From the NCBI RefSeq assembly GCF_002224125.1, contig NZ_NCSM01000065.1:1-64000 (forward strand): 64,000 nucleotides of DNA. Direction: 5' to 3'. Under the pieces are notes generated by a model that made no database searches, was not told the DNA's origin, and worked only from the letters and a program-made list of their open reading frames with translations. Both the position numbers and the translations under genes were made by a program. The stretch comes from Streptomyces sp. NBS 14/10. GTDB taxonomy: Bacteria > Actinomycetota > Actinomycetes > Streptomycetales > Streptomycetaceae. Below, one piece after another: positions 1 to 64,000 of the stretch. Every line of letters begins with the position of its first letter. Within the stretch, counting starts at the first letter, position 1.

Positions 1-192
1 GACGAAAGCCGCACCCGCCCGAGCCGAATGCCGCGAGACGACGGCGTAGGCACAGGCGAAGCGCAGCGAAGCCGCCCGCGGAGCGCAGCGGAGCGCACCC
101 CCACGGAGTACGGCAGTCACATCAACTTCGCCGCCGTGGTGGCGAGCAGGGAGCCCACCTCAGCCCACCTCAGCCTGTCGCACGCCCGGTGA
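1..192 (+). CDS. Possible 3' end of an unidentified gene (partial)
   Basis: One plus-strand frame is open from the first base to a TGA at 190-192. Its last part has the GC-rich third positions expected of a Streptomyces gene and would encode a protein ending in NFAAVVASREPTSAH followed by a few more residues. The first half is low-complexity, alternating gcgaagc and gcggagc motifs, so it may not be coding at all. No family is recognised and the start lies outside the window. The call rests only on the open frame and base composition. Confidence 0.25.
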   Translation, partial: DESRTRPSRMPRDDGVGTGEAQRSRPRSAAERTPTEYGSHINFAAVVASREPTSAHLSLSHAR

Positions 193-286
193 AGAGTGGT
201 GCCCCCTGAAGGCAACCATCCGTCACCAGCTGCTTGACGATGGCGAGGCCAGGAGGCTCGGGGTGGACTGAGGTGGGGCGGGGGTG
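193..286. other. Short gap with no recognisable feature
   Basis: The sequence between the possible partial frame on the left and the stop codon of the B3/4-domain gene shows no convincing small gene, terminator or repeat. Confidence 0.4.
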
Positions 287-1048
287 TCAGGCCGTGATCC
301 CCGTGACCAGCCGCGAGTGGATCCGTACGCCCGGGCAGGCGTCCGTCAGGGCCGCGGTGAGCGCGTCCCCGGCGGCGGTCAGGGCGGCGTCGTCCATGGG
401 GCCGAGGGCGTCGAGGACGAACATGGCGCGGGTGGTGGCGTGGGTCAGCCGGGTGCGGGTGCACTGGCGCCAGTTCCAGCGGCGGCAGGTGACGCCCGCG
501 TCATCGCGCCAGACCACCTCGCCCGGCGCGGGGTGCTCCACGACGGCCTCGCCGCCGGCCGTGGTCTCGAAGGTCTCGTCGCCGGCGGCGCGGACCAGGC
601 GCGCCGGTCCGGCGTAGTGGTCCAGGTCCTCGCCGCCGAGCGGCAGGACATGGGCGACGGAGATCGCGTTGTAGATATCGGTGAGCCGGTCCACCCGGGG
701 CAGCCCGGCCGCCACCCGCCGCAGCAGCGCCTCCGCGCTGGGCCGGGTGCGCTGCGGCTTCGCGCCGAAGGCGCGGAACGCCTCGCGCCAGGCGGCGAGG
801 TGCGGATGCTCCGGGGATGCTGCCTGGGCGTCGTCGCCCAGCAGCTCGCGCGCCGTGGCCTCCGCCGCCGCGAGCATGCCCTCGCTGAAGTCGTCGCTGG
901 GGCCTGGGCGCAGCCCCTCGGCGGTGATGAGGAGCGCGCGGTAGTCGGGGCGCAGCGCGAGGACGGCCGGATCGATGGTGGCCGAGTCGAGCCATTTCGC
1001 CGTGTCGAGTGTCACGGTTCGCGTCTCCCTGAGTAGTTCACTATCCAT
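287..1048 (-). CDS. B3/4-domain protein (PheT-like tRNA-editing fold)
   Basis: This protein of about 253 residues resembles the stand-alone B3/4 domain proteins, which share a fold with the editing module of the phenylalanyl-tRNA synthetase beta chain. The typical features are the central LPRVDRLTDIYNAISV stretch and a C-terminal RRWNWRQCTRTRLT segment that is usual for the bacterial members. Members are thought to act on mischarged tRNA or free amino-acid substrates, but their role is mostly unproven. The start chosen is the ATG at 1046-1048, which begins MDSELLRE. An upstream in-frame ATG at 1064-1066 is possible, and longer forms would run into non-coding-like sequence. No partner gene is visible beside it. 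Confidence 0.75.
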   Translation of the reverse strand: MDSELLRETRTVTLDTAKWLDSATIDPAVLALRPDYRALLITAEGLRPGPSDDFSEGMLAAAEATARELLGDDAQAASPEHPHLAAWREAFRAFGAKPQRTRPSAEALLRRVAAGLPRVDRLTDIYNAISVAHVLPLGGEDLDHYAGPARLVRAAGDETFETTAGGEAVVEHPAPGEVVWRDDAGVTCRRWNWRQCTRTRLTHATTRAMFVLDALGPMDDAALTAAGDALTAALTDACPGVRIHSRLVTGITA

Positions 1049-1186
1049 AACGATGGAGTACAGCATACTGGACGGCGCCGGTTCATCGCAGGACTCGCGT
1101 CCCGGGGCAAGGTGCACTCAGCTCCACCCGAGGACGGCGGGCTCCCCACATGGTGGCGAGCGGCCCGACACGGAATCCTTTAACAC

Positions 1187-1903
1187 ATGACGACATACAC
1201 CACCGGCCGTGGGCCGCACCGCAGCGAACCGACCGCCTCCGCCCCGCTCGCCGCCCCGGCCCCCGCCCCCGCCTCAGCGGGCATGGCGGCGCCGACCGGC
1301 CCGCACCCCGTCGGCATGATCTCCCTGCCCCTGGTCCACCGCGACCGGCCCGAGCCCGGGGTGCGGTCCAAGCCGTTCCGCGAGCTGATGGTCGACGTCC
1401 GCTACCCGGCCCGTGAGGTCGAGCGGTACGAGCGGACCCCGGGGACCTTCGTCCACGAGGACGCCCCGCCCGCGCTGGACCCCAGCGGCCCACGCCCGGT
1501 GGTGCTCCACTCGCCCGGCGTCGGCGAGGCGTATGCGCCCAGCCCGCTCGCCGAGGAGCTGGCCTCGCACGGATATGTGGTCGTGACCATCGTCCAGGAC
1601 GACGCGCGGGCGTCGGACGTCCGGTTCGTGCTCGACCAGCTGATCTCGTTTGCCCCCGGCGTACTGGACCTGTCCAGGATCGGGCTGGTCGGCCGGTCCG
1701 CAAGGGCCAGGGCGGGGGGCCGCCCCGCGGACCTGGCGACCCTGCACGACGACCCGAGGATCACGGCGGTCGCCGATCTGGACGGAAACCTGGCGGCTTC
1801 GACCGACGACCCGCGTACGCCCCTCGTGGCGTTCTTCGACCGCCGGCTGCGCGGCGGCGAGGGGACGGCCGTCGCGGCTACAGCAGCCCGAGCTGGACGG
1901 TGA
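1187..1903 (+). pseudogene. Decayed alpha/beta hydrolase (lipase / PAF-acetylhydrolase-like)
   Basis: The 238-residue frame is recognisable as the N-terminal two thirds of a secreted-lipase or PAF-acetylhydrolase-like alpha/beta hydrolase. It keeps the oxyanion-type HSPG segment near residues 108-111, the strand-helix LAEELASHGYVVVTI, and a DDPRI..ADLDG segment near residues 188-200 where the family places the acidic residue. The nucleophile elbow, normally G-H-S-x-G-G, reads GRSARARAGG at residues 169-178. The C-terminal part with the catalytic histidine is missing and is replaced by unrelated residues. The 3' end overlaps a small gene on the opposite strand. I read this as a truncated remnant and not a working enzyme. 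The alternative is a local sequencing error. Confidence 0.55.
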
Positions 1904-2018
1904 GCATCGCGATGCAGACGGTCAGAACCCAGCCGAGGATGGTCTCCAGCGGCCCGCTTTCGGACGGTCCGCCGGTACGAGGCAGGAAACGGGTGCGGCG
2001 TGCCGCGATGTCGGTCAT
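1878..2018 (-). CDS. Small single-span membrane protein (46 residues)
   Basis: A 46-codon frame starts at the ATG 2016-2018 and ends with TAG at 1878-1880. It is preceded on the minus strand by an AAGGA ribosome binding site about nine bases before the start. The N-terminal half is polar and arginine-rich (MTDIAARRTRF), and the C-terminal half (ILGWVLTVCIAMLTVQLGLL) is one transmembrane helix. The family is not recognised. Short one-helix proteins of this kind are common and poorly studied in streptomycetes. Its 3' end overlaps the decayed hydrolase frame by 26 bases, which fits loss of that gene's original 3' end. Confidence 0.6.
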   Translation of the reverse strand: MTDIAARRTRFLPRTGGPSESGPLETILGWVLTVCIAMLTVQLGLL

Positions 2019-2178
2019 GCGGGTGTCCTTCTCGCTCAGCGATGATTCGGCATGAGGCAGCCGTCACCCCGCCCAGGGTGCGCATGGGCATCCCGTGCGG
2101 TAAAGGGGGAGTGGCCGAACTCACGAGCAGCGGTTCCAGCCCGCCGGGCGCGGGCGAAGCGAGTCGAGGAGGTCCGCC

Positions 2179-3645
2179 GTGACCAGCGTCATTCCGAAAG
2201 GCTTGAGCGAGCAGGTCCGCGCGCTGGCGGGCGGTGAGGTGTCCTCCCGTGCGCTGGTCGAGCGGGCGCTGGTCCGTATCGCCGGGACACAGGGCACGCT
2301 CAACGCCTTCCGGCGGGTACGCGCCGAGGCCGCGCTCCGCGAGGCCGACGAGGCCGACCGGCTGCTGGCGGCCGGGAGACGGCTGCCGCTGCTGGGGGTG
2401 CCGATCGCGGTCAAGGACGATACGGACGTGGCGGGCGAGCCGACCGCCTTCGGATGCTGCGGGGAGTTCCCGCCCAAGACCGAGGACTCCGAGGTGGTGC
2501 GGCGGCTGCGGGCCGCCGGTGCCGTCATCGTGGGCAAGACGAACACACCGGAGCTGGGGCAGTGGCCGTTCACGGAAGGGCCCGCCTTCGGCGTGACACG
2601 CAATCCCTGGAACCCGGACTACACCCCGGGCGGCTCCTCCGGCGGAGCCGCGGCCGCCGTGGCCGCGGGCCTGGTGCCCGCCGCGCTCGGCTCGGACGGG
2701 GCCGGTTCGGTCCGTATCCCGGCCGCCTGGAGCCATCTGATCGGCATCAAGCCGCAGCGCGGCCGGATCTCCACCTGGCCGTACGCCGAGGCGTTCAACG
2801 GCATCACCTGCAACGGCCCCCTCGCCCGCACCGTCGAGGACGCCGCCCTGCTGCTGCACGCGGCGACCGGCAACCGCCCGGGCGATCTGCACCAGCCGCC
2901 GCCCGTGGACGTGCTCTCCGCCGTACGCCGCGACCCGGGGCGGCTGCGCATCGCGCTCTCCCTGAAGCCCCCCTTCACCGGCACGCACAAGCACCTCGAC
3001 CCGGTCGTCCGCGCCGCCGTCCTGCGGCTCGCCGAGCGGCTGGCGGCCCTGGGCCACGACGTCGTGGCGGCCGAGCCGCGCTACGGGGCCGGGGTCGGCC
3101 TGTCCTTTCTGCCACGGGCGATGGTGGGCCTGTGGGAGTGGTCCGCGAACGTCCCGGACCGGGCCCTGCTGGACGTACGCACCCTCACCGCCGTCCGGCA
3201 CGGCAGGCTCCTGGGCGGTCGGCCGCTGCGCCTGGCCCGGGCCGCCGAAGAGCCGCTGCGGCGCAGGGTCGGGGCGATCTTCTCGCGCGGCGGCGACCGC
3301 GACGGCAACGGCGACGGCTACGGTTTTGATGTGGTGCTCGCCCCGACGACCGCGACGCCACCGCTGCGGATCGGGGCCCTGGCCGAGCTGAACTCCTGGC
3401 ACACCGACCGGGCGACGATCGCGGCCTGCCCGTACGCCTGGCCGTGGAACGTCCTGGGGTGGCCGGCCGTGAACGTACCGGCCGGGTTCGTCGGCAAGGA
3501 CGGCACCCTGCCGCTCGGCGCCCAGCTCCTGGGCCCCGCCAACAGCGAGCCGCGGCTGATCTCGCTCGCCGCGCAGTTGGAGGCCGACCAGCGGTGGTAC
3601 GAGCGCTGGCCGGCGGGGGCCACGGCCGGGGTGCTGGGGCGCTAG
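2179..3645 (+). CDS. Amidase (amidase-signature family)
   Basis: This 488-residue enzyme belongs to the amidase-signature family, whose members hydrolyse amides to carboxylates and ammonia in the cytoplasm. The Ser-cisSer-Lys triad is visible. The lysine is K79 in PIAVKDD, the cis-serine lies in GGSSGG at residues 151-156, and the nucleophile is S177 in GSDGAGSVRIPA. The family's GIKPQRGRIS segment follows. Length fits the family (about 460-500). The start at 2179 is a GTG that begins MTSVIPKGL. It is preceded by a GAGGA ribosome binding site at the expected distance. The residues do not reveal the natural substrate. The protein lacks GatB/GatC neighbours, so a role as the GatA subunit of the transamidosome is unlikely. 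Confidence 0.85.
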   Translation: MTSVIPKGLSEQVRALAGGEVSSRALVERALVRIAGTQGTLNAFRRVRAEAALREADEADRLLAAGRRLPLLGVPIAVKDDTDVAGEPTAFGCCGEFPPKTEDSEVVRRLRAAGAVIVGKTNTPELGQWPFTEGPAFGVTRNPWNPDYTPGGSSGGAAAAVAAGLVPAALGSDGAGSVRIPAAWSHLIGIKPQRGRISTWPYAEAFNGITCNGPLARTVEDAALLLHAATGNRPGDLHQPPPVDVLSAVRRDPGRLRIALSLKPPFTGTHKHLDPVVRAAVLRLAERLAALGHDVVAAEPRYGAGVGLSFLPRAMVGLWEWSANVPDRALLDVRTLTAVRHGRLLGGRPLRLARAAEEPLRRRVGAIFSRGGDRDGNGDGYGFDVVLAPTTATPPLRIGALAELNSWHTDRATIAACPYAWPWNVLGWPAVNVPAGFVGKDGTLPLGAQLLGPANSEPRLISLAAQLEADQRWYERWPAGATAGVLGR

Positions 3646-3750
3646 GCCCTGTCGTCTCGTACGTCCCGACGAATCGTACGGTCCCTACGGAGCCGCGTCC
3701 CTGCGAAACCGCACGTCCCTGCGGCGCGCGTCCTTACCGGAGTCACGCCC

Positions 3751-4452
3751 TTACGGCGCCAGGATGTCCAGCTCCCGCAGCGCGCCGACCGTGATCTCCC
3801 GTGTGTACGCCTCCGCCAGCGCCGCGTCCCGCGCCCGTACGGCCTCGGCGACCCGTACGTGCAGGGTGACCGCCTCCGGGTCCGGGTCGCTGAACATCAC
3901 CTGGTGCTCGGTGCGCCCCGTCAGCACCTCCGCGACCACGTCGCCGAGGCGCGCGAACATCTCGTTGCCCGAGGACTTGAGGATCACCCGGTGGAACGCG
4001 ATGTCGTGGATCAGGTAGGCGGGCAGCTGCTGGCCGCGTGAGGTGGCCACCATGTTGAGGGCGTGTTCGGTGAGCTCGGCGCACTGCTCGGGGGTGGCGT
4101 GCTCGGCGGCCAGCGCCGCCGCGGCCGGTTCGATCGCCGAGCGCAGCGCGGTCAGCGAGCGCAGCTGGCGCGGCCGGTCGGCGCCCGCCAGCCGCCAGCG
4201 GATGACCTGCGGGTCGAAGACGTCCCACTCGTCGGTCGGGCGCACCGTGACCCCGACCCGGCGACGGGATTCCACCATGTGCATGGACTCCAGGACGCGC
4301 ACCACCTCGCGTACGACGGTCCGGGAGACGTCGAAGCGCTGCTCCAGCTCGTCCGTACGCAGCACGGTGCCTGGTGGATATTCGCCTGCGGTGATCGCGG
4401 GCCCGAGGGATGCCAGCACACGCGCGTGCTGTCCCCGCCCCTGGTTGTCCAT
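3751..4452 (-). CDS. gntR: GntR/FadR-type (FCD domain) regulator of gluconate genes
   Basis: This is a 233-residue transcription factor with an N-terminal winged helix (residues about 8-75, including the recognition helix region DVSRTVVREVVRVLE) and a C-terminal FCD ligand domain. The FCD domain carries the spaced acidic and histidine residues that bind metal and ligand (HDIAFHRVIL, HVRVAEAV). It is divergent from gntK with 144 bases between the starts, so it very likely represses the gluconate genes until gluconate or a phosphorylated derivative binds. A GTnnnAC operator lies between the two genes at 4487-4497. Assignment to gluconate rests on the neighbours. Confidence 0.85.
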   Translation of the reverse strand: MDNQGRGQHARVLASLGPAITAGEYPPGTVLRTDELEQRFDVSRTVVREVVRVLESMHMVESRRRVGVTVRPTDEWDVFDPQVIRWRLAGADRPRQLRSLTALRSAIEPAAAALAAEHATPEQCAELTEHALNMVATSRGQQLPAYLIHDIAFHRVILKSSGNEMFARLGDVVAEVLTGRTEHQVMFSDPDPEAVTLHVRVAEAVRARDAALAEAYTREITVGALRELDILAP

Positions 4453-4486
4453 GGGCTCAGCCTACGTGGCGAGCCGCACCTCAAAT

Positions 4487-4497
4487 AAGTATGACTT
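4487..4497. promoter_or_regulatory. Candidate GntR operator (AAGTATGACTT)
   Basis: An 11-base inverted repeat with arms AAGT and ACTT around ATG lies between gntR and gntK. It matches the N-GT-NNN-AC-N core of FadR-subfamily operators. A weaker GTCGTAC copy is at 4521-4527. Position and match support an operator controlling both divergent genes. Confidence 0.5.
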
Positions 4498-4596
4498 TTA
4501 GGTCACGGACTCTTGAATACGTCGTACCTGTGGGGTTGAGTGTGCCGCGGCGCCGAGGTCGAAGAAGACAGCGCCGGAGAAGACAGCGAGGTATCG

Positions 4597-5112
4597 ATGC
4601 AGACCCCCCAGGTTGTCGTCGTCATGGGCGTGTCCGGTACGGGCAAGTCCACGGTCGGCGAGCGGCTGGCAGTCGAGCTCGGCGTTCCGTACGCCGAGGC
4701 CGACGACTTCCACCCCCCGGCCAACATCGCCAAGATGTCGGCGGGTGTCCCGCTCGACGACGACGACCGCCGACCCTGGCTGGACGCCATCGGCGCGTGG
4801 GCCCACGAACACTCCGTGGGCGGTGGAGTGGTCAGCTGCTCCGCACTCAAGCGCGCCTATCGCGACCGGCTCCGCGCCGCCGCCCCCGACGTCTTCTTCC
4901 TCCATCTCACCGGCGATCGCGATCAGATCGCCCAGCGGATGGAGGCCCGTAAGGGTCACTTCTTCACCAGCAAGATGCTCGATTCACAGCTGGCCACCCT
5001 CGAACCGCTGCAACCGGACGAGAACGGCGTCGCGGTGGACATCACCCCGGACCCCGAGACCGTCACGGAGCGGGCCGTCGCCGTACTGCGGCGGCTCGAA
5101 GTCCAGCGCTAG
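4597..5112 (+). CDS. gntK: Gluconokinase
   Basis: This 171-residue P-loop kinase phosphorylates D-gluconate to 6-phosphogluconate with ATP and so feeds the pentose phosphate pathway. The Walker A motif GVSGTGKS is at residues 11-18. It is followed by the family's DDFHPPANIAKMSAGVPLDDDDR substrate region and the VSCSALKRAYRDRLR segment typical of GntK. I chose the ATG at 4597 because a GAGG ribosome binding site precedes it and the protein then has the normal family length. An upstream in-frame ATG at 4540 would add 19 low-complexity acidic residues. It is the first gene of the gluconate operon and is followed by the permease. Confidence 0.93.
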   Translation: MQTPQVVVVMGVSGTGKSTVGERLAVELGVPYAEADDFHPPANIAKMSAGVPLDDDDRRPWLDAIGAWAHEHSVGGGVVSCSALKRAYRDRLRAAAPDVFFLHLTGDRDQIAQRMEARKGHFFTSKMLDSQLATLEPLQPDENGVAVDITPDPETVTERAVAVLRRLEVQR

Positions 5113-5208
5113 CGCCCGCCCCGTCCCCCGTCCCGCCCCCCGCCCAGTCCCCGTCTCCTTCCCCTCTGCCCCGTCCCCGGGCCGTATCCGGCGTACCCGG
5201 ATAAACAA

Positions 5209-5245
5209 ACGTACGGCCAAGACATGACAAGGCACGTACGGCCAA
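5209..5245. repeat. Direct repeat ACGTACGGCCAA upstream of the gluconate permease gene
   Basis: The 12-base word ACGTACGGCCAA occurs at 5209-5220 and again at 5234-5245, one 25-base step apart, in the 157-base gap between gntK and gntT. Two copies on about the same face of the helix, 25-60 bases before the start, could bind a regulator. They could also be a simple duplication. Confidence 0.45.
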
Positions 5246-5269
5246 CACACGCACGCAAAGGAAGCCTCC

Positions 5270-6667
5270 GTGACCAGTCTCAGCGTCGAGATGCTGGCAG
5301 CGGATCCCGTCGACCCGATCACGTCGGCCGGTCACGCCCAGCTGGGAATCGCCGTCCTCGTCGGCATCGCCGTCATCGTCCTCCTCATCACCAAGTTCAA
5401 GCTGCACGCCTTTCTGTCGCTGACCATCGGCTCGCTGGCCCTCGGCGCCGTCGCGGGCGCGCCGCTGGACAAGGCGATCGCCAGCTTCACGGCCGGGCTC
5501 GGCACTACGGCCGCGGGCGTCGGCGTGCTGATCGCGCTCGGCTCCATACTCGGCAAGCTCCTCGCGGACTCCGGAGGAGCGGACGAGATCGTCGACACGA
5601 TCCTCGCCAAGGCGAACAACCGCACCATGCCGTGGGCGATGGCGCTGATCGCGGGCATCATCGGGCTGCCGCTCTTCTTCGAGGTCGGCATGGTGCTGCT
5701 GATCCCGGTGGTGCTGCTGGTTGCCAAGCGCGGCAACTACTCGCTGATGCGCATCGGTATCCCGGCCCTCGCCGGTCTGTCCGTCATGCACGGCCTGGTG
5801 CCGCCGCACCCCGGCCCGCTCGCCGCGATCGACGCGGTCAAGGCCAACCTGGGTGTCACCCTGGCGCTGGGCGTGCTGGTCGCGCTGCCCACCGTCGTGA
5901 TCGCCGGACCGCTCTTCGCGCGGGTCGCCGCCCGCTGGGTGGATGTCACCCCGCCCGACCGGCTGATCCCGGCCCGCCCCTCGGAGGAGCTGGAGCGCCG
6001 CCCCGGGTTCGGGGTCACCGTGGCCACGGTGCTGCTGCCCGTCGTCCTGATGCTCGGCAAGGCGCTCGTCGACATCGTCGTGGACGACCCTTCGAGCGGC
6101 GTCCAGCGGGTTGCCGACGTCGTCGGCTCGCCGCTGATCGCGCTGCTCGCGGCCGTCATCGTCGGGATGTTCACGCTCGGCCGGGCGGCCGGCTTCACCA
6201 AGGACCGGCTGACGTCCACGGTCGAGACCTCGCTCGCCCCCATCGCCTCCATCCTGCTGATCGTCGGCGCGGGCGGCGGCTTCAAGGCGACGCTGGTCGA
6301 CATCGGCGTCGGCGACATGATCATGGACATCTCCAAGGACTGGAGCGTCTCCGCGCTGCTGCTCGGCTGGCTGATCGCGGTGGGCATCCGGCTGGCGACC
6401 GGCTCGGCGACCGTGGCCACGATCTCCGCCGCCGGACTGATGGGCCCGCTCGCGGCCGATATGAGCACCACGCACACCGCGCTGCTCGTCCTCGCCATCG
6501 GCGCCGGGTCGCTGTTCTTCAGCCATGTCAACGACGCCGGGTTCTGGCTGGTCAAGGAGTACTTCGGGATGAGCGTCGGCCAGACCGTACGGACCTGGTC
6601 GGTGATGGAGACCATCATCTCCGTCGTCTCGCTCGGCTTCGTCATGCTGCTCTCACTGGTCATCTAG
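5270..6667 (+). CDS. gntT: Gluconate permease (GntP family)
   Basis: This 465-residue integral membrane protein has the alternating hydrophobic segments of GntP-family gluconate/H+ symporters, with about 12-14 predicted spans. Family landmarks include GIIGLPLFFEVGMVLLIPV, the VPPHPGPLAAIDAVKANLG segment and GSLFFSHVNDAGFWLVKEYF near the C terminus. The start is a GTG with an AAAGGA ribosome binding site. It lies between gntK and idnO in the same direction, which supports uptake of gluconate (or idonate) as its role. Confidence 0.93.
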   Translation: MTSLSVEMLAADPVDPITSAGHAQLGIAVLVGIAVIVLLITKFKLHAFLSLTIGSLALGAVAGAPLDKAIASFTAGLGTTAAGVGVLIALGSILGKLLADSGGADEIVDTILAKANNRTMPWAMALIAGIIGLPLFFEVGMVLLIPVVLLVAKRGNYSLMRIGIPALAGLSVMHGLVPPHPGPLAAIDAVKANLGVTLALGVLVALPTVVIAGPLFARVAARWVDVTPPDRLIPARPSEELERRPGFGVTVATVLLPVVLMLGKALVDIVVDDPSSGVQRVADVVGSPLIALLAAVIVGMFTLGRAAGFTKDRLTSTVETSLAPIASILLIVGAGGGFKATLVDIGVGDMIMDISKDWSVSALLLGWLIAVGIRLATGSATVATISAAGLMGPLAADMSTTHTALLVLAIGAGSLFFSHVNDAGFWLVKEYFGMSVGQTVRTWSVMETIISVVSLGFVMLLSLVI

Positions 6668-6770
6668 CGACCTGGTCATCCAACGACCCGGTCATCCGGC
6701 CCTCCGGGCGACCAGCGATCCGGGCAATCAGCGACACAGCTCATCCAGCGAACTGGGGGAACGCATACCC

Positions 6771-7568
6771 ATGGCGACACATCCGCTCTTCGACATCGCG
6801 GGCCGCACCGCCCTCGTCACCGGCTCCAGCCGGGGCATCGGCCACGGGCTCGCCCGGGGCCTGCTGGAGGCGGGCTGCACGGTGGTGCTCAACGGCCGTG
6901 ACCCGGAACGGCTCAAGGCCGCGGCGGCCGAGCTCACCGAAAGCGCCGACTCCGTGGAGGCGACGGGGAACACCACCACCGTCCACACCGCCGCCTTCGA
7001 CGTCACCGACGGCCCCTCCGTCGCCGCGGGGATCGCCGAGGTGGAGGAGCGGGTCGGCCCGCTCGACATCCTGGTCAACAACGCGGGTATGCAGAACCGC
7101 GCCCCGCTGCTGGAGTTCACCGACGCCGACTGGCACCAGATCCTGGACACCAACCTCACCAGCGCGTTCCTGGTGGGCCGCGAGGTCGCCCGGCGGATGA
7201 CCGAGCGCGGACACGGAAAGATCGTCAACATCTGCTCACTGCAGAGCGAGGTGGTGCGCCCCGGTATCGCCCCCTACGCGGCCACCAAGGGCGCGCTGAA
7301 GATGCTGACCAAGGGCATGTGCGCCGACTGGGGCCCGTACGGAATCCAGGTCAACGGGCTGGGTCCCGGCTATATCGAGACGGAGCTGACCCGGCCGCTC
7401 GTCGAGGACGAGAAGTTCAGCGCCTGGGTGCGCGGCCGCACCCCGGCGGGCCGCTGGGGGCGCACCGAGGACCTGGTCGGCGGGCTGCTGTATCTCGCGT
7501 CCCCCGCGGCGGACTTCGTGAGCGGGCAGATCCTGTACGTAGACGGCGGCATGACGAGCGTGCTCTGA
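6771..7568 (+). CDS. idnO: Gluconate 5-dehydrogenase (SDR family)
   Basis: This 265-residue short-chain dehydrogenase interconverts 5-ketogluconate and gluconate with NAD(P)H. The cofactor motif TGSSRGIG is at residues 18-24, NNAG at 103-106, and the catalytic set is S156, Y169 and K173 (YAATK). The end of the protein (SGQILYVDGGMTSVL) is typical of IdnO/Gno proteins. Its place between the gluconate permease and an idonate dehydrogenase gives the substrate call; the SDR fold alone would not. It is preceded by imperfect repeats of gtcatcc in the 103-base gap after gntT. Confidence 0.85.
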   Translation: MATHPLFDIAGRTALVTGSSRGIGHGLARGLLEAGCTVVLNGRDPERLKAAAAELTESADSVEATGNTTTVHTAAFDVTDGPSVAAGIAEVEERVGPLDILVNNAGMQNRAPLLEFTDADWHQILDTNLTSAFLVGREVARRMTERGHGKIVNICSLQSEVVRPGIAPYAATKGALKMLTKGMCADWGPYGIQVNGLGPGYIETELTRPLVEDEKFSAWVRGRTPAGRWGRTEDLVGGLLYLASPAADFVSGQILYVDGGMTSVL

Positions 7569-7603
7569 ACACGGATGAGCACAGAGAGGTGTGGGTGGAG
7601 GAC

Positions 7604-8638
7604 ATGGTGCTTGGCTGTGTGATCCATGGGCAGGGCGATCTGCGGGTCGACGAGCTCCCCGAGCCGGCTCCGGCTCCCGGGCAGGCCGTCGTCGCGATCC
7701 GCTACGGCGGGATCTGCGGATCCGATCTGCACTACCACCGCCACGGCGGGGTCGGTGACTTCCGGCTGAGCGAGCCGATGGTGCTGGGCCACGAGGTCGT
7801 CGGCACGGTCGTCGGATACGGCGAGGGTGCGAGCGGACCCGTGCCCGGTACGCCCGTCGCCGTCCACCCGGCCACGCCCTGCGGGGTGTGCCCCGAGTGC
7901 GCGGACGGCCGGGCCAACGTCTGCCGCGACACCCGCTACCTGGGCAGCGCCGCGCGGACCCCGCACATCCAGGGCGGCTTCGCGGGCCGTATAGCCGTCC
8001 CGGCGGAGCAGCTGCGGGCCCTGCCCGAGGGTCTTGAGCTGCGCCGCGCCGCGCTCGCTGAGCCGCTTGCGGTCGGCCTGCACGCGGTACGGCGCGCCGG
8101 TGATCTCAAGGGCCGTCATGTGCTGGTCACGGGCGCCGGGCCGATCGGCTGTCTGGTCGTGGCCGCGGCGCGCGCGGCGGGCGCCGCGCGGATCACGGTG
8201 ACCGATCTGCTGCCGCGAGCCCTGGAGTTCGCGGCCTCGGCCGGGGCCACCGCATGCGTACGGGCCGACGACCCGGCCGACCCGAACTGGCCGGACGCCG
8301 AGGTGGACGTCGCGATCGAGGCGTCCGGCGTGGCGGCCGGCCTCGACACCTGTGTGCGGCTGATCCGGCGCGGCGGTGTCGTCGTACAGCTGGGCATGCT
8401 GCCGCCCGGGCAGAGCCCGATCGCGGGGAACCTGCTGGTCAGCCGGGAGATCGAGGTGCGCGGGGCGTTCCGCTTCCACGCGGAGTTCGATGACGCGCTG
8501 CGGCTGCTGGCGGCCGAGCCGTCCCTGGAGTCGTTGATCAGCGCGGTCCGGCCGGTACGGGAGTCGGCCGACGCCTTCGCGCTGGCCGCCGACCGCAGCC
8601 GCTCCTGCAAGGTGCTGCTGGAGTTCGGCGAGGAGTAG
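7604..8638 (+). CDS. idnD: L-idonate 5-dehydrogenase (zinc MDR family)
   Basis: This zinc-dependent medium-chain dehydrogenase of 344 residues oxidises L-idonate to 5-ketogluconate, which IdnO then reduces to gluconate. The catalytic zinc ligands are C38 in GICGSD and H63-E64 in LGHEVVG. The structural zinc cysteines follow in TPCGVCPECADGRANVC, and the cofactor-binding segment is VLVTGAGPIGCLV. The ATG at 7604 gives the usual IdnD length. A GTG at 7589 is also possible because the GGAG before 7604 is only three bases away. It is the last gene of the gluconate/idonate cluster and is followed by a strong terminator. Confidence 0.85.
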   Translation: MVLGCVIHGQGDLRVDELPEPAPAPGQAVVAIRYGGICGSDLHYHRHGGVGDFRLSEPMVLGHEVVGTVVGYGEGASGPVPGTPVAVHPATPCGVCPECADGRANVCRDTRYLGSAARTPHIQGGFAGRIAVPAEQLRALPEGLELRRAALAEPLAVGLHAVRRAGDLKGRHVLVTGAGPIGCLVVAAARAAGAARITVTDLLPRALEFAASAGATACVRADDPADPNWPDAEVDVAIEASGVAAGLDTCVRLIRRGGVVVQLGMLPPGQSPIAGNLLVSREIEVRGAFRFHAEFDDALRLLAAEPSLESLISAVRPVRESADAFALAADRSRSCKVLLEFGEE

Positions 8639-8656
8639 AGCTGAGCCGTACGGGGT

Positions 8657-8692
8657 GGACGGCGTGGCGGAGCTGACTCCGCCACGCCGTCC
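8657..8692 (+). terminator. Strong hairpin terminator after idnD
   Basis: A perfect 16-base-pair stem (8657-8672 with 8677-8692) closes a ctga loop 18 bases after the idnD stop. It ends the gluconate/idonate operon before the protease gene. There is only a weak T-run after it, as is usual in streptomycetes. Confidence 0.85.
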
Positions 8693-8855
8693 GTCGTTTG
8701 CGGATGCGGGCGCGGATGCGCCGCATGCCATGGACATGTCTAGGCCAATCGTGGCAGGCTTTCCGCGACGCGGGTTGGACAACGTTGTCGGGCCAACTCG
8801 CGCGGCAACGCGAACGCACCACGCACCCCCCCTCAACGGACGTGGAGCCCCTTCC

Positions 8856-9860
8856 ATGAGACGTGCCATCACCTTCTTGAGCGCGATAACCGTCGCCGCC
8901 ATGGGCTGGACCCTCGGTACCGCCCAGGCCGCGCCCGCGCCGCCCCCGCCGCCCCGGTCCGCGCAGGAGACCTCCTTCTCCGCCGAGCAGCAGCGGTCCG
9001 CGCTGCGCTTCTGGACCGCCGAACGCCTGCGCACCGCACGGGACGTCACCACGCTGCGCCAGACCGGCGCCTCGGCCGCCGGACCGTCGGCCGCCGGACC
9101 GCGGGTGACGGTCCCCCCGGTGTCCGGGCCCAAATCCGTGTCGTCCTCGGGTGCCGCCCCCTCGGTGGCCGCCTCCTCGCCCACCCCCTGGACCGGGGGC
9201 GGCCTGATCGGCACCACGGCCGGCAAGGTGTTCTTCCAGAACGCCTCCGGAGGCACGTTCGCCTGCTCGGCCACCGTCGCCAACGCCGACAACAAGTCCG
9301 TCGTCCTCACCGCCGGGCACTGCGTCGTGGACGCGGGCACCGGAGAGGTCTACCGCAACTGGGTCTTCATCCCGGGCTACGCCAACGGCAACCGCCCCTT
9401 CGGCACCTTCACCGCCAGGTCGCTGTTCCACCTCGGGCAGTACGTCTCCACGCGCGGCGACGCCAACTGGGACCTCGCCTTCGCGGTTATGGGCCAGGTG
9501 AACGGGCGGTCGCTGGTCGACACCGTCGGCGCCCAGGGCATCGCCTTCAACTCGCCCACCGGCCGCCACGTCCACTCCTTCGGCTACGGAGGCTCGGCCG
9601 CGGAGGGCAACGGCGAGCGCCTGAACCACTGCGAGGGCGACGAGTACCCCGACGCGGGGCGGCCCGGCTCCACGATGTGGGGCATCGACTGCGTACAGAC
9701 CGGGGGTTCGAGCGGCGGCGGCTTCCTGGCCGACTTCGACACCTCGAACGGCGGCGGCTACCTCGTCGGCAACATCAGCGTGAGCGCGGGCAACAACGAG
9801 TACCACCCGACCCTCGGGAACGAGGCGCTGGATCTGTACCGTCAGGCGGGCGCGGCCTAG
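8856..9860 (+). CDS. Secreted trypsin-like serine protease
   Basis: This 334-residue exported protease begins with a signal peptide (RRAITFLSAITVAAMGW, cleavage near AQA at residues 24-26) and a proline- and serine-rich propeptide-like region up to about residue 115. The chymotrypsin-fold triad is H155 in TAGHC, D206 in NWDLAF and S286 in GSSGGG. I chose the ATG at 8856 because it has a GGAG ribosome binding site and starts exactly at the signal peptide. The frame is open further upstream, but only through intergenic sequence. The stop codon overlaps the stop of the convergent monooxygenase gene by four bases. Substrate specificity cannot be read from the sequence. Confidence 0.9.
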   Translation: MRRAITFLSAITVAAMGWTLGTAQAAPAPPPPPRSAQETSFSAEQQRSALRFWTAERLRTARDVTTLRQTGASAAGPSAAGPRVTVPPVSGPKSVSSSGAAPSVAASSPTPWTGGGLIGTTAGKVFFQNASGGTFACSATVANADNKSVVLTAGHCVVDAGTGEVYRNWVFIPGYANGNRPFGTFTARSLFHLGQYVSTRGDANWDLAFAVMGQVNGRSLVDTVGAQGIAFNSPTGRHVHSFGYGGSAAEGNGERLNHCEGDEYPDAGRPGSTMWGIDCVQTGGSSGGGFLADFDTSNGGGYLVGNISVSAGNNEYHPTLGNEALDLYRQAGAA

Positions 9861-11491
9861 CCGCCGAGCCCGGCCAGATAGTCACGTAGCCCGGCTTCCC
9901 CGTCCGCCGCGAAACCGATGTAGCCGTCGGGGCGGACGAGGAAGAGCCCGCGCTCCCCGTAGCCGGCGCGGATATGCCCGTCGGGGTCGAGAAGATGACC
10001 TGGGCGCCCCGCCGGGCCGCCGATCCGGTACGTATGGACGAAGTTTGCGCGGACGGGCGGGAGTTCGGTGTCACCGAGGGCCAGCAGTGTGAAGTGCGGG
10101 CCACGGAAGGCGTCGAACAGGCGGAACGGCTCGCCGTCGGGCCGGGCGCACGGCGCGTCCGGGGCCCGATCGCCCGCGCGCGGACTCCCGTACCCGCCCG
10201 CAGAGCCTTCCGGCGCGGCGCTTCCGCGTACGGCGCCTTCGCGTACGGCGCCTTCTGCCGCAACGCCTTCCCCCGCAACGCCTTCCCCCGCAACGCCTTC
10301 CGGCGCGGGCCGTCGGTCCACCGCCAGTCGGCCGCCGCGGTAGTTCAGCCCGAGCTGCCGCACTTCGGGCCCGCGGCGCTCCCCCTCCTCGTCACCCGCC
10401 CGATGGGCGCGGTGGATACGGGTGCTGATGCCGAGCACCCTGGCGGCGACCGGCAGCCGCTCCTCCTCGTAGGTGTCCAGCAGGGCCGGGTCCGCCCCGT
10501 GCCGCAGCACCTGCCCGAGCTTCCAGCCGAGGTTGTACGCGTCCTGCACGCTGGTGTTGAGGCCCTGGCCGCCCGCGGGGGAGTGGATATGCGCCGCGTC
10601 CCCCACCAGGAAGACCCGGCCCTCGGCGAACCGCTCCGCCATCGCCGCCCGCGCCCGGAAGTCCGAGGCCCACGACACCTCGCGCACATCGGACGCCGCG
10701 AGGTGGGTGCGCTCGGCGATCAGCTGCCGCACCGCCTCGGCCGAGGTGTCCGGCGTGGCGTCGACGTCGGCGTCCTCGTATCGGGCGAATAGCTGGAAGT
10801 GGTCGGTCCCGGCGAGCGGGCACAGCGCGACCGTGCCGCCCTTCGCCTTCGGCCATGCGTGCCAGTGGCCCCGGTCGAGCCGGTCATCGTCCAGCCGGAC
10901 GTCGGCGACCAGCATGGGGCTGGGGTCCACGGTCTCGCCGGTCATGGGGATGCCGAGCGCCCTGCGCACAGTGCTGCGGCCACCGTCGGCGGCCACCAGA
11001 TAGGCGGCCCGTACGGTCGCGGCCGAGCCGTCGGCGCGGGACAGCCGCGCCTCGACGCCGTCGGCGTTCTGTGTCAGGCCGGTGAGCTCGGTGCCGAACT
11101 CGACGGATCCGCCCAGCTCTTGGAGCCGCGCGTACAGCAGCCGCGCGGTGCGCCACTGCGGGACCATCCACATGTCCGCGTACGGCGCGCCCGGCGTCGG
11201 CCGGCCCCGTTCGATCATGTCGTGCGTGCCGAGCCGCGTGCCGTCCTCCCAGCCCAGCATCAGTGGATACGGCCCGCCCGCCCGCCGCACCGCGTCGATC
11301 ACTCCCAGGTCGTCGAAGACCTCCTGCGTCCGTGGGTTCAGCCCCTTGCCGCGCGACCCGGGGAACAGGTCCGCCCCTCGCTCGACCACGCGGGCGCGTA
11401 CCCCGCGCCGGGCCAGGTCGATCGCGAGGGTCAGACCGGAGGGCCCGGCCCCGACGATCAGCACCGCTTCCTTAACGTTGTTAAGTTCCAT
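9857..11491 (-). CDS. FAD-dependent aromatic monooxygenase (PF01494 type)
   Basis: This 544-residue flavoprotein is of the aromatic hydroxylase type, such as the polyketide or phenol hydroxylases. It has the FAD motif GAGPSG at residues 14-19, the middle DG motif (VAADGGRSTVRRALG) and the third FAD motif FLVGDAAHIHSPAGGQGLNTS. The C-terminal part (HFTLLALGDTELPP onward) looks like the thioredoxin-like domain of phenol-hydroxylase relatives. Between them lies a segment of about 35 residues built from EGVAG-like pentads, encoded by 15-base tandem repeats. The gene is divergent from a TetR regulator, with an operator inside its first codons, so it is probably induced by the regulator's ligand. 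The substrate is unknown. Confidence 0.88.
   Translation of the reverse strand: MELNNVKEAVLIVGAGPSGLTLAIDLARRGVRARVVERGADLFPGSRGKGLNPRTQEVFDDLGVIDAVRRAGGPYPLMLGWEDGTRLGTHDMIERGRPTPGAPYADMWMVPQWRTARLLYARLQELGGSVEFGTELTGLTQNADGVEARLSRADGSAATVRAAYLVAADGGRSTVRRALGIPMTGETVDPSPMLVADVRLDDDRLDRGHWHAWPKAKGGTVALCPLAGTDHFQLFARYEDADVDATPDTSAEAVRQLIAERTHLAASDVREVSWASDFRARAAMAERFAEGRVFLVGDAAHIHSPAGGQGLNTSVQDAYNLGWKLGQVLRHGADPALLDTYEEERLPVAARVLGISTRIHRAHRAGDEEGERRGPEVRQLGLNYRGGRLAVDRRPAPEGVAGEGVAGEGVAAEGAVREGAVRGSAAPEGSAGGYGSPRAGDRAPDAPCARPDGEPFRLFDAFRGPHFTLLALGDTELPPVRANFVHTYRIGGPAGRPGHLLDPDGHIRAGYGERGLFLVRPDGYIGFAADGEAGLRDYLAGLGG
10226..10302. repeat. In-frame 15-base tandem repeats inside the monooxygenase gene
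   Basis: Two copies of gcgtacggcgccttc and about three copies of a 15-base unit containing cgcaacgccttcccc stand in tandem. Read on the coding strand they give alternating EGVAG and EGA-type pentapeptides, a flexible linker between the FAD domain and the C-terminal domain. Because the unit is 15 bases, changes in copy number would keep the frame. Confidence 0.8.
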
Positions 11492-11519
11492 GCCCCGAGA
11501 GTCTCCTTAACGGCGTTAA
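11472..11519. promoter_or_regulatory. Paired TetR operators (TTAAC-N3-GTTAA)
   Basis: Two copies of the inverted repeat TTAAC-N3-GTTAA occur 35 bases apart, at 11472-11484 and 11507-11519. The first lies within codons 3-7 of the monooxygenase gene and the second overlaps its ribosome binding site and the intergenic region. A TetR-family gene starts 47 bases further on, so these are very likely its operators. Confidence 0.75.
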
Positions 11520-11565
11520 ATTGTCAAGTGTCATCGACCGGGGGACGGCCTGGGAGAATCGGCGC

Positions 11566-12216
11566 ATGGCGACGCGACTGGACCGCGCGCAGGTGGTGGA
11601 CACCGCGCTGCGGCTGCTGAACGAGGTGGGTCTCGAAGGGCTCACGCTGCGCCGGATCGCCAAGGAGCTGAACGTCCAGGCGCCCGCCCTCTACTGGCAC
11701 TTCAAGAACAAGCAGGCCCTCCTCGACGAGATGGCCACCGCCATGTACCGCGAGATGGCGGCTGGTGCGGCGGCAGCCCCCGCCGCCACCTGGCAGGAAC
11801 GCGTCGCGGACGCACAGCGGGCGCTGCGCCGCGCGCTTCTGCGCTACCGCGACGGCGCCAAGGTCTTCAGCGGCAGCCATTTCACGGACACCTCACACGC
11901 CCCCGGCCAGAACGAGCACCTGCGCGCACTCGTCGCGGCGGGCTTCACCCCCGGCACGGCCGCCCGCGCCTCCTTCGTCGCGTACGCGTTCACCCTCGGG
12001 TTCGTGATCGAGGAACAGGCGGTGGAGCCGATGCCTGGCGAGCGGGCGGAGGGCTACGACGTCCAGGAGCGCGCGAAGCTCATCGGCGAGGAGTACGCGC
12101 TGGCGGCGGAGGCGGGCGCGGACCTGTTCACGGATTACGAGGCGCGCTTCGAGGAGGGGCTGCGCGCGATCGTCGCGGGCATCGAGGCGACCATGGGCCC
12201 TGACGCGCGGTCTTGA
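11566..12216 (+). CDS. TetR-family repressor (TetR_C type)
   Basis: This 216-residue regulator has an N-terminal helix-turn-helix (LTLRRIAKELNVQAPALYWHF) very close to that of the classical tetracycline repressor, and a TetR_C-like C-terminal domain. It is transcribed away from the monooxygenase gene, and the pair shares two operator palindromes, so it probably represses the monooxygenase and itself. The ATG at 11566 is preceded by GAGAAT six bases upstream, which looks like the -10 box of a leaderless transcript. An earlier in-frame start at 11521 would sit against the operator. Confidence 0.88.
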   Translation: MATRLDRAQVVDTALRLLNEVGLEGLTLRRIAKELNVQAPALYWHFKNKQALLDEMATAMYREMAAGAAAAPAATWQERVADAQRALRRALLRYRDGAKVFSGSHFTDTSHAPGQNEHLRALVAAGFTPGTAARASFVAYAFTLGFVIEEQAVEPMPGERAEGYDVQERAKLIGEEYALAAEAGADLFTDYEARFEEGLRAIVAGIEATMGPDARS

Positions 12217-12275
12217 GGCGCGGTCTTGACGCGCGGTTTTGAGACGCCCGGCCCGGCGCCCTGCACAATGACTGC

Positions 12276-13748
12276 ATGACACACCGAATCGAGGCCGACG
12301 GCGAGGCCGACGCCGCGACCGCGCACGCGTGGGCCGCCCTCGGCGGCGCCCCGGAACTGCTGGAGAAGGTGTCGTACGCCCCCGCCGGCGGTGTTCTGCC
12401 CGCCCGCCTGCCCGTACGCGAGCTGGCCCGCGCCACCGTCGGAGCGTGCTCCCTCGCCGCCGCCGAACTCGCGGCGCTGCGGTCCGGGGGAGCGGTCCCG
12501 GCCGTACGGGTGGCGGAGGCCGCGGTGGCCACCGCGTTCATCAGCGAGCGGCATCTGCGGATCGACGGCCGGAAGCCGACGAACTTCGCGCCGCTGTCCG
12601 GCTTCTGGCGCGCGGCCGACGGCTGGGTGCGCACCCACGCCAACTACCCCCACCACCGCGCCCGCCTGCTGTCCGCCCTCGGGATAGCCGACGCCGGCGA
12701 TGAGGACGTGCTGGTCAAGCGCCTCGCGGAGGAACTGGCGGCCCGCCCGGCGCAGTGGATCCAGGAGACGGTGTACGAAGCGGGCGGCCTGGCCGTAGCG
12801 GTGGCGCCGCCGCCGCAGAGCGCCACCCGGGCCGCGGCAGAGAGCGCCACCAGGGCTATGGCAGAGTCCGCCACCGGAGCCGCCGCAGAGACCGCCATCC
12901 CGCTACCCGGTCCCGCGCTGATCGAGTCCCGCCACATCGGAGAAGCCGCCCCCCGCCCCCTGCCGCCCGCGCCCCTGCCCGCGAGCGGCGTACGGGTCCT
13001 CGACCTGACCCGGGTCATCGCCGGCCCCGTGGCCACCCGCACCCTGGCGCTGCTCGGCGCGGACGTCCTGCGCATCGACTCCCCACACCTCCCGGAGGAC
13101 CCGGACGCCCACGCCGACACCGGCTTCGGCAAGCGCTCCACCCGGCTGGACCTCGCCGACCCCCGGGACCGGCAGACCTTCGAGGAACTGCTCGACCGCG
13201 CCGATGTCGTGGTCACCGGCTACCGCCCGGGCGCCTTCGACCGCTTCGGCCTCGCCCCCGACGCCCTGCTGGAACGCCGCCCCGGACTCGTCGTCGCCCA
13301 GGTGTCCGCATGGGGCTGGTCCGGCCCCTGGGCCGGACGGCGCGGCTTCGACAGCCTCGTCCAGGCCGCATGCGGTATCGCCACCCTCGAAGCCGCCCCC
13401 GACGGCCACCCCGGCGTACTTCCCGCGCAGGCCCTCGACCACGGCACGGGCTATCTGCTCGCCGCCGGGGTCCTACGGTCCCTGGCCGAACGCCACGAGA
13501 GCGGCGGCGGACACCATCTGCGCTTCTCCCTGACCGCCACAGCCTCCTGGCTGATGCACGGCATCACCCCCGCCACCGGCGACACTCCGCGCGCCGCCGC
13601 GTACGACGCCGCCCCCTGGCTGACCGAACGCCCCGCCCCGTACGGCCGGCTGCGCTACGCCCGCCCACCCCTCGGCTACACCGATGCCCCCCGCGACTGG
13701 ACCCACCCGCCGACCCTCTGGGGCACCGACGCCCCGGTCTGGCTCTGA
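12276..13748 (+). CDS. CoA-transferase family III (CaiB/BaiF-type) protein
   Basis: This 490-residue protein belongs to the class III CoA-transferases, which move CoA between carboxylic acids (or racemise 2-methylacyl-CoA). The second half holds the canonical segments VRVLDLTRVIAGPVATRTLALLGADV, a FGKRSTRLDL motif and ADVVVTGYRPGAFDRFGL. The catalytic aspartate would lie in the central part, but it cannot be fixed here. The first 200 residues form a partial copy of the same fold, joined by an alanine-rich linker of SATRA/AESAT repeats (residues about 187-210). The start is preceded by CACAAT six bases upstream, which fits leaderless transcription. The substrate is unknown. Confidence 0.8.
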   Translation: MTHRIEADGEADAATAHAWAALGGAPELLEKVSYAPAGGVLPARLPVRELARATVGACSLAAAELAALRSGGAVPAVRVAEAAVATAFISERHLRIDGRKPTNFAPLSGFWRAADGWVRTHANYPHHRARLLSALGIADAGDEDVLVKRLAEELAARPAQWIQETVYEAGGLAVAVAPPPQSATRAAAESATRAMAESATGAAAETAIPLPGPALIESRHIGEAAPRPLPPAPLPASGVRVLDLTRVIAGPVATRTLALLGADVLRIDSPHLPEDPDAHADTGFGKRSTRLDLADPRDRQTFEELLDRADVVVTGYRPGAFDRFGLAPDALLERRPGLVVAQVSAWGWSGPWAGRRGFDSLVQAACGIATLEAAPDGHPGVLPAQALDHGTGYLLAAGVLRSLAERHESGGGHHLRFSLTATASWLMHGITPATGDTPRAAAYDAAPWLTERPAPYGRLRYARPPLGYTDAPRDWTHPPTLWGTDAPVWL

Positions 13749-13791
13749 CACTTCACGCGCATTTGATTGCTTGAAGCGCACTTGAAGCTCC

Positions 13792-13797
13792 TAGCGT
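13792..13797 (+). promoter_or_regulatory. -10 box TAGCGT of the aldo/keto reductase gene
   Basis: TAGCGT is followed by seven bases and then the ATG at 13805. This spacing places the transcription start at or beside the start codon, which suggests leaderless translation. Two TTGAAG words lie upstream, but none at the ideal -35 distance. Confidence 0.5.
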
Positions 13798-13804
13798 GAC
13801 CGGC

Positions 13805-14806
13805 ATGAGCAACGCCATCGAAAGCAGCGCCATCGAGCCGATCAGCAAGGTCGAGCTGGGCACCGGCGGCCCCCTCGTCGGTGTCCAGGGCTTCGGCGCC
13901 ATGGGCATCAGCCACGCCTACGGACAGACGGACGACGCGGCCGCCCGCGACACCCTGGAAGCCACCGTCGAGGCGGGCGTCACCCTCATCGACACCGCCG
14001 ACATGTACGGCGCCGGCGCCAACGAGGAGTTCCTCGCGCCGTTCGTCGCGGCGCACCGCGACGAGATCGTTCTCGCCACCAAGTTCGGCATCGAACGTCG
14101 CGCCAACGATCCGGGCTACCGGGGACTCCGCAACGATCCCGCCTACATCAAAAAGGCCGTCGAAGCGAGCCTGCGCCGCATGAACGTCGAGGTCATCGAC
14201 CTCTACTACATGCACCGCCGCGACCCCGCCGTCCCGCTGGCCGAGTCCGTCGGCGCCATGGCGGAACTGGTACGGGAAGGCAAGGTCAAGCACCTCGGCC
14301 TGAGCGAGGTCACCGGCGCCGAACTGCGCGAGGCGCACGCCGTGCACCCGATCACCGCCCTGCAGTCCGAGTGGTCCCTCTTCAGCCGGGACGTCGAGCG
14401 CAGCGCGGTGGGCGCGGCCGCCGAACTCGGCGTCGCCTTCGTGCCGTACTCGCCACTCGGCAAGGGCTTTCTGACCGGCGCCTTCACCGACGCGGGCAAA
14501 GTCCTCTCCAGCGGCGACGTCCGGCAGTCGCATCCGCGCTTCACCGGCGACAACGCCAAGGCGAACACCGCCCTCCTGGCGCCCCTCCACAAGATCGCGG
14601 CCGACCACGGCGCCACCACGGCCCAGATCGCCCTGGCCTGGGTCCAACAGCGGGCCCAGGCCCACGGCCTGACCGTCGTCCCCATCCCCGGGACCCGTAA
14701 GCGCAGCCGCCTCCTCGAGAACGCCGCGGCCACCCGGATCACGCTGACCTCCGAGGAGCTGGCGCTGCTGGAGCCGATCGCCGACCGGGTGGCGGGCGAC
14801 CGCTAG
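13805..14806 (+). CDS. Aldo/keto reductase
   Basis: This 333-residue NADPH-dependent oxidoreductase of the AKR (beta/alpha)8 fold reduces aldehydes or ketones. The catalytic tetrad is visible as D and Y in LIDTADMYG, K in ATKFG and H in YYMHRRD. The C-terminal VVPIPGTRKRSRLLENAAA segment binds the cofactor phosphate. I start it at the ATG at 13805 (MSNAIESS), because the GTG at 13796 lies inside the apparent -10 box. No functional link with its neighbours is evident. Confidence 0.88.
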   Translation: MSNAIESSAIEPISKVELGTGGPLVGVQGFGAMGISHAYGQTDDAAARDTLEATVEAGVTLIDTADMYGAGANEEFLAPFVAAHRDEIVLATKFGIERRANDPGYRGLRNDPAYIKKAVEASLRRMNVEVIDLYYMHRRDPAVPLAESVGAMAELVREGKVKHLGLSEVTGAELREAHAVHPITALQSEWSLFSRDVERSAVGAAAELGVAFVPYSPLGKGFLTGAFTDAGKVLSSGDVRQSHPRFTGDNAKANTALLAPLHKIAADHGATTAQIALAWVQQRAQAHGLTVVPIPGTRKRSRLLENAAATRITLTSEELALLEPIADRVAGDR

Positions 14807-14854
14807 CCGGACATGTCCCTGACCTCAGCGGCCCGGGAGGGCCAGGGGCTCGCT

Positions 14855-15985
14855 TTATGCCGACGGGCAGAACACCGATTTGAGGGCGTCGGTGATGTGT
14901 GGCGGCGTGTTCATGCGCTCGGCATCGTCCCCCGACAGCGTCACGGACACGGCGAACTGCAGCCGGCCGTCGGAGGAGCTGGCGGTCGAGGCGACAAAGC
15001 CGGGGGCGGTGCCCAGGGATCCTGGAGCGAACTCGGGGTTGCCGGCGCACGGCCCTCCGTCGGTCCGCGGCGGCATACCAGGCGGCGGGCCGGTGAGCAG
15101 ATCGCTCAGCGACTCCGGCAGGAGCCTGCCCTGGCGGAGGGCGCGGTTGAAGGCGCTGACGTCGCGTGCGGTGGAGACCACGCCGCCGGCGCCGAGCATG
15201 ATGGTGGCGTTGATCTTGTCGGCGTCGTGCAGCGTGCCCGTCTCGTCCATGGCGTAGCCGTGCCCGTGCGGGCCCTTGATGCCCTCCCATGGCTTTGTGG
15301 GCAGATAGGTATCGCGCATCCCGAGCGGGGCGAAGAGCCTCCTGTTGAGCTCGGCCGCCAGCGACCTTCCGGACAGTTTCTCGATGATCACGCCGAGCAG
15401 GATGTAGTCGGTGTTGGAGTGGCTGAAGGTCCCGATCTCCACGGGCCGAGGGTTCTTGCGCGAGGCCGCCAGCAGGTCGGTCGGGCTGTAGTTACGAGTG
15501 GGGTCCATGGTGTCCGGGCCGAGGAACTCGGGGATGCCCGAGGTCATCTGGATCAGATTGCGTACCGTGATCTCGTCGGCCCGCTCCACCAGGTCCTTTT
15601 CCGCCACCTCCGGCAGGACCGCGCTGAGTTTGTCGTCCAGGCTCAGCTTGCCCTCATTGACGAGTTGCAGCACCACGGCCGCGGTCATCTTCTTGGTCTG
15701 CGAACCGATCCGGTAGCGGGCGTTGGACGGAATCGCGCCGCCCTTGCCGTCGAGCAGGCGGGACCCGGCCGATCCCTTCCCGATCAGCTTGCCGTCCAGG
15801 TACACCTCGCCGATGGCGCCCACCACGTGGCCCGACTTCAGCAAGTCTTCCATCGCCTTCTGCACGTTCCCGACCTTGACGGGGCCGGCAGGCGCCGAGG
15901 CGTTGGCGGGCGCGGCCACGCTCAGAGCCAGCGCCACACACGCCACCGAGGCGATGCCGGCCACTGCCGCTCGACGTGAAAGCAT
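14855..15985 (-). CDS. Secreted class C beta-lactamase-fold protein with altered motifs
   Basis: This 376-residue exported protein resembles D-alanyl-D-alanine carboxypeptidases and class C beta-lactamases. A signal peptide (AAVAGIASVACVALALSVAAPANA) is followed by the catalytic SxxK motif S95-QT-K98 in YRIGSQTKK. The usual second motif Y-x-N reads H189-S-N191 in FSHSNTDYILLG, and the third motif, normally HTG or KTG, reads SLG in the PGSLGTAPGF segment. The overall fold should be preserved, but the catalytic tyrosine and histidine are replaced, so activity may be altered or lost. I start at the ATG at 15985, where the signal peptide begins; a frame extension to 16030 is unlikely. Confidence 0.82.
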   Translation of the reverse strand: MLSRRAAVAGIASVACVALALSVAAPANASAPAGPVKVGNVQKAMEDLLKSGHVVGAIGEVYLDGKLIGKGSAGSRLLDGKGGAIPSNARYRIGSQTKKMTAAVVLQLVNEGKLSLDDKLSAVLPEVAEKDLVERADEITVRNLIQMTSGIPEFLGPDTMDPTRNYSPTDLLAASRKNPRPVEIGTFSHSNTDYILLGVIIEKLSGRSLAAELNRRLFAPLGMRDTYLPTKPWEGIKGPHGHGYAMDETGTLHDADKINATIMLGAGGVVSTARDVSAFNRALRQGRLLPESLSDLLTGPPPGMPPRTDGGPCAGNPEFAPGSLGTAPGFVASTASSSDGRLQFAVSVTLSGDDAERMNTPPHITDALKSVFCPSA

Positions 15986-16129
15986 GAAGTCTCCCTTTGC
16001 GGAAGTCCGAAAAAGCTGATGTCGAGCCACAGTTCTAGGGCGGGACGTGTTTCCTCGGTGTTAGCCCCCGACCGTGCGGCTACGGCTTTCGCTGCGGTGC
16101 CGAGGAAGGCGAGACCACTGGAGATCGGC

Positions 16130-16912
16130 ATGACTTCTCATGAGGCACGGCTGTACGCGCACTTCCTGGACGACGGGAAAGACGGCGGCGGCCGAGAACT
16201 GACACTGGCCGAACGGATACAGCAGCAGGTGCCCAACGTCGGGCCGATCGCCCGCAATCAGCGTCTCTTTGCGCTGCGGGCGGTGCGTACCGTCGCCGAG
16301 CAGTACGGCATCCGGCAGTTCCTGGATATCGGCTCCGGCCCGGACCATGCACCGAACGTCCATGAGGTGGCGCAGGCCGTCGACCCTGCCTGCAGGGTCG
16401 TCTACGTCGACCGGGACGAGGCGGTCATGGCGCAGGTGTCGGCCAGGTGGCAGGAGGACACCCGGGTCGGCTGCCTCACGGCCGACGTGCGCGACCCCGA
16501 GTCGATCCTGCGCTCCCCGGTCGTACGGCGGACCATCGACTTCGCCGAGCCCGTCGGACTGCTCCTGGCCTCGGTCTTCCTGTTCGTCGAGGACAGGGAC
16601 GACCCGGCCGGCATCATCGAGCGGCTGGTCGGAGAGCTGCCGTCCCGCAGCTATGTGGCCTTCTCGCAGGGCACCTACGACTATGACGGCGACCGGCGCA
16701 CCGTGGAACTCCTGACCTCCCTGTACGCGGAAGGCGGTGTGACCGTCACACCGCGCGACAGGGCCACCATCGCGAGATTCCTGGAACGGGCCGGATTGGA
16801 GGTCCTTGCCCCTGGCATCGTCGCCACCAACCATTGGCGGCCGGACGCGGACGCCCGGCCAGGTAACGAGGCCGACTCCTGCATTCACGCCGCCCTCGCC
16901 CACAAGCCGTAA
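16130..16912 (+). CDS. SAM-dependent methyltransferase (DUF574 / Methyltransf_19)
   Basis: This 260-residue protein belongs to the DUF574 methyltransferases, which are greatly expanded in streptomycetes. The SAM-binding motif is FLDIGSGPDHAPNVHEVA, followed by the acidic VVYVDRDEAV and an aromatic SQGTYDYD segment. Members often sit beside conservons or regulators, but no such partner is visible here. The ATG at 16130 has a GGAG ribosome binding site. The substrate is unknown. The structured repeat element at 17.2-17.6 kb lies downstream. Confidence 0.85.
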   Translation: MTSHEARLYAHFLDDGKDGGGRELTLAERIQQQVPNVGPIARNQRLFALRAVRTVAEQYGIRQFLDIGSGPDHAPNVHEVAQAVDPACRVVYVDRDEAVMAQVSARWQEDTRVGCLTADVRDPESILRSPVVRRTIDFAEPVGLLLASVFLFVEDRDDPAGIIERLVGELPSRSYVAFSQGTYDYDGDRRTVELLTSLYAEGGVTVTPRDRATIARFLERAGLEVLAPGIVATNHWRPDADARPGNEADSCIHAALAHKP

Positions 16913-17221
16913 GCACGCTGTTGGCCTTTGGCACGGCTCATCGCTCTGATGGGTGGACTCCCCATTACCGCTGCCGGTGAGTCGGGTTAGTACCTGCCCC
17001 ATACGGTACGAAAGCGGTCACTAACAGTCCATGTGGCATCACTAATATTCGCGTTGTCGGGTAAAGATCTTGCTGTGTGCCTCCATGCGGTGCTCGCGGG
17101 CCGATCGGTCGCTCGCCCGCCTCGCGACGCGTTCCACATCGCGGCTTGAGCGCGCCGCTCCGCTCCGCAGCGCGCCGCCGCAGCTGCTGCCGCGCGGTGG
17201 CCGGCGAGGGGCCAGCGGTGC
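16913..17221. other. Intergenic stretch before the repeat element
   Basis: No credible gene is present. The part around 16980-17065 is unusually AT-rich for this genome (actaatattcgcgttg), and the part after 17075 is low-complexity GC-rich sequence. This may be the junction where the repeat element entered. Confidence 0.4.
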
Positions 17222-17603
17222 GCTGGACCGGGGGCGCGCGAGCGCGACGAACGGGTCGGCGATCGCTGGACGGCATGGTCCTATCGCCGCGTGCGGGCAC
17301 TGGAGGACGGGATCGCCTCTCCCCCCACCTGCTCTCAGGAAAACGGTTGATGCAGATCAAGTGTTTTTTTGAAAGCAGGTGGGGGGAGGCCTCAACCGGA
17401 CCGGTATCCACGGCTTTTGGTGACCATCCGCCCTTCCGCCACCCGCTGCCGCCGCCCACCGCCCGTCGGCCGGTGAGGACCCGTTGGGCAGGACGGCGAC
17501 GATGCCTTCGGTGCCCCTCCTCTTCCCGCTGCTGGCCGCTGTGCGCCGAAGGCGCGAGACGATAGCTGCCTTCGGCAACCGGACCATGCCGTCCAACGGC
17601 GAG
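17222..17603. repeat. Structured repeat element, copy A (hairpin end plus inverted arms)
   Basis: Positions about 17307-17603, read on the minus strand, match positions 54633-54936 on the plus strand over about 300 bases with clear islands of identity (for example gctggccgctgtgcgccga and ggaccatgccgtcca). A second partial copy of the same element's outer arm stands at 17222-17302 in the opposite orientation (gctggacggcatggtcc). Copy A is therefore a large imperfect inverted repeat around a terminal hairpin at 17321-17386. It encodes no convincing protein; the open frames across it are low in coding character. It looks like a non-autonomous dispersed repeat. Confidence 0.75.
17321..17386. repeat. 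Terminal hairpin of repeat copy A
   Basis: A perfect 13-base stem CCCCCCACCTGCT / AGCAGGTGGGGGG encloses a 40-base AT-rich loop. The loop holds an A-rich and a T-rich stretch that can pair further, and an inner motif ttgatgcagatcaa. Copy B keeps this architecture with a different stem sequence. Confidence 0.85.
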
Positions 17604-17679
17604 GCGGGTCGTCCCGTCGTGGCCTGATGCGCTGCGCGCCTTTCAGCGGGCCCATCGGGATATGGCCCCGTTCGGCATG

Positions 17680-18726
17680 TCAGGGCGAGCCGGTCTCACC
17701 ACGCCTGCGCCTGAAGCGGGAGAAGAAGGAGACCTTCGGCTTCTCGGGGGAGGGCCGGTGGAGTGCTTTGACATCGTGGCGGTCTTCCTCGACCAGCCGC
17801 GCGAGCTCCTTGGCTGCGACGGCCGCCTCCGCGTGCCGGTTCAGCGCGGGGAGCAGGTCGACGAGCAGACGCAGTGCGCGGATCAGGCGGTTTCGCCAGC
17901 CGTCCGGATTGGCCGCGGAACACCTGCGGACGATTCCGATCGCCTCGGTGGCGGCGGTGTGTGCCTCGTCCAGCCGGTCGACTGCCATCAGGGCCTCCGC
18001 CCTGGTCACGAGCGCGGTGGCCAAGTATGGCTCGACCCCCGCGGGGTTCGCCTCGCCGAGTCGGCGGAAGATCGTCACCGCCTCCTCGGAGTTGACCAGG
18101 GCCCGCGCGTAGTCGGTCAGGTGCATCAGCACGCCGCACTGGCTGGCCAGCGTCGAGGCGAGCAGCATGGCCGCCTCGTCGGAGTCTGCGAAGTCCTGAT
18201 GGCGCAGGATGGCGATGCCCGCGTCGAAGTCATCCAGCGCCACCGCGACCAGACCGCGGGCGTTTCCCAGGCTGTTCAGCGCGCGGGCCAGAGGGAGCTC
18301 GTACTGGGGTCTGCCCTGCTCGACCAGGCTTTGATATGTCTCGGCCGACTCGGTCAGGGTCGAGATCGCCTCCGGCTGGGACCCGCACTTGTTCAGCGCG
18401 CTGCCGAGGTTTTTCAGCGCTCCCGCAAGGTCGGCGGTGAACTCATGGCTCTTGTCGCTGTAGATCCGCATGATCTTGATCGAATGTTCGAGTACGGGAA
18501 CGGCCTCAGCTGTTCGGCCCCATTCGTCAAGCATGGCGCCCAGGTTGCTCAGGGCGAGCGCCAGATGGTTGATCTTGGCGGGTTCCGCCACGGCCAGTCG
18601 GCGGCATACGGCGATGCCCTGCCGCATGGTGGTCACGGCCTCCTCGCGCGAACCCCGCCGCCACAACGCCAGGCCGTGGTTGACCAGCGCCACGCCCTCG
18701 GCCTCAAGCATGTCCGACACATGCAC
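17680..18726 (-). CDS. Tetratricopeptide repeat protein
   Basis: This 348-residue all-helical protein is made of about six to seven TPR motifs, with repeated LALALSNLGAMLDEWGR, LAGALKNLGSALNKCG and LARALNSLGNARG helices. TPRs bind other proteins. The C terminus is basic and phenylalanine-rich (KPKVSFFSRFRRRR). The GTG at 18726 has an AGGAG ribosome binding site. Proteins like this often occur next to NTPase or signalling genes, but none is adjacent here, so no function is assigned. Its 3' end lies just beyond repeat copy A. Confidence 0.8.
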   Translation of the reverse strand: MHVSDMLEAEGVALVNHGLALWRRGSREEAVTTMRQGIAVCRRLAVAEPAKINHLALALSNLGAMLDEWGRTAEAVPVLEHSIKIMRIYSDKSHEFTADLAGALKNLGSALNKCGSQPEAISTLTESAETYQSLVEQGRPQYELPLARALNSLGNARGLVAVALDDFDAGIAILRHQDFADSDEAAMLLASTLASQCGVLMHLTDYARALVNSEEAVTIFRRLGEANPAGVEPYLATALVTRAEALMAVDRLDEAHTAATEAIGIVRRCSAANPDGWRNRLIRALRLLVDLLPALNRHAEAAVAAKELARLVEEDRHDVKALHRPSPEKPKVSFFSRFRRRRGETGSP

Positions 18727-18927
18727 GGGAATCGTCTCCTCTCCGGGCTGACGACATCCCGAATCGGAGCGTTATCTCCGGTCAGCGACGTCTCGTTCGA
18801 CCACAGGTTCGGCTCGGACTCGATTGCGTGCGAACGTAGTTCACCGCTACTGGGACCGGTCCCGCGTCTGCGGGCCGGCGGCCTGGGCCATGTGCCCGGG
18901 CCGCCGGGTCCGTGGTCAGGGCGACGG

Positions 18928-19344
18928 TCAGCCGTCTTCGCCGGGTGGGGTGCCGCAGCTCTGGCCGCCTGGACCGTCGAACTGGACCGAGCTGAGGAAG
19001 TCCCGGTAGTCGGGGAAGAGGTTGCCCTTGCCGGTGGGGCCGGTGGAGGTGACGACCGTGCAGCCCGTGTAGTTCGCGTCGGACCACAGGTAGATGGTGG
19101 AAGAGGTCCGGTTCCAGTCCGACTTGGCACGGTCGTTCATGCCGAGCGCCGCGAGGTCCGGCGTGCTGCCCTTCAGCTGGATCATGTCGCCGGTGCCGTC
19201 GAGGCCCGAGAACATGCAGTAGTAGCCGTCAGGACACCGGTCGTACCCGTCGGCCGCGGTGGCCGCATGGGCCGTGGTGGCCGGCAGTGCGGTGGCGGCC
19301 GCGAGGGCTGCCGGCACGAGCAGGGCACGGAACGTGTTCCTCAT
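18928..19344 (-). CDS. Secreted peptidase-inhibitor family I36 (crystallin-like) protein
   Basis: This 138-residue exported protein has a clear signal peptide (LLVPAALAAATALPATTAHA) and a mature beta/gamma-crystallin-like domain with CPDGYYCMFSGLDGTG and the paired cysteines of the I36 family. That family contains the Streptomyces metalloprotease inhibitor SMPI. A perfect AAGGAGG ribosome binding site precedes the ATG at 19344. Inhibitory activity is only inferred from the family. The gene stands alone between the TPR gene and the acyltransferase. Confidence 0.82.
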   Translation of the reverse strand: MRNTFRALLVPAALAAATALPATTAHAATAADGYDRCPDGYYCMFSGLDGTGDMIQLKGSTPDLAALGMNDRAKSDWNRTSSTIYLWSDANYTGCTVVTSTGPTGKGNLFPDYRDFLSSVQFDGPGGQSCGTPPGEDG

Positions 19345-19427
19345 CTATTTTGCCTCCTTGGCCCGGTTGGGCCCCATCGGGTGATGCGCCGAACGAACGG
19401 GACAAGACCCTAGGGCGGGCCGGGCCG

Positions 19428-20756
19428 TCAGCGCACCCGAACGGCCGTGAGCGACCGCTTGATGACAGGAGTCAGGCGTTGCTCCACGAAGCGGTAGAGC
19501 AGCCAGGCGAGGAACAGCATCAGCAGGATCGTCAGGGCGAAGGTGCCGTACGAGGGGATGTTCAGCTTCTGGTGGAGCACTTCGACCACCACCCAGCCCA
19601 GGTGTTCATGGACCAGGTAGAAGGGGTAGGTGAGCGCGCCCGCGAGGGTGAGCCAGCGCCAGTTGGCCCAGTGGAACTTGCCCAGGGCGATCAGGGCGAC
19701 CGCCAGATAGCCGAAGGCCACGATCGCGACGATGCCGAGCGTGGAGCGGTAGGAGAAGAAGGAAGGATTCGGCGCGTGCCACAGCTCGGCCACCGCGTAG
19801 TGCTGGCCGATGAGGAAGCTGAGGCCGACGATGCCCCAGGCCAGGGCGTCATGGCCGTAGCGGTGGATCAGGTAGATGCCCATGCCGCCGATGAAGTACG
19901 GGGCGTACTCCGGCATCAGGACCAGCTCGAGGAAGGGCTGGTTCGCGGCGTCCGCGAGGGCGGCGCCCAGGGTCCATACGGCGCAGAAGAGGATGACGCG
20001 CCGGCGGTTCGCGCCGGGGAGGACGACGAAGAGCGCGAAGAGGGCGTAGAAGCGCAGCTCCGCCCAGAGCGTCCAGCACACGCCCAGCACCCGGTCCACG
20101 CCGATGGGCTGCTGGAGCATCGTGAGGTTGACGAGGGTGTCGCTGGGCGAGACCGACTTGAACGCGACCCAGGGGAGCGCGAAGACGGCGGTGACGATGA
20201 GGATCGCGGCCCAGTAGGCGGGGTAGAGCCGGGAGACGCGGGAGGCGAAGAAGGAGCGCAGGGGGCGGCCCCAGCCGCTCATGCAGATCACGAAGCCGCT
20301 GATGACGAAGAAGATCTGGACGCCGAGACAGCCGTACGCGAAGTAGGTCGAGGCGGTGGGGAACTGCTCGCGGGGGGAGCTGCCCCACGCCTGGCTGATC
20401 TCCCCGCCCCGGCCGCCGTAGTGGTACGCGGCGACCATCAGGGCGGCGAGCAGCCGCAGCCCGTCCAGGGCGCGCAGCCGTACGGGCGCGCCGCGGGATG
20501 GGCGCGAGCCTTCAGGGGAGGGCGCGGGGGTCTGCGGGAGCGCGGGGGGCAGGGGGCGCGCGGCGGTGGCGGACGCGGGGGATGCGGAGGTTACGGGGGA
20601 TACGGGGGATGCGGGGGATACAGAGGTTACGGGGGAGTCGGCGGGGGATATCGCGGATATCGGGCCTGTGTCGGCCGACTCCTCGCCCGTGCCGTCGGCC
20701 GGGCCCCCGCCCTGACCCGTGGACGAGGGGGCGGGTGCGCCTGCGGTCGCGGTCAC
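19428..20756 (-). CDS. Membrane acyltransferase 3 family protein
   Basis: This 442-residue protein belongs to the acyltransferase-3 family, which O-acylates sugars or cell-wall polymers from the membrane. About 110 N-terminal residues are a serine- and proline-rich cytoplasmic tail built from SPASP/VTS repeats. The family motif RALDGLRLLAALMVAAYHY follows, and then about ten transmembrane helices including QIFFVISGFVICM and the SRLYPAYW motif. The GTG start has a GAGGTGG ribosome binding site. Its place beside the nonulosonic-acid polymer cluster suggests, but does not prove, that it acylates that polymer. Confidence 0.88.
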   Translation of the reverse strand: MTATAGAPAPSSTGQGGGPADGTGEESADTGPISAISPADSPVTSVSPASPVSPVTSASPASATAARPLPPALPQTPAPSPEGSRPSRGAPVRLRALDGLRLLAALMVAAYHYGGRGGEISQAWGSSPREQFPTASTYFAYGCLGVQIFFVISGFVICMSGWGRPLRSFFASRVSRLYPAYWAAILIVTAVFALPWVAFKSVSPSDTLVNLTMLQQPIGVDRVLGVCWTLWAELRFYALFALFVVLPGANRRRVILFCAVWTLGAALADAANQPFLELVLMPEYAPYFIGGMGIYLIHRYGHDALAWGIVGLSFLIGQHYAVAELWHAPNPSFFSYRSTLGIVAIVAFGYLAVALIALGKFHWANWRWLTLAGALTYPFYLVHEHLGWVVVEVLHQKLNIPSYGTFALTILLMLFLAWLLYRFVEQRLTPVIKRSLTAVRVR

Positions 20757-20904
20757 GATGCCACCTCGTTCCGCGTCGCCCCGTTCAGTGCGACCCCGTC
20801 ACCCTCAACGCGTATTCGGCCGAGCTCTCTGCCCGTGGTCATGATGCCGTTTCCGTTTCTTCGCACTCGTCGACTGTCTGTCCCGTACGGCCCGCTCAGT
20901 TCCA

Positions 20905-20948
20905 CCGGCTCACCCGGCTCACCCGGCTCACCCGGTTCCCCGGCTCAC
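20905..20948. repeat. Short tandem repeat CCGGCTCAC
   Basis: Three perfect and about two imperfect copies of a 9-base unit overlap the stop codon of the polysialyltransferase-like gene. It may be simple slippage. No function is evident. Confidence 0.6.
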
Positions 20949-22369
20949 CCCGTGGCCGCTCGCTTCAGCGCCGACCGCTTGAGCGCACGCGCCCGGCGTG
21001 CGACCCGGCGCACGGTCTCGTTGCGCGGGATGAAGGCGAGCTGGGACGGGACCGCGCCGGGCAGGGCGAGCGCCGTCAGGCGGCGGCGCTTGAAGTAGCG
21101 CCAGGTGTGGGAGTCCAGGTGGGTGCCCAGATAGCGCTCGGCGGCCGGACGCAGATTCGGGTAGATCTTGGCCTGCATGGCGAAGCCGACCGCGGCGACC
21201 AGCCCGGTCAGCCGCTGGCCGGTGCGCTCGTCCGTGGGCGGGGTCCACGCGGCGACGGCCTTGTGGTCCTCGAGGTCGGGCAGCAGCGCGTCGACGATGG
21301 TGACGGGCACCCGGTTGCTGTTCTGGTAGGGGGTCAGCCGCTCCAGCAGCACCTCGGTGCCGATCCGGGCGACCGGCAGCCCGTAGAAGACGCTCGCGGT
21401 GAGCAGCGCGGTGGAGAAGCAGCCGATGACCAGGGCCGGGGCCATCCGCTGGTACAGCACCTCGGCGAGGACGGGCGTGTCCATGACGGTCAGCTCGGCG
21501 CCCAGCTCCGCGGCCTTCTTCTCCAGCATCCGCGACCAGCGGGCCGGCGCGGTGGGGTGCGGCTTGAACACGACGCTGCGGTGGCCGAGGGCCACGGCGC
21601 CCCGCAACATCCGTACATGCAGCTCTTCCTCCTCCTGCGGAGTGAGGATGTCGAGCGCGGAGAGGTACTGACCGAGGATCAGGGCGGGGCCCACGCCGGT
21701 GGCGATCCGCTCGCTCGCGGAGATGACGCCACGCGGGGCCGCGTCGGCGATCTCGGCGAGCACCTTGGTGAAGACCTCGGTCGGGATGACCTCCGCCGTA
21801 ACGCCGAACTCGGTGAGCAGCAGCGGCCGCAGGCCCGGTACGAGGTCGAGGTGGAGCAGCCGGCGGATGCGGGTGCCGATCAGCGGGTCGAGCTTGTTAC
21901 GGGTGGGGCCGTAGCTCATCAGCCCGTCGGCGTAGACGTCGATGGGCGCGCCCTGGAAGACATTGGCGATCGCCATGGCCGGGTTGACCTGGATGGACTC
22001 CAGGACGATCTCGATGTCGTCGTCGTCGAGGTTCCACAGCAGCCGCAGATGGCGCTCCCACAGCGGGGCGTCGTCGGCGCGCGGGGACCAGCCGCCCGGG
22101 TGGAAGGGGCTGATCGTCTCGTTCCAGGACAGGACGCGGTCGAAGCGGCCGCGCAGCCGCTCGAAGCCCGGCATGTCGTCGATGGCGGGCGTGGTCTCGG
22201 GCGTCGCGGCGTTGTTGCTGATGAGCAGCAGGCGGCGGTCGGCCGGGCCGATGCGCTCCGAGTCGATGGCGGCGGCGATGGTCGCGGCGCCGTAGAGCGT
22301 GGAGGCGAGGAAGATCTGGGTGCGCTTGCGCACGGCGCGGGGGCGGCGGGCGGGGAGGAGGGCGGACAT
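20945..22369 (-). CDS. Polysialyltransferase-like glycosyltransferase
   Basis: This protein of about 474 residues resembles the alpha-2,8-polysialyltransferase (POLYSIA) family, which polymerises nonulosonic acids. Family-like features are the N-terminal TQIFLASTLYGAATIAAAI, the YADGLMSYGPTRNKL motif, the VVFKPHPTAPARWS phosphate/CMP-binding-like HP segment and the later VIGCFSTALLTASVFYG segment. I start it at the ATG at 22369, whose TGA overlap with the upstream GT2 gene (ATGA) indicates translational coupling. In S. coelicolor, homologues in this locus are linked to the teichulosonic-acid wall polymer, so this is probably the chain-building enzyme here. Confidence 0.85.
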   Translation of the reverse strand: MSALLPARRPRAVRKRTQIFLASTLYGAATIAAAIDSERIGPADRRLLLISNNAATPETTPAIDDMPGFERLRGRFDRVLSWNETISPFHPGGWSPRADDAPLWERHLRLLWNLDDDDIEIVLESIQVNPAMAIANVFQGAPIDVYADGLMSYGPTRNKLDPLIGTRIRRLLHLDLVPGLRPLLLTEFGVTAEVIPTEVFTKVLAEIADAAPRGVISASERIATGVGPALILGQYLSALDILTPQEEEELHVRMLRGAVALGHRSVVFKPHPTAPARWSRMLEKKAAELGAELTVMDTPVLAEVLYQRMAPALVIGCFSTALLTASVFYGLPVARIGTEVLLERLTPYQNSNRVPVTIVDALLPDLEDHKAVAAWTPPTDERTGQRLTGLVAAVGFAMQAKIYPNLRPAAERYLGTHLDSHTWRYFKRRRLTALALPGAVPSQLAFIPRNETVRRVARRARALKRSALKRAATG

Positions 22370-23343
22370 CAGGCCGCCACCTCCGTCCCCGGACGGCGCT
22401 TGAGCCGGCGGAGCCGGGCGGCGCGCTCGTAGTCCATCGAGTCCAGCGCTTCTTTGAGTACGTCCTGTGGCATGCGCTTCATCGCGGCCGCGGACATGGA
22501 ACGCAGTTTTTTGGCCACGGCCGGCTCGAACCTTTCGATGTTGCCGAGATGGTGGGAAATGATCGCGCAATAGGTGCGCACGGCCTTCGGGAGCAGGGTG
22601 TCCGCGTCCTGGTCCTGGGCCGTTTCTTCGATTACCTGATCGAATGCGCGAATGAAGTCGAGCTGTCGTACGTCGCCGATCTGGGTCAGCGAGGACGCGA
22701 CCCCGCGCCGGTAGAAGACACCGAGCAGCCCGACCACCGCGAATGAGCCGGCCTCGCGGTGCAGTTTCCAGATCCAGGGGCGGTCCTCGGCGGTGCGCAG
22801 ACCGTGGGTGAAGTGCAGCAGGCCCTGGTCGGCGAGGCGGCGGTGGTAGATGCCGGCCCAGGCGTAGGCGTAGTCGACGGAGGTGGAGCGGTCGGCGGGG
22901 AGGATGACGTCCCGCGGGTTCATGACGACGTTGCGCAGACCGTGCGGCACGCGCTGGATCGTCCGCGCCCGGCCGGTCACCTGGACGTGGTCGGTGCGCA
23001 GGAAGTCACAGTCCAACTCCTCGATGGCGCCGAGCAGTTGCTCGTAGTAGCCGGGGGCGAGCCAGTCGTCGCCGTCGAGGAAGGTGATGTACTCGCCGCG
23101 GGAGGCGTCAAGGCCGGTGTTACGGGCGGTGGCGAGCCCGCCGTTCTGCTCATGCCGCACATAGACGGCCCCCGGAAGATCGCGCTCGGCGCGCTCCAGG
23201 ATCTCCGGCGTCCCGTCGGTGGCACAGTCGTCGACGAGAATGAATTCGAAGTCGTCGCGCGCGTTGGCGCGCAGACTTCTCAGCGTATCGGGGGCATAGG
23301 TCTGCACGTTGTAGAACGGCACGATGACGGAGAGCTTAACCAC
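22369..23343 (-). CDS. Family 2 glycosyltransferase
   Basis: This 324-residue GT-A glycosyltransferase has the N-terminal LSVIVPFYNV, the nucleotide-binding FILVDDCATDGT and the metal-binding DGDDW motif at residues 90-94. A C-terminal helical region of about 100 residues follows. It is the first gene of a two-gene unit with the polysialyltransferase-like gene. The GTG start is preceded, after exactly seven bases, by TAGCGT on the minus strand, which fits leaderless transcription. Together the pair probably adds alternating sugars of a cell-surface polymer. The sugar donor is not known. Confidence 0.88.
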   Translation of the reverse strand: MVKLSVIVPFYNVQTYAPDTLRSLRANARDDFEFILVDDCATDGTPEILERAERDLPGAVYVRHEQNGGLATARNTGLDASRGEYITFLDGDDWLAPGYYEQLLGAIEELDCDFLRTDHVQVTGRARTIQRVPHGLRNVVMNPRDVILPADRSTSVDYAYAWAGIYHRRLADQGLLHFTHGLRTAEDRPWIWKLHREAGSFAVVGLLGVFYRRGVASSLTQIGDVRQLDFIRAFDQVIEETAQDQDADTLLPKAVRTYCAIISHHLGNIERFEPAVAKKLRSMSAAAMKRMPQDVLKEALDSMDYERAARLRRLKRRPGTEVAA

Positions 23344-23640
23344 TCGCGTGACGCTAGGTCGCCGTCTGGCATTCGTCTTGACGAGGGGTGTACGTAAAGG
23401 TGAACGAAGGACGTCAGGACGGTTAACCCGCCGTCCTTGTCAGAACATCTGCGCGGTTTGCCGGGTGTTCCGGCCGGGCCCCTTCAGGCTTCCCTGAGGC
23501 TTCACGACAGCTTCCCGACGGCTTTCCGATGGGCTGCCGTCGGCTCTCGTCGGCCGATTCGCCAATCGTCGACGTGCTGTTAACCCTTTGTTGCTCTTGT
23601 GTTGGGCCGTGAATCGAAATCCCTTCCTAGCGTCAGCGTC
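23344..23640. promoter_or_regulatory. Divergent promoter region of the polymer cluster
   Basis: This 297-base gap separates the GT2 gene (minus) from the DUF6716-like gene (plus). Each start is preceded by TAGCGT with seven bases between box and GTG (23351-23356 on the minus strand, 23628-23633 on the plus strand). The left part has short repeats of ggcttcc and gacggcttccc. No small gene was found. Confidence 0.6.
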
Positions 23641-25002
23641 GTGCCCTCACGTACCAATTCCCCCCTCCGAGTCGCCGTGCTCGCGGACTCCGACACCCGG
23701 TGGAAATGGGGCGCGCTCACCGCGCACCGCCTCGTACCGGATGACCTGGACTCCGCCTCCGCCCGCCGCCTGGACGGCTTCCTGCTGCGCGGCCGGGCGA
23801 CGCCCACCGTCCGGCAGCTCGCCGAGGTCGGGGTGCGCGCGGACTCGCTGCGCGAGGTGACGGGGGTCGAATTCGTCTCGGCGGTGGACCGCGAGCGGTA
23901 CGACGTGATCGTGCTGTCCCTGGTCGGCGGCGCCGTCCAGGCCATGCTGCACGGTCTCGCCCGCGCCTGGGAGGGCGCCGAGCGCCGGCCCGTCGTGATC
24001 ACCGGCTATGTGGGCGTGGTCTACGAGAAGCTGGCCGACGGCCTGCTGCTGCGGCACGGCGCGGATGTCGTGCTCGCCAACTCCCGCCATGACGCCGAGC
24101 GGTTCCGCGACGTCTACACGGGCGTCGGCGCCTCGGCGGACAGCGTCGTGGAGTGCGCGCTGCCGTTCCTGGGCGGCGCCCCGTACGACGCGAAGGCGCG
24201 CGAGGGGCGCGCGTACCCCGGGGGCACCGTGGTGTTCGCGGTCCAGCCGTCCGTCCCGGACAACCGCGCCGACCGGACGTATCTGCTGCGCCGCGCCGTG
24301 GAGCACGCCCGGGCGCACCCCGACCGCGAGGTCCTGGTCAAGCTGCGCAGCAAGCCCGGTGAGCACACCACGCATATCGAGGAGCTGCCGTACCAGAAGC
24401 TGGTCGGCAAGCTCGGCGACGACGTGCCGAAGAACTTCCGCCTCGCCTACGGCAACATGGGCGAGGTCCTGGACACCACGGACCTGCTGGTCACGGTCAG
24501 TTCCACGGCCGCCCTGGAGTCCCTGCACCGCGGCATCCCGACCGCCGTCCTCACCGACCTCGGCGTGCGCGAGGTGCTGGGCAACCACCACTTCCTCGGC
24601 TCCGGCTGCCTCGCCTCCTGGGACCAGCTGGACGCGGGCCGGCTGCCCCAGCCCAACGCCGACTGGGTGAGCCGCCAGGGCGTCGCGGCCGACGGCGCGT
24701 ACGAGACGGCCTTCGACGCCGCGCGGGAGCGGGTCGCCGAACTGGCCGCGGCGGACGAACTGCCGCCGCTCGCCCCCTACTACACGCGGGCCACCGCGCC
24801 CGGCTATCTGCCCGCGCGACTCGCCCGCTACGGCTTCGAGCCCGACGGCCGGCCCCGGCCGGGCGCGGCGGCCGGGGACTCCGCGCAGGTCAGCGGGTTC
24901 CGGCGGGTCGTACGCAACACCATGCGGGAGGCGGCGCGGGGCGCCTACCGGCACGGCGTCCAGCGGGTGGCGCCGGTGATCCGGCGGATGGGGGAGCTGT
25001 GA
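23641..25002 (+). CDS. DUF6716-like putative glycosyltransferase
   Basis: This protein of 453 residues looks like a GT-B-type transferase of the DUF6716 group found in actinobacterial nonulosonic-acid clusters. It has an N-terminal Rossmann-like half (RVAVLADSDTRWKWGALTAHRL) and a C-terminal half with DLLVTVSSTAALESLHRGIP, which is like the donor-binding region of sialyl- or CDP-polymer transferases. The GTG at 23641 is chosen because the TAGCGT box lies seven bases upstream; longer forms would cross the promoter. It heads the forward operon with the CMP-sugar synthetase and synthase genes. Donor and acceptor are not known. Confidence 0.72.
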   Translation: MPSRTNSPLRVAVLADSDTRWKWGALTAHRLVPDDLDSASARRLDGFLLRGRATPTVRQLAEVGVRADSLREVTGVEFVSAVDRERYDVIVLSLVGGAVQAMLHGLARAWEGAERRPVVITGYVGVVYEKLADGLLLRHGADVVLANSRHDAERFRDVYTGVGASADSVVECALPFLGGAPYDAKAREGRAYPGGTVVFAVQPSVPDNRADRTYLLRRAVEHARAHPDREVLVKLRSKPGEHTTHIEELPYQKLVGKLGDDVPKNFRLAYGNMGEVLDTTDLLVTVSSTAALESLHRGIPTAVLTDLGVREVLGNHHFLGSGCLASWDQLDAGRLPQPNADWVSRQGVAADGAYETAFDAARERVAELAAADELPPLAPYYTRATAPGYLPARLARYGFEPDGRPRPGAAAGDSAQVSGFRRVVRNTMREAARGAYRHGVQRVAPVIRRMGEL

Positions 25003-25005
25003 GCA

Positions 25006-25036
25006 GGGGGCACCGCCCAGCGGTAGCTGGGGGAGC
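25006..25036. repeat. 30-base palindromic dispersed repeat (copy 1)
   Basis: A GC-rich repeat containing CCCAGC-GGTA-GCTGGG with flanking G- and C-runs lies just after the stop of the DUF6716-like gene. It matches 45482-45511 (other strand) at 29 of 30 bases. From general knowledge, sequences of this kind occur in many copies in some Streptomyces genomes. Confidence 0.8.
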
Positions 25037-25237
25037 ACGCGCCGCCGGGCCGCACATGCCCCTGACGGCCGCACCTCCGCGCCGCGCGGGCGGCGGTGCC
25101 CGCGGCGGAGCCGCTGATGTGACGAGCAGCCGCCGGCGCGGCGGGGCGAACGGGTGGTTGCAGTGAGCGCTCAAGAGAACCCCGAAGGCGCAACGAAGCG
25201 AGGCGCAGAGCGCGCCGAAGGCACTGAAGGAGCCGCC

Positions 25238-26458
25238 ATGTCCCCCTCCGACCGGCGCGTCGTCGCCGTGATTCCCGCCCGAGGCGGTTCGAAGGGCGTG
25301 CCCGCCAAGAACCTCGCCGCCGTGGGGGGCGTGCCGCTCGTCGCGCGTGCCGTGCGGGAGTGCCTGGCCAGCCGCCTGGTGACGGACGTGGTCGTCTCCA
25401 CCGACGACGCGGGCATCGCCGCCGTGGCGCGCGGCGCGGGCGCGGAGGTCGTGCAGCGGCCGACCGCCATCGCGGGCGACACCGCGACCAGCGAGGCCGC
25501 CGTGCTGCACGCGCTCGACACGTACGAGGCGGCGCACGGGATCAGCGCCGAGGTCGTGCTGCTGGTGCAGTGCACCAGCCCGTTCATCGTCCGCGAGGAC
25601 GTGGACGGCGTCGCCGAGGCGGTGCTGGACGGCGGGGCGGACACCGCGCTGACCGTGGCCCCGTTCCACGGCTTCGTCTGGCGGGACGCCGAGGACGGGA
25701 CCGACGCGGAGACAGAAGCCGCGGGCGACGGCGGGTACGGCATCAACCACGACAAGTCGTACCGGCCGCGCCGCCAGGACCGGCCGCAGGACCTGCTGGA
25801 GACCGGCGCCGCGTACGGGATGCGGGTGGAGGGCTTCCGCGCCGAGCGGCACCGCTTCTTCGGCCGCACCGCCCTGGTCCGTACCGACGCCGCCCGCGTC
25901 CTGGAGATCGACGACCCGCACGACCTGGCGCGGGCCCGCGCGCTCGCGCCGCTCCTGGACGCCCCGCGCCCCGGTGCGCTCCCCACCCGCGACGACATCG
26001 ACGCGGTGGTACTCGACTTCGACGGCACCCAGACGGACGACAAGGTGCTGATCGACTCCGACGGACGCGAACTCGTCGCCGTGCACCGCGGCGACGGGCT
26101 CGGGATCGCCGCCCTGCGCCGCGCTGAGCTGGCGCTGCTGATCCTGTCCACGGAGCAGAACCCGGTCGTCGCCGCACGCGCCCGCAAGCTGCGGGTCCCC
26201 GTGCTGCACGGCATCGACCGGAAAGACCTCGCACTGAAGCAGTGGTGCGAGGAGCAGGGCATCGCGCCGGAGCGCGTGCTCTATGTCGGCAACGACGTCA
26301 ACGACCTCCCGTGTTTCGGCCTCGTCGGCTGGCCCGTGGCGGTCGCAGGTGCGCACGACGTCGTGCGCGGCGCCGCACGCGCGGTCACCTCCACCCCCGG
26401 AGGTGACGGTGCGATCCGCGAGATCGCCTCGTGGATTCTTGGAAAGGAACTGTCTTAG
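25238..26458 (+). CDS. neuA: CMP-nonulosonate synthetase fused to a HAD phosphatase
   Basis: This 406-residue bifunctional protein has a cytidylyltransferase in residues 1-245 (RGGSKGVPAKN at 15-25, QCTSPF at 111-116), which would make CMP-activated nonulosonic acid. A C-terminal HAD phosphatase related to KDO-8-phosphate phosphatase has D260-F-D262-G-T, K329 and GNDVND at 351-356. The fused phosphatase suggests that the sugar acid is made as its 9-phosphate and dephosphorylated before activation. The ATG at 25238 has an AAGGAG ribosome binding site. The stop overlaps the GTG of the next gene. Whether the sugar is Neu5Ac, Kdn or another nonulosonate is not shown by the sequence. Confidence 0.85.
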   Translation: MSPSDRRVVAVIPARGGSKGVPAKNLAAVGGVPLVARAVRECLASRLVTDVVVSTDDAGIAAVARGAGAEVVQRPTAIAGDTATSEAAVLHALDTYEAAHGISAEVVLLVQCTSPFIVREDVDGVAEAVLDGGADTALTVAPFHGFVWRDAEDGTDAETEAAGDGGYGINHDKSYRPRRQDRPQDLLETGAAYGMRVEGFRAERHRFFGRTALVRTDAARVLEIDDPHDLARARALAPLLDAPRPGALPTRDDIDAVVLDFDGTQTDDKVLIDSDGRELVAVHRGDGLGIAALRRAELALLILSTEQNPVVAARARKLRVPVLHGIDRKDLALKQWCEEQGIAPERVLYVGNDVNDLPCFGLVGWPVAVAGAHDVVRGAARAVTSTPGGDGAIREIASWILGKELS

Positions 26459-27396
26459 TGAGCTCCAACAATCGCCTCCGTCAGCTCGGTGACAAGATCG
26501 CCGGCCCCGGCCACCCGGTCTACGTCACTGGTGAGATCGGCATCAACCACAACGGCGACCTGGAGAACGCGTTCAAGCTGATCGACGCCGCCGCCGACGC
26601 CGGCTGTGACGCGGTCAAGTTCCAGAAGCGCACCCCGGAGATCTGCACCCCGCGCGACCAGTGGGACATCGAGCGGGACACCCCCTGGGGCCGGATGACC
26701 TACATCGACTACCGGCACCGCGTCGAGTTCGGCGAGGACGAGTACCGCGCCATCGACGAGCACTGCAAGAAGCGCGGGCTCGCCTGGTTCGCCTCCCCGT
26801 GGGACACCGAGGCCGTCGCCTTCCTGGAGAAGTTCGACGTCCCCGCCCACAAGGTGGCCTCCGCCTCGCTGACCGACGACGAGTTGCTGCGCGCCCTGCG
26901 GGCGACCGGCCGCACGATCATCCTGTCGACGGGCATGTCCACCCCGAAGCAGATCCGCCACGCGGTGGAGGTGCTGGGCAGCGACAACATCCTGCTCTGC
27001 CACGCCACCTCGACGTACCCGGCCAAGGCCGAGGAGCTCAACCTGCGCGTGATCAACACGCTGCAGGCCGAGTACCCGAACGTGCCGATCGGCTACTCCG
27101 GCCACGAGACCGGTCTGCAGACCACCCTCGCCGCCGTCGCGCTCGGCGCGACCTTCATCGAGCGTCACATCACCCTGGACCGCGCGATGTGGGGCTCCGA
27201 CCAGGCCGCCTCGGTCGAGCCGCAGGGCCTGCAGCGCCTGGTCCGCGACATCCGCATCATCTCGGAGTCGCTGGGCGACGGCGTCAAGAAGGTCTACGAG
27301 AGCGAGCTCGGGCCGATGAAGAAGCTGCGCCGGGTCGCGGGTGTCGTCGCCGAGGGCGAGGCCACCGCGACCGACCGCGAGCCCGCCGGAGTCTGA
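26458..27396 (+). CDS. neuB: NeuB-type nonulosonic acid synthase without SAF domain
   Basis: This 312-residue synthase condenses phosphoenolpyruvate with a hexose (mannose or ManNAc, possibly phosphorylated) to give a nine-carbon sugar acid. It keeps the TIM-barrel signature: VTGEIGINHNGD, DAVKFQKR, ILSTGMST, LCHATSTYPA, GYSGHE and FIERHITLDR. The C-terminal SAF (antifreeze-like) domain of typical NeuB proteins of about 340-350 residues is absent; the protein ends soon after the barrel. The GTG at 26458 overlaps the stop of the upstream gene and has an AAAGGAA ribosome binding site, so translation is coupled. Confidence 0.87.
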   Translation: MSSNNRLRQLGDKIAGPGHPVYVTGEIGINHNGDLENAFKLIDAAADAGCDAVKFQKRTPEICTPRDQWDIERDTPWGRMTYIDYRHRVEFGEDEYRAIDEHCKKRGLAWFASPWDTEAVAFLEKFDVPAHKVASASLTDDELLRALRATGRTIILSTGMSTPKQIRHAVEVLGSDNILLCHATSTYPAKAEELNLRVINTLQAEYPNVPIGYSGHETGLQTTLAAVALGATFIERHITLDRAMWGSDQAASVEPQGLQRLVRDIRIISESLGDGVKKVYESELGPMKKLRRVAGVVAEGEATATDREPAGV

Positions 27397-27417
27397 GAGG
27401 CCAAGGAGCCGTCAGCC

Positions 27418-28599
27418 GTGAACTCACCGGCCGGTCAGCCCGGCCCACGCCCGGAAGCGGCGGGTCCCCGTGACTCCGCGGGGGCTGCCCGCCGCTTCCG
27501 GGCCCCGTCCCGGGACGGCGCCAAGCGCGCCGAGCGCCCCGGTCCCACCGGGCCCGGGGGCACCCTGGCCTTCGTCGAGAGCCCGGTTCAGCTGCTGAAC
27601 GTTCTGGAGTGGGCGTACGCCGACGGGGGCGACCCCGAGGCGCTGACGGTCGTGGTGCTGTCGCCGCACGACCCGATGACGCGCGGCCAGCTGCGCCGCA
27701 TGGCGGAGCTGGCGCGGGACGAGGGCATCGCGGTGCGGTGGGAGGAGGCGCGCGGCGGGGCGGGTGCGCCGCTCAAGACCATCGGGGGGCTGCGCGGGCC
27801 GCTGCGCCGCGCCGACCGGATCGTCATCGGCGATCCGTTCTCGCGCTATGTGCAGCTGCTGCTGATGCTCACCCGCGCCCAGGACCTGGTCGTCGTCGAC
27901 GACGGCACGGCCACCATGGAGTTCGTCTCCCAACTGGCCAGCGGTGAGCCCCTGGTGCGCTGGCACCGGCGGGGCACCGGCCGGGGCGCGCGCGAGATGG
28001 TGTTCGCGCCGGTGTCGGCGACCGCGCGCCGCCGGCTCACCCCGGGCGGAAACCGGCGGGTCGAGGTGTTCAGCTCGATGCCCGTCGAGCCGCCCGCCGG
28101 GGTGACCGTCACGGCCAACTCCTTCGCCTGGACCCGGGACCGCTTCGGCCCGCCCACGCTCACCCGCGGCACCGACCTGGTGGGCACCTCCCTGGTGGAG
28201 ACCGGGGTGGTCGATCTGGAGCGCTATCTGGAGGCGGTGACCTCTCTGGCCCGTACGCACGGGGCGACCCGCTACTTCGCGCACCGCCGCGAGAGCGCGG
28301 AGAAGCTTCACCGGGTGGCCGGTGAGATCGGTCTTGAGATCGTACGGCCGGACCTGCCGCTGGAGCTGATAGCCCGCCGCGGCCCCATCGGCCATACGAT
28401 CGTCAGCTTCCCCTCGACCGTCGTGCACACGCTTCCGCTGGCGCTCGCGGGCACCGGGGTCAAGGTCGCGGTCTGCGATGTGGACCCCGCCTGGCTGCGG
28501 AGCGACGCCTCGCCGCGCGCCCAGGGGTTCCTGTCCGGGGTCACGGGCACGGCCCGGGACGCGCACCGGCTGCAGTCGATGCCCGCGGTCACGCCGTAA
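27418..28599 (+). CDS. GT52-like putative sialyl/nonulosonyl transferase
   Basis: This 393-residue protein starts with a proline- and arginine-rich tail of about 45 residues. Features that recall GT52 sialyltransferases follow: an N-terminal AFVESPVQLLNVLEWA, a conserved-looking VVVDDGTATMEFV motif near the middle, and a C-terminal VSFPSTVVHTLPLAL segment. The start is a GTG with an AAGGAG ribosome binding site 22 bases after the synthase gene. As the last gene of the operon it probably transfers the CMP-activated sugar onto the polymer. The family call is from remembered motifs and is tentative. Confidence 0.65.
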   Translation: MNSPAGQPGPRPEAAGPRDSAGAARRFRAPSRDGAKRAERPGPTGPGGTLAFVESPVQLLNVLEWAYADGGDPEALTVVVLSPHDPMTRGQLRRMAELARDEGIAVRWEEARGGAGAPLKTIGGLRGPLRRADRIVIGDPFSRYVQLLLMLTRAQDLVVVDDGTATMEFVSQLASGEPLVRWHRRGTGRGAREMVFAPVSATARRRLTPGGNRRVEVFSSMPVEPPAGVTVTANSFAWTRDRFGPPTLTRGTDLVGTSLVETGVVDLERYLEAVTSLARTHGATRYFAHRRESAEKLHRVAGEIGLEIVRPDLPLELIARRGPIGHTIVSFPSTVVHTLPLALAGTGVKVAVCDVDPAWLRSDASPRAQGFLSGVTGTARDAHRLQSMPAVTP

Positions 28600-28649
28600 G
28601 TGGCGCGGCCACGCCGTAAGCGGCGCGGTCACGCCGTAAGTGGCCAGGG
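28590..28649. repeat. 20-base tandem repeat around the end of the polymer operon
   Basis: Three copies of CACGCCGTAAG plus nine further bases stand in tandem, the first containing the last codons and stop of the preceding gene. Each copy keeps the TAA in the same phase. This looks like a duplication of the gene's last 20 bases. Confidence 0.75.
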
Positions 28650-28863
28650 AGGGAGGGCCGCCGACCACATCCTGAGATGACGGCGGCAACTTCCTGTCAG
28701 GGGTTCACCTGTACGCCATGTGGCGCTCGTCACTACGCCGAGGCTGTGAAGGGGCCTGTTATACCCCCTGACTAGGGAGATCATGCGCAAGGGGTGGCAG
28801 TTTCCTGTCCCCGAACGGGTTGAAGTTTTGTTGATCGACATCCGGTCGCCCCACCAGCCGTTC

Positions 28864-28869
28864 TACGCT
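28864..28869 (+). promoter_or_regulatory. -10 box TACGCT of the M20 amidohydrolase gene
   Basis: TACGCT is followed by seven bases and then the GTG at 28877, which places the transcription start at the start codon. No good ribosome binding site precedes the GTG, in agreement with leaderless translation. Confidence 0.5.
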
Positions 28870-28876
28870 TGATCGG

Positions 28877-30130
28877 GTGAAGCAACTGATGTCCCCCGAG
28901 ACCGATTCCGTCATCGCCACCGCTGAGGCCGAGGTCCTCGCGCTGCCCGGCAAGCTCCCCGATGAGCTGCGGACGGAACTGATCGCCTTCCGGCGGGACA
29001 TCCACATGCACCCGGAGCTCGGCAACCGCGAGTTCCGCACCACCGCCGCCATCAAGGCCCGGCTGGAGCAGGCCGGTCTTGAGCCCCGCGTACTGCCCGG
29101 CGGCACCGGCCTCATCTGCGACATCGGCACAGCGGACATCGGCACAGCGCCCGGTACTGGCACCCTGCCCATGCTGGCGCTGCGCGCCGATATCGACGCG
29201 CTGCCCATCCCGGACACCAAGTCCGTGCCCTACCGCTCGACCGTGCCCGACCGCGCCCACGCCTGCGGCCATGACGTCCACACCACCGTCGTCCTCGGCG
29301 CCGGTCTGGTGCTGGCGGAGCTGGCCCGCGAGGGCCGGCTGCCGCGCCCCGTACGGCTGCTGTTCCAGCCCGCGGAGGAGGTGCTGCCGGGCGGTGCGCC
29401 CGATGCGGTCGAGGCGGGCGTGCTGGACGGCGTCGGTCGGATCCTGGCGCTGCACTGCGACCCCAAGGTCGACGTGGGCCGGATCGGGCTGCGTATCGGC
29501 GCGATCACCTCCGCCTGCGACCGCTTGGAGGTCTCCCTCGACGGCGCGGGCGGCCACACCGCGCGCCCCCACCTCACCACCGATCTGGTGACGGCCGCCG
29601 CGAAGGTGATCACGGAGGTGCCCGCGGTGCTGTCCCGCCGCGTCGACACCCGCTCGGGCCTGGCCGTCACCTGGGGCCGGGTGGAGTCGGGCCACGCCTG
29701 CAACGTCATCCCGCAGCACGCCGAGCTGTCCGGCACGGTCCGCTGCCTGGACCTGCCCGCCTGGCGCGAGGCGCCCGATCTGGTGCATGCCGCGGTCGAC
29801 GAGATCGCGACCCTGCACGGCGCCAAGTCGGAGATCAACTACGTCCGCGGGGTGCCGCCCGTGGTGAACGAGGAGAGCTCGGTCGAGCTGCTGCGCCGGG
29901 CGATGGAAACCCGCCGCGGATCGTATGCGGTGGAGGGCACGGAGCAGAGCCTCGGCGGCGAGGACTTCTCCTGGTACCTGGAGCATGTGCCCGGCGCGAT
30001 GGCTCGGCTGGGCGTCCGCAGGGTCGGTGACACGGCCCGGCGTGATCTGCATTGTGGCGATTTCGACGTGGATGAGGGGGCCATCGAGGTTGGTGTGGAG
30101 CTGTTCACCGCCGCTGCTCTGCTCGACTGA
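28877..30130 (+). CDS. M20-family amidohydrolase (hippurate hydrolase-like)
   Basis: This 417-residue metallo-amidohydrolase cleaves N-acyl amino acids or similar amides. It has the metal-binding LALRADIDALP and HACGHDVHTTVVLGAG segments, LFQPAEEVLPGGA with the catalytic and ligand glutamates, and the late GGEDFSWYLEHVPGA histidine-region motif of the family. Two or more zinc or manganese ions are expected. It lies upstream of the nucleoside transporter genes but has its own promoter and terminator, so it need not belong to that pathway. The substrate is unknown. Confidence 0.88.
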   Translation: MKQLMSPETDSVIATAEAEVLALPGKLPDELRTELIAFRRDIHMHPELGNREFRTTAAIKARLEQAGLEPRVLPGGTGLICDIGTADIGTAPGTGTLPMLALRADIDALPIPDTKSVPYRSTVPDRAHACGHDVHTTVVLGAGLVLAELAREGRLPRPVRLLFQPAEEVLPGGAPDAVEAGVLDGVGRILALHCDPKVDVGRIGLRIGAITSACDRLEVSLDGAGGHTARPHLTTDLVTAAAKVITEVPAVLSRRVDTRSGLAVTWGRVESGHACNVIPQHAELSGTVRCLDLPAWREAPDLVHAAVDEIATLHGAKSEINYVRGVPPVVNEESSVELLRRAMETRRGSYAVEGTEQSLGGEDFSWYLEHVPGAMARLGVRRVGDTARRDLHCGDFDVDEGAIEVGVELFTAAALLD

Positions 30131-30153
30131 GCCGCGACTTTGCCCGAATGACA

Positions 30154-30175
30154 TGTCCCGGAGACCCCCGGGACA
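30154..30175. terminator. Hairpin after the amidohydrolase gene
   Basis: An eight-base stem TGTCCCGG / CCGGGACA with a six-base loop lies 24 bases after the stop. It separates the amidohydrolase from the nucleoside transporter promoter. Confidence 0.65.
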
Positions 30176-30217
30176 AGTCAGATTCGCGACGATCCGATAA
30201 CGGCTTCCGGACGCCCC

Positions 30218-30245
30218 TTTATCTGGCATCTACGCGCGTTACGAT
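30218..30245 (+). promoter_or_regulatory. Nucleoside-regulon promoter and operator of the BMP lipoprotein gene
   Basis: A -10 box TACGAT (30240-30245) directly follows the 12-mer ATCTACGCGCGT (30228-30239), which is also found before add and deoC. A weak -35 (TTTATC) lies 16 bases upstream. A wider imperfect GCATC...GATGC symmetry (30226-30247) encloses the site. A repressor bound here would cover the -10 box. Confidence 0.7.
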
Positions 30246-30296
30246 GCGGCGAAACCAGCGCCGAAGGAGGCGCGCTCAAGCCGAAGGGGAACCCTC

Positions 30297-31337
30297 GTGC
30301 GCCGGGTATCCAGCATCGCCGTCGCGGGCATAGGCATCACCGCCCTCGCGTTCACCACCACGGCCTGTGGTGGCAGCAGCTCGTCCGACTCCAAGAAGGA
30401 TAAGGGCGTCGCCATCGCCTATGACGTGGGCGGGCGTGGCGACCAGTCCTTCAACGACGCCGCGTACGCGGGCTTCGTCAAGGCCAAGAAGGAACTGGGC
30501 GTCAAGGGCGACGACATCGAGCCGTCCGAGGGCGAGTCCGACGCCGACAAGGTGCAGCGCCTGACCGAGCTGGCCCGCGAGGGACACAACCCGGTCATCG
30601 CCGTCGGGTTCGTCTACGCCCCGGCGGTGAAGGAGGTCGCCAAGAAGTACCCGAAGATCACCTTCGGCCTCGTCGACGATGACACCGTCCACATGAAGAA
30701 CGTCGTGAACATGGTGTTCAACGAGGAGCAGGGCTCCTACCTGGCGGGTGTGGCGGCCGCCCTGACCACCAAGTCCAAGACGGTGGGCTTCGTCGGCGGT
30801 GTGGAGAACCCGCTGATCAAGAAGTTCGAGGCGGGTTACGTCCAGGGTGTGCACGACACCGACAAGTCGGTCAAGGTGAAGGTCCAGTACCTGACCCAGC
30901 CGCCTGACTACAGCGGCTTCAAGAAGCCCGACGCCGGCAAGGACACCGCCAACGGCCAGCTGGACGGCGGCGCGGACGTCATCTACCAGGCCGCGGGCGA
31001 CTCGGGCAGCGGTGTCATCGAGGCCGCCGCCACGCGCGGCAAGTGGGCCATCGGCGTCGACAGCGACCAGTACACGCAGAAGGGTCTGGCCAAGTTCAAG
31101 ACCAAGATCCTGGCCTCGGCGACCAAGGCCGTCGACGAAGCCGTCTTCAACCTGGTCAAGTCCGTCAAGGACGGTAAGCCGCAGACCGGTACGGTGCGCT
31201 ACGGCCTCAAGACGGGCGGCGTCGGCCTGGCCGACTCCAACCCCGAGTACAAGAAGATGACCAAGGTCGTCGAGGCGGTCGAGACCGCGAAGAAGAAGAT
31301 CATCAGCGGTGAGATCAAGGTCAAGACGACGCCGTAA
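30297..31337 (+). CDS. BMP-family nucleoside-binding lipoprotein
   Basis: This 346-residue lipoprotein is the substrate-binding part of an ABC importer of the BMP/PnrA family, which binds purine or other nucleosides outside the cell. A lipoprotein signal ends at C24 (FTTTACGGSSS). The family motifs YDVGGRGDQSFNDAAY and FVGGVENPLIKKFEAGYVQGV follow, then the ligand-site region GVDSDQYTQ. The GTG start has an AAGGGGAA ribosome binding site. The ATPase and two permease genes follow, together with cytidine deaminase and thymidine phosphorylase, so the cargo is very likely nucleosides. Confidence 0.92.
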   Translation: MRRVSSIAVAGIGITALAFTTTACGGSSSSDSKKDKGVAIAYDVGGRGDQSFNDAAYAGFVKAKKELGVKGDDIEPSEGESDADKVQRLTELAREGHNPVIAVGFVYAPAVKEVAKKYPKITFGLVDDDTVHMKNVVNMVFNEEQGSYLAGVAAALTTKSKTVGFVGGVENPLIKKFEAGYVQGVHDTDKSVKVKVQYLTQPPDYSGFKKPDAGKDTANGQLDGGADVIYQAAGDSGSGVIEAAATRGKWAIGVDSDQYTQKGLAKFKTKILASATKAVDEAVFNLVKSVKDGKPQTGTVRYGLKTGGVGLADSNPEYKKMTKVVEAVETAKKKIISGEIKVKTTP

Positions 31338-31441
31338 GCGGCGTGCGATCTCTTGAACATCTGCTGAGCATCTGCTGAGTAGATAAGCGGGGCCTGGGGA
31401 GGGAGCTTTGGGCACACCACCTCAGGTCCCGCTCGCTGTGC

Positions 31442-31459
31442 GGCGGCAACTTTGCCGCC
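31442..31459 (+). promoter_or_regulatory. Stem-loop between lipoprotein and ATPase genes
   Basis: GGCGGCA-ACTT-TGCCGCC forms a seven-base GC-rich stem in the 173-base gap. There is no T-run after it. It may be a 3' stabiliser or partial terminator that keeps lipoprotein mRNA more abundant than the transporter mRNA. A direct repeat CATCTGCTGAG lies upstream at about 31357-31379. Confidence 0.55.
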
Positions 31460-31510
31460 CTGCGTAATCCCCCACCACCGCCGAGACTCCTTCTTCGAGG
31501 AGAGTGCGCC

Positions 31511-33078
<1,568 letters not shown>

Positions 33079-33082
<4 letters not shown>

Positions 33083-34386
33083 AGAAGACCGACGAGGCGA
33101 AGCCGATGAACGGCGACGCGAAGAACGGCGGCAGCGCGGGCACGGCCGGCGACGCCCCGGAGAAGTCCGGCGACGGCCTGAACGAATCCGGGCGTACGCC
33201 CGCCAAGTCCGGCAGCCCGGCGGGCAGCCCCGCGGGCGGCGCCGTCAAGTCCGGTGGTTCCGCGGGCAAGAGGTTCAGCCGTGACCGGTTGCTGCTGGCG
33301 GTGGCCGGCCCGGTGCTGGCCCTGGTCGTGGCGGTGCTGCTGACCTCCGGAGTGCTGCTCGCCTCGGGCAAGAGCCCGTTCGAGCCGTACCAGCTGATGC
33401 TCGATTACGCGGGCAACGCCGATATCCAGGTGCTCATCGTCAACCAGGCGAGCTCCTACTACCTGGCGGCCCTCGCGGTGGCGATCGGCTTCCGGATGAA
33501 TCTGTTCAACATCGGCGTGGACGGCCAGTACCGGGTGGCGGCGATGGCCGCGGCCCTGGTCGGCGCCAATGTCAATCTTCCCGGCCCGCTGAGCATCGCG
33601 CTGATCGTGATCGTCGCCATGCTGGTGGGCGCCTTCTGGGCGGGCATCGCGGGCATTCTCAAGACCACCCGCGGCGTGAGCGAGGTCGTCTCCACGATCA
33701 TGCTCAACGCGATCGCGACCAGCCTGATCGCGTATCTGATCCTGCCCGAGCAGTTCGGTGTGCAGCCCAAGGGCAGCAACAACCTCACCACCGGCGACCT
33801 GCCCGAGTCCTCCTGGTTCCCGGGCCTCCACGTCAGCGATGTGGCCGGTGACATCTACGGCTTCGTGTTCGTGGCGATCGGCTGCGGCGTGGCGTACTCG
33901 CTGGTGCTTGGCCGCACCCGGTTCGGCTTCGACCTGCGCGCCACCGGCGCCAGCGAGAGCGCGGCGGCCGCCAGCGGCGTCGACGCCAAGCGCATGGTGC
34001 TCACCAGCATGCTGATCTCCGGCGCCGTGGCGGGCCTGGCGGGTATGCCGGTGCTGCTCGGCGACTCGCATACGTACAGCCTGAACTTCCAGACCGGCAT
34101 CGGCTTCACGGGCATCACCATCGCCCTCCTGGGCCGCAACAACGCGGTCGGCATCGCCTTCGGCGCGCTGCTGATCGCGTTCCTCGACAAGGCGTCCCAG
34201 ACGCTGGACTACAACGGCTACGAGAAGGAGATCGCCACGATCATGCAGGGCCTGATCGTGATCTCCGTGGTCGTCTCCTACGAAACCGTGCGCCGGTACG
34301 CCCTGCGCCGCCAGCAGCGGAAGGTCGGCGAAGAGCTCGCCGCCGCGGCCCGTACGACGACGACCCGTGAGGAGGTGGCAGCGTGA
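33079..34386 (+). CDS. Nucleoside ABC transporter permease 1
   Basis: This 435-residue permease of the BMP-linked importer begins with about 65 low-complexity residues rich in G, S, K and P. About ten transmembrane helices follow, in which the family motifs IGFRMNLFNIGVDGQY, TTRGVSEVVSTIMLNAIA and RATGASESAAAASGVDA are visible. The start ATG overlaps the ATPase stop (ATGA) and its own stop overlaps the GTG of permease 2, so the three are translationally coupled. The long soluble N-terminal tail is unusual, and its function is unknown. Confidence 0.9.
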
Positions 34387-35642
34387 GTACGGCGACCGCG
34401 ACCACGACCGACAAGCCGCAGCCGCAAAAGCCCGTGCGCCAGAAGCTGTCCCTGCCCGTCGTTCTGCTGATCGTCGCGGGCGCCCTGGTCCTGTTCTCGG
34501 TGGTCCGGCTGATCACCGGGGCCGACGACATCACCTCGGTGGGCCAGGTGTCGGGCGCGCTGGAGCTCGCCATCCCCATCGGGCTGGCCGGGCTCGGCGG
34601 CCTGTGGGCGGAGCGGGCCGGTGTGGTCAACATCGGCCTCGAGGGCATGATGATCCTCGGCACCTGGCTCGGCGCCTGGGCGGGCTATCAGTGGGGCCCG
34701 TGGGTCGGCGTGCTGTTCGGCATCCTCGGCGGCGCGCTCGGCGGGCTGCTGCACGCCGTGATCACCGTGACGTTCGGCGTCAACCACATCGTGTCCGGTG
34801 TGGCGATCAACATCCTCGCCGTCGGTGCCACCCGCTATCTGTCCAACTTCACCTTCCTCGAGTCGTCGGGCTCCGCCCGGAAGTCGCCGGCCATCGATCC
34901 GATCACCCAGATCACCGTGCCCGGGCTGTCCGACGCGATGAAGACACTCAACGGCAAACACTGGTTCCTCGTCTCCGACCTCGCGGGGCTCGTCGGCGGC
35001 GTGGTGACGGAGCTGTCGCTGCTCACCGTCGTGGCGCTGCTGCTGATCCCGGCCACCTGGTGGGTGCTGTGGCGTACCGCGTTCGGCCTGCGGCTGCGGT
35101 CCTGTGGCGAGAACCCGGTGGCCGCGGAGTCGCTGGGCGTCAACGTCTACCGGTACAAGTACCTGGCCGTGATCATCTCCGGCGGGTTCGCCGGGCTCGG
35201 CGGTGTCTTCCTGGCCGAGGTGGCTTCCAACCTCTATCAGGAGGGCCAGACCGGAAACCGCGGCTACATCGGCCTCGCCGCCATGATCTTCGGTAACTGG
35301 ATGCCCGGCGGGCTCGCCATGGGCGCGGGCCTGTTCGGCTACACCGACAGCCTCAACCTGCGCTCCGGCGGTACGAACGTGCACGCGCTGCTGCTGTTCC
35401 TGGTGGCCGTGCTCGCGCTGGTCGCGCTGTGGCAGCTGTACCGGAAGAAGTACCTGGCCGCGGCCATCGGCGCGGCGTTCTCAGCGCTGCTGCTGGTCTG
35501 GTATTCGCTGACCGAGGAGGTGCCGAGCCAGTTCGTGACCGCGGCACCGTACATCGCCACGCTGCTGGTGCTGGCGCTGTCCGCACAGCGGCTGCGCGCG
35601 CCCAAGGCGGTGGGGCTGCCCTACCACAAGGGAGGCGGATGA
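34383..35642 (+). CDS. Nucleoside ABC transporter permease 2
   Basis: This 419-residue second permease is paired with the preceding one. Features are WAERAGVVNIGLEGMMILGTWLG near the N terminus, HIVSGVAINILAVGATRYLS, RSCGENPVAAESLGVNVYRYK and about ten to eleven transmembrane spans. The last 80 residues contain extra helices. GTG start overlap and ATG overlap with the cytidine deaminase gene (GATGATG) show one continuous operon. With the lipoprotein and ATPase it should import nucleosides for the salvage enzymes downstream. Confidence 0.92.
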   Translation: MSTATATTTDKPQPQKPVRQKLSLPVVLLIVAGALVLFSVVRLITGADDITSVGQVSGALELAIPIGLAGLGGLWAERAGVVNIGLEGMMILGTWLGAWAGYQWGPWVGVLFGILGGALGGLLHAVITVTFGVNHIVSGVAINILAVGATRYLSNFTFLESSGSARKSPAIDPITQITVPGLSDAMKTLNGKHWFLVSDLAGLVGGVVTELSLLTVVALLLIPATWWVLWRTAFGLRLRSCGENPVAAESLGVNVYRYKYLAVIISGGFAGLGGVFLAEVASNLYQEGQTGNRGYIGLAAMIFGNWMPGGLAMGAGLFGYTDSLNLRSGGTNVHALLLFLVAVLALVALWQLYRKKYLAAAIGAAFSALLLVWYSLTEEVPSQFVTAAPYIATLLVLALSAQRLRAPKAVGLPYHKGGG

Positions 35643-36061
35643 TGACCACGGGCGCGACCCCGACCGCGAGCGCGCCGGTCGACTGGGAAGCGCTGCGCGC
35701 AGCGGCCCGGGGCGTGATGTCCCGGGCCTACGCCCCGTACTCCCGCTACCCCGTGGGCGCCGCGGCGCTGGTCGACGACGGCCGCACGGTGACCGGCTGC
35801 AATGTGGAGAACGCGGCGTACGGTGTCGCGCTGTGCGCCGAATGCGGCCTGGTCTCCGCCCTGTTCGCCTCGGGCGGCGGCCGGCTGACCGCGTTCACCT
35901 GCTGCGACGGCGACGGCGCGGTGCTGATGCCCTGCGGCCGCTGCCGCCAGCTGCTGTGGGAACACGGCGGCCCGGAGCTCCAGGTGGACACCGCCTCCGG
36001 CATCCGCCCGCTCGCCGAACTCCTCCCGGACGCGTTCGGTCGCAACGACCTGGAACGCTGA
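35639..36061 (+). CDS. cdd: Cytidine deaminase
   Basis: This 140-residue zinc enzyme deaminates cytidine and deoxycytidine to uridine and deoxyuridine. The zinc ligands are C66 in CAEC and C99 and C102 in PCGRC, and E68 is the catalytic base. The substrate-binding NVENAAYG is at residues 55-62. The start ATG at 35639 overlaps the permease stop, and a second ATG follows directly. Length fits the small tetrameric class. It hands its product on to thymidine/uridine phosphorolysis. Confidence 0.93.
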   Translation: MMTTGATPTASAPVDWEALRAAARGVMSRAYAPYSRYPVGAAALVDDGRTVTGCNVENAAYGVALCAECGLVSALFASGGGRLTAFTCCDGDGAVLMPCGRCRQLLWEHGGPELQVDTASGIRPLAELLPDAFGRNDLER

Positions 36062-36114
36062 GCGAGCTCTCCCCGCTCTCCCCGCTCGCCCCGATGAAAG
36101 GCCCGCACCTCACC

Positions 36115-37395
36115 ATGGACGCCATCACCGTCATCCGCGCCAAACGCGACGGCGGCCGTCTCACCGACGCCCAGATCGACTGGATCATCGACGCCTATAC
36201 GCGCGGTGAGGTCGCCCACGAGCAGATGTCCGCGCTCGCGATGGCGATCTACCTCAACGGCATGGACCGCGCGGAGATCGCCCGCTGGACCGCCGCGATG
36301 ATCGCGTCCGGCGAGCGTATGGAGTTCTCGTCCCTTGCGCGCCCGACCGCCGACAAGCACTCGACCGGCGGCGTGGGCGACAAGATCACCCTCCCGCTGG
36401 CCCCGCTGGTGGCTGCCTGCGGCGCGGCCGTACCGCAGCTGTCCGGGCGCGGCCTCGGCCACACCGGCGGCACGCTCGACAAGCTGGAGTCCATCCCCGG
36501 CTGGCGGGCGCAGCTCTCCAACGAGGGAATGCTGCGGGTGCTCGAAGACGTCGGCTCCGTCATCTGCGCGGCGGGCGAGGGGCTGGCGCCCGCTGACCGC
36601 AAGCTGTACGCGCTGCGCGATGTGACCGGGACCGTGGAGTCGATCCCGCTGATCGCGAGCAGCATCATGTCGAAGAAGATCGCCGAGGGCACCGGCTCGC
36701 TGGTGCTGGATGTGAAGGTCGGCTCCGGCGCCTTCATGAAGGACCTGGCCTCGGCGCGGGAGCTGGCCGCCACCATGGTGGGCCTGGGCACCGACCACGG
36801 GGTCCGTACGGTCGCCCTGCTCACCGGCATGGCCACCCCGCTCGGCCGCACCGCGGGCAACGCCCTCGAGGTCCGCGAGTCCGTGGAGGTCCTGGCGGGC
36901 GGCGGCCCGGCCGACGTCGTCGAGCTCACCCTCGCCCTCGCCCGGGAGATGCTGGACGCGGCGGGCCTGCCGGACGCCGACCCGGCCAAGGCCCTCGCGG
37001 ACGGCTCCGCGATGGACCACTGGCGCCGCATGATCGCCGCCCAGGGCGGCGCCCCGGACGCGCCGCTGCCCGTCGCCCGCGAACAGCACGTGGTGACGGC
37101 CGAGTCGACCGGGGTGCTGACCGGCCTGGACGCGTACGCGGTCGGCGTCGTCGCCTGGCGGCTCGGCGCGGGCCGGGCCCGTAAGGAGGACCCGGTGCAG
37201 GCGGGGGCGGGCGTGGAGATCCACGCCAAGCCGGGGGACGCGGTACGGGCGGGCGATCCGCTGCTGACGCTGCACACGGACACACCGGAGAAGTTCGACT
37301 ACGCGCTCGAGGCGCTGGCGGGGGCGGTGAGCTACGCCCCGCCGGGGACGGAGTTCACCCCCGAGCCGATCGTCCTGGACCGCATCGCGCGGTAA
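36115..37395 (+). CDS. deoA: Thymidine phosphorylase
   Basis: This 426-residue enzyme splits thymidine (and deoxyuridine) with phosphate to the base and deoxyribose-1-phosphate. The phosphate-binding KHSTGGVGDK is at residues 81-90. The family signature SGRGLGHTGGTLDKLESIPG and the MSKKIAEGTGSLVLDVKVGSGAFMK region follow. I prefer the ATG at 36115 (MDAITVIRAKRDGG); an in-frame ATG at 36094 has no ribosome binding site. It is the last gene of the nucleoside operon and ends at a strong bidirectional terminator. Confidence 0.93.
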   Translation: MDAITVIRAKRDGGRLTDAQIDWIIDAYTRGEVAHEQMSALAMAIYLNGMDRAEIARWTAAMIASGERMEFSSLARPTADKHSTGGVGDKITLPLAPLVAACGAAVPQLSGRGLGHTGGTLDKLESIPGWRAQLSNEGMLRVLEDVGSVICAAGEGLAPADRKLYALRDVTGTVESIPLIASSIMSKKIAEGTGSLVLDVKVGSGAFMKDLASARELAATMVGLGTDHGVRTVALLTGMATPLGRTAGNALEVRESVEVLAGGGPADVVELTLALAREMLDAAGLPDADPAKALADGSAMDHWRRMIAAQGGAPDAPLPVAREQHVVTAESTGVLTGLDAYAVGVVAWRLGAGRARKEDPVQAGAGVEIHAKPGDAVRAGDPLLTLHTDTPEKFDYALEALAGAVSYAPPGTEFTPEPIVLDRIAR

Positions 37396-37413
37396 GGGAA
37401 ACGACAGACGGGC

Positions 37414-37455
37414 GAAGGGGCCGCTCCGCCGGGACAGTGGCGGAGCGGCCCCTTC
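37414..37455. terminator. Bidirectional terminator between deoA and the MFS gene
   Basis: A perfect 17-base stem GAAGGGGCCGCTCCGCC / GGCGGAGCGGCCCCTTC with an eight-base loop stands between convergent genes, 18 bases after deoA and 31 bases before the end of the MFS gene. Confidence 0.92.
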
Positions 37456-37486
37456 GGGCTCTGTGATTGTTCTGCGGTGTCGGTCG

Positions 37487-38839
37487 TTACGCCTGTGCGG
37501 CCAGCCGACGCAGGCCCTGCGTGGTCTCGTTGGCGGACGCGCGCTCGGACTGCCGCTCCGACCGGGCCACGATCTCCGCACGCCGCTCGGCCAGCGCCTT
37601 CCGCGTCGCGTAGAGCGTGATCGCCGCCGCGCCGGCCACGGCCACCAGACCGAGCACGACCGTGCCGCTCCAGCCGGCCGCGTGGAAGGCCAGCGCGCCG
37701 AGGGTGCCGCCCACGCTGCTGCCGATGTAGTACGCGGTCTGGTAGAGCGCCGAGGCCTGGGCGCGCCCGGTCTTGGCGGCCCGGCTGACCGAGGAGGAGG
37801 CCACGGCGTGGCCCGCGAAGAAGCCCGCGGTGATCAGCACCAGGCCCAGCAGCACCGCCACCAGCGAGTCACCGAGGCTCAGCAGCAGCCCGGCCGTCGT
37901 GGTGGTGACCGCCACGTACAGCGCGCCGCGCCGGCCCAGCCGGCCGACCAGCTTTCCGGCCGCCGCGGAGGAGGCCGTACCGACCAGGTAGATCAGGAAG
38001 ATCGAGCCGACCAGGGACTGCGAGAGGTTGAAGGGCTCGGCGACCAAGCGGTAGCCGATGACCGTGTAGACGCCGCCGAAGACGGTCATGAACAGCGCGC
38101 CGATCGCGTACAGCCTGCGCAGCAGCGGATCGGACAGATGCCCGCCGACCGTACGGGCCAGGGCGCGCGGGCTGACCGCGGACGGGGTGAAGTGGCGCGC
38201 CTTGGGCAGCAGCAGCCGGAAGGCGATCGCGCAGACCAGCGACAGAACGCCGACCGTCGCCAGCGATACGCGCCAGCCCCAGCCGTCGGCGACCCAGCCG
38301 GTGAGCAGCCGGCCGGTCATACCGCCGAAGCTGTTGCCGGCCACGAACAGGCCGATGGCGCTGATGAGGGAGGAGGGGCGTACCTCCTCGGAGAGGTAGG
38401 CCATCGCGGAGGCGGGGATACCGGCGATCGCGGCACCCTGGACGGCGCGCAGCGCGATCAGCCAGCCCAGGTCCGGGGCGAAGGGCACCACGAGGCCGAC
38501 GGCGACGGCGACGGCGAGCGAGCCGGTCATCATGGCGCGGCGGCCGAAGCGCTCGGACAGGGCGCTGAGCGGAAGCACCGCGAGGGCCAGCGCGAGGGTG
38601 GCCGCGGAGACCGTCCAGCTCGCCTGGTCGGGCTGGACGTCGAGGTCGGCGGAGATCGCGGGCAGCAGTGCCTGGGTGGAGAAGAGAAGGGCGAACGTCG
38701 CAAGACCGGCGGCGAAGAGCGCGAGCCGCATCCGGCCGAAGCCGGGGTCTCCGGGGCTCATTCGATCGGGGGTCGACGACGTGGTGACGCAGGCGTCCAC
38801 AGGGGTTCCGGTGGACGCCTCGGTATCAGCAGGAGGCAT
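37487..38839 (-). CDS. MFS transporter (drug/sugar efflux type)
   Basis: This 450-residue major facilitator transporter has 12 predicted membrane helices. The A-type motif between helices 2 and 3 reads ALSERFGRRAM, and GSVVGGTLGAL-like glycine-rich helices occur in the C-terminal half. The start chosen is the ATG at 38839 (MPPADTEAS); longer forms cross the divergent promoter. It is transcribed away from a LysR regulator, which probably controls it. Substrates cannot be read from the sequence, although arabinose/chloramphenicol-type exporters resemble it. Confidence 0.87.
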   Translation of the reverse strand: MPPADTEASTGTPVDACVTTSSTPDRMSPGDPGFGRMRLALFAAGLATFALLFSTQALLPAISADLDVQPDQASWTVSAATLALALAVLPLSALSERFGRRAMMTGSLAVAVAVGLVVPFAPDLGWLIALRAVQGAAIAGIPASAMAYLSEEVRPSSLISAIGLFVAGNSFGGMTGRLLTGWVADGWGWRVSLATVGVLSLVCAIAFRLLLPKARHFTPSAVSPRALARTVGGHLSDPLLRRLYAIGALFMTVFGGVYTVIGYRLVAEPFNLSQSLVGSIFLIYLVGTASSAAAGKLVGRLGRRGALYVAVTTTTAGLLLSLGDSLVAVLLGLVLITAGFFAGHAVASSSVSRAAKTGRAQASALYQTAYYIGSSVGGTLGALAFHAAGWSGTVVLGLVAVAGAAAITLYATRKALAERRAEIVARSERQSERASANETTQGLRRLAAQA

Positions 38840-38896
38840 GTCTCGACCGTATGTGGCGGCTTTTGATGCGTCCAATGCACGGAATTGCCATAATCG

Positions 38897-38910
38897 ATGC
38901 TGTGCAGCAT
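38897..38910. promoter_or_regulatory. Candidate LysR operator ATGCTGTGCAGCAT
   Basis: A perfect 14-base inverted repeat (arms ATGCTG/CAGCAT) lies in the 125-base gap between the MFS and LysR starts. It is a plausible binding site for the divergent regulator. Confidence 0.5.
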
Positions 38911-38964
38911 CAGCCGAGGCCAGCGAGGTCATTGTCACGCCCCCGCAATGAAAAAGACATTCCC

Positions 38965-39942
38965 GTGACAGTCGGGTCCACAGCCGGGTCCACGCTCGGG
39001 TCCCAGGCCGTCGATCGCGTCATGGCCGAGTTCGAAGCCGACTCCTGGGCCGCGTCCCTGACGCCCCGCCTGGTGCAGTTCGCGGCGGTCGCCCGGCACG
39101 AGCACGTCACCCGGGCCGCGCAGTGGCTCGGCGTACCCCAGTCGACGCTCAGCCGGGCGATGGTACGCCTCGAAGCGGACCTGGGCGTAGCCCTGTTCGC
39201 CCGCCGCGGCCGCACCGTCGCGCTCACCCCCGCCGGGCGTACGTTCCTGCGCGCGGTGGAACGGGCGCTGACCGAGGTCGAGCGCGCCGCCGAGACCGTA
39301 CGGGCCGACGCCGACCCCGCCGCGGGCAAGATCGCCTTCGGCTTTCTGCACACCCTCGGCCCGGAGACGGTACCGGGTCTGATCCGCGCCTTCCGGGTCG
39401 ACCACCCGCGGGCGCGCTTCCAACTCGTCCAGGGCTACGGCGAGGCGATGATCGAGCGGATGCGCACCGGCGACCTCGACCTCTGCCTCACCTCACCCGT
39501 CCCCGACGCCCCCGACCTGGTCGCCCGCCGCCTCGACGAGCAGCGGCTGCGCCTGGTGGTGCCCGACGACCACCGGCTCGCCGGCCGTAAGCGGATCCGG
39601 CTGGCCGAGGCCGCCACGGAGCTCTTCGTCACCCTCGAACCGGGCTACGGGCTGCGGCGCATCACCGACGCGCTGTGCGCCGAGGCGGGCTTCAAGCCGA
39701 AGATCGCCTTCGAGGGGGAGGAGGCCGAGACCCTGCGCGGCCTGGTGGCCGCGGGGTTCGGAGTGGCGCTGCTGCCGCCCCCGGCGGTGCCGCGCCCCGG
39801 GGTGGCCGAGCTGACGGTGACGGCCCCGCGGGCGGTCCGCGAGATCGGCGTCGCCTGGCTCGACGGCCATCCGGACACCGCACCGGTCGCGGCCTTCAAA
39901 CGCTTCCTGCTCAGCCGCCGCGGACAACTCCTGCCCAGCTGA
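38965..39942 (+). CDS. LysR-family regulator
   Basis: This 325-residue transcription factor has an N-terminal winged helix (LVQFAAVARHEHVTRAAQWLGVPQSTLSRAM, about residues 32-62) and a periplasmic-binding-protein-like effector domain (KIAFGFLHTLGPETVPGLIRAF onward). I prefer the GTG at 38965 because upstream frames run into the MFS promoter, though the ribosome binding site is weak. The divergent MFS transporter is the likely target. The effector is unknown. Confidence 0.86.
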   Translation: MTVGSTAGSTLGSQAVDRVMAEFEADSWAASLTPRLVQFAAVARHEHVTRAAQWLGVPQSTLSRAMVRLEADLGVALFARRGRTVALTPAGRTFLRAVERALTEVERAAETVRADADPAAGKIAFGFLHTLGPETVPGLIRAFRVDHPRARFQLVQGYGEAMIERMRTGDLDLCLTSPVPDAPDLVARRLDEQRLRLVVPDDHRLAGRKRIRLAEAATELFVTLEPGYGLRRITDALCAEAGFKPKIAFEGEEAETLRGLVAAGFGVALLPPPAVPRPGVAELTVTAPRAVREIGVAWLDGHPDTAPVAAFKRFLLSRRGQLLPS

Positions 39943-39972
39943 ACCCCGCCAGGCCGGGGCCGGAGCCGGGGC

Positions 39973-40737
39973 TCAGCTCGGCAGCGTCGAGCCGAACCCC
40001 GCCGCCAGCGGCATGCGCAGCCCCAGCGGTGGCGGGGCCGCGAGGGCGTCCTCGACCGGGCGGGAGAAGCCGTGGTCGAAGAGCGAGCCGAGCAGGAAGT
40101 CGGCGGCCAGTGCCTGTACTTCGGAGCGGTTGTGGTGCATACCGTGGCCGTCCGCGTGGACCTCGAAGCGGCACACATCCCGGTTGGCCTTCTTGGCCCG
40201 CTCCGCGAGCCGGTACGACAACTCGGGGTCGGCCCGCTGGTCGTTCGTCCCGTGGGCGATCAGCACCTGCCGCCCGACGAGCTGCTTGACCGGCTCGGGC
40301 TCCACCGCGGACTCGGCCGGCGGCAGCCATGGGGCCAGCGCGATCACCGAGACGACGGCGTCGTGTCCGGCGGCGCGCAGGGCGGCGCGGGCGCCCATGC
40401 CGTGGCCGATGAGGCACACCGGCACATCGCCGTAGCGCCGTATCACCTCGTCCACCGCCCACTCGGCGTCCGCGGCCGGGTCGGCCGCGGTGTCGTTCCA
40501 GCCGCGGTGGCGGTAGTGGACGACATGGGCGGTCAGCCCTTCGGCGCGGCCCGCCCGGACCAGCCGCCGGGCCAGGGGCAGCACCGCGGCCACCGACAGC
40601 CGCGAGGGCCGTCCGGTGCCGGTCTCCGGGCCCCCGGGAAGCAGTAACACCACACCGTGCACGGTCTCCTGTGCGGCGGCCGCGCCTTTCGGCCGCCCCA
40701 GCCTGGCGCCCCGCTCGGGCAACGCTTGCTGAACCAT
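39973..40737 (-). CDS. Alpha/beta hydrolase-like protein lacking the nucleophile
   Basis: This protein of about 254 residues has an alpha/beta hydrolase fold: an oxyanion region VVLLLPGGPETG, a nucleophile-elbow position reading IGHGMGARAA, the acid-turn HGTNDQRADP and the histidine region HADGHGMHH. The elbow G-x-S-x-G has glycine where the catalytic serine should be, so the protein is probably not a hydrolase of the normal type. The ATG at 40737 is used; earlier frame would start in the add promoter region. It is divergent from add. No function is assigned. Confidence 0.8.
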   Translation of the reverse strand: MVQQALPERGARLGRPKGAAAAQETVHGVVLLLPGGPETGTGRPSRLSVAAVLPLARRLVRAGRAEGLTAHVVHYRHRGWNDTAADPAADAEWAVDEVIRRYGDVPVCLIGHGMGARAALRAAGHDAVVSVIALAPWLPPAESAVEPEPVKQLVGRQVLIAHGTNDQRADPELSYRLAERAKKANRDVCRFEVHADGHGMHHNRSEVQALAADFLLGSLFDHGFSRPVEDALAAPPPLGLRMPLAAGFGSTLPS

Positions 40738-40826
40738 GGCGACACGATCGCAGAAGGAGCGGTGTACTCCACCACTCGTGCTGGTCACTGTTGCATATCT
40801 ATCGGGGCCACGCGGCGGAGCCGCAC

Positions 40827-40857
40827 ATGACACGATCTACGCGCGTAGGGGTATGGT
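40827..40857 (+). promoter_or_regulatory. add promoter with nucleoside operator
   Basis: -35-like ATGACA (40827-40832), the perfect palindrome CTACGCGCGTAG (40837-40848) in the spacer, and -10 TATGGT (40852-40857), followed by six bases and the add ATG. Operator, -10 box and start have almost the same arrangement as at deoC. Confidence 0.78.
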
Positions 40858-40863
40858 GCGCAG

Positions 40864-42030
40864 ATGACGAGCGAGTACCAGGACCGCCCCACCCCCGAGC
40901 AGATCCGCCGCGCCCCGAAGGTGCTGCTGCACGACCACCTCGACGGCGGGCTGCGCCCCGCCACCGTCGTCGACCTCGCCCGTGAGACGGGCTATGACGG
41001 GCTGCCGAAGAGCGATCCGGCGGAGCTCGGCCGCTGGTTCCGGGAGGCCGCCGACTCCGGTTCGCTCGAGCTCTACCTCGAGACCTTCGCGCACACCTGT
41101 GCCGTCATGCAGACCCGCGACGCGCTGTTCCGGGTCGCCGCCGAATGCGCCGAGGACCTGGCCGAGGACGGGGTCGTCTACGCGGAGGTGCGCTACGCCC
41201 CCGAGCAGCATCTGACCCGGGGGCTGACCCTGGAACAGGTCGTCGAGGCGGTCAACGAGGGCTTCCGCGAGGGGGAGCGGCGGGCCCGGGAGAAGGGTCT
41301 GCGTATCCGCGTCGGCGCCCTGCTCACCGCGATGCGCCACGCCGCCCGCGCCCTGGAGATCGCCGAACTCGCCAACGGCTACCGTGACCACGGCGTCGTC
41401 GGCTTCGACATCGCGGGCGCCGAGGCGGGCTACCCGCCCACCCGCCACCTCGACGCCTTCGAATATCTCAAGCGGGAGAACAACCACTTCACGATCCACG
41501 CGGGCGAGGCATTCGGGCTGCCCTCGATCTGGCAGGCGCTCCAGTGGTGCGGCGCCGACCGGCTCGGCCACGGCGTCCGCATCATCGACGACATCGAGGT
41601 GGCGGACGACGGGAGCGTGACCCTCGGCCGGCTCGCCTCATACGTCCGGGACAAGCGCATCCCGCTGGAGCTGTGCCCGACCTCGAACCTCCAGACCGGC
41701 GCGGCCCGTTCGTACGCCGAGCACCCCATCGGGCTGCTGCGCCGACTGCAATTCCGGGCGACCGTGAATACGGATAATCGTCTGATGAGCGGCACAAGCA
41801 TGAGTGATGAATTCGAGCACCTCGTTTCGACGTTCCACTACACGCTCGACGACATGCAATGGTTTACGGTCAATGCAATGAAATCGGCGTTCATTCCTTT
41901 TGATGAACGTCTGGCGATGATCAATGACGTGATCAAGCCCGGGTATGCCGAATTGAAGTCCGAATGGCTGTTCCGTCAGATGGCCTCCGCATCACCCCTG
42001 ACCAGGTGGTCTCACGTCGAGGGCGGCTGA
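40864..42030 (+). CDS. add: Adenosine deaminase
   Basis: This 388-residue TIM-barrel zinc enzyme deaminates adenosine and deoxyadenosine to inosine and deoxyinosine. The metal ligands and catalytic residues are in [21 protein letters not shown] and [13 protein letters not shown]. The start codon lies six bases after the -10 box, so the message is probably leaderless. The last 270 bases (about 41755-42000) use far more A- and T-ending codons than the rest, while the family sequence continues normally. The promoter carries the nucleoside-regulon operator. Confidence 0.93.
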
Positions 42031-42176
42031 CGACGGCTGATCTCGCGGAGCGGGAAGCGGACCGGGATAAACGGCCGGAAGGCAAGTGAGGGGCGCTTTT
42101 CCGGGTTTGCGGAAGGCCGAAATCCATGGCTACGTTGCCGTACCGGTCAAGCCCCCGTCTCAAGGACAGATTTCTG

Positions 42177-42482
42177 ATGAAGCAGGGAACCATCAAGACC
42201 CTCGGTGCCATTGCCCTCGGTGCGGTCGCCGTCATTGCCGGAGGCGGCACCGCGGCTGCGGCCGGCAACGCTCCGGTCGGGCCCGCGAGCCCCGGTATGG
42301 GGGGCATGAGCGCCGGGCAGGCGAAGGCGGCCGTCGGGCAGGGGCCCGCACCCGCACCCGGACCCCAGGCTCAGGCCCCGCGGCCGGGTCAGCCCGGCCC
42401 CAACAAGACCCTGTTGGACAACCTCCCCATCAGCCCCAACGCCCTGAAGGCCAGCGGCCTGCCGGGCGGTCTGCTGGGCTGA
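42177..42482 (+). CDS. Small secreted protein of unknown function
   Basis: This 101-residue protein has a signal peptide (TIKTLGAIALGAVAVIAGGGTAAAA) and a mature part rich in P, G, A and Q that ends in LLDNLPISPNALKASGLPGGLLG. The ATG at 42177 has an AAGGA ribosome binding site. No family is recognised. It resembles small exported proline-rich proteins of streptomycetes. A strong terminator follows. Confidence 0.72.
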   Translation: MKQGTIKTLGAIALGAVAVIAGGGTAAAAGNAPVGPASPGMGGMSAGQAKAAVGQGPAPAPGPQAQAPRPGQPGPNKTLLDNLPISPNALKASGLPGGLLG

Positions 42483-42501
42483 CCCGCGTACTGTCGGGCA
42501 A

Positions 42502-42540
42502 GTGGGGCCCGCACACCCGGTCCGGGTGTGCGGGCCCCAC
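42502..42540. terminator. Terminator after the small secreted protein gene
   Basis: An 18-base perfect stem GTGGGGCCCGCACACCCG with a three-base loop, ending 58 bases past the stop. It lies before the convergent VanZ gene and may serve both strands. Confidence 0.9.
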
Positions 42541-42566
42541 TGTGTGCTGCCGCGTGCTGCGCTGCC

Positions 42567-43154
42567 CTACCGCGCGACCCCGACGCTGTGCACGGAACGG
42601 GCCACGGCCTGGGTGCCGCCCCCGGCCCGTTCCCCTTCCCGGCCCTCGTCGCCCCCGTCCCGGGAGAGGGCGGCGGTCCGCCGCCGGTCCGCCAGCCGGC
42701 GGAGCCACGACCGTGTGGCGGGGACGACCGCGAGGTGAGCCAGCGCCACGCCCGCCGTGTTGAGCAGCACCGTGTCGACGTTCATGATCTGGCCGGTGAG
42801 CTCGCTGTGCACCAGCGCCATCGTCAGGGAGACCATCGCGCCGGTGAAGACCGTACGGACGAACGAGGCGAGCGGGTAGACCGTCACCCGGCCCCCCGCC
42901 AGCGGCAGCAGCACGCCAAGCGGCGAGAGCAGCAGCAGCCCGCCGCCGATGCTGCGGGTGGCCTCCCAGGGGCCGAGCGCCAGATCGGCGCGGATGGTGG
43001 CCAGCGGCTCCAGGGTCACGGCGGTCACCCAGGGCGCGGACAGGGGGCGCAGGGTCAGCCAGCACACATACGCGAGATGTGCGGCGAGGAGGACGAATCC
43101 CGCGGCGCGGAAGCGGAAGGCGGCCCTGCGGCGGCCGGAACCATGACCCTGCAC
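42567..43154 (-). CDS. VanZ-family membrane protein
   Basis: This 195-residue VanZ-like protein has four to five hydrophobic helices (FVLLAAHLAYVCWLTL, GGGLLLLSPLGVLLPLAGG, TVFTGAMVSLTMALVHSELT) and the typical VDTVLLNTAGVALAHLAV. VanZ gives low-level teicoplanin resistance in some bacteria, but most homologues have no tested role. A charged tail of 40 residues follows. Its place before the afsQ system is conserved in related genomes as far as I recall. Confidence 0.82.
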   Translation of the reverse strand: MQGHGSGRRRAAFRFRAAGFVLLAAHLAYVCWLTLRPLSAPWVTAVTLEPLATIRADLALGPWEATRSIGGGLLLLSPLGVLLPLAGGRVTVYPLASFVRTVFTGAMVSLTMALVHSELTGQIMNVDTVLLNTAGVALAHLAVVPATRSWLRRLADRRRTAALSRDGGDEGREGERAGGGTQAVARSVHSVGVAR

Positions 43155-43299
43155 GACTCTCAGGACGCCTGTTGCGGGGGTCGCGGTTCCGGCCGAGCCG
43201 CGCTGGTGAGAAACGGGTTACCGGTGAGTCGGCCAGAAGCGGGAAGGACGGCGGGAGCGCGGGCCGCAATCGCCACGCGCGGCTGGGGCGCGCAGAGCG

Positions 43300-43902
43300 T
43301 CAGGAGACGAGTACGCCCGAAGTGACCGCGATCTCGGGGTGGCGGCGCATCTCCCCCGTGCACTCGTACCGCTTGAGCGGATCCCGGCCCGCGTCCGGGC
43401 CGCCGAGCACCACCCGGTGCCTGGAATCCGCCACGGTGGTCTCCGCGAAGGTGCAGACGATCTGCGCGAGCGCGTACGACTGAAGCTCCTCCGGCAGCCG
43501 GTTCAGCCGCAGCGCGCCGTCCGGGTCGCCCTTGGCCGGTCCGGAGATCCGCACCCAGTCCTCGACCGCGGTGGAGAACCCCGCCTCCTCCTCGGCCCTC
43601 GACGGCGGCTCCTGCATCTGGTCCAGCAGCGCACGGGCGACCTGAAGCGGCTCGGGCGGCGCCTTCTCGTCCGTCAACCGCGCCGACCGGCTCACCGAGA
43701 GGATCCGCGAGGTGCAGATCAGATAGACCCGTACGGTGACCCGGCCCGCCCCCTCGGCCGACCGGCCGGGCTCGGGCGCCTGACACGACGCGCGCGAGGG
43801 GGCGGGGCCCGCGTCGACCGGCACCGACGTACCGCGGATGCCGCATCCCGAGGCCAGCAGTGCCACCGCCCCGAGCAGCGCGCCCGCCGCTCGCCGCCTC
43901 AT
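43300..43902 (-). CDS. Lipoprotein coupled to the AfsQ2 sensor kinase
   Basis: This 200-residue exported lipoprotein has the lipobox LLASGC (C20) after an ALLGAVAL hydrophobic stretch. The mature part has no known domain, but four well-spaced cysteines (APEP.. C40, C63, C149 and C180) may form disulphides. Its ATG overlaps the stop of afsQ2 (ATGA), so the two are co-translated. It may help the sensor detect an outside signal, which is inferred only from the coupling. Confidence 0.75.
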   Translation of the reverse strand: MRRRAAGALLGAVALLASGCGIRGTSVPVDAGPAPSRASCQAPEPGRSAEGAGRVTVRVYLICTSRILSVSRSARLTDEKAPPEPLQVARALLDQMQEPPSRAEEEAGFSTAVEDWVRISGPAKGDPDGALRLNRLPEELQSYALAQIVCTFAETTVADSRHRVVLGGPDAGRDPLKRYECTGEMRRHPEIAVTSGVLVS

Positions 43903-45524
43903 CGCTCGCTCCCCTCGTCCGGGCCGTCCTGGCCGCCCTGCCGGTCGCCACCCTCGCCACCGCTCTGGCCGCCGCCCTCGCTACCGCCTTGGTCCGGTTC
44001 GCTCAGCCGTGAGGCGTCCATGGGCAGCCGCAGCGTGAAGACGGCTCCGCCGTCGGGAGAGTTGTCCGCGGTGATCTCGCCGCCGTGGATATGCGCGTTC
44101 TCCAGCGCGATCGACAGGCCGAGTCCGCTGCCCTCCGACCGGGGCCGGGAGGCGCTGGCCTTGTAGAAGCGGTCGAAGACATGCGGAAGCACATCCTCGG
44201 GGATGCCCGGGCCGTGGTCCCGGACCCGGATCAGCAGATCGTCGTCCTCGGGCCGCACCGAGACCCGCACCGGCGAGCCGCCGTGCTTGAGGGCGTTCCC
44301 GATCAGATTGGCGAGGATGACGTCCAGCCGCCGGGGGTCGAGCCGGGCCATGATGCCGCGCTCCGCGTCGAGCTCGACGGCGTCCAGCCAGGCCCGGGCG
44401 TCGATGCAGGCCGTCACCTGGTCCGCGACGTCGACGTCGTCCAGGACCAGCCGTGCCGTGCCCGCGTCGAAGCGGGTCACCTCCATCAGATTCTCCACCA
44501 GGTCGTTCAGTCGCCGCGTCTCGCTGACCACCAGCTGCACCGCCGGGGCGATCATCGGGTCGAGCGCGTCGGTCTCCTCCTCCAGCACCTCAGTCACCGC
44601 CGTGATCGCGGTGAGCGGGGTACGCAGCTCATGCGACATGTCCGCGACGAAGCGCCGGCTGGACGCCTCCCGCGCGCTCAGCTCCTCCACCCGCTTCTCC
44701 AACCGCTCCGCGGCCCGGTTGAAGGTACGGGAGAGATTGGCGAGCTCATCGGTGCCGGAGACCTCGAGCCGGGTGTCGAGATGCCCCTCGCCCAGCCGGT
44801 GCGCCGCCTCGCCAAGACGCTGCACCGGCCGCAGCACGGTGGCCGCGGCGGCCTGCGCGAGCAGCGCGGAGCCGATCAGCGCGAGGGCGGTGGCGATGCC
44901 CAGGGACCAGGCCAGGGAGTTGAGGTCCTGGCGCTCGGTCTCCAGGGATTTGAGCATGTAGCCGGTCGGCCCGCCGCCGTTCACGTGGGCCCCGCCGATC
45001 AGATACGGGGTGCCCTGCAGCGTGATCCGCTGCCAGTAGAGGTGATACGGGGAGGTATTGGAGCCCGCGACGGCGCGTTTCTTGTCGACCGCGCTCCGTA
45101 GTGCATCGGGCACCGTCTTGAGTGTCAGCAGATCGTCCGCTGAGGCAGCGGTGCACGGGCCGCCGCCCTCGGTCCGGGCGATCAGCAGCACCTCGTACTT
45201 CTGGCTGTTGTCCGCCATCCGATCCGCGGCGTCCTGCAATTCGGGACAAGTCGGCACGGCGGGCAGCGGGTCCGTGGCCTCCTTCAGCGACTTGCTGAAG
45301 TCGTCCAGCGCGGCGTCCTGGGTGCGTGTGAGCACCGCGTCACGATTCAGCCAGTACGCGATCGCCGACGCGGACACGGCGGCCGCCAGCGCCACCAGAC
45401 CGAAGACGAGCATCAGCCGCAGCCGCAGGCTCAGCCACCGCAACAGCCCCGCGGCCCAGCCACGCGCCCGGCTGGGCTTCCCTCCCCCAGCTACCGCTGG
45501 GTGGTGCCCCCTCTCCGCGCTCAA
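43899..45524 (-). CDS. afsQ2: AfsQ2 sensor histidine kinase
   Basis: This 541-residue sensor kinase has an N-terminal basic tail, a transmembrane helix near residues 34-58, an extracellular domain up to about 200, a second helix (ATALALIGSALLAQAAAATV), a HAMP domain, and the kinase core with H298 in SHELRTPL, N-box NLIGNALKHGG and G-boxes (DHGPGIPED, GSGLGLSIA). Together with AfsQ1 it controls antibiotic production and development in S. coelicolor. The apparent start is TTG at 45524, and residues 7-16 (HHPAVAGGGK) are encoded by a dispersed palindromic repeat. The natural start may have been changed by this repeat. Confidence 0.9.
   Translation of the reverse strand: MSAERGHHPAVAGGGKPSRARGWAAGLLRWLSLRLRLMLVFGLVALAAAVSASAIAYWLNRDAVLTRTQDAALDDFSKSLKEATDPLPAVPTCPELQDAADRMADNSQKYEVLLIARTEGGGPCTAASADDLLTLKTVPDALRSAVDKKRAVAGSNTSPYHLYWQRITLQGTPYLIGGAHVNGGGPTGYMLKSLETERQDLNSLAWSLGIATALALIGSALLAQAAAATVLRPVQRLGEAAHRLGEGHLDTRLEVSGTDELANLSRTFNRAAERLEKRVEELSAREASSRRFVADMSHELRTPLTAITAVTEVLEEETDALDPMIAPAVQLVVSETRRLNDLVENLMEVTRFDAGTARLVLDDVDVADQVTACIDARAWLDAVELDAERGIMARLDPRRLDVILANLIGNALKHGGSPVRVSVRPEDDDLLIRVRDHGPGIPEDVLPHVFDRFYKASASRPRSEGSGLGLSIALENAHIHGGEITADNSPDGGAVFTLRLPMDASRLSEPDQGGSEGGGQSGGEGGDRQGGQDGPDEGSER
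45482..45511. repeat. 30-base palindromic dispersed repeat (copy 2, in afsQ2)
   Basis: The same repeat as at 25006-25036, in the other orientation and with one mismatch, lies within the first 16 codons of afsQ2. Its palindromic core is CCCAGC-GGTA-GCTGGG. Confidence 0.82.
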
Positions 45525-45540
45525 CGCTTCGCTACCCCGC

Positions 45541-46227
45541 TCACTGTGGCGTGTCCAGCCGGTATCCGACCCCGCGCACCGTACGGATCAGCGTCGGGGA
45601 CGACGGTACGTCCTCCACCTTCGCGCGCAGTCGCTGTACGCAGGCGTCCACCAGCCGGGAGTCACCGAGATAGTCGTGCTCCCACACCAGCCGCAGCAGC
45701 TGCTGCCGCGACAGCGCCTGCCCCGGTCTGCGGCTCAGCTCCAGCAGCAGCCGCAGTTCAGTGGGGGTGAGCTGGAGGTCCTGGCCGTTCTTGGTCACGG
45801 TCATGGCCGCGCGGTCGATGACCAGAGAGCCGAACGACGCCGAGTCATTGGCCTCCCGCTCACCGCGGCGCAGCACCGCACGGATCCGGGCGTCGAGCAC
45901 CCGCCCCTGTACGGGCTTGACCACATAGTCGTCCGCGCCCGACTCAAGACCGACCACGACGTCGATGTCATCGCTCCGCGCGGTCAGCAAGATGATCGGC
46001 AGCTGGTCGGTGCGCCGGATGCGGCGGCACACCTCGAAGCCGTCGATGCCGGGCAGCATCACATCCAGCACGATCAGATCCGGCCGCTGCTCGCGCAGCA
46101 GTTTCAGGCCGTCCTCGCCGGTCGCCGCCGTCGCCACGCGGTGGCCCTGGCGGGACAGGGAGAGTTCGAGGGCCGTGCGGATGGCGTCGTCGTCCTCGAT
46201 CAGCAGAAGGAAAGGCACGTTGGTCAT
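45541..46227 (-). CDS. afsQ1: AfsQ1 response regulator
   Basis: This 228-residue OmpR-family regulator has a receiver domain with D12, D13 and phosphoacceptor D55 (LIVLDVMLPG), K104-region VVKPVQ, and a C-terminal winged helix (DLQLTPTELRLLLELSRRPGQALSRQQLL, then RTVRGVGYRL). Phosphorylated AfsQ1 binds GTnAC-n6-GTnAC sites; one such site is in the gap with sigQ. It is transcribed divergently from sigQ and just upstream of afsQ2. Function is from known Streptomyces work on this system, while the motifs are seen directly. Confidence 0.92.
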   Translation of the reverse strand: MTNVPFLLLIEDDDAIRTALELSLSRQGHRVATAATGEDGLKLLREQRPDLIVLDVMLPGIDGFEVCRRIRRTDQLPIILLTARSDDIDVVVGLESGADDYVVKPVQGRVLDARIRAVLRRGEREANDSASFGSLVIDRAAMTVTKNGQDLQLTPTELRLLLELSRRPGQALSRQQLLRLVWEHDYLGDSRLVDACVQRLRAKVEDVPSSPTLIRTVRGVGYRLDTPQ

Positions 46228-46294
46228 TCTGGCCTACAAGGGGCCTGTAGTTCGACCGTCAGGCAGTCAGGAGGTTCATTCACCTCCTACCCCT

Positions 46295-46310
46295 GTGACG
46301 AGCCTGTGAC
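46295..46310 (+). promoter_or_regulatory. AfsQ1 box GTGAC-n6-GTGAC
   Basis: GTGACGAGCCTGTGAC lies between afsQ1 and sigQ and matches the reported AfsQ1 consensus exactly. It is therefore the likely site by which AfsQ1 activates sigQ (and perhaps itself). Confidence 0.78.
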
Positions 46311-46421
46311 AGTCGGCAGACAGGGCCATGAAACTGGCCCGGCAATCTTTTGGGCACCGGGAGGAACGCAGACCCGGGAAGCACAAGGAACCGAGCAAGC
46401 TCTACCGACGGGGGGCGCGAC

Positions 46422-47246
46422 ATGAACACACTGCACTTCAACAACGCCAGCGCAGTCATTCGCACGCGCCTCCACGACGCCGGCCGGAGCAACGAGAAGT
46501 CCGGTGCCGTGAGCGGGCGGGGGTGCGCTCGCGGCGCCGGGCGTCAGCGGCCTCCTTATGTGGTGGCCATTGACGCGTACACGGGGGCCCCTGGGAACAC
46601 GGGCCCGGGGGGACCGGTGGAGCCGGCCGGCTCCAAGGAAGAGGGGGGCTCCGCGGACCAGGGGGGCCGCGGAGGAAGCGGGGGAAGCTCGTACAGGGAG
46701 GCATCGGGGGAGCGGTGCGGGACGTCGGAGGTGGAATTCACCGCCTACGTCCAAGAGCGCCGCGCCTCCCTGTACGCCACCGCCTACCACCTGACCGGTG
46801 ACCGGTTCGAGGCCGAGGACCTGCTGCAGAGCGCGCTGTTCTCGACCTACCGGGCCTGGGACCGGATCAGTGACAAGGCGGCGGTCGGCGGCTATCTGCG
46901 CCGCACCATGACCAATCTGCACATCAGCGCCTGGCGTCGGCGCAAGCTCAACGAGTACCCGACGGAGGAGCTGCCGGAGACGGCGGGAGACCACGACGCG
47001 ATGCGCGGCACCGAGCTGCGCGCCGTGCTGTGGCAGGCCCTGGCCCGGCTGCCCGAGCTGCAGCGCACGATGCTGGTGCTGCGCTACTACGAGGGCCGGA
47101 CGGACCCGGAGATCGCGGACATTCTCAACATCAGTGTCGGAACGGTCAAAAGCGGCATCTGGCGCTCGCTGCGCCGGCTGCGCGAGGACGAAGCCCTCAG
47201 CTTCGGCCGGGACGAGGAGGAGTCCTTCGGCGAGCTTGTCGCCTGA
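46422..47246 (+). CDS. sigQ: SigE-family sigma factor SigQ
   Basis: This 274-residue sigma factor has a regular sigma-70 region 2 (YVQERRASLYATAYHLTGDRFEAEDLLQSALFSTYRAW, from about residue 108) and region 4 (LPELQRTMLVLRYYEGRTDPEIADILNISVGTVKSG). The first 105 residues are a low-complexity glycine-rich extension with a conserved-looking MNTLHFNN start. In S. coelicolor SigQ is the divergent partner of AfsQ1/AfsQ2 and acts in the same stress and antibiotic control. The ATG at 46422 is chosen, since an upstream in-frame start at 46350 would overlap the AfsQ1-driven promoter. Confidence 0.88.
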   Translation: MNTLHFNNASAVIRTRLHDAGRSNEKSGAVSGRGCARGAGRQRPPYVVAIDAYTGAPGNTGPGGPVEPAGSKEEGGSADQGGRGGSGGSSYREASGERCGTSEVEFTAYVQERRASLYATAYHLTGDRFEAEDLLQSALFSTYRAWDRISDKAAVGGYLRRTMTNLHISAWRRRKLNEYPTEELPETAGDHDAMRGTELRAVLWQALARLPELQRTMLVLRYYEGRTDPEIADILNISVGTVKSGIWRSLRRLREDEALSFGRDEEESFGELVA

Positions 47247-47254
47247 GGATGAAC

Positions 47255-47345
47255 GGGGGATACGGGGGAAAGCGGGGGGACCACGGGGGCCGGCGTTCGG
47301 GGGAGCGTCGGTAGTACGGGGGAAGCACGGGGGATCACGGGGGAA
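47255..47345 (+). promoter_or_regulatory. G-quadruplex-type tract in the sigQ 3' region
   Basis: Starting eight bases after the sigQ stop, eight runs of five or six G follow in 91 bases. The first four (47255-47259, 47264-47268, 47274-47279, 47285-47289) have loops of four to six bases, a good intramolecular G-quadruplex motif in the mRNA-like strand. Confidence 0.6.
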
Positions 47346-47351
47346 ACGAGC

Positions 47352-47391
47352 GGGTCCGGACGGCCGGGGGGTCTGTCCGGGCCCGTCTTTT
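47352..47391 (+). terminator. Probable sigQ terminator
   Basis: An imperfect 12-base stem GGGTCCGGACGG / CTGTCCGGGCCC followed by GTCTTTT lies 106 bases after the sigQ stop, beyond the G-rich tract. Confidence 0.7.
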
Positions 47392-47392
47392 C

Positions 47393-47424
47393 GTTACGCC
47401 GTTACGCCGTTACGCCGTTACGTC
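47393..47424. repeat. Tandem repeat GTTACGCC
   Basis: Three exact and one variant copy of an eight-base unit lie between the convergent ends of sigQ and the uridine kinase gene. They are probably simple slippage. Confidence 0.7.
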
Positions 47425-47467
47425 AAGCGGCATCGCGCTGTCGCCGCGGCACATCCAGGCGCGCGCC

Positions 47468-48130
47468 TCAAGAGGTCCTGCTCGGCGACGCCGGCTCCGC
47501 GGTTCTCGGGCTGGCGCAGGCCCGGCCGGAGGCCGCGGCGGCGGCGATCCGGCCCAGCGCGACATCCTTCCCGCACGGATACGCCCCGAGCGCCGTATGC
47601 CGCGCCACGATGCCGCGCTCCGCGCGCATCAGCCGCCAGCCGCGCCGCAGCAGATAGGGCGCGGACTTGCGCCCCTCCCGCAGATCGCGCAGCAGCCGGC
47701 GGCGGAAGGTGGTGGAGGGGCGGCCGCGCAGGCACAGGGCGTCGGCGAGGAGGCCGAGCGCGCGGCAGCGCTCGATGATGTCGGCGGCGAAGATCCCCTC
47801 GGCGATGAAAAGCGGCGAACGACCTATGTCCAGCGGCTCGGCGCCGACGCGGGCGCTGGTGGCGATGTCGTACACCGGCACTGTCGTACGGGACGTACGG
47901 CACAGCGCCTCGATCGCCGCGACCGCGCCGTCCGCGTCCCATGACAGCGGCGAGTCCCAGTCGGCGCCCGCCCCGCCCGGGAGTTGCGGCAGCGAGGGGT
48001 CGTCGCCCTCCTTGTAGAAGTCGTCCAGGTTGAGCACGGGCAGGCCGGTGCGGGCCGCCAGGGACGACTTTCCGGAGCCGGAGGGGCCGGAAAGCAGGAC
48101 GATGCGGGCGGCTATGGGAGGACTGGTCAC
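47468..48130 (-). CDS. udk: Uridine kinase-like P-loop protein
   Basis: This protein of about 220 residues is a nucleoside-kinase-like P-loop enzyme. It has Walker A SGPSGSGKS at residues 14-22, the LNLDDFYKEGDDPSLPQL segment like that of uridine kinases, VPVYDIATS and the LFIAEGIFAADI segment. It would phosphorylate uridine or cytidine to the monophosphate. The GTG at 48130 (VTSPPIAARI) is chosen, since longer forms begin in clearly non-conserved sequence and a CACACT box lies eight bases before it. Its neighbours, both nucleoside and aldehyde enzymes, fit salvage. Confidence 0.8.
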   Translation of the reverse strand: MTSPPIAARIVLLSGPSGSGKSSLAARTGLPVLNLDDFYKEGDDPSLPQLPGGAGADWDSPLSWDADGAVAAIEALCRTSRTTVPVYDIATSARVGAEPLDIGRSPLFIAEGIFAADIIERCRALGLLADALCLRGRPSTTFRRRLLRDLREGRKSAPYLLRRGWRLMRAERGIVARHTALGAYPCGKDVALGRIAAAAASGRACASPRTAEPASPSRTS

Positions 48131-48225
48131 GGGATACCAGTGTGAGGCATGGCGCCGCCGGAGGGACCCCTCAGGTCGTGTGGTGTTCCCCCGGCGGTCG
48201 CGCGGCGTTCGCCCGGTGCGGTGTG

Positions 48226-49137
48226 CTAGACGCCCATCGGGTGCCACACCGTCTTCGTCTCCAGGAAGGCCAACAGCCGGGCCGTGCCCGGGTCGGCCGA
48301 CCAATCCACAGGCTGTGGACGGACGACGCGCTTGAGGTTGTCCGCGGCGGCCTCCTCCAGTGAGCGGGCCAACTCCGCGTCCGCACCCGCGCCCGCGAGG
48401 TCGATCGCGTTGACGTCCTGATGGGCGGCGAGCGGGGTGGCGATCTCGGCGGTGCGGCCGGAGAGCACGTTGACCACGCCGCCCGGGAGGTCCGAGGTGG
48501 CCAGGACCTCGCCGAGGGACAGGGCCGGGAGCGGGGCGCGCTCGCTGGCCACGACCACGGCCGTGTTGCCCGTGACGATCGCCGGGGCGATCACGGAGAC
48601 CAGCCCGAGGAACGACGACTCCTGCGGCGCCAGCACGGCCACCACACCGGTCGGCTCCGGCGTGGAGAGGTTGAAGTACGGGCCCGCGACCGGGTTGGCG
48701 GCCCCGGCGATCTGGGCGACCTTGTCGGACCAGCCCGCGTACCAGACCCAGCGGTCGATCGCGGCGTCCACGACGGCGGCGGCCTTGGACTTGCCAAGCC
48801 CCTCGGCGTCGCCGACCTCCCGCGCGAACTGCTCGCGGCGGCCCTCCAGCATCTCCGCGACGCGGTAGAGGATCTGGCCGCGGTTGTACGCCGTGGCCCC
48901 CGACCAGCCGCCGAACGCCTTGCGGGCGGCGACGACCGCGTCGCGCGCGTCCTTGCGGGAGGAGAGCGGCGCGTTGGCGAGCCAGCGGTCTTTGCCCGCC
49001 GCGCCAGCGGCTGATGTCGCTGTCGTCACCTCGTACACCCGCCCGCTCTCGGACCGGGGGAACTTGCCCCCGACGAAAAGCTTGTAGGTCTTGAGAACGC
49101 CCAGGCGCTCGTCATGCTTTTCGGACTTCTCAGACAT
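48226..49137 (-). CDS. Truncated aldehyde dehydrogenase-like protein without catalytic domain
   Basis: This protein of about 303 residues matches the N-terminal and NAD-binding parts of aldehyde dehydrogenases (GVVAVLAPQESSFLGLVSVIAPAIVTGNTAVVV) but ends before the part with the catalytic cysteine. There is no FNQGQ-C motif. It is well preserved and not disrupted, and it overlaps the full-length aldehyde dehydrogenase gene by eight bases, so it is probably a partner or regulatory subunit and not a pseudogene. Such pairs occur in this place in related genomes as far as I recall. Confidence 0.8.
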   Translation of the reverse strand: MSEKSEKHDERLGVLKTYKLFVGGKFPRSESGRVYEVTTATSAAGAAGKDRWLANAPLSSRKDARDAVVAARKAFGGWSGATAYNRGQILYRVAEMLEGRREQFAREVGDAEGLGKSKAAAVVDAAIDRWVWYAGWSDKVAQIAGAANPVAGPYFNLSTPEPTGVVAVLAPQESSFLGLVSVIAPAIVTGNTAVVVASERAPLPALSLGEVLATSDLPGGVVNVLSGRTAEIATPLAAHQDVNAIDLAGAGADAELARSLEEAAADNLKRVVRPQPVDWSADPGTARLLAFLETKTVWHPMGV

Positions 49138-50581
49138 CGAGGTACGCCTCCAGGCCGTGGCGGCCGCCCTCGCGACCGTAACCGGACTCCTTGTAGCCGC
49201 CGAACGGAGAGGCCGGGTCGAACTTGTTGAAGGTGTTGGACCACACCACACCCGCCCGGAGCTTGTTCGCCATCCACAGGATGCGCGAGCCCTTCTCGGT
49301 CCAGATGCCGGCGGACAGCCCGTACGGGGTGTTGTTGGCCTTCGCGACCGCCTCTTCCGGGGTGCGGAAGGTGAGGACGGAGAGCACCGGGCCGAAGATC
49401 TCCTCGCGTGCGATGCGGTGTGCCTGGGTGACGCCGGTGAACAGGGTGGGCGCGAACCAGTAGCCGGAGGCGGGCAGTTCGCACTCCGGGGCCCAGCGCT
49501 CGGCGCCCTCGGCCTCTCCCGCGTCCGCGAGGGTACGGATCCGGGCCAGCTGCTCGGCCGAGTTGATCGCGCCGATGTCGGTGTTCTTGTCCAGCGGATC
49601 GCCGACCCGGAGGGTGCGCATACGGCGCTTGAGCGCGTCGAGCAGCTCGTCCTGGATCGACTCCTGGACCAGGAGCCGGGAGCCCGCGCAGCAGACGTGG
49701 CCCTGGTTGAAGAAGATGCCGCCCACGATGCCCTCGACGGCCTGGTCGATCGGCGCGTCGTCGAAGACGATGTTGGCCGCCTTGCCGCCCAGTTCGAGGG
49801 TGACCTTCTTCTCCGTACCGGCGACCGTACGGGCGATGGCCTTGCCGACCTCGGTGGAGCCGGTGAAGGCGACCTTGTCGATCCCAGGGTGGGCCACCAG
49901 CTCGGCGCCCGTGGAGCCGTCGCCGGTGATGATGTTGACGACGCCCTTGGGCAGCCCGGCCTGGCGGCAGACGTCCGCGAAGAAGAGGGCGGACAGGGGG
50001 GTGGTCTCGGCGGGCTTGAGGACGACCGTGTTGCCCGCGGCGAGGGCGGGGGCGATCTTCCAGGCGAGCATCAGGAGCGGGAAGTTCCAGGGGATGACCT
50101 GGCCCGCGACGCCGAGCGGCTTCGGGTTGTCCCCGTAGCCCGCGTACTTCAGCTTGTCGGCCCAGCCCGCGTAGTAGAAGAAGTGCGCGGCGACCAGGGG
50201 GAGGTCGACGTCGCGCGATTCGCGGATCGGCTTGCCGTTGTCCAGCGACTCCAGGACGGCCAGCTCGCGCGAGCGCTCCTGGATGATGCGGGCGATGCGG
50301 AAGAGGTACTTGGCGCGCTCGGTGCCGGGCAGCGCGGACCACTTCCCGAAGGCCTTACGGGCCGCCTTGACCGCGCGGTCCACGTCCTCGGTGCCCGCGA
50401 GCGAGACTTCGGACAGCGTCTCCTCGGAGGCGGGGGAGACGGTCTTGAAGACCTTGCCGTCGGCGGCCTCGGCGAACTCGCCGTCGATGAAGAGCCCGTA
50501 CGACGGGGCGATCTCGACGACGGAGCGGGACTCGGGCGCGGGCGCGTACTCGAACGCGTTCGTGATGGCTGGGTTCGTCAT
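49130..50581 (-). CDS. Aldehyde dehydrogenase
   Basis: This 483-residue NAD(P)-dependent aldehyde dehydrogenase has the catalytic cysteine in FNQGHVCCAGSRL, the general-base glutamate in VTLELGGKAANIVFDD and the cofactor segments VIPWNFPLLMLAWKIAPALAAGN and FTGSTEVGKAI. It stands just behind deoC, whose reaction releases acetaldehyde, so oxidation of that acetaldehyde is a likely role. Its 3' end overlaps the truncated paralogue. Substrate is inferred from context. Confidence 0.9.
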   Translation of the reverse strand: MTNPAITNAFEYAPAPESRSVVEIAPSYGLFIDGEFAEAADGKVFKTVSPASEETLSEVSLAGTEDVDRAVKAARKAFGKWSALPGTERAKYLFRIARIIQERSRELAVLESLDNGKPIRESRDVDLPLVAAHFFYYAGWADKLKYAGYGDNPKPLGVAGQVIPWNFPLLMLAWKIAPALAAGNTVVLKPAETTPLSALFFADVCRQAGLPKGVVNIITGDGSTGAELVAHPGIDKVAFTGSTEVGKAIARTVAGTEKKVTLELGGKAANIVFDDAPIDQAVEGIVGGIFFNQGHVCCAGSRLLVQESIQDELLDALKRRMRTLRVGDPLDKNTDIGAINSAEQLARIRTLADAGEAEGAERWAPECELPASGYWFAPTLFTGVTQAHRIAREEIFGPVLSVLTFRTPEEAVAKANNTPYGLSAGIWTEKGSRILWMANKLRAGVVWSNTFNKFDPASPFGGYKESGYGREGGRHGLEAYLDV

Positions 50582-50588
50582 GGCAGTC

Positions 50589-51605
50589 TCAGTCCACCGT
50601 CACATAGTCGGGACCGGAGTACCGTCCGGTGCTCAGCTTCTGGCGCTGCATCAGCAGGTCGTTGAGGAGGCTGGAGGCGCCGAAGCGGAACCAGTCGGCC
50701 GTCAGCCAGTCCGCGCCCAGCGTCTCGTTGACCAGCACCAGGTACTTGATGGCGTCCTTGGAGGTACGGATGCCGCCCGCGGGCTTCACCCCGACCTGCA
50801 CCCCGGTCGTGTCCCGGAAGTCGCGGACCGCCTCCAGCATGAGGAGGGTGACGGGGGGCGTCGCGTTGACCGCGACCTTGCCGGTGGAGGTCTTGATGAA
50901 GTCGGCGCCCGCGAGCATCGCCAGCCAGGAGGCGCGGCGCACATTGTCGTACGTCTGGAGCTCGCCGGTCTCGAAGATGACCTTGAGGTGGGCGGCGGTG
51001 CCGCTGCCGTCCGTACGCCGGCACGCCTCCTTGACCTGTCGGATCTCCTCGAAGACCTGGAGATAGCGACCGGAGAGGAACGCGCCGCGGTCGATCACCA
51101 TGTCGATCTCGTCGGCCCCGGCGGCCACGGCCTCCCGAGTGTCGGCGAGCTTGACGGCGAGCGCCGCCCGCCCGGAGGGGAAGGCGGTCGCGACGGAGGC
51201 CACATGGACCTCGGACCCGCCCGCCTCGGCCAGGGCCTGCTTCGCGGTGGCGACCATGTCGGAGTAGACGCAGATCGCCGCGACCTTGGGGACGGAGCGG
51301 TCGGTCGGATCGGGGCTGACCCCCTTGGCGCACAGCGCCCGGACCTTGCCCGGGGTGTCCGCGCCCTCCAGGGTCGTCAGGTCGATCATGGAGATGGCCA
51401 GGTCGATGGCGTACGCCTTCGCCGTGGTCTTGATCGAGCGGGTGCCGAGCGCGGCGGCACGGGCCTGCAGGCCGACCGCGTCGACGCCCGGCAGGCCGTG
51501 CAGAAAGCGGCGCAGCGCGCCGTCGGTGGCGGTCACATCCGCCATCGACGCCAGTCGCTCGGCCGCCTCCGCGCCGTATGCGGGAACTGTGGTGGGCATG
51601 GTCAC
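50589..51605 (-). CDS. deoC: Deoxyribose-phosphate aldolase
   Basis: This 338-residue class I aldolase splits 2-deoxyribose-5-phosphate into glyceraldehyde-3-phosphate and acetaldehyde. The Schiff-base lysine is in ADFIKTSTGK and the second lysine in VGVKPAGGIRT. The N-terminal 50 residues are longer than in E. coli DeoC, as is usual in actinobacteria. The GTG at 51605 lies six bases after the -10 box, which suggests a leaderless message; an ATG two codons later (51599) is the alternative. Its stop is seven bases before the aldehyde dehydrogenase gene, so the genes form one operon under the nucleoside operator. Confidence 0.92.
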   Translation of the reverse strand: MTMPTTVPAYGAEAAERLASMADVTATDGALRRFLHGLPGVDAVGLQARAAALGTRSIKTTAKAYAIDLAISMIDLTTLEGADTPGKVRALCAKGVSPDPTDRSVPKVAAICVYSDMVATAKQALAEAGGSEVHVASVATAFPSGRAALAVKLADTREAVAAGADEIDMVIDRGAFLSGRYLQVFEEIRQVKEACRRTDGSGTAAHLKVIFETGELQTYDNVRRASWLAMLAGADFIKTSTGKVAVNATPPVTLLMLEAVRDFRDTTGVQVGVKPAGGIRTSKDAIKYLVLVNETLGADWLTADWFRFGASSLLNDLLMQRQKLSTGRYSGPDYVTVD

Positions 51606-51611
51606 CAGGGG

Positions 51612-51641
51612 AGCATATCTACGCGCGTAGTCGAATGTCAC
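51612..51641 (-). promoter_or_regulatory. deoC promoter with nucleoside operator
   Basis: On the minus strand: -35-like GTGACA (51636-51641), a spacer of 18 containing the perfect palindrome CTACGCGCGTAG (51619-51630), then -10 TATGCT (51612-51617), six bases and the GTG. The arrangement is nearly identical to that of add. Confidence 0.8.
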
Positions 51642-51702
51642 CCCCGGGTGCCCGGTGAGAAAGGACTTGTGGGGCATCGACAGGCTTGGCGATGCTCACT
51701 CA

Positions 51703-52353
51703 ATGCTGACCTCCATCGTCGCGTTCATCGGCGCGGCTTTCCTCATCGCCATGGTTCCGGGGCCGAGCACGGTCGTGATCCTGCGCCGGGCGGTGGTGAA
51801 CGGCCGGAGAACCGGCATGGCCACGGTCCTGGGCAATGAGTGCGGGGTGCTGCTGTGGGGCCTCGCCGCGGCACTCGGTCTCTCGGCCCTGCTGCTGGCC
51901 TCGCAGGTCGCCTACGACGTCATACGGATCACCGGCGCCGCGGTGCTGGTCTGGATGGGAGCGCGTGCGCTGTGGCAGGCGCGGCGGGTCGGCGGGCGCG
52001 GCGGGCGTGGCGGGCGCGGCGGGCCGGATACGGAACCGGCGGAAACGGCCGAGGTGTCGTGTCGGCGGGCGTACTGGCAGGGACTGATCACCAACTTCGC
52101 CAATCCCAAGGCGGGCGTGTTCGCCGTCTCCTTCCTGCCGCAGTTCGTACCGCGGGGAGCCCCCGTCCTGCTGACGTTGCTCGCCTTCTCGGCGATCTGG
52201 GCCGTGGTCGACCTGATCTGGTACCTGCCGCTGGTCTGGCTGGCCGGGCGGATGGGCGGAGTGCTCCGGCGGCAGTCCGTCCGGCGCCGCATGGAACAGA
52301 TCTCCGGGGCGGTCCTGGTCGGGCTCGGGTTGCGGCTGGCAGCCGAGTCCTAG
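51703..52353 (+). CDS. LysE-family exporter
   Basis: This 216-residue membrane protein of the LysE/RhtB amino-acid exporter family has six predicted helices. The family start (LTSIVAFIGAAFLIAMVPGPSTVVIL), the central LGNECGVLLWGLAAALG and the late LITNFANPKAGVFAVSFLPQFV are clear. A glycine- and arginine-rich loop (VGGRGGRGGRGG) interrupts it around residue 100. The ATG at 51703 follows GATGCT by six bases. Substrate unknown. Confidence 0.87.
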   Translation: MLTSIVAFIGAAFLIAMVPGPSTVVILRRAVVNGRRTGMATVLGNECGVLLWGLAAALGLSALLLASQVAYDVIRITGAAVLVWMGARALWQARRVGGRGGRGGRGGPDTEPAETAEVSCRRAYWQGLITNFANPKAGVFAVSFLPQFVPRGAPVLLTLLAFSAIWAVVDLIWYLPLVWLAGRMGGVLRRQSVRRRMEQISGAVLVGLGLRLAAES

Positions 52354-52412
52354 GCTTACGGGCGCGAGGCCCTGCATACGGGCCGCCGCGCCCGTGGGGC
52401 AGAATCGGCTCC

Positions 52413-53120
52413 ATGACGAGCCCGGACGACTCCTCGCACGACTCCTCCACCCCGCGCGGGCCCAAGGGGCCCAAGGGGCCCAAGGGGTCCAAGAAGGGGA
52501 CCGCTGATCAGGAGACCGAGTACGCGGACCGCGTCTACCGCTCCCCGGGCGGCATCGCGGGCGGCATACTGCTGCTCGCGATCGGTGCCTGGCTGGGGAT
52601 CGACGCCATGATCCGGGGCGAGGGCCGGGCGCCGTGGCTGGCGCTCGCCGGGCTGCTGTTCGCGGTGCCCCTGGTGATCGCCTTCACGATCCGGCCCGCG
52701 GTGTTCGCCGGCCAGGACCGGCTGCGGGTGCGCAACCCCTTCCGTACGATCACTCTGCCCTGGGGCTCGGTGGAGGCGGTGCGCGCGGGCTACTCCAGCG
52801 AGGTGCTCGCGGGCGGCGCGAAGTACCAGATGTGGGCCATCCCGGTGTCGCTGCGGCAGCGCAAGCGGGCCACCCGGCGGCAGGCGCGGGCGGCGACCGA
52901 GGACCCCTTCGGCCGTACGTCCGTCCAGGCCGCGGCCGACGCGGACCAGCAGCGGCGGGCCCAGGCCGACCGCTCCATCGACGAGTTGCGCGGCCTCGCG
53001 GAGGCCCACGCCACGCGGGAGGGCGTGCAGGGCGAGCCCGAGGTGCGCTGGGCGTTCGAGGTCATCGCCCCGGCGGTGGCGGGGGCGGTGCTGCTCGCGG
53101 TGGTGCTGGCGATCACCTGA
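52413..53120 (+). CDS. Membrane protein with bacterial PH-like domain
   Basis: This protein of 235 residues starts with a soluble repeat tail ([13 protein letters not shown]), then two transmembrane helices ([35 protein letters not shown]) and a bacterial PH-like domain ([30 protein letters not shown]). A third helix ends the protein. This layout is common in actinobacterial PH proteins of unknown function. The ATG at 52413 is preceded by CAGAAT seven bases upstream. Confidence 0.8.
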
Positions 53121-53179
53121 GCGGCCCTGAGCGGCCGGAGTGGGACCAGGACGGGACCGGGACGGCGAGGAGGCCGAGC

Positions 53180-53758
53180 ATGACGACAAGCGATGCGCCG
53201 AAGACCGACACACCCGCCGCCGGACGGCGGCGGGTGTGGCTGCTGTGGTTGGTGGCGGGTATCGCGTACGCCATCGACCTGGGAAGCAAACTGGCGGTGG
53301 TCGCGGAGCTTGAGGGGCGTGACCCCGTCCCGGTGATCGGGACCTGGTTGGAGCTGCGGGTGCAGCGCAACCCCGGCGCGGCGTTCGGCCTCGGTGAGGC
53401 GACGACCATCGTCTTCACACTGATCGCGGCCGCTGTTGCCGTCGCCATCGTCCGGGTGTCGCGCCGGCTGACCAGCACGCCGTGGGCGCTCGCGCTGGGG
53501 CTGCTGCTGGGCGGGGCGCTCGGAAACCTGACGGACCGTGTCTTCCGCTCGCCCGGCTCCATGCGGGGCGCGGTGGTCGACTTCATCGCGGTCCGCGACT
53601 TCAGCGTGATGAACCTCGCCGACTGGGCGATCACCTGCGGGGGCGCCCTGGTGGTCCTGCTGTCCTTCCGCGGGGAGGAATTGGGTCCTGTGGACACTCC
53701 GTACGATGCCGGGGGCGACAGCGGTCCGGCTCGGCAGGGAGGGGCTGGCGCTCCGTAG
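53180..53758 (+). CDS. lspA: Signal peptidase II (lipoprotein signal peptidase)
   Basis: This 192-residue membrane protease cleaves signal peptides of prolipoproteins. It has four helices and the two catalytic aspartates in GNLTDRVFR and VMNLADWAI, and the conserved [10 protein letters not shown] segment. The ATG at 53180 has an AGGAGG ribosome binding site. Streptomycetes usually carry another lspA elsewhere, so this would be an accessory copy. It follows the PH-domain gene after 59 bases. Confidence 0.88.
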
Positions 53759-53858
53759 GTGATCGCCTAACTGCTGTTGTGACCGCTTCCGTTCACTGAG
53801 AGTCGTTCACTGAGAGTCCCACGGCGCCCGTGCCGCCGCCGAGTTCGGAGTTCCGGCA

Positions 53859-54476
53859 GTGCTTTTCGATGTCACCCGCAGCGAACTCGCCGACATCTTC
53901 GGCGAGGATCGGATCGCGACCCTGCCCGCCACTGCCTTCCCGCCCCCCACCGCGGACACCGAGGGCGCCCGCCTCCTGGAGACCGTCGGCGTCCCCACCG
54001 GGACGTTCTGGCTGCGTGAGCCCGACGAGGACTCCGGTCGGCTCCATCTCGTCCAGGACGTCGTCGACGTCGAGGACGCCGAGGACGCCTCGGAGGACAC
54101 GGGCGAATGGCCCGTCATCGGCTGGCTGCTCAACGCCCACCTCGCCCTCGACCCCGGTTCCGGCAAGGTGTACGCCTTCGACCCCGACGAGGAGACCGTG
54201 CAGGCACTGCACACGGACGTCTCCTCCCTCGTCCAGGTCACCCTGCGGTTCCAGCGCCTGCTCGAGGAGTTCACCTTCAGCGGCGACGACGGCGACGAGG
54301 AAGCCGACTTCGAGCGCCTGGAGCGCGAGGTCGAGCGTATCCGCCAGGAGACGAGCAGCACTGACCCGCTCCCCTTCCAGGACGACGACACCGTCTGGGC
54401 GGTGGTCGGCGAGGAGATCGCCATGGGCCAGCGCTTCAAGGGCAACAGCCCGGGAGCCCGCTCGCTCTACGGGTGA
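53859..54476 (+). CDS. SUKH-4-like protein
   Basis: This 205-residue acidic protein resembles the SUKH-4 immunity-like family: LFDVTRSELADIFGEDRI, TGTFWLREPDEDSGRL, WPVIGWLLNAHLALDPGSGKVYAFDPD and a C-terminal helix. SUKH proteins neutralise toxins of polymorphic toxin systems, but many stand alone. No toxin gene is adjacent. The GTG at 53859 has a GGAG ribosome binding site. It begins the second accessory stretch of the window. Confidence 0.7.
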   Translation: MLFDVTRSELADIFGEDRIATLPATAFPPPTADTEGARLLETVGVPTGTFWLREPDEDSGRLHLVQDVVDVEDAEDASEDTGEWPVIGWLLNAHLALDPGSGKVYAFDPDEETVQALHTDVSSLVQVTLRFQRLLEEFTFSGDDGDEEADFERLEREVERIRQETSSTDPLPFQDDDTVWAVVGEEIAMGQRFKGNSPGARSLYG

Positions 54477-54599
54477 TCGCCGGCCGATGTCGCGCCGATC
54501 AACCGCTGTGGCCTCGCTCTGAGCTGCCCCAGAGTGCAGGGGCGAGCAGGCGCAACTGCGGGTCGTACCGGCCGGCGTCGGGATGGGCGGGGACGGGAC

Positions 54600-54936
54600 T
54601 GGGGGCGCGGGAGCGCGATGAACGGGTCGGCACCGCTGGACGGCATGGTCCGGTCGCCGGGTGCGGGCATCGTTTCGCGCCTTCGGCGCAGAGCGGCCAG
54701 CAGCGGGAAAGGGGGGAGGGGGCCGAGGCGCCGTTGCCGTCCAGCCCGAGGGGCCATCACCGGCCAGCGGGCGCCGGACGGGCGGTGGGCGGGCGGTGGA
54801 TGGCCGCCTGGAGCGGTGGATGCCGGTCCGGTTGAGGGCCTCCGACCCACCCCCTCTCAAAAAAATGCTTGCTCTGCATCAAGTATCACGTCAACCATTT
54901 TTCTGAGAGGGGGTGTGGGGAGAGCCGATCCCGACC
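54600..54936. repeat. Structured repeat element, copy B
   Basis: A plus-strand element of about 300 bases (54633-54936, with an arm from 54600) that matches copy A read on the other strand. It ends in a long hairpin (54848-54915) with stem CACCCCCTCTCA / TGAGAGGGGGTG and an inner CTTG...CAAG motif. The element occupies most of the 513-base gap before the TmrB-like gene. Open frames that cross it do not look coding. Confidence 0.75.
54848..54915. repeat. Terminal hairpin of repeat copy B
   Basis: A perfect 12-base stem encloses a loop containing AAAAAAATGCTTG, ctctgcat and CATTTTT segments that can form further pairs. Compared with copy A the stem bases differ but pairing is kept. Confidence 0.85.
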
Positions 54937-54975
54937 GGGGTGGCCTCGCCTGCCACCCAGCCGAAACGGTGAGGG

Positions 54976-54981
54976 TAGCGT
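54976..54981 (+). promoter_or_regulatory. -10 box TAGCGT of the TmrB-like gene
   Basis: TAGCGT is eight bases before the GTG at 54990, a position consistent with a leaderless start. It lies 40 bases after the end of repeat copy B. Confidence 0.5.
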
Positions 54982-54989
54982 TGGATCCC

Positions 54990-55514
54990 GTGATCGTATG
55001 GCTCAACGGCACCCACGGCGCGGGCAAGACGACGACCAGTGCACTCGTGCAGCAGCTGATCCCGGATTCACGGGTGTTCGACGCCGAGAAGGTCGGCGAG
55101 ACACTTATGGACATCACGCCGGGGCTGCCCAGTACGGACAACTTCCAGCACTGGCCGCCGTGGCGGCCGCTCGTCGTCGAGACCGCCCGCCGCGTACTCG
55201 ACTACACCGGCGGCACTCTGGTGATCCCCATGACTGTCCTGGTCGAGCAGTACTGGCGAGAGATCAGCGCGGGCCTCGCCCAACATGCGATTCCGGTACG
55301 ACACTTCGTCCTCCACGCCGACCAGGACACCCTCCGCGGGCGCATCGCGGGCGACACCGTTGTCGGACCCAACTCCCCATTCCGTCTCCAATACGTTGAG
55401 CCCTACGCCGAGGCGGCCCGCACGTGGCTACACGCCGAGGCCGAGGTCGTCGATACCACGCACCTCACGCCCGCCCAGGCCGCCCTGCGGATCGCAGAGG
55501 CCGTCAAGAGTTGA
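54990..55514 (+). CDS. TmrB-like P-loop protein
   Basis: This 174-residue P-loop protein has Walker A GTHGAGKTT (residues 7-15), a PWRPLVVETARRVLDYTGGTLVIPMT segment and LHADQDTLRGRI. It resembles the tunicamycin-resistance protein TmrB and related small ATPases/kinases. The GTG at 54990 is preferred because of the TAGCGT box and because any longer form would run into the repeat element. Whether it confers resistance is not shown by the sequence. Confidence 0.72.
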   Translation: MIVWLNGTHGAGKTTTSALVQQLIPDSRVFDAEKVGETLMDITPGLPSTDNFQHWPPWRPLVVETARRVLDYTGGTLVIPMTVLVEQYWREISAGLAQHAIPVRHFVLHADQDTLRGRIAGDTVVGPNSPFRLQYVEPYAEAARTWLHAEAEVVDTTHLTPAQAALRIAEAVKS

Positions 55515-55738
55515 GGCCCGCCGCCGCGCGAAAACAGGCGCAAGTGGCAACAGAGAACGACCTCCCGGTGTCGAGCGGTGCGGCGTTCCCCACTCCCTGA
55601 TCCGGTCAACGGCGCCAGCGCGCGGCCCTCGCTGTCCGGCGGGGGCCGCCGCGCTGTCCGGCGGACCTCTGCTCGTTGCCCAACTCCGCTGTGTTCACGC
55701 GTCGTTGTGATGTCACACCTGGGTGTTTGGATATCGGC

Positions 55739-57598
55739 GTGAACATCGAAGACGTGGACTGGGCATCGCTGAAGCACGCGTACGGCGAGGCCACCGACGT
55801 TCCCGGGATTCTGGGTGCGCTGCGGTCGGCCGATGTCGAAGACCGTAACGGCGCTTTTTACGACATGTACGGGAGCCTGTGTCATCAGGGGTCGGTGTAC
55901 GAGGCGACGGCCGCGGCGGTTCCGTTTCTGGTCGATATCGTCGTGGAGCCCGGGTATCCGGATCGTGAGGATCTGCTGTCGTTCCTGGGTCATGTGTGCC
56001 ACGGCGGCGACACAGGGCACGCCGCCGCGCTGGCGGCGATGGCCGTGCAGGTGCCTCGGCTGACGCCACTGCTGCGGGACGGCGACCCGGGGGTGCGTCT
56101 TCGGGTGCTGTGGGCCCTGTCGTCGGCCGAACTCCGCGAGGCTGCCGACGATGTGGCGCGGCTGACAGCCGATCCGGAGCCGTCCGTGCGTGCGGGCGCG
56201 TGGCTGGCGCTGGGCGAGATGGACGCAGGGCGGCTGTCGGCGGACTGCGACGAGGCGGACGGCGGCGAGGCGGACGGCGCGGTGCGGTTGGCATGGGCGC
56301 TGGCCCGTGCGTCGCGTGGCGGGGCGGAAGTGGCGGACACGCTCACCGGTCTGCTGCGCGACGGGGAGAGCCTGCCGCGGCTGCACGAGTGGACCCGCGA
56401 GCTGACCCGGGACAGTCCGCTGGCCCACTGCGAGACTCTGCTGGCTTCCGGCGACGCGTCCCTGGAACTGCTCGACGTGGTGTGCGCCCTCCTGGTCGCG
56501 GAGACGGACGAGGACCGGGCGATGTCGCAGTACGAGATGCTGCTGGCGGCGACGTTCGGGCCGCAGGCCCGGGAGTCCTTGCCGACCTCCTTCACGCGCG
56601 ACGACCTCGATCCGCGGCAGCGCCGGGTATTGGCGGCCATCGCCGCCAGCGACGCGGCCTGGGCATATGGCAGTCTTTGGCTGGCCTTGAGTGACCATGG
56701 CATCGAGGCGGGCTTCGATCGGGGGGAGTTCGCCGACGCCTTCGGCGACGCTTCCGGCGAGGACAAATGGGTGCTCATTCTGCGTCCCCGGCAGGTGCCG
56801 GCCGCGGTGGACGCGGCGCATGCGGTGGGCCGGGAGGAGTGGCTGGACACTCCGTTCGTCTTCCTCAACCGGTGGACCAAGGGCATTGAATCCGCGATTC
56901 CGGAGGACCTGGACGACTTCCCGCCCGAGGTCATGTCCGCTGCACGGGTGATCGCCCAGCCGCTGATGGCCTTGGTGGCGCGGCACCAGTTTGTGGGGAG
57001 CTACTCGTGGGCCTTCTATCCGCAACTGGACGGTGTGGCAGCTGCCGAGACGGTGTTCGCGGAGCTGGGCTACACCCTCCTTCCGCCTGATCTGACGCGT
57101 ATCGATGACGAGCCCGAGCCGGTGACGTCGGGTGGGGACGACCAGCAGCGGGCGTGTGTCCCCTTCACCGAGCTGACCCCGGCCCTGCGGGCCGACCTGG
57201 ACGCGTTTGTCGAGTGTCTGGCGGAGGGTGGCTGGTCCGAGGTCCGCCAGTCGTACGCGTTCGCCAAGAGCATGGCGGACGGAGACGGAGACGGAGACGG
57301 AGGCGGTTCGGTGGGCGTGACTCCGCTCGCGCTCGGTCGCCGTTTCGGAACTGCCCTCCATGCCCAGGTCGGTTTTCATGTGGAACGCGCCGTCGATGGC
57401 GATGGCGGCGATGACGTCGGCCTGGTGGCGTATCTCGGCCTGGTTCTGGACGAGCAGGGTGGCGAAACCTACGGGGCCAGGCTGGCCTGGCATGACGCCA
57501 GGCCGCTGTTCGCCGCGCTCGCGGGCATCGATATGAGCGGTTCGGCTGTGGACACGTTGCGATCGCTGACCGACCTGGCCCATTTCTCCCGCCTGTGA
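55739..57598 (+). CDS. HEAT-repeat protein
   Basis: This protein of 619 residues has HEAT-like helical repeats in its first half (VYEATAAAVPFLVDIV, LTPLLRDGDPGVRLRVLWALSSA, VARLTADPEPSVRAGAWLALGE). A second half of unknown fold contains FGDASGEDKWVLILRPRQ. HEAT repeats bind proteins. The GTG at 55739 is used; a frame extension to 55676 is possible but less coding-like. It is convergent with an ankyrin-repeat gene, only 15 bases apart. Confidence 0.75.
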   Translation: MNIEDVDWASLKHAYGEATDVPGILGALRSADVEDRNGAFYDMYGSLCHQGSVYEATAAAVPFLVDIVVEPGYPDREDLLSFLGHVCHGGDTGHAAALAAMAVQVPRLTPLLRDGDPGVRLRVLWALSSAELREAADDVARLTADPEPSVRAGAWLALGEMDAGRLSADCDEADGGEADGAVRLAWALARASRGGAEVADTLTGLLRDGESLPRLHEWTRELTRDSPLAHCETLLASGDASLELLDVVCALLVAETDEDRAMSQYEMLLAATFGPQARESLPTSFTRDDLDPRQRRVLAAIAASDAAWAYGSLWLALSDHGIEAGFDRGEFADAFGDASGEDKWVLILRPRQVPAAVDAAHAVGREEWLDTPFVFLNRWTKGIESAIPEDLDDFPPEVMSAARVIAQPLMALVARHQFVGSYSWAFYPQLDGVAAAETVFAELGYTLLPPDLTRIDDEPEPVTSGGDDQQRACVPFTELTPALRADLDAFVECLAEGGWSEVRQSYAFAKSMADGDGDGDGGGSVGVTPLALGRRFGTALHAQVGFHVERAVDGDGGDDVGLVAYLGLVLDEQGGETYGARLAWHDARPLFAALAGIDMSGSAVDTLRSLTDLAHFSRL

Positions 57599-57613
57599 GC
57601 AATACCGGCTCGG

Positions 57614-58945
57614 TCAGACGCCGCCCTCGGTGGCGGCCTCGCGCAGCCTTCGTACCACCGGCTCGTAATTGGCGTGGCCGTTCTTCACCCACTCCTCGGC
57701 GCACTCCAGCGCGGTGCTGCCCTGGTACGACGTATCGCGGACACCGTGTCGGACGAGCAGATCGACGAGTGCGAGGAGTATGTCGCCGGGCACCTCGCGT
57801 TCGTAGTACCCGGTGAAGTGGAGCAGCGCGTGCAAGGCCGGGCCGTCCTGGGCTCGTAGCCACGGCCGCTGGGCCGCCGCCTCGGCGTCCTCGGGGCGGG
57901 CTCCCGACTCGAGGAGGAATCGCAGTTGGCTGACGCGTGTTTCGAGGGCTTGGCGGCCGTCGCTGTACGGCAGGACGGCCAGGAGGCGGCCGAAATCCGG
58001 ATCCGTGAGCCGGATACTCCGCGCCCCTTTGCCGACGAGGTGGCGGATCGTCTCCTCGGGGTAGGGGTGGGTGGCGATCGCCAGGTCGAGCAGGGTCGAG
58101 CCGTCGCGGTTCTGCGCGTTGATGGGGGCTTCCGCGTCGATGAGTGTGCGCAGGATGGCCAGGTGGCCGGCGTCCTCGAGCCGTTCCGCGCCGGCCGTGA
58201 CCCGCTCGCTGTCGTCGAGTGACGCGAATTGAGGGGCGTTGTTGTAGGCGGCCTGGAGCGCGGGATCGGCCCCTGCCGCGAGCAGTGCCGTAACGGCGGA
58301 CGCTTGGCGGTGGGCCACGGCGATGTGGAGCGCGCTCATACCGCGCTCGTCCAGCGCGTTGACGCGGGCACCCTCGCTCAGGGCCTCGGAGAGGGCGTCG
58401 GTATCACCGGCCTCGGCGGCGTCCATCAGCGCGCGGTCGGCGTCCGTGGGCTCGCCGGTGGGCTGGAGTTCGAGGATGCCGTAGTCGGCTTCCTGGTTGG
58501 GCGGGACCGCTGTGCTGAGGAGGACGATGCGGGCACCGGCGAACCAGCCCGCGCCTGCGCTCGTGTCCACGTCGATGGCGCCTTCGTAGCCCATGAGCAG
58601 GCACGCGAGAGCGCGGTGCTCAGGTGAGCCGATGCCTTCCAGCCGCTGGAGGTCCGCCTCGCTCATGTCCTCCTCGTCGGGCGGATCCCCCACCTCGTCC
58701 AGCACGGTGGAGGCCAGGATGCCCAACGCGTCGTACACGGACGTGGCCTCGCCCAGCCCCGTGAGGATGTCGCATTCCTCGCCCTCCTCGTCGTCGACCC
58801 CGTCGAAGAGGTCGAGCGGCAGCGGGGAGGCGTCGTCGTAGGCGTAGCGGTTGGCCACGGACACATAGCGCCCGCCGCAGAGTTCGGGCCGACGCCGGTC
58901 GGCTTCGGCCTCCTTGAGGCAGCGCAGTACGTCGTTGAGGTCCAT
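57614..58945 (-). CDS. Ankyrin-repeat protein
   Basis: This protein of about 443 residues has an acidic N-terminal domain without known family, and then ankyrin repeats (DRALMDAAEAGDTDALSEALSEGARVNALDERGMSALHIAVAHRQASAVTALLAAGADP, two or three more copies). The last half repeats this pattern in a looser form. Ankyrin proteins mediate contacts. The ATG at 58945 begins a family-like N terminus; further upstream sequence in this frame overlaps the TetR gene and is not used. Confidence 0.78.
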   Translation of the reverse strand: MDLNDVLRCLKEAEADRRRPELCGGRYVSVANRYAYDDASPLPLDLFDGVDDEEGEECDILTGLGEATSVYDALGILASTVLDEVGDPPDEEDMSEADLQRLEGIGSPEHRALACLLMGYEGAIDVDTSAGAGWFAGARIVLLSTAVPPNQEADYGILELQPTGEPTDADRALMDAAEAGDTDALSEALSEGARVNALDERGMSALHIAVAHRQASAVTALLAAGADPALQAAYNNAPQFASLDDSERVTAGAERLEDAGHLAILRTLIDAEAPINAQNRDGSTLLDLAIATHPYPEETIRHLVGKGARSIRLTDPDFGRLLAVLPYSDGRQALETRVSQLRFLLESGARPEDAEAAAQRPWLRAQDGPALHALLHFTGYYEREVPGDILLALVDLLVRHGVRDTSYQGSTALECAEEWVKNGHANYEPVVRRLREAATEGGV

Positions 58946-58965
58946 GGCGCGATTGTGTACGACGG

Positions 58966-59685
58966 TCAGTGCCCGCGCTGGTCGATGAGCACGGCCAGAC
59001 CGTCCAGGATGCGCTGGAGGCCGAACTCCCAGGCCTGGTCCTGTCCGCCGGACTGCTCCGCGGAGGCGAGGGCGGCGGCCAGGGCGGGGAAACGCGCTCC
59101 CTGATCCCGCATCAGATCGGCGAGGATGCCGCCCAGCTCCGCCTCGGGGGTGCCCGCCGGGCCCGCCGCGCGGGCCTGCTGGGTGATGCCGCGTACATGG
59201 CCGACCAGCAGGACGACCGCGTCCATGCGCTCGGCGCCGCTGAGCCCCGTACCGTCCAGCGCGGAGACGGCGCGCTCCATCCAGCCCAGCTCCGCGGGCC
59301 CCATGACCCGCGGTCCGATGGTGGCGTCGAGCGTCCATGGGTGCGGGAGGAAGGCGGAGAGCAGACAGCGGGCCCAGTCCTCCAGCTGTCCCCGCCAGCC
59401 GGAGGGCTGTGCGTCCCCCGCGGCCGGGTACGGGCCGATCGCGGCCTCGACCATCAGGGCGATCAGCTCGGCTTTGCCCGGGACGTAGCGGTACAGCGCC
59501 ATTTTGGTGACGCCCAGTTGCGCGGCGACCCGCTGCATGGAGACACCGGCCAGCCCTTCGGAGTCGGCGATCTCGATACCGGCCCGTGCGATGCGGTCCA
59601 GGTCGAGGGTCGGCCGGGGGCCGCGCGACGGCTTGGCGTGGGGGCCCCACAGCAGCCGCACCGTCTCGGCGTGGTTGTCGGCCAT
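58966..59685 (-). CDS. TetR/AcrR-family regulator
   Basis: This 239-residue regulator has an N-terminal arm of about 25 residues, a helix-turn-helix (LAGVSMQRVAAQLGVTKMALYRYV, about residues 44-67) and a C-terminal ligand domain of the TetR_C type (rich in A and L, WMERAVSALDGTGL). It is transcribed away from a FAD monooxygenase with GTGTCC-N3-GGACAC inverted repeats between, so it probably represses that gene. Ligand unknown. Confidence 0.86.
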   Translation of the reverse strand: MADNHAETVRLLWGPHAKPSRGPRPTLDLDRIARAGIEIADSEGLAGVSMQRVAAQLGVTKMALYRYVPGKAELIALMVEAAIGPYPAAGDAQPSGWRGQLEDWARCLLSAFLPHPWTLDATIGPRVMGPAELGWMERAVSALDGTGLSGAERMDAVVLLVGHVRGITQQARAAGPAGTPEAELGGILADLMRDQGARFPALAAALASAEQSGGQDQAWEFGLQRILDGLAVLIDQRGH

Positions 59686-59733
59686 GTCCGTCGTTCCTTC
59701 TCGCCCCGATGTCTTGGCGTGCCAAATAACTGC

Positions 59734-59772
59734 GTCTATGGTACACAGTAATTAATCGTGTCCATCGGACAC
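59734..59772. promoter_or_regulatory. Candidate TetR operators upstream of the second monooxygenase
   Basis: GTGTCC-ATC-GGACAC (59758-59772) and a related GTCTATGGTACAC (59734-59746) lie in the 109-base gap between the divergent TetR and monooxygenase genes. A separate TTGGC-GT-GCCAA palindrome is at 59714-59725. At least the first pair is likely recognised by the TetR protein. Confidence 0.6.
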
Positions 59773-59794
59773 AGTTCTCAGGGGTGGAGAAACC

Positions 59795-61015
59795 ATGAAC
59801 CGCAACGTCCTCATCTCCGGCGCGAGCATCGCCGGCCCGGCGCTGGCCTATTGGCTGGGGCGCCACGGCTTCAACCCGACGGTCGTCGAGCTGGCCGCGG
59901 CCCTGCGCGGCGGCGGTCAGGCCGTCGACTTCCGGGGCGATACGCATCTGACCGTGCTGGAGCGCATGGGCCTGCTGCCCGAGCTGCGCGGGATGCAGAC
60001 CGGCGGCAGCCCGATGAGCTTCGTCGACGAAAGCGGGCGGACGCTGCTGCACCTGCCCGCGGAGTTCGCCGGTGGCGCCATCGAGGTGCTACGCGGCGAC
60101 CTGGCCCAGCTGCTCTACGAGCGCAGCCTGGACCACACCGAGTACCTCTTCGGCGACTCGATCACCGGCCTCACCGAGACCCCCTCCGGTGTGCGGGTCG
60201 ACTTCCGGCACGCGGCCTCGCGCGAGTTCGGCCTGGTGATCGGCGCGGACGGGCTGCACTCCAATGTCCGACGCCTCGCCTTCGGCCCCGAGGAGGACTA
60301 CGTGAGCCACCTCGGCTACTACGCCGCCACCTGGCAGCTCGCCAATGAACTGGGGTGGGAGAAGGGCTCGGTGGGCTACAACGTGCCGGGGCGGCTCGCC
60401 TCCGTCGGGGCCGACCACCGGGACCCGGCGCGGGCCGGGGCGTTCTTCGTCTTCGCCGCGCCCGAGCTGTCGTACGACCGCCACGATCCCGAGCAGCAGA
60501 AGCGTCTGATCGCCGACGCCTTCTCCGGCCTCGGCTGGGAGGTGCCCCGTCTGCTGGATTCGCTGCACCGGGCCCCCGAGCTGTACTTCGACTCGATCAG
60601 CCGGGCGGATGTGGACAGCTGGTCCAGGGGCCGGGTGTGCCTGGTGGGTGACGCGGCGTGCGGGGCCACCATCGGGGGGATGGGTACGGGCACCGCCGTG
60701 GTGGCCGCCTATGTGCTGGCGGGTGAGCTCGCGCGGGCCGGAGGCGACCATCGAGTGGCCTTCGCACGCTACGAGGGCAGGCTCCGGCAGTACGCCAAGG
60801 GCTGTCAGACCGGCGGCGACCGCACCGGGAAGTTCCTCGCGCCCGGCACCGCGACCGGCCTGCGTTTCCGCAACGGCCTGCTGTCCAGGCCCCTCTTCCT
60901 GAACTGGATGCTCAAGCTGGGGGAGAAGGTCAGCAGCCATGTGGCCCTGCCCGACTACGCCGCTGAGCTGCGTGAGCCGCGTGAGCCGCGTCGGCGGACG
61001 GGGGCTGGTCGCTGA
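59795..61015 (+). CDS. FAD-dependent monooxygenase
   Basis: This 406-residue flavoprotein is of the PF01494 type, related to TetX-like and salicylate-hydroxylase-like enzymes. The FAD motif reads ISGASIAGPALAYWLGRHGF (residues 7-26, GxSxxG), the DG motif is IGADGLHSNVR, and the third motif is CLVGDAACGATIGGMGTGTA. It hydroxylates an unknown aromatic or antibiotic substrate. The ATG at 59795 has a GGAG-type ribosome binding site. The divergent TetR gene probably controls it, giving an inducible detoxification pair. Confidence 0.86.
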   Translation: MNRNVLISGASIAGPALAYWLGRHGFNPTVVELAAALRGGGQAVDFRGDTHLTVLERMGLLPELRGMQTGGSPMSFVDESGRTLLHLPAEFAGGAIEVLRGDLAQLLYERSLDHTEYLFGDSITGLTETPSGVRVDFRHAASREFGLVIGADGLHSNVRRLAFGPEEDYVSHLGYYAATWQLANELGWEKGSVGYNVPGRLASVGADHRDPARAGAFFVFAAPELSYDRHDPEQQKRLIADAFSGLGWEVPRLLDSLHRAPELYFDSISRADVDSWSRGRVCLVGDAACGATIGGMGTGTAVVAAYVLAGELARAGGDHRVAFARYEGRLRQYAKGCQTGGDRTGKFLAPGTATGLRFRNGLLSRPLFLNWMLKLGEKVSSHVALPDYAAELREPREPRRRTGAGR

Positions 61016-61031
61016 GCGTCCTGCCGACGCA

Positions 61032-61436
61032 CTACGCCGACGGTGACGCCGCCACGGCGGAACCGCGCGGCCTGCGCTGAACGGCGGCGCCGACCGCCGC
61101 GATGACAACGGCGCCCGAGAGCGCGAGCCCGGCATAGCCGGCCCGCTGGGTCCGCCGCGCGTTGCACTGGTCGCGGTAGCGGGAGAAGCCGTCCTCCGTG
61201 CGCTCCGCGCGCGGAGAGACCACGGAACCGCACTTCAGGGAGACGCTTTCCGCCATCCCGCTCTGGTGCTCGACGGTCTCATGGAAGTCGGCCGGAGTCA
61301 GCAGCATGATCACCGCGATGATGGCCGGCACCAGGGTCAGCCCCGGCCACAGCAGATGCTCTTTTCCCGCACGCTCCTTGCGCGCCAGTTCCGCTGCCTG
61401 ATCCGGCGGCAAGTGATGCTCACTCGCAAAGGACAC
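61032..61436 (-). CDS. Two-helix membrane protein of unknown function
   Basis: This 134-residue protein has a charged start (MSFASEHHLPPDQAAELARKERAGKEH), two transmembrane helices (LTLVPAIIAVIMLLTP and YAGLALSGAVVIAAVGAAV) and between them an outside loop of about 45 residues with two cysteines. No family is recognised. It is convergent with the monooxygenase gene, 17 bases apart. Confidence 0.6.
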   Translation of the reverse strand: MSFASEHHLPPDQAAELARKERAGKEHLLWPGLTLVPAIIAVIMLLTPADFHETVEHQSGMAESVSLKCGSVVSPRAERTEDGFSRYRDQCNARRTQRAGYAGLALSGAVVIAAVGAAVQRRPRGSAVAASPSA

Positions 61437-61672
61437 GCTGAACCGAAGCCTTCCGTCAGGGCTGACATGGTCATGGCTTGGCCGGAAGTGTACCGGTCCG
61501 GGGCCGGTTTTCTGTCTGGACCGTTTGGGGCCCGACCCATGGCGGCGCTCAAGGGGTCGGCGTGCTCGTCCTGCTCGCCGCGCTCATGGGGTGCGTGGCG
61601 CGAGGCCCTGGCGCCGGGGCCCACCGGAAACCCGGCAGGCCCCTTCCAATGTCCCGCCGCCCGCCGTCCGCC
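61437..61672. other. Intergenic gap between two minus-strand genes
   Basis: No gene is convincing here. The sequence has slightly lower GC near 61450-61500, which may hold the promoter of the two-helix membrane protein gene. No clear terminator was found for the phosphohexomutase gene. Confidence 0.35.
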
Positions 61673-63391
61673 TCAAATACCGGCCGCCGTAGCGAGATCC
61701 GCCTTGATCGCCGACAGGACCTGCTCCGCCGTCGTACGCGCCGACGCGAGCGCGTCCGCCCCGGGGACGTCGACCACCACCTCCAGATAGCACTTGATCT
61801 TGGGCTCGGTGCCGCTGGGGCGGACGATCACCCGGGCCGACTGGACCGTGCTCCCCGGGCTGCTGCCGATGCGGCCGGAGAGGCGGTAGCGCAGCCCGTC
61901 CGTCGGGGGCAGCGTCGCCGTACCGCGCGACAGGTCCTCGCTGGAGGACACGGCGAGGCCCGCGAGCTCGGTGGGCGGCTGTTCGCGCAGCCGCTTCATG
62001 GCCTGACCGATCAGGGACAGGTCCTCGACGCGTACGGACAGCTGGTCGGTGGCGTGCAGCCCGTGCTCGAGCGCGATGTCGTCGAGCAGATCGGTGAGCG
62101 TACGGCCCTGCTCCTTGAGCTCGGCCGTCAGCTCGGCGACGAGCAGGGCGGCCGTGATGCCGTCCTTGTCGCGTACGCCGCCGGGGTCGACGCAGTAGCC
62201 CAGCGCCTCCTCGAAGGCGTAGCGCAGCCCGTCGACCCGGGCCAGCCACTTGAAGCCGGTCAGCGTCTCGGCGTACGGGAGCTCAGCGGCGCCCGCGATC
62301 CGGGACAGGAGGGACGACGAGACGATCGAGGTCGCGAACGTGCCGCGGGCGCTCTTGTGGATGAGGTGGGTCGCGAGAAGCGCACCGACCTCGTCGCCCC
62401 GGAGCATGCGCCAGGCGGTCGCGGCATCGGGTACGGCCACGGCACAGCGGTCGGCGTCCGGGTCGTTCGCGATGATGATGTCCGCGCCCCCGGGGCCGAG
62501 TCGGCCGGCGGTCGCGAACGCCAGGTCCATCGCGCCCGGCTCCTCCGGGTTGGGGAACGCGACGGTCGGGAATGCCGGATCCGGCTCGGCCTGCTCGGCG
62601 ACCACCGTGGGGGCCGGGAAGCCCGCGCGGGCGAAGGCCGCGGTGACCGTCTCACCGCCGACGCCGTGCATGGGGGTATAGACGACGCGTACGTCCCGGG
62701 GGGATCCCGGGGTGAGGACGGCGTCCGTACGGGCGAGATAGGCGTCCAGGACGTCGTCGCCAAGGGTCTCCCAGCCGGAGTCCGGGCGGGGCACGCCGGC
62801 CAGGCCGCCGATCGCGGCGATCTCGGCGGCGATGTCGAGGTCGGCGGGCGGCACGATCTGGGAGCCGTCGCCGAGATAGACCTTGTAGCCGTTGTCGCGG
62901 GGCGGGTTGTGGCTGGCGGTGACCTCCACCCCGGCGACCGCGCCGAGGTGACGGATGGCGAACGCGAGGACGGGGGTGGGGAGCGGACGCGGCAGCAGAG
63001 CGGCCCGGAAGCCCGCGCCGGTCATGACGGCCGCGGTGTCGCGGGCGAAGTCGGCGCTCTTGTAGCGGGCGTCGTAGCCGATGACGACGAGGCCGGGCCG
63101 CTCGCCGGGGGCGGTGTGCTTGGTGAGGTACGCCGCGAGACCGGCGGCGGCGCGGATGACCACGGCGCGGTTCATCCGCATGGGCCCGGCGCCCAGCTCG
63201 CCCCGGAGACCGGCGGTGCCGAACTGCAGGGTGCCGGAGAACCGCTCGGAGAGCTGGTCGAGCGCCTGGGGCTCACCCGCCCCGGCCGCCTCCAGCAGTT
63301 CGGCCAGCTCGTCACGGGTCTCGGGGTCGGGGTCCTCGGCCATCCAGGCGCTGGCCTCGGAGATGAGTTCGGACTCTGGGGTGGGCGCCAT
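61673..63391 (-). CDS. Phosphohexomutase (phosphomannomutase/phosphoglucomutase type)
   Basis: This 572-residue alpha-D-phosphohexomutase has four domains. The phosphoserine loop is VTASHNPPRDNGYKV, the magnesium loop IIIANDPDADR, the sugar-binding loop FEEALGYCVDP and the phosphate loop VRPSGTEPKIK. It interconverts 1- and 6-phosphates of mannose or glucose, or ribose/deoxyribose phosphates if it acts as a phosphopentomutase. The last possibility would link it to deoA and deoC, because deoxyribose-1-phosphate must be isomerised to the 5-phosphate. In the S. coelicolor order, from memory, this gene follows the deoC group. The exact substrate cannot be told from the motifs. Confidence 0.88.
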   Translation of the reverse strand: MAPTPESELISEASAWMAEDPDPETRDELAELLEAAGAGEPQALDQLSERFSGTLQFGTAGLRGELGAGPMRMNRAVVIRAAAGLAAYLTKHTAPGERPGLVVIGYDARYKSADFARDTAAVMTGAGFRAALLPRPLPTPVLAFAIRHLGAVAGVEVTASHNPPRDNGYKVYLGDGSQIVPPADLDIAAEIAAIGGLAGVPRPDSGWETLGDDVLDAYLARTDAVLTPGSPRDVRVVYTPMHGVGGETVTAAFARAGFPAPTVVAEQAEPDPAFPTVAFPNPEEPGAMDLAFATAGRLGPGGADIIIANDPDADRCAVAVPDAATAWRMLRGDEVGALLATHLIHKSARGTFATSIVSSSLLSRIAGAAELPYAETLTGFKWLARVDGLRYAFEEALGYCVDPGGVRDKDGITAALLVAELTAELKEQGRTLTDLLDDIALEHGLHATDQLSVRVEDLSLIGQAMKRLREQPPTELAGLAVSSSEDLSRGTATLPPTDGLRYRLSGRIGSSPGSTVQSARVIVRPSGTEPKIKCYLEVVVDVPGADALASARTTAEQVLSAIKADLATAAGI

Positions 63392-64000
63392 GGACGGCCT
63401 CCTGGGGTGGCTCTGGGGGGTGGCTGGGTTGGGCGTGTGTCTGGATTCTGGGCGGAATCGGGGGCGGGGCGGAATCCGGGGCAGGGCCGGGCAGCGCTGT
63501 CACGAGCCCAAGCCCGCCGCCTGGGCGCCACCGGAGGTGGACGGCCGCCGAGGGTGGCTGACCAGTGAGTACCCCGAGACGCAGGCGTAACGCCCGCTGC
63601 CCGCCCGAGCCAGGCTGGGGCGGGCACAGGCCCGGCCCGGCCCGCGGCGCGGATGGTGCCACCGGGTCGCCATTGCACGGTCGCCCCGGCCCCTGCGGCC
63701 CGGCCCGTACGTCCCCGACCGCCTGCCGCCCGTCCGTCCTCGCCCGGTCCGCCGGCCGATAGGCGCGGCGAGCCGGGGCCAGGGGCTCGGCGTCGGCGGG
63801 GCGGGTTATCACAGCCGGGTCACCTGCTCAGGTCCGCAGGCCCGGGTTGGCGGCTCGGATTGGCGGCTCGGGTTGGTGGGTCCGGGGCGGCGAGTTCAGT
63901 CGGCGGGTCCCGGCCAGCACGTCCAGGTCACCGGCTCGGGTCAGCGGGCCCAGGCCAGCGGGTCCAGGCGCCGGTGGGTCCGGGGCAGCGGGTCCGGGCC
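63392..64000. other. Long intergenic end with degenerate repeats
   Basis: No gene is supported in the last 609 bases. From about 63830 the sequence is a degenerate repeat of words such as cagcgggtccggg and ggcggctcgg, about 14-16 bases apart. Frames across it are open only because of GC richness. Confidence 0.45.

Follow-up and report, generated by a model that had tools for sequence, protein, structure and literature searches.

The window (the whole stretch of 64,000 nucleotides analyzed here, from Streptomyces sp. NBS 14/10) raises the question of whether genes for nucleoside uptake and breakdown that lie well apart in it answer to one regulator through a shared promoter word. An earlier note on this DNA had proposed that a 12-mer, ATCTACGCGCGT, places a BMP lipoprotein gene, add and deoC in one nucleoside regulon. 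We found the 12-mer exactly at 30228, 40835 and 51617, as that note had stated, and at no other position in the window; with up to one mismatch the count was three against 0.39 expected, and none of 100 shuffles reached three. The nucleoside identity of the three genes also held (PF02608 lipoprotein, adenosine deaminase and deoxyribose-phosphate aldolase). The full palindrome CTACGCGCGTAG occurred in the window only at the add and deoC sites (Table 1), the BMP copy being CTACGCGCGTTA and not the full palindrome, in keeping with the note's wording. From these and the following sequence comparisons, we propose that one dimeric DNA-binding protein uses CTACGCGCGTAG as its operator and controls nucleoside use, most likely as a repressor; we put the probability of this reading at about 0.8.

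Table 1. Positions of the promoter elements, genes and loci considered in the text (window coordinates unless a contig or locus is given).
Feature	Position	Strand	Basis
Operator variant CTACGCGCGTTA before BMP, right half merged with -10 box	30230..30241	+	sequence; 30/30 genomes
TACGAT, likely BMP -10 box	30240..30245	+	sequence
BMP-type substrate-binding lipoprotein gene	30297..31337	+	PF02608
Transporter ATPase ORF, first gene of uptake operon	31619..33082	+	PF00005
Pyrimidine nucleoside phosphorylase ORF (deoA), end of uptake operon	35833..37395	+	
TGACAC, possible add -35 box, 18-bp spacer	40828..40833	+	sequence, inferred
Operator CTACGCGCGTAG, add promoter	40837..40848	+	kept in 28/28 loci, 0-1 mismatch
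TATGGT, add -10 box	40852..40857	+	sequence; aligned promoters
add, adenosine deaminase, ATG 40864	40864..42030	+	
Aldehyde dehydrogenase, next after deoC, same strand	49130..50581	-	PF00171
deoC, deoxyribose-phosphate aldolase, read from GTG 51605	50589..51605	-	TIGR00126
TATGCT, deoC -10 box	51612..51617	-	sequence, named-loci alignment
Operator CTACGCGCGTAG within 17-bp deoC spacer	51619..51630	-	exact in 62/62 named loci
TGACAT, deoC -35 box	51635..51640	-	sequence; conserved column block
Phosphohexomutase-family gene downstream of PNP	61673..63391	-	
PNP and its operator	C90:64257-65106, past window end		
purN-purH loci with exact copy	L164, L168, L169, L171, L173, L183, L177		

The genome of this strain (12.1 Mb) contained five exact copies of CTACGCGCGTAG, where Markov models (orders 1 to 4, trained on the window) predict 0.42-0.85. 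Three of the five belong to the add, deoC and PNP promoters, all within 25 kb; the third of these lies 1.1 kb beyond the window end and precedes the PNP ATG by 20-31 bases (genes outside the window are GC-frame calls with approximate starts). No recognizable nucleoside gene was present at the remaining two, C34:291326 and C95:365187, so that the expectation of hits restricted to nucleoside genes was borne out only in part, while the companion expectation of conservation in orthologues was. Exact hits were few and many of them clustered in one nucleoside locus; the many unrelated hits that the note had named as grounds for rejecting its proposal were for the most part not observed. The genome search with two mismatches that it had suggested was uninformative, returning 330 copies versus 1041 for the reversed word, and two mismatches in the window gave 5 copies against 4.63 expected. 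This lack of enrichment suggests that a near-exact site is needed for recognition.

Across 61 genomes of the family, this one included, we counted 193 exact copies of the word and 29 of the reversed control word, with at least one exact copy in 60 of the 61 genomes; the 13 same-genus genomes, again with this one, held 52 and 9, respectively. Exact copies were bunched within tens of kb in several same-genus genomes (four within 31 kb in G006 and in G009). For the comparison of promoters we used 30 genomes of the family, which represent 17 genera; the family is taken to be Streptomycetaceae, genus and family names being deduced from named loci. Two genomes with no add match and one cut deoC contig were left out of the counts. 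The word was present before add in all 28 readable loci (26 exact and 2 with one mismatch), before deoC in 29 of 29 (10 exact, 18 with one mismatch and 1 with two) and before PNP in 30 of 30 (21 exact, 8 with one mismatch and 1 with two). In most genera other than Streptomyces, one base of the deoC copy was changed in the half nearest the -10 box. Genome G030, which has no exact copy, still had the word with one mismatch at add and at deoC and with two mismatches at PNP. We also analyzed 80 named Streptomyces PNP loci, counting 79 for PNP (one had fewer than 100 bases upstream), 62 for deoC and 74 for the DeoR-family gene discussed below. The PNP copy, at position -31 or -30, was exact in 78 of the 79 and had one mismatch in the other, and every deoC copy was exact; the bases flanking the operator varied in these loci. 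Loss of conservation in related genomes, which the note had regarded as fatal, was therefore not observed, the promoter copies being kept across the 17 genera and the named Streptomyces loci.

The placement of the word within the promoters was examined next to the likely -10 boxes. At add and deoC the boxes and distances were as the note had described them, with six bases from the -10 box to the start codon (ATG 40864; GTG 51605-51603). The deoC start is best read as this GTG, two codons before an ATG, and the GTG was invariant in 62 of 62 named loci. Across the family, the add promoter consists of the operator, 3-4 nt, a TAnnnT box, about 6 nt and the start codon. In Streptomyces the PNP operator lies over the -35 position, with a TACCCT-like -10 box starting 12 nt further on and about 7 nt to the GTG; the PNP site is located further upstream in genera g6 and g9. 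The distance from operator to -10 box therefore varies (overlap, 1, 3-4 or 12 nt), and some 6-7 nt separate the -10 box from the start codon in add, deoC and PNP, whose promoters are apparently leaderless judging by this spacing. When the add region was scanned with a strict sigma-70 consensus, no promoter was reported. We rejected the possibility that the add, deoC and PNP sites are RNA elements because transcription probably starts downstream of them. Most named loci also share another conserved block, CAACGATC, some 25 bases before the PNP operator (L016:7120-7145), which is not present as such in the genome of this strain. The stretch separating deoC from PNP in this genome contains a SUKH-4 immunity-protein gene (PF14435; window 53859-54476), and the phosphohexomutase-family gene beyond it is a possible candidate for the phosphopentomutase role.

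The BMP gene was searched in the Streptomyces genomes only, and the identical CTACGCGCGTTA 12-mer was found upstream of it in all 30; eight of the 30 carry two BMP genes, with CTACGCGCGTTA before each. The initial expectation that the BMP copy is a decayed operator was contradicted by this identity. At 38 of 38 sites CTACGCGCGTTA runs directly into a TANNNT box (TACGAT in 16, TAATCT in 10 and others in 12), suggesting that the right half of the operator is merged with the -10 box; TANNNT is given as the genome-wide -10 consensus of S. coelicolor in excerpts of PMC7157823. The leaderless reading proposed in the earlier note does not apply to BMP, where about 50 nt separate the -10 box from the start codon. 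A separate operator copy lies between BMP and the transporter ATPase gene in 17 of the 29 loci assessed (14 exact and 3 with one mismatch; L397 was left out) and is missing in the genome of this strain and 11 others. In the 30-genome comparison, a match to the ATPase gene was obtained in 28 genomes and was at least 74% identical in 18 of these; seven of the 18, and so seven of the 28, had an exact copy before the gene. The true start of this gene in the window is probably further upstream than the ORF start given in Table 1. The copy in the BMP-ABC intergenic region is flanked in many species by the arms of an inverted repeat (L396-L416; GTCAAC..GTTGRC in one group and GGGG..CCCC in another) that possibly forms an RNA hairpin. 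Three of these repeats were folded and gave z values of -3.8, -2.0 and -1.5 against shuffles, one standing well apart.

The same word thus occurs in several promoters of one pathway (add, deoC, PNP and, as a variant, BMP) and is conserved in the orthologous promoters, as expected for a regulon. The claim of one nucleoside regulon largely holds, with a set larger than first proposed, since PNP, the ATPase operon in many species and purN in some genera are to be added. An exact copy about 170-210 bases before a purN match, with purH next, was present at seven loci (six g18 genomes and one g19; Table 1), and the 30-genome comparison gave an exact purN copy in two genomes and a one-mismatch copy in two. 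The operator may therefore also touch de novo purine synthesis in g18 and g19, and the genera with a copy before purN appear to be Kitasatospora-like.

The mechanism that we propose would have the regulator control the breakdown genes add, PNP and deoC-aldehyde dehydrogenase throughout the family and, in Streptomyces, uptake through the BMP lipoprotein and in many species also through the ABC-cdd-deoA operon. The bound protein would cover the -35/-10 region, keeping basal expression low, and its release would be triggered by a metabolite derived from nucleosides, either a pentose phosphate or a purine. As to the shared repressor site claimed in the earlier note, the same word in nucleoside promoters and its conservation stand as observed; that a protein binds CTACGCGCGTAG and represses is what we infer from them. 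We consider it rather unlikely that the full extent of a broader proposal holds, namely that a regulator of a type new to nucleosides, confined to Streptomycetaceae as sampled, runs the pathway from uptake to glyceraldehyde phosphate and in some genera extends to de novo purine synthesis, coupling salvage to synthesis.

Published expression data bear on the joint control of these genes. In a CelA-producing strain of S. lividans, excerpts of an RNA-seq study (PMC6302529, Table 3) give an increase from 5 to 64 TPM for SCO4917 (PNP), from 7 to 69 TPM for SCO4914 (deoC) and from 11 to 49 TPM for SCO4901 (add). With 136 of 7496 genes up in that study, three of three by chance would have p of about 6e-6 if the genes were independent. 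The orthologues of add, deoC and PNP were therefore expressed jointly in this one S. lividans contrast, the expression data and the operator sequences coming from different strains. The table is limited to genes of partially known function, and the BMP and ABC genes are absent from it; the three listed orthologues are not treated as a group in that text (PMC6302529, excerpts). WblC has been placed at the SCO4914 promoter by ChIP-qPCR in the excerpts of PMC7157823, suggesting that more than one regulator may act there.

Readings other than a repressor site were weighed against the same observations. Spacer-bound activators of the MerR type exist, and low basal expression in the S. lividans reference strain (PMC6302529, excerpts) is compatible with both activation and repression; the deoC spacer has the normal length of 17 bp, however, and the variable distances to the -10 box also argue against an activator, which we consider unlikely. 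The differing spacing, combined with a constant overlap with the core promoter, leads us to favor a repressor over an activator or a sigma factor. Although the location of the word in core promoters could suggest that it is itself part of the promoter recognized by one specific sigma factor, the accompanying -10 boxes are of the common TANNNT type and the word stands at no fixed distance from them, making this very improbable. The chance that the copies are a coincidence in a GC-rich genome is negligible: the word is indeed common once two mismatches are allowed, but its exact copies exceed those of the reversed word about seven-fold in the 61 genomes, and it recurs at the same unrelated promoters in 17 genera. 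Conservation and variable spacing led us to reject both the chance and the sigma-factor readings.

Within the operator reading, we evaluated which protein might bind the operator. A DeoR-family gene is located at C90:67370-68389, 2.3 kb from the PNP operator and 3.4 kb past the window end, and its product, which would sense a pentose phosphate, is a tentative candidate whose chances we rate clearly below even. The gene was found in all 30 family genomes searched (72-100% identity) and in 74 of the 80 named PNP loci, several of the other loci ending early. One f2 genome had no such gene and seven f3 genomes had only 39-45% matches, and these genomes with a poor match or none were also without promoter copies of the word. 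The logic of the E. coli deo pathway points the same way, as does the DeoR-type sensor domain; such domains respond to sugar phosphates in related proteins, and the only solved-structure match here is a deoxyribose operon repressor. The gene's own promoter, on the other hand, carried no operator with up to two mismatches in any of the 30 family genomes, and in the 74 named loci the best site had two mismatches once and otherwise three to five; a separate near-invariant region is present there instead. An operator in the regulator's own promoter is common but not obligatory for DeoR-family control. Homologues of 45-69% identity in 12 of 137 genomes from other genera, 11 of them with nearly the same recognition helix, also count against this candidate, since no operator copy at 0-1 mismatch was present in the stretches read around them; several of the 12 lie beside sugar-type transporters. 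The DeoR gene promoter is almost invariant over about 90 bases in the 74 named loci (L016:9280-9371) and contains a GAACA-N5-TGTT element, and the gene start is an apparently leaderless GTG. In excerpts of the open-licence literature, no nucleoside targets were seen for SCO4920, which the DeoR gene here resembles.

We give about even odds to a regulator encoded elsewhere in the genome, for example of the LacI, GntR or TetR type. In the stretches read, no gene for a regulator had a promoter that carries the operator, and there is evidence against both the linked DeoR gene and the linked LysR gene; a gapless palindrome with a central C-G step would suit a LacI-type protein. This option comes with no specific candidate. 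The LysR-type protein near add (ORF 38851-39942) is a highly improbable regulator, although 20 of 28 family add loci have a LysR homologue at most about 1.5 kb away. It was not seen in the other eight loci, where the stretches were short, its gene is divergent from a transporter gene, a usual LysR target, and the gapless 12-bp palindrome differs from the T-N11-A form. The major-facilitator transporter gene and the divergent LysR gene inside the nucleoside locus (window 37487-39942) could be a nucleoside transporter and its regulator. A TetR gene beyond the DeoR gene is unlikely to be the general regulator: of the 54 named loci that extend far enough, 36 contain it.

The arrangement resembles the E. 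coli deo regulon, which is controlled by the DeoR and CytR repressors: scattered uptake and breakdown promoters stand under shared operators, and the same steps are covered (deoA, deoC, purine nucleoside phosphorylase and cdd). It differs in the operator word, which here overlaps or abuts the -10/-35 region of promoters that are apparently leaderless, and in the addition of purN in some genera. PunR of E. coli is a LysR-type protein, whereas the operator here does not have the LysR form and covers several catabolic promoters. PunR is alike in controlling a purine nucleoside transporter (PMC8376909, excerpts), and a LysR gene beside a transporter gene also occurs in our locus. NupR of Bacillus thuringiensis (GntR/HutC) is likewise a nucleoside-linked transcriptional regulator; in the excerpts of PMC9430930, it is reported mainly for nucleoside transport, with no link to the operator seen here. 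In the open-licence literature, which was the scope of our search, we found no Streptomyces paper with the operator 12-mer and no described regulator or operator for Streptomyces nucleoside use. The 10-base core appeared there in eight papers with unrelated titles, and CTACGCGCG together with Streptomyces proved to be a primer in the excerpts of the paper examined. The operator of a nucleoside regulon thus appears to be undescribed so far. In the course of development, Streptomyces reuse the DNA and RNA of mycelium that lyses, and nucleoside antibiotics are among the products of some of them. With the single conserved 12-bp word as bait, the regulator becomes directly accessible, and the operator itself could be used for nucleoside-responsive expression.

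Some copies of the word lie apart from the promoters described above. The eight genomes of two neighboring families contained three exact copies in total, and we rejected an extension of the regulon to them, as two of the three lie within a single coding gene, which by eye resembles guaB, and the remaining one at no recognized nucleoside gene. Extra exact copies in G010, G011, G035, G047, G063, G067 and G077 had no tie to a nucleoside gene, nor had one near a thioesterase gene in G034; these are possibly due to chance. In G007, the exact word lies over the first codons of an adenosine deaminase paralogue, 61% identical (L122:6626-6637). In G012, the deoC promoter is apparently duplicated and inverted, with two exact copies 70 bases apart (L123:6900-7060), and the second copy faces a 1241-aa ORF with an IucA/IucC siderophore-synthesis domain.
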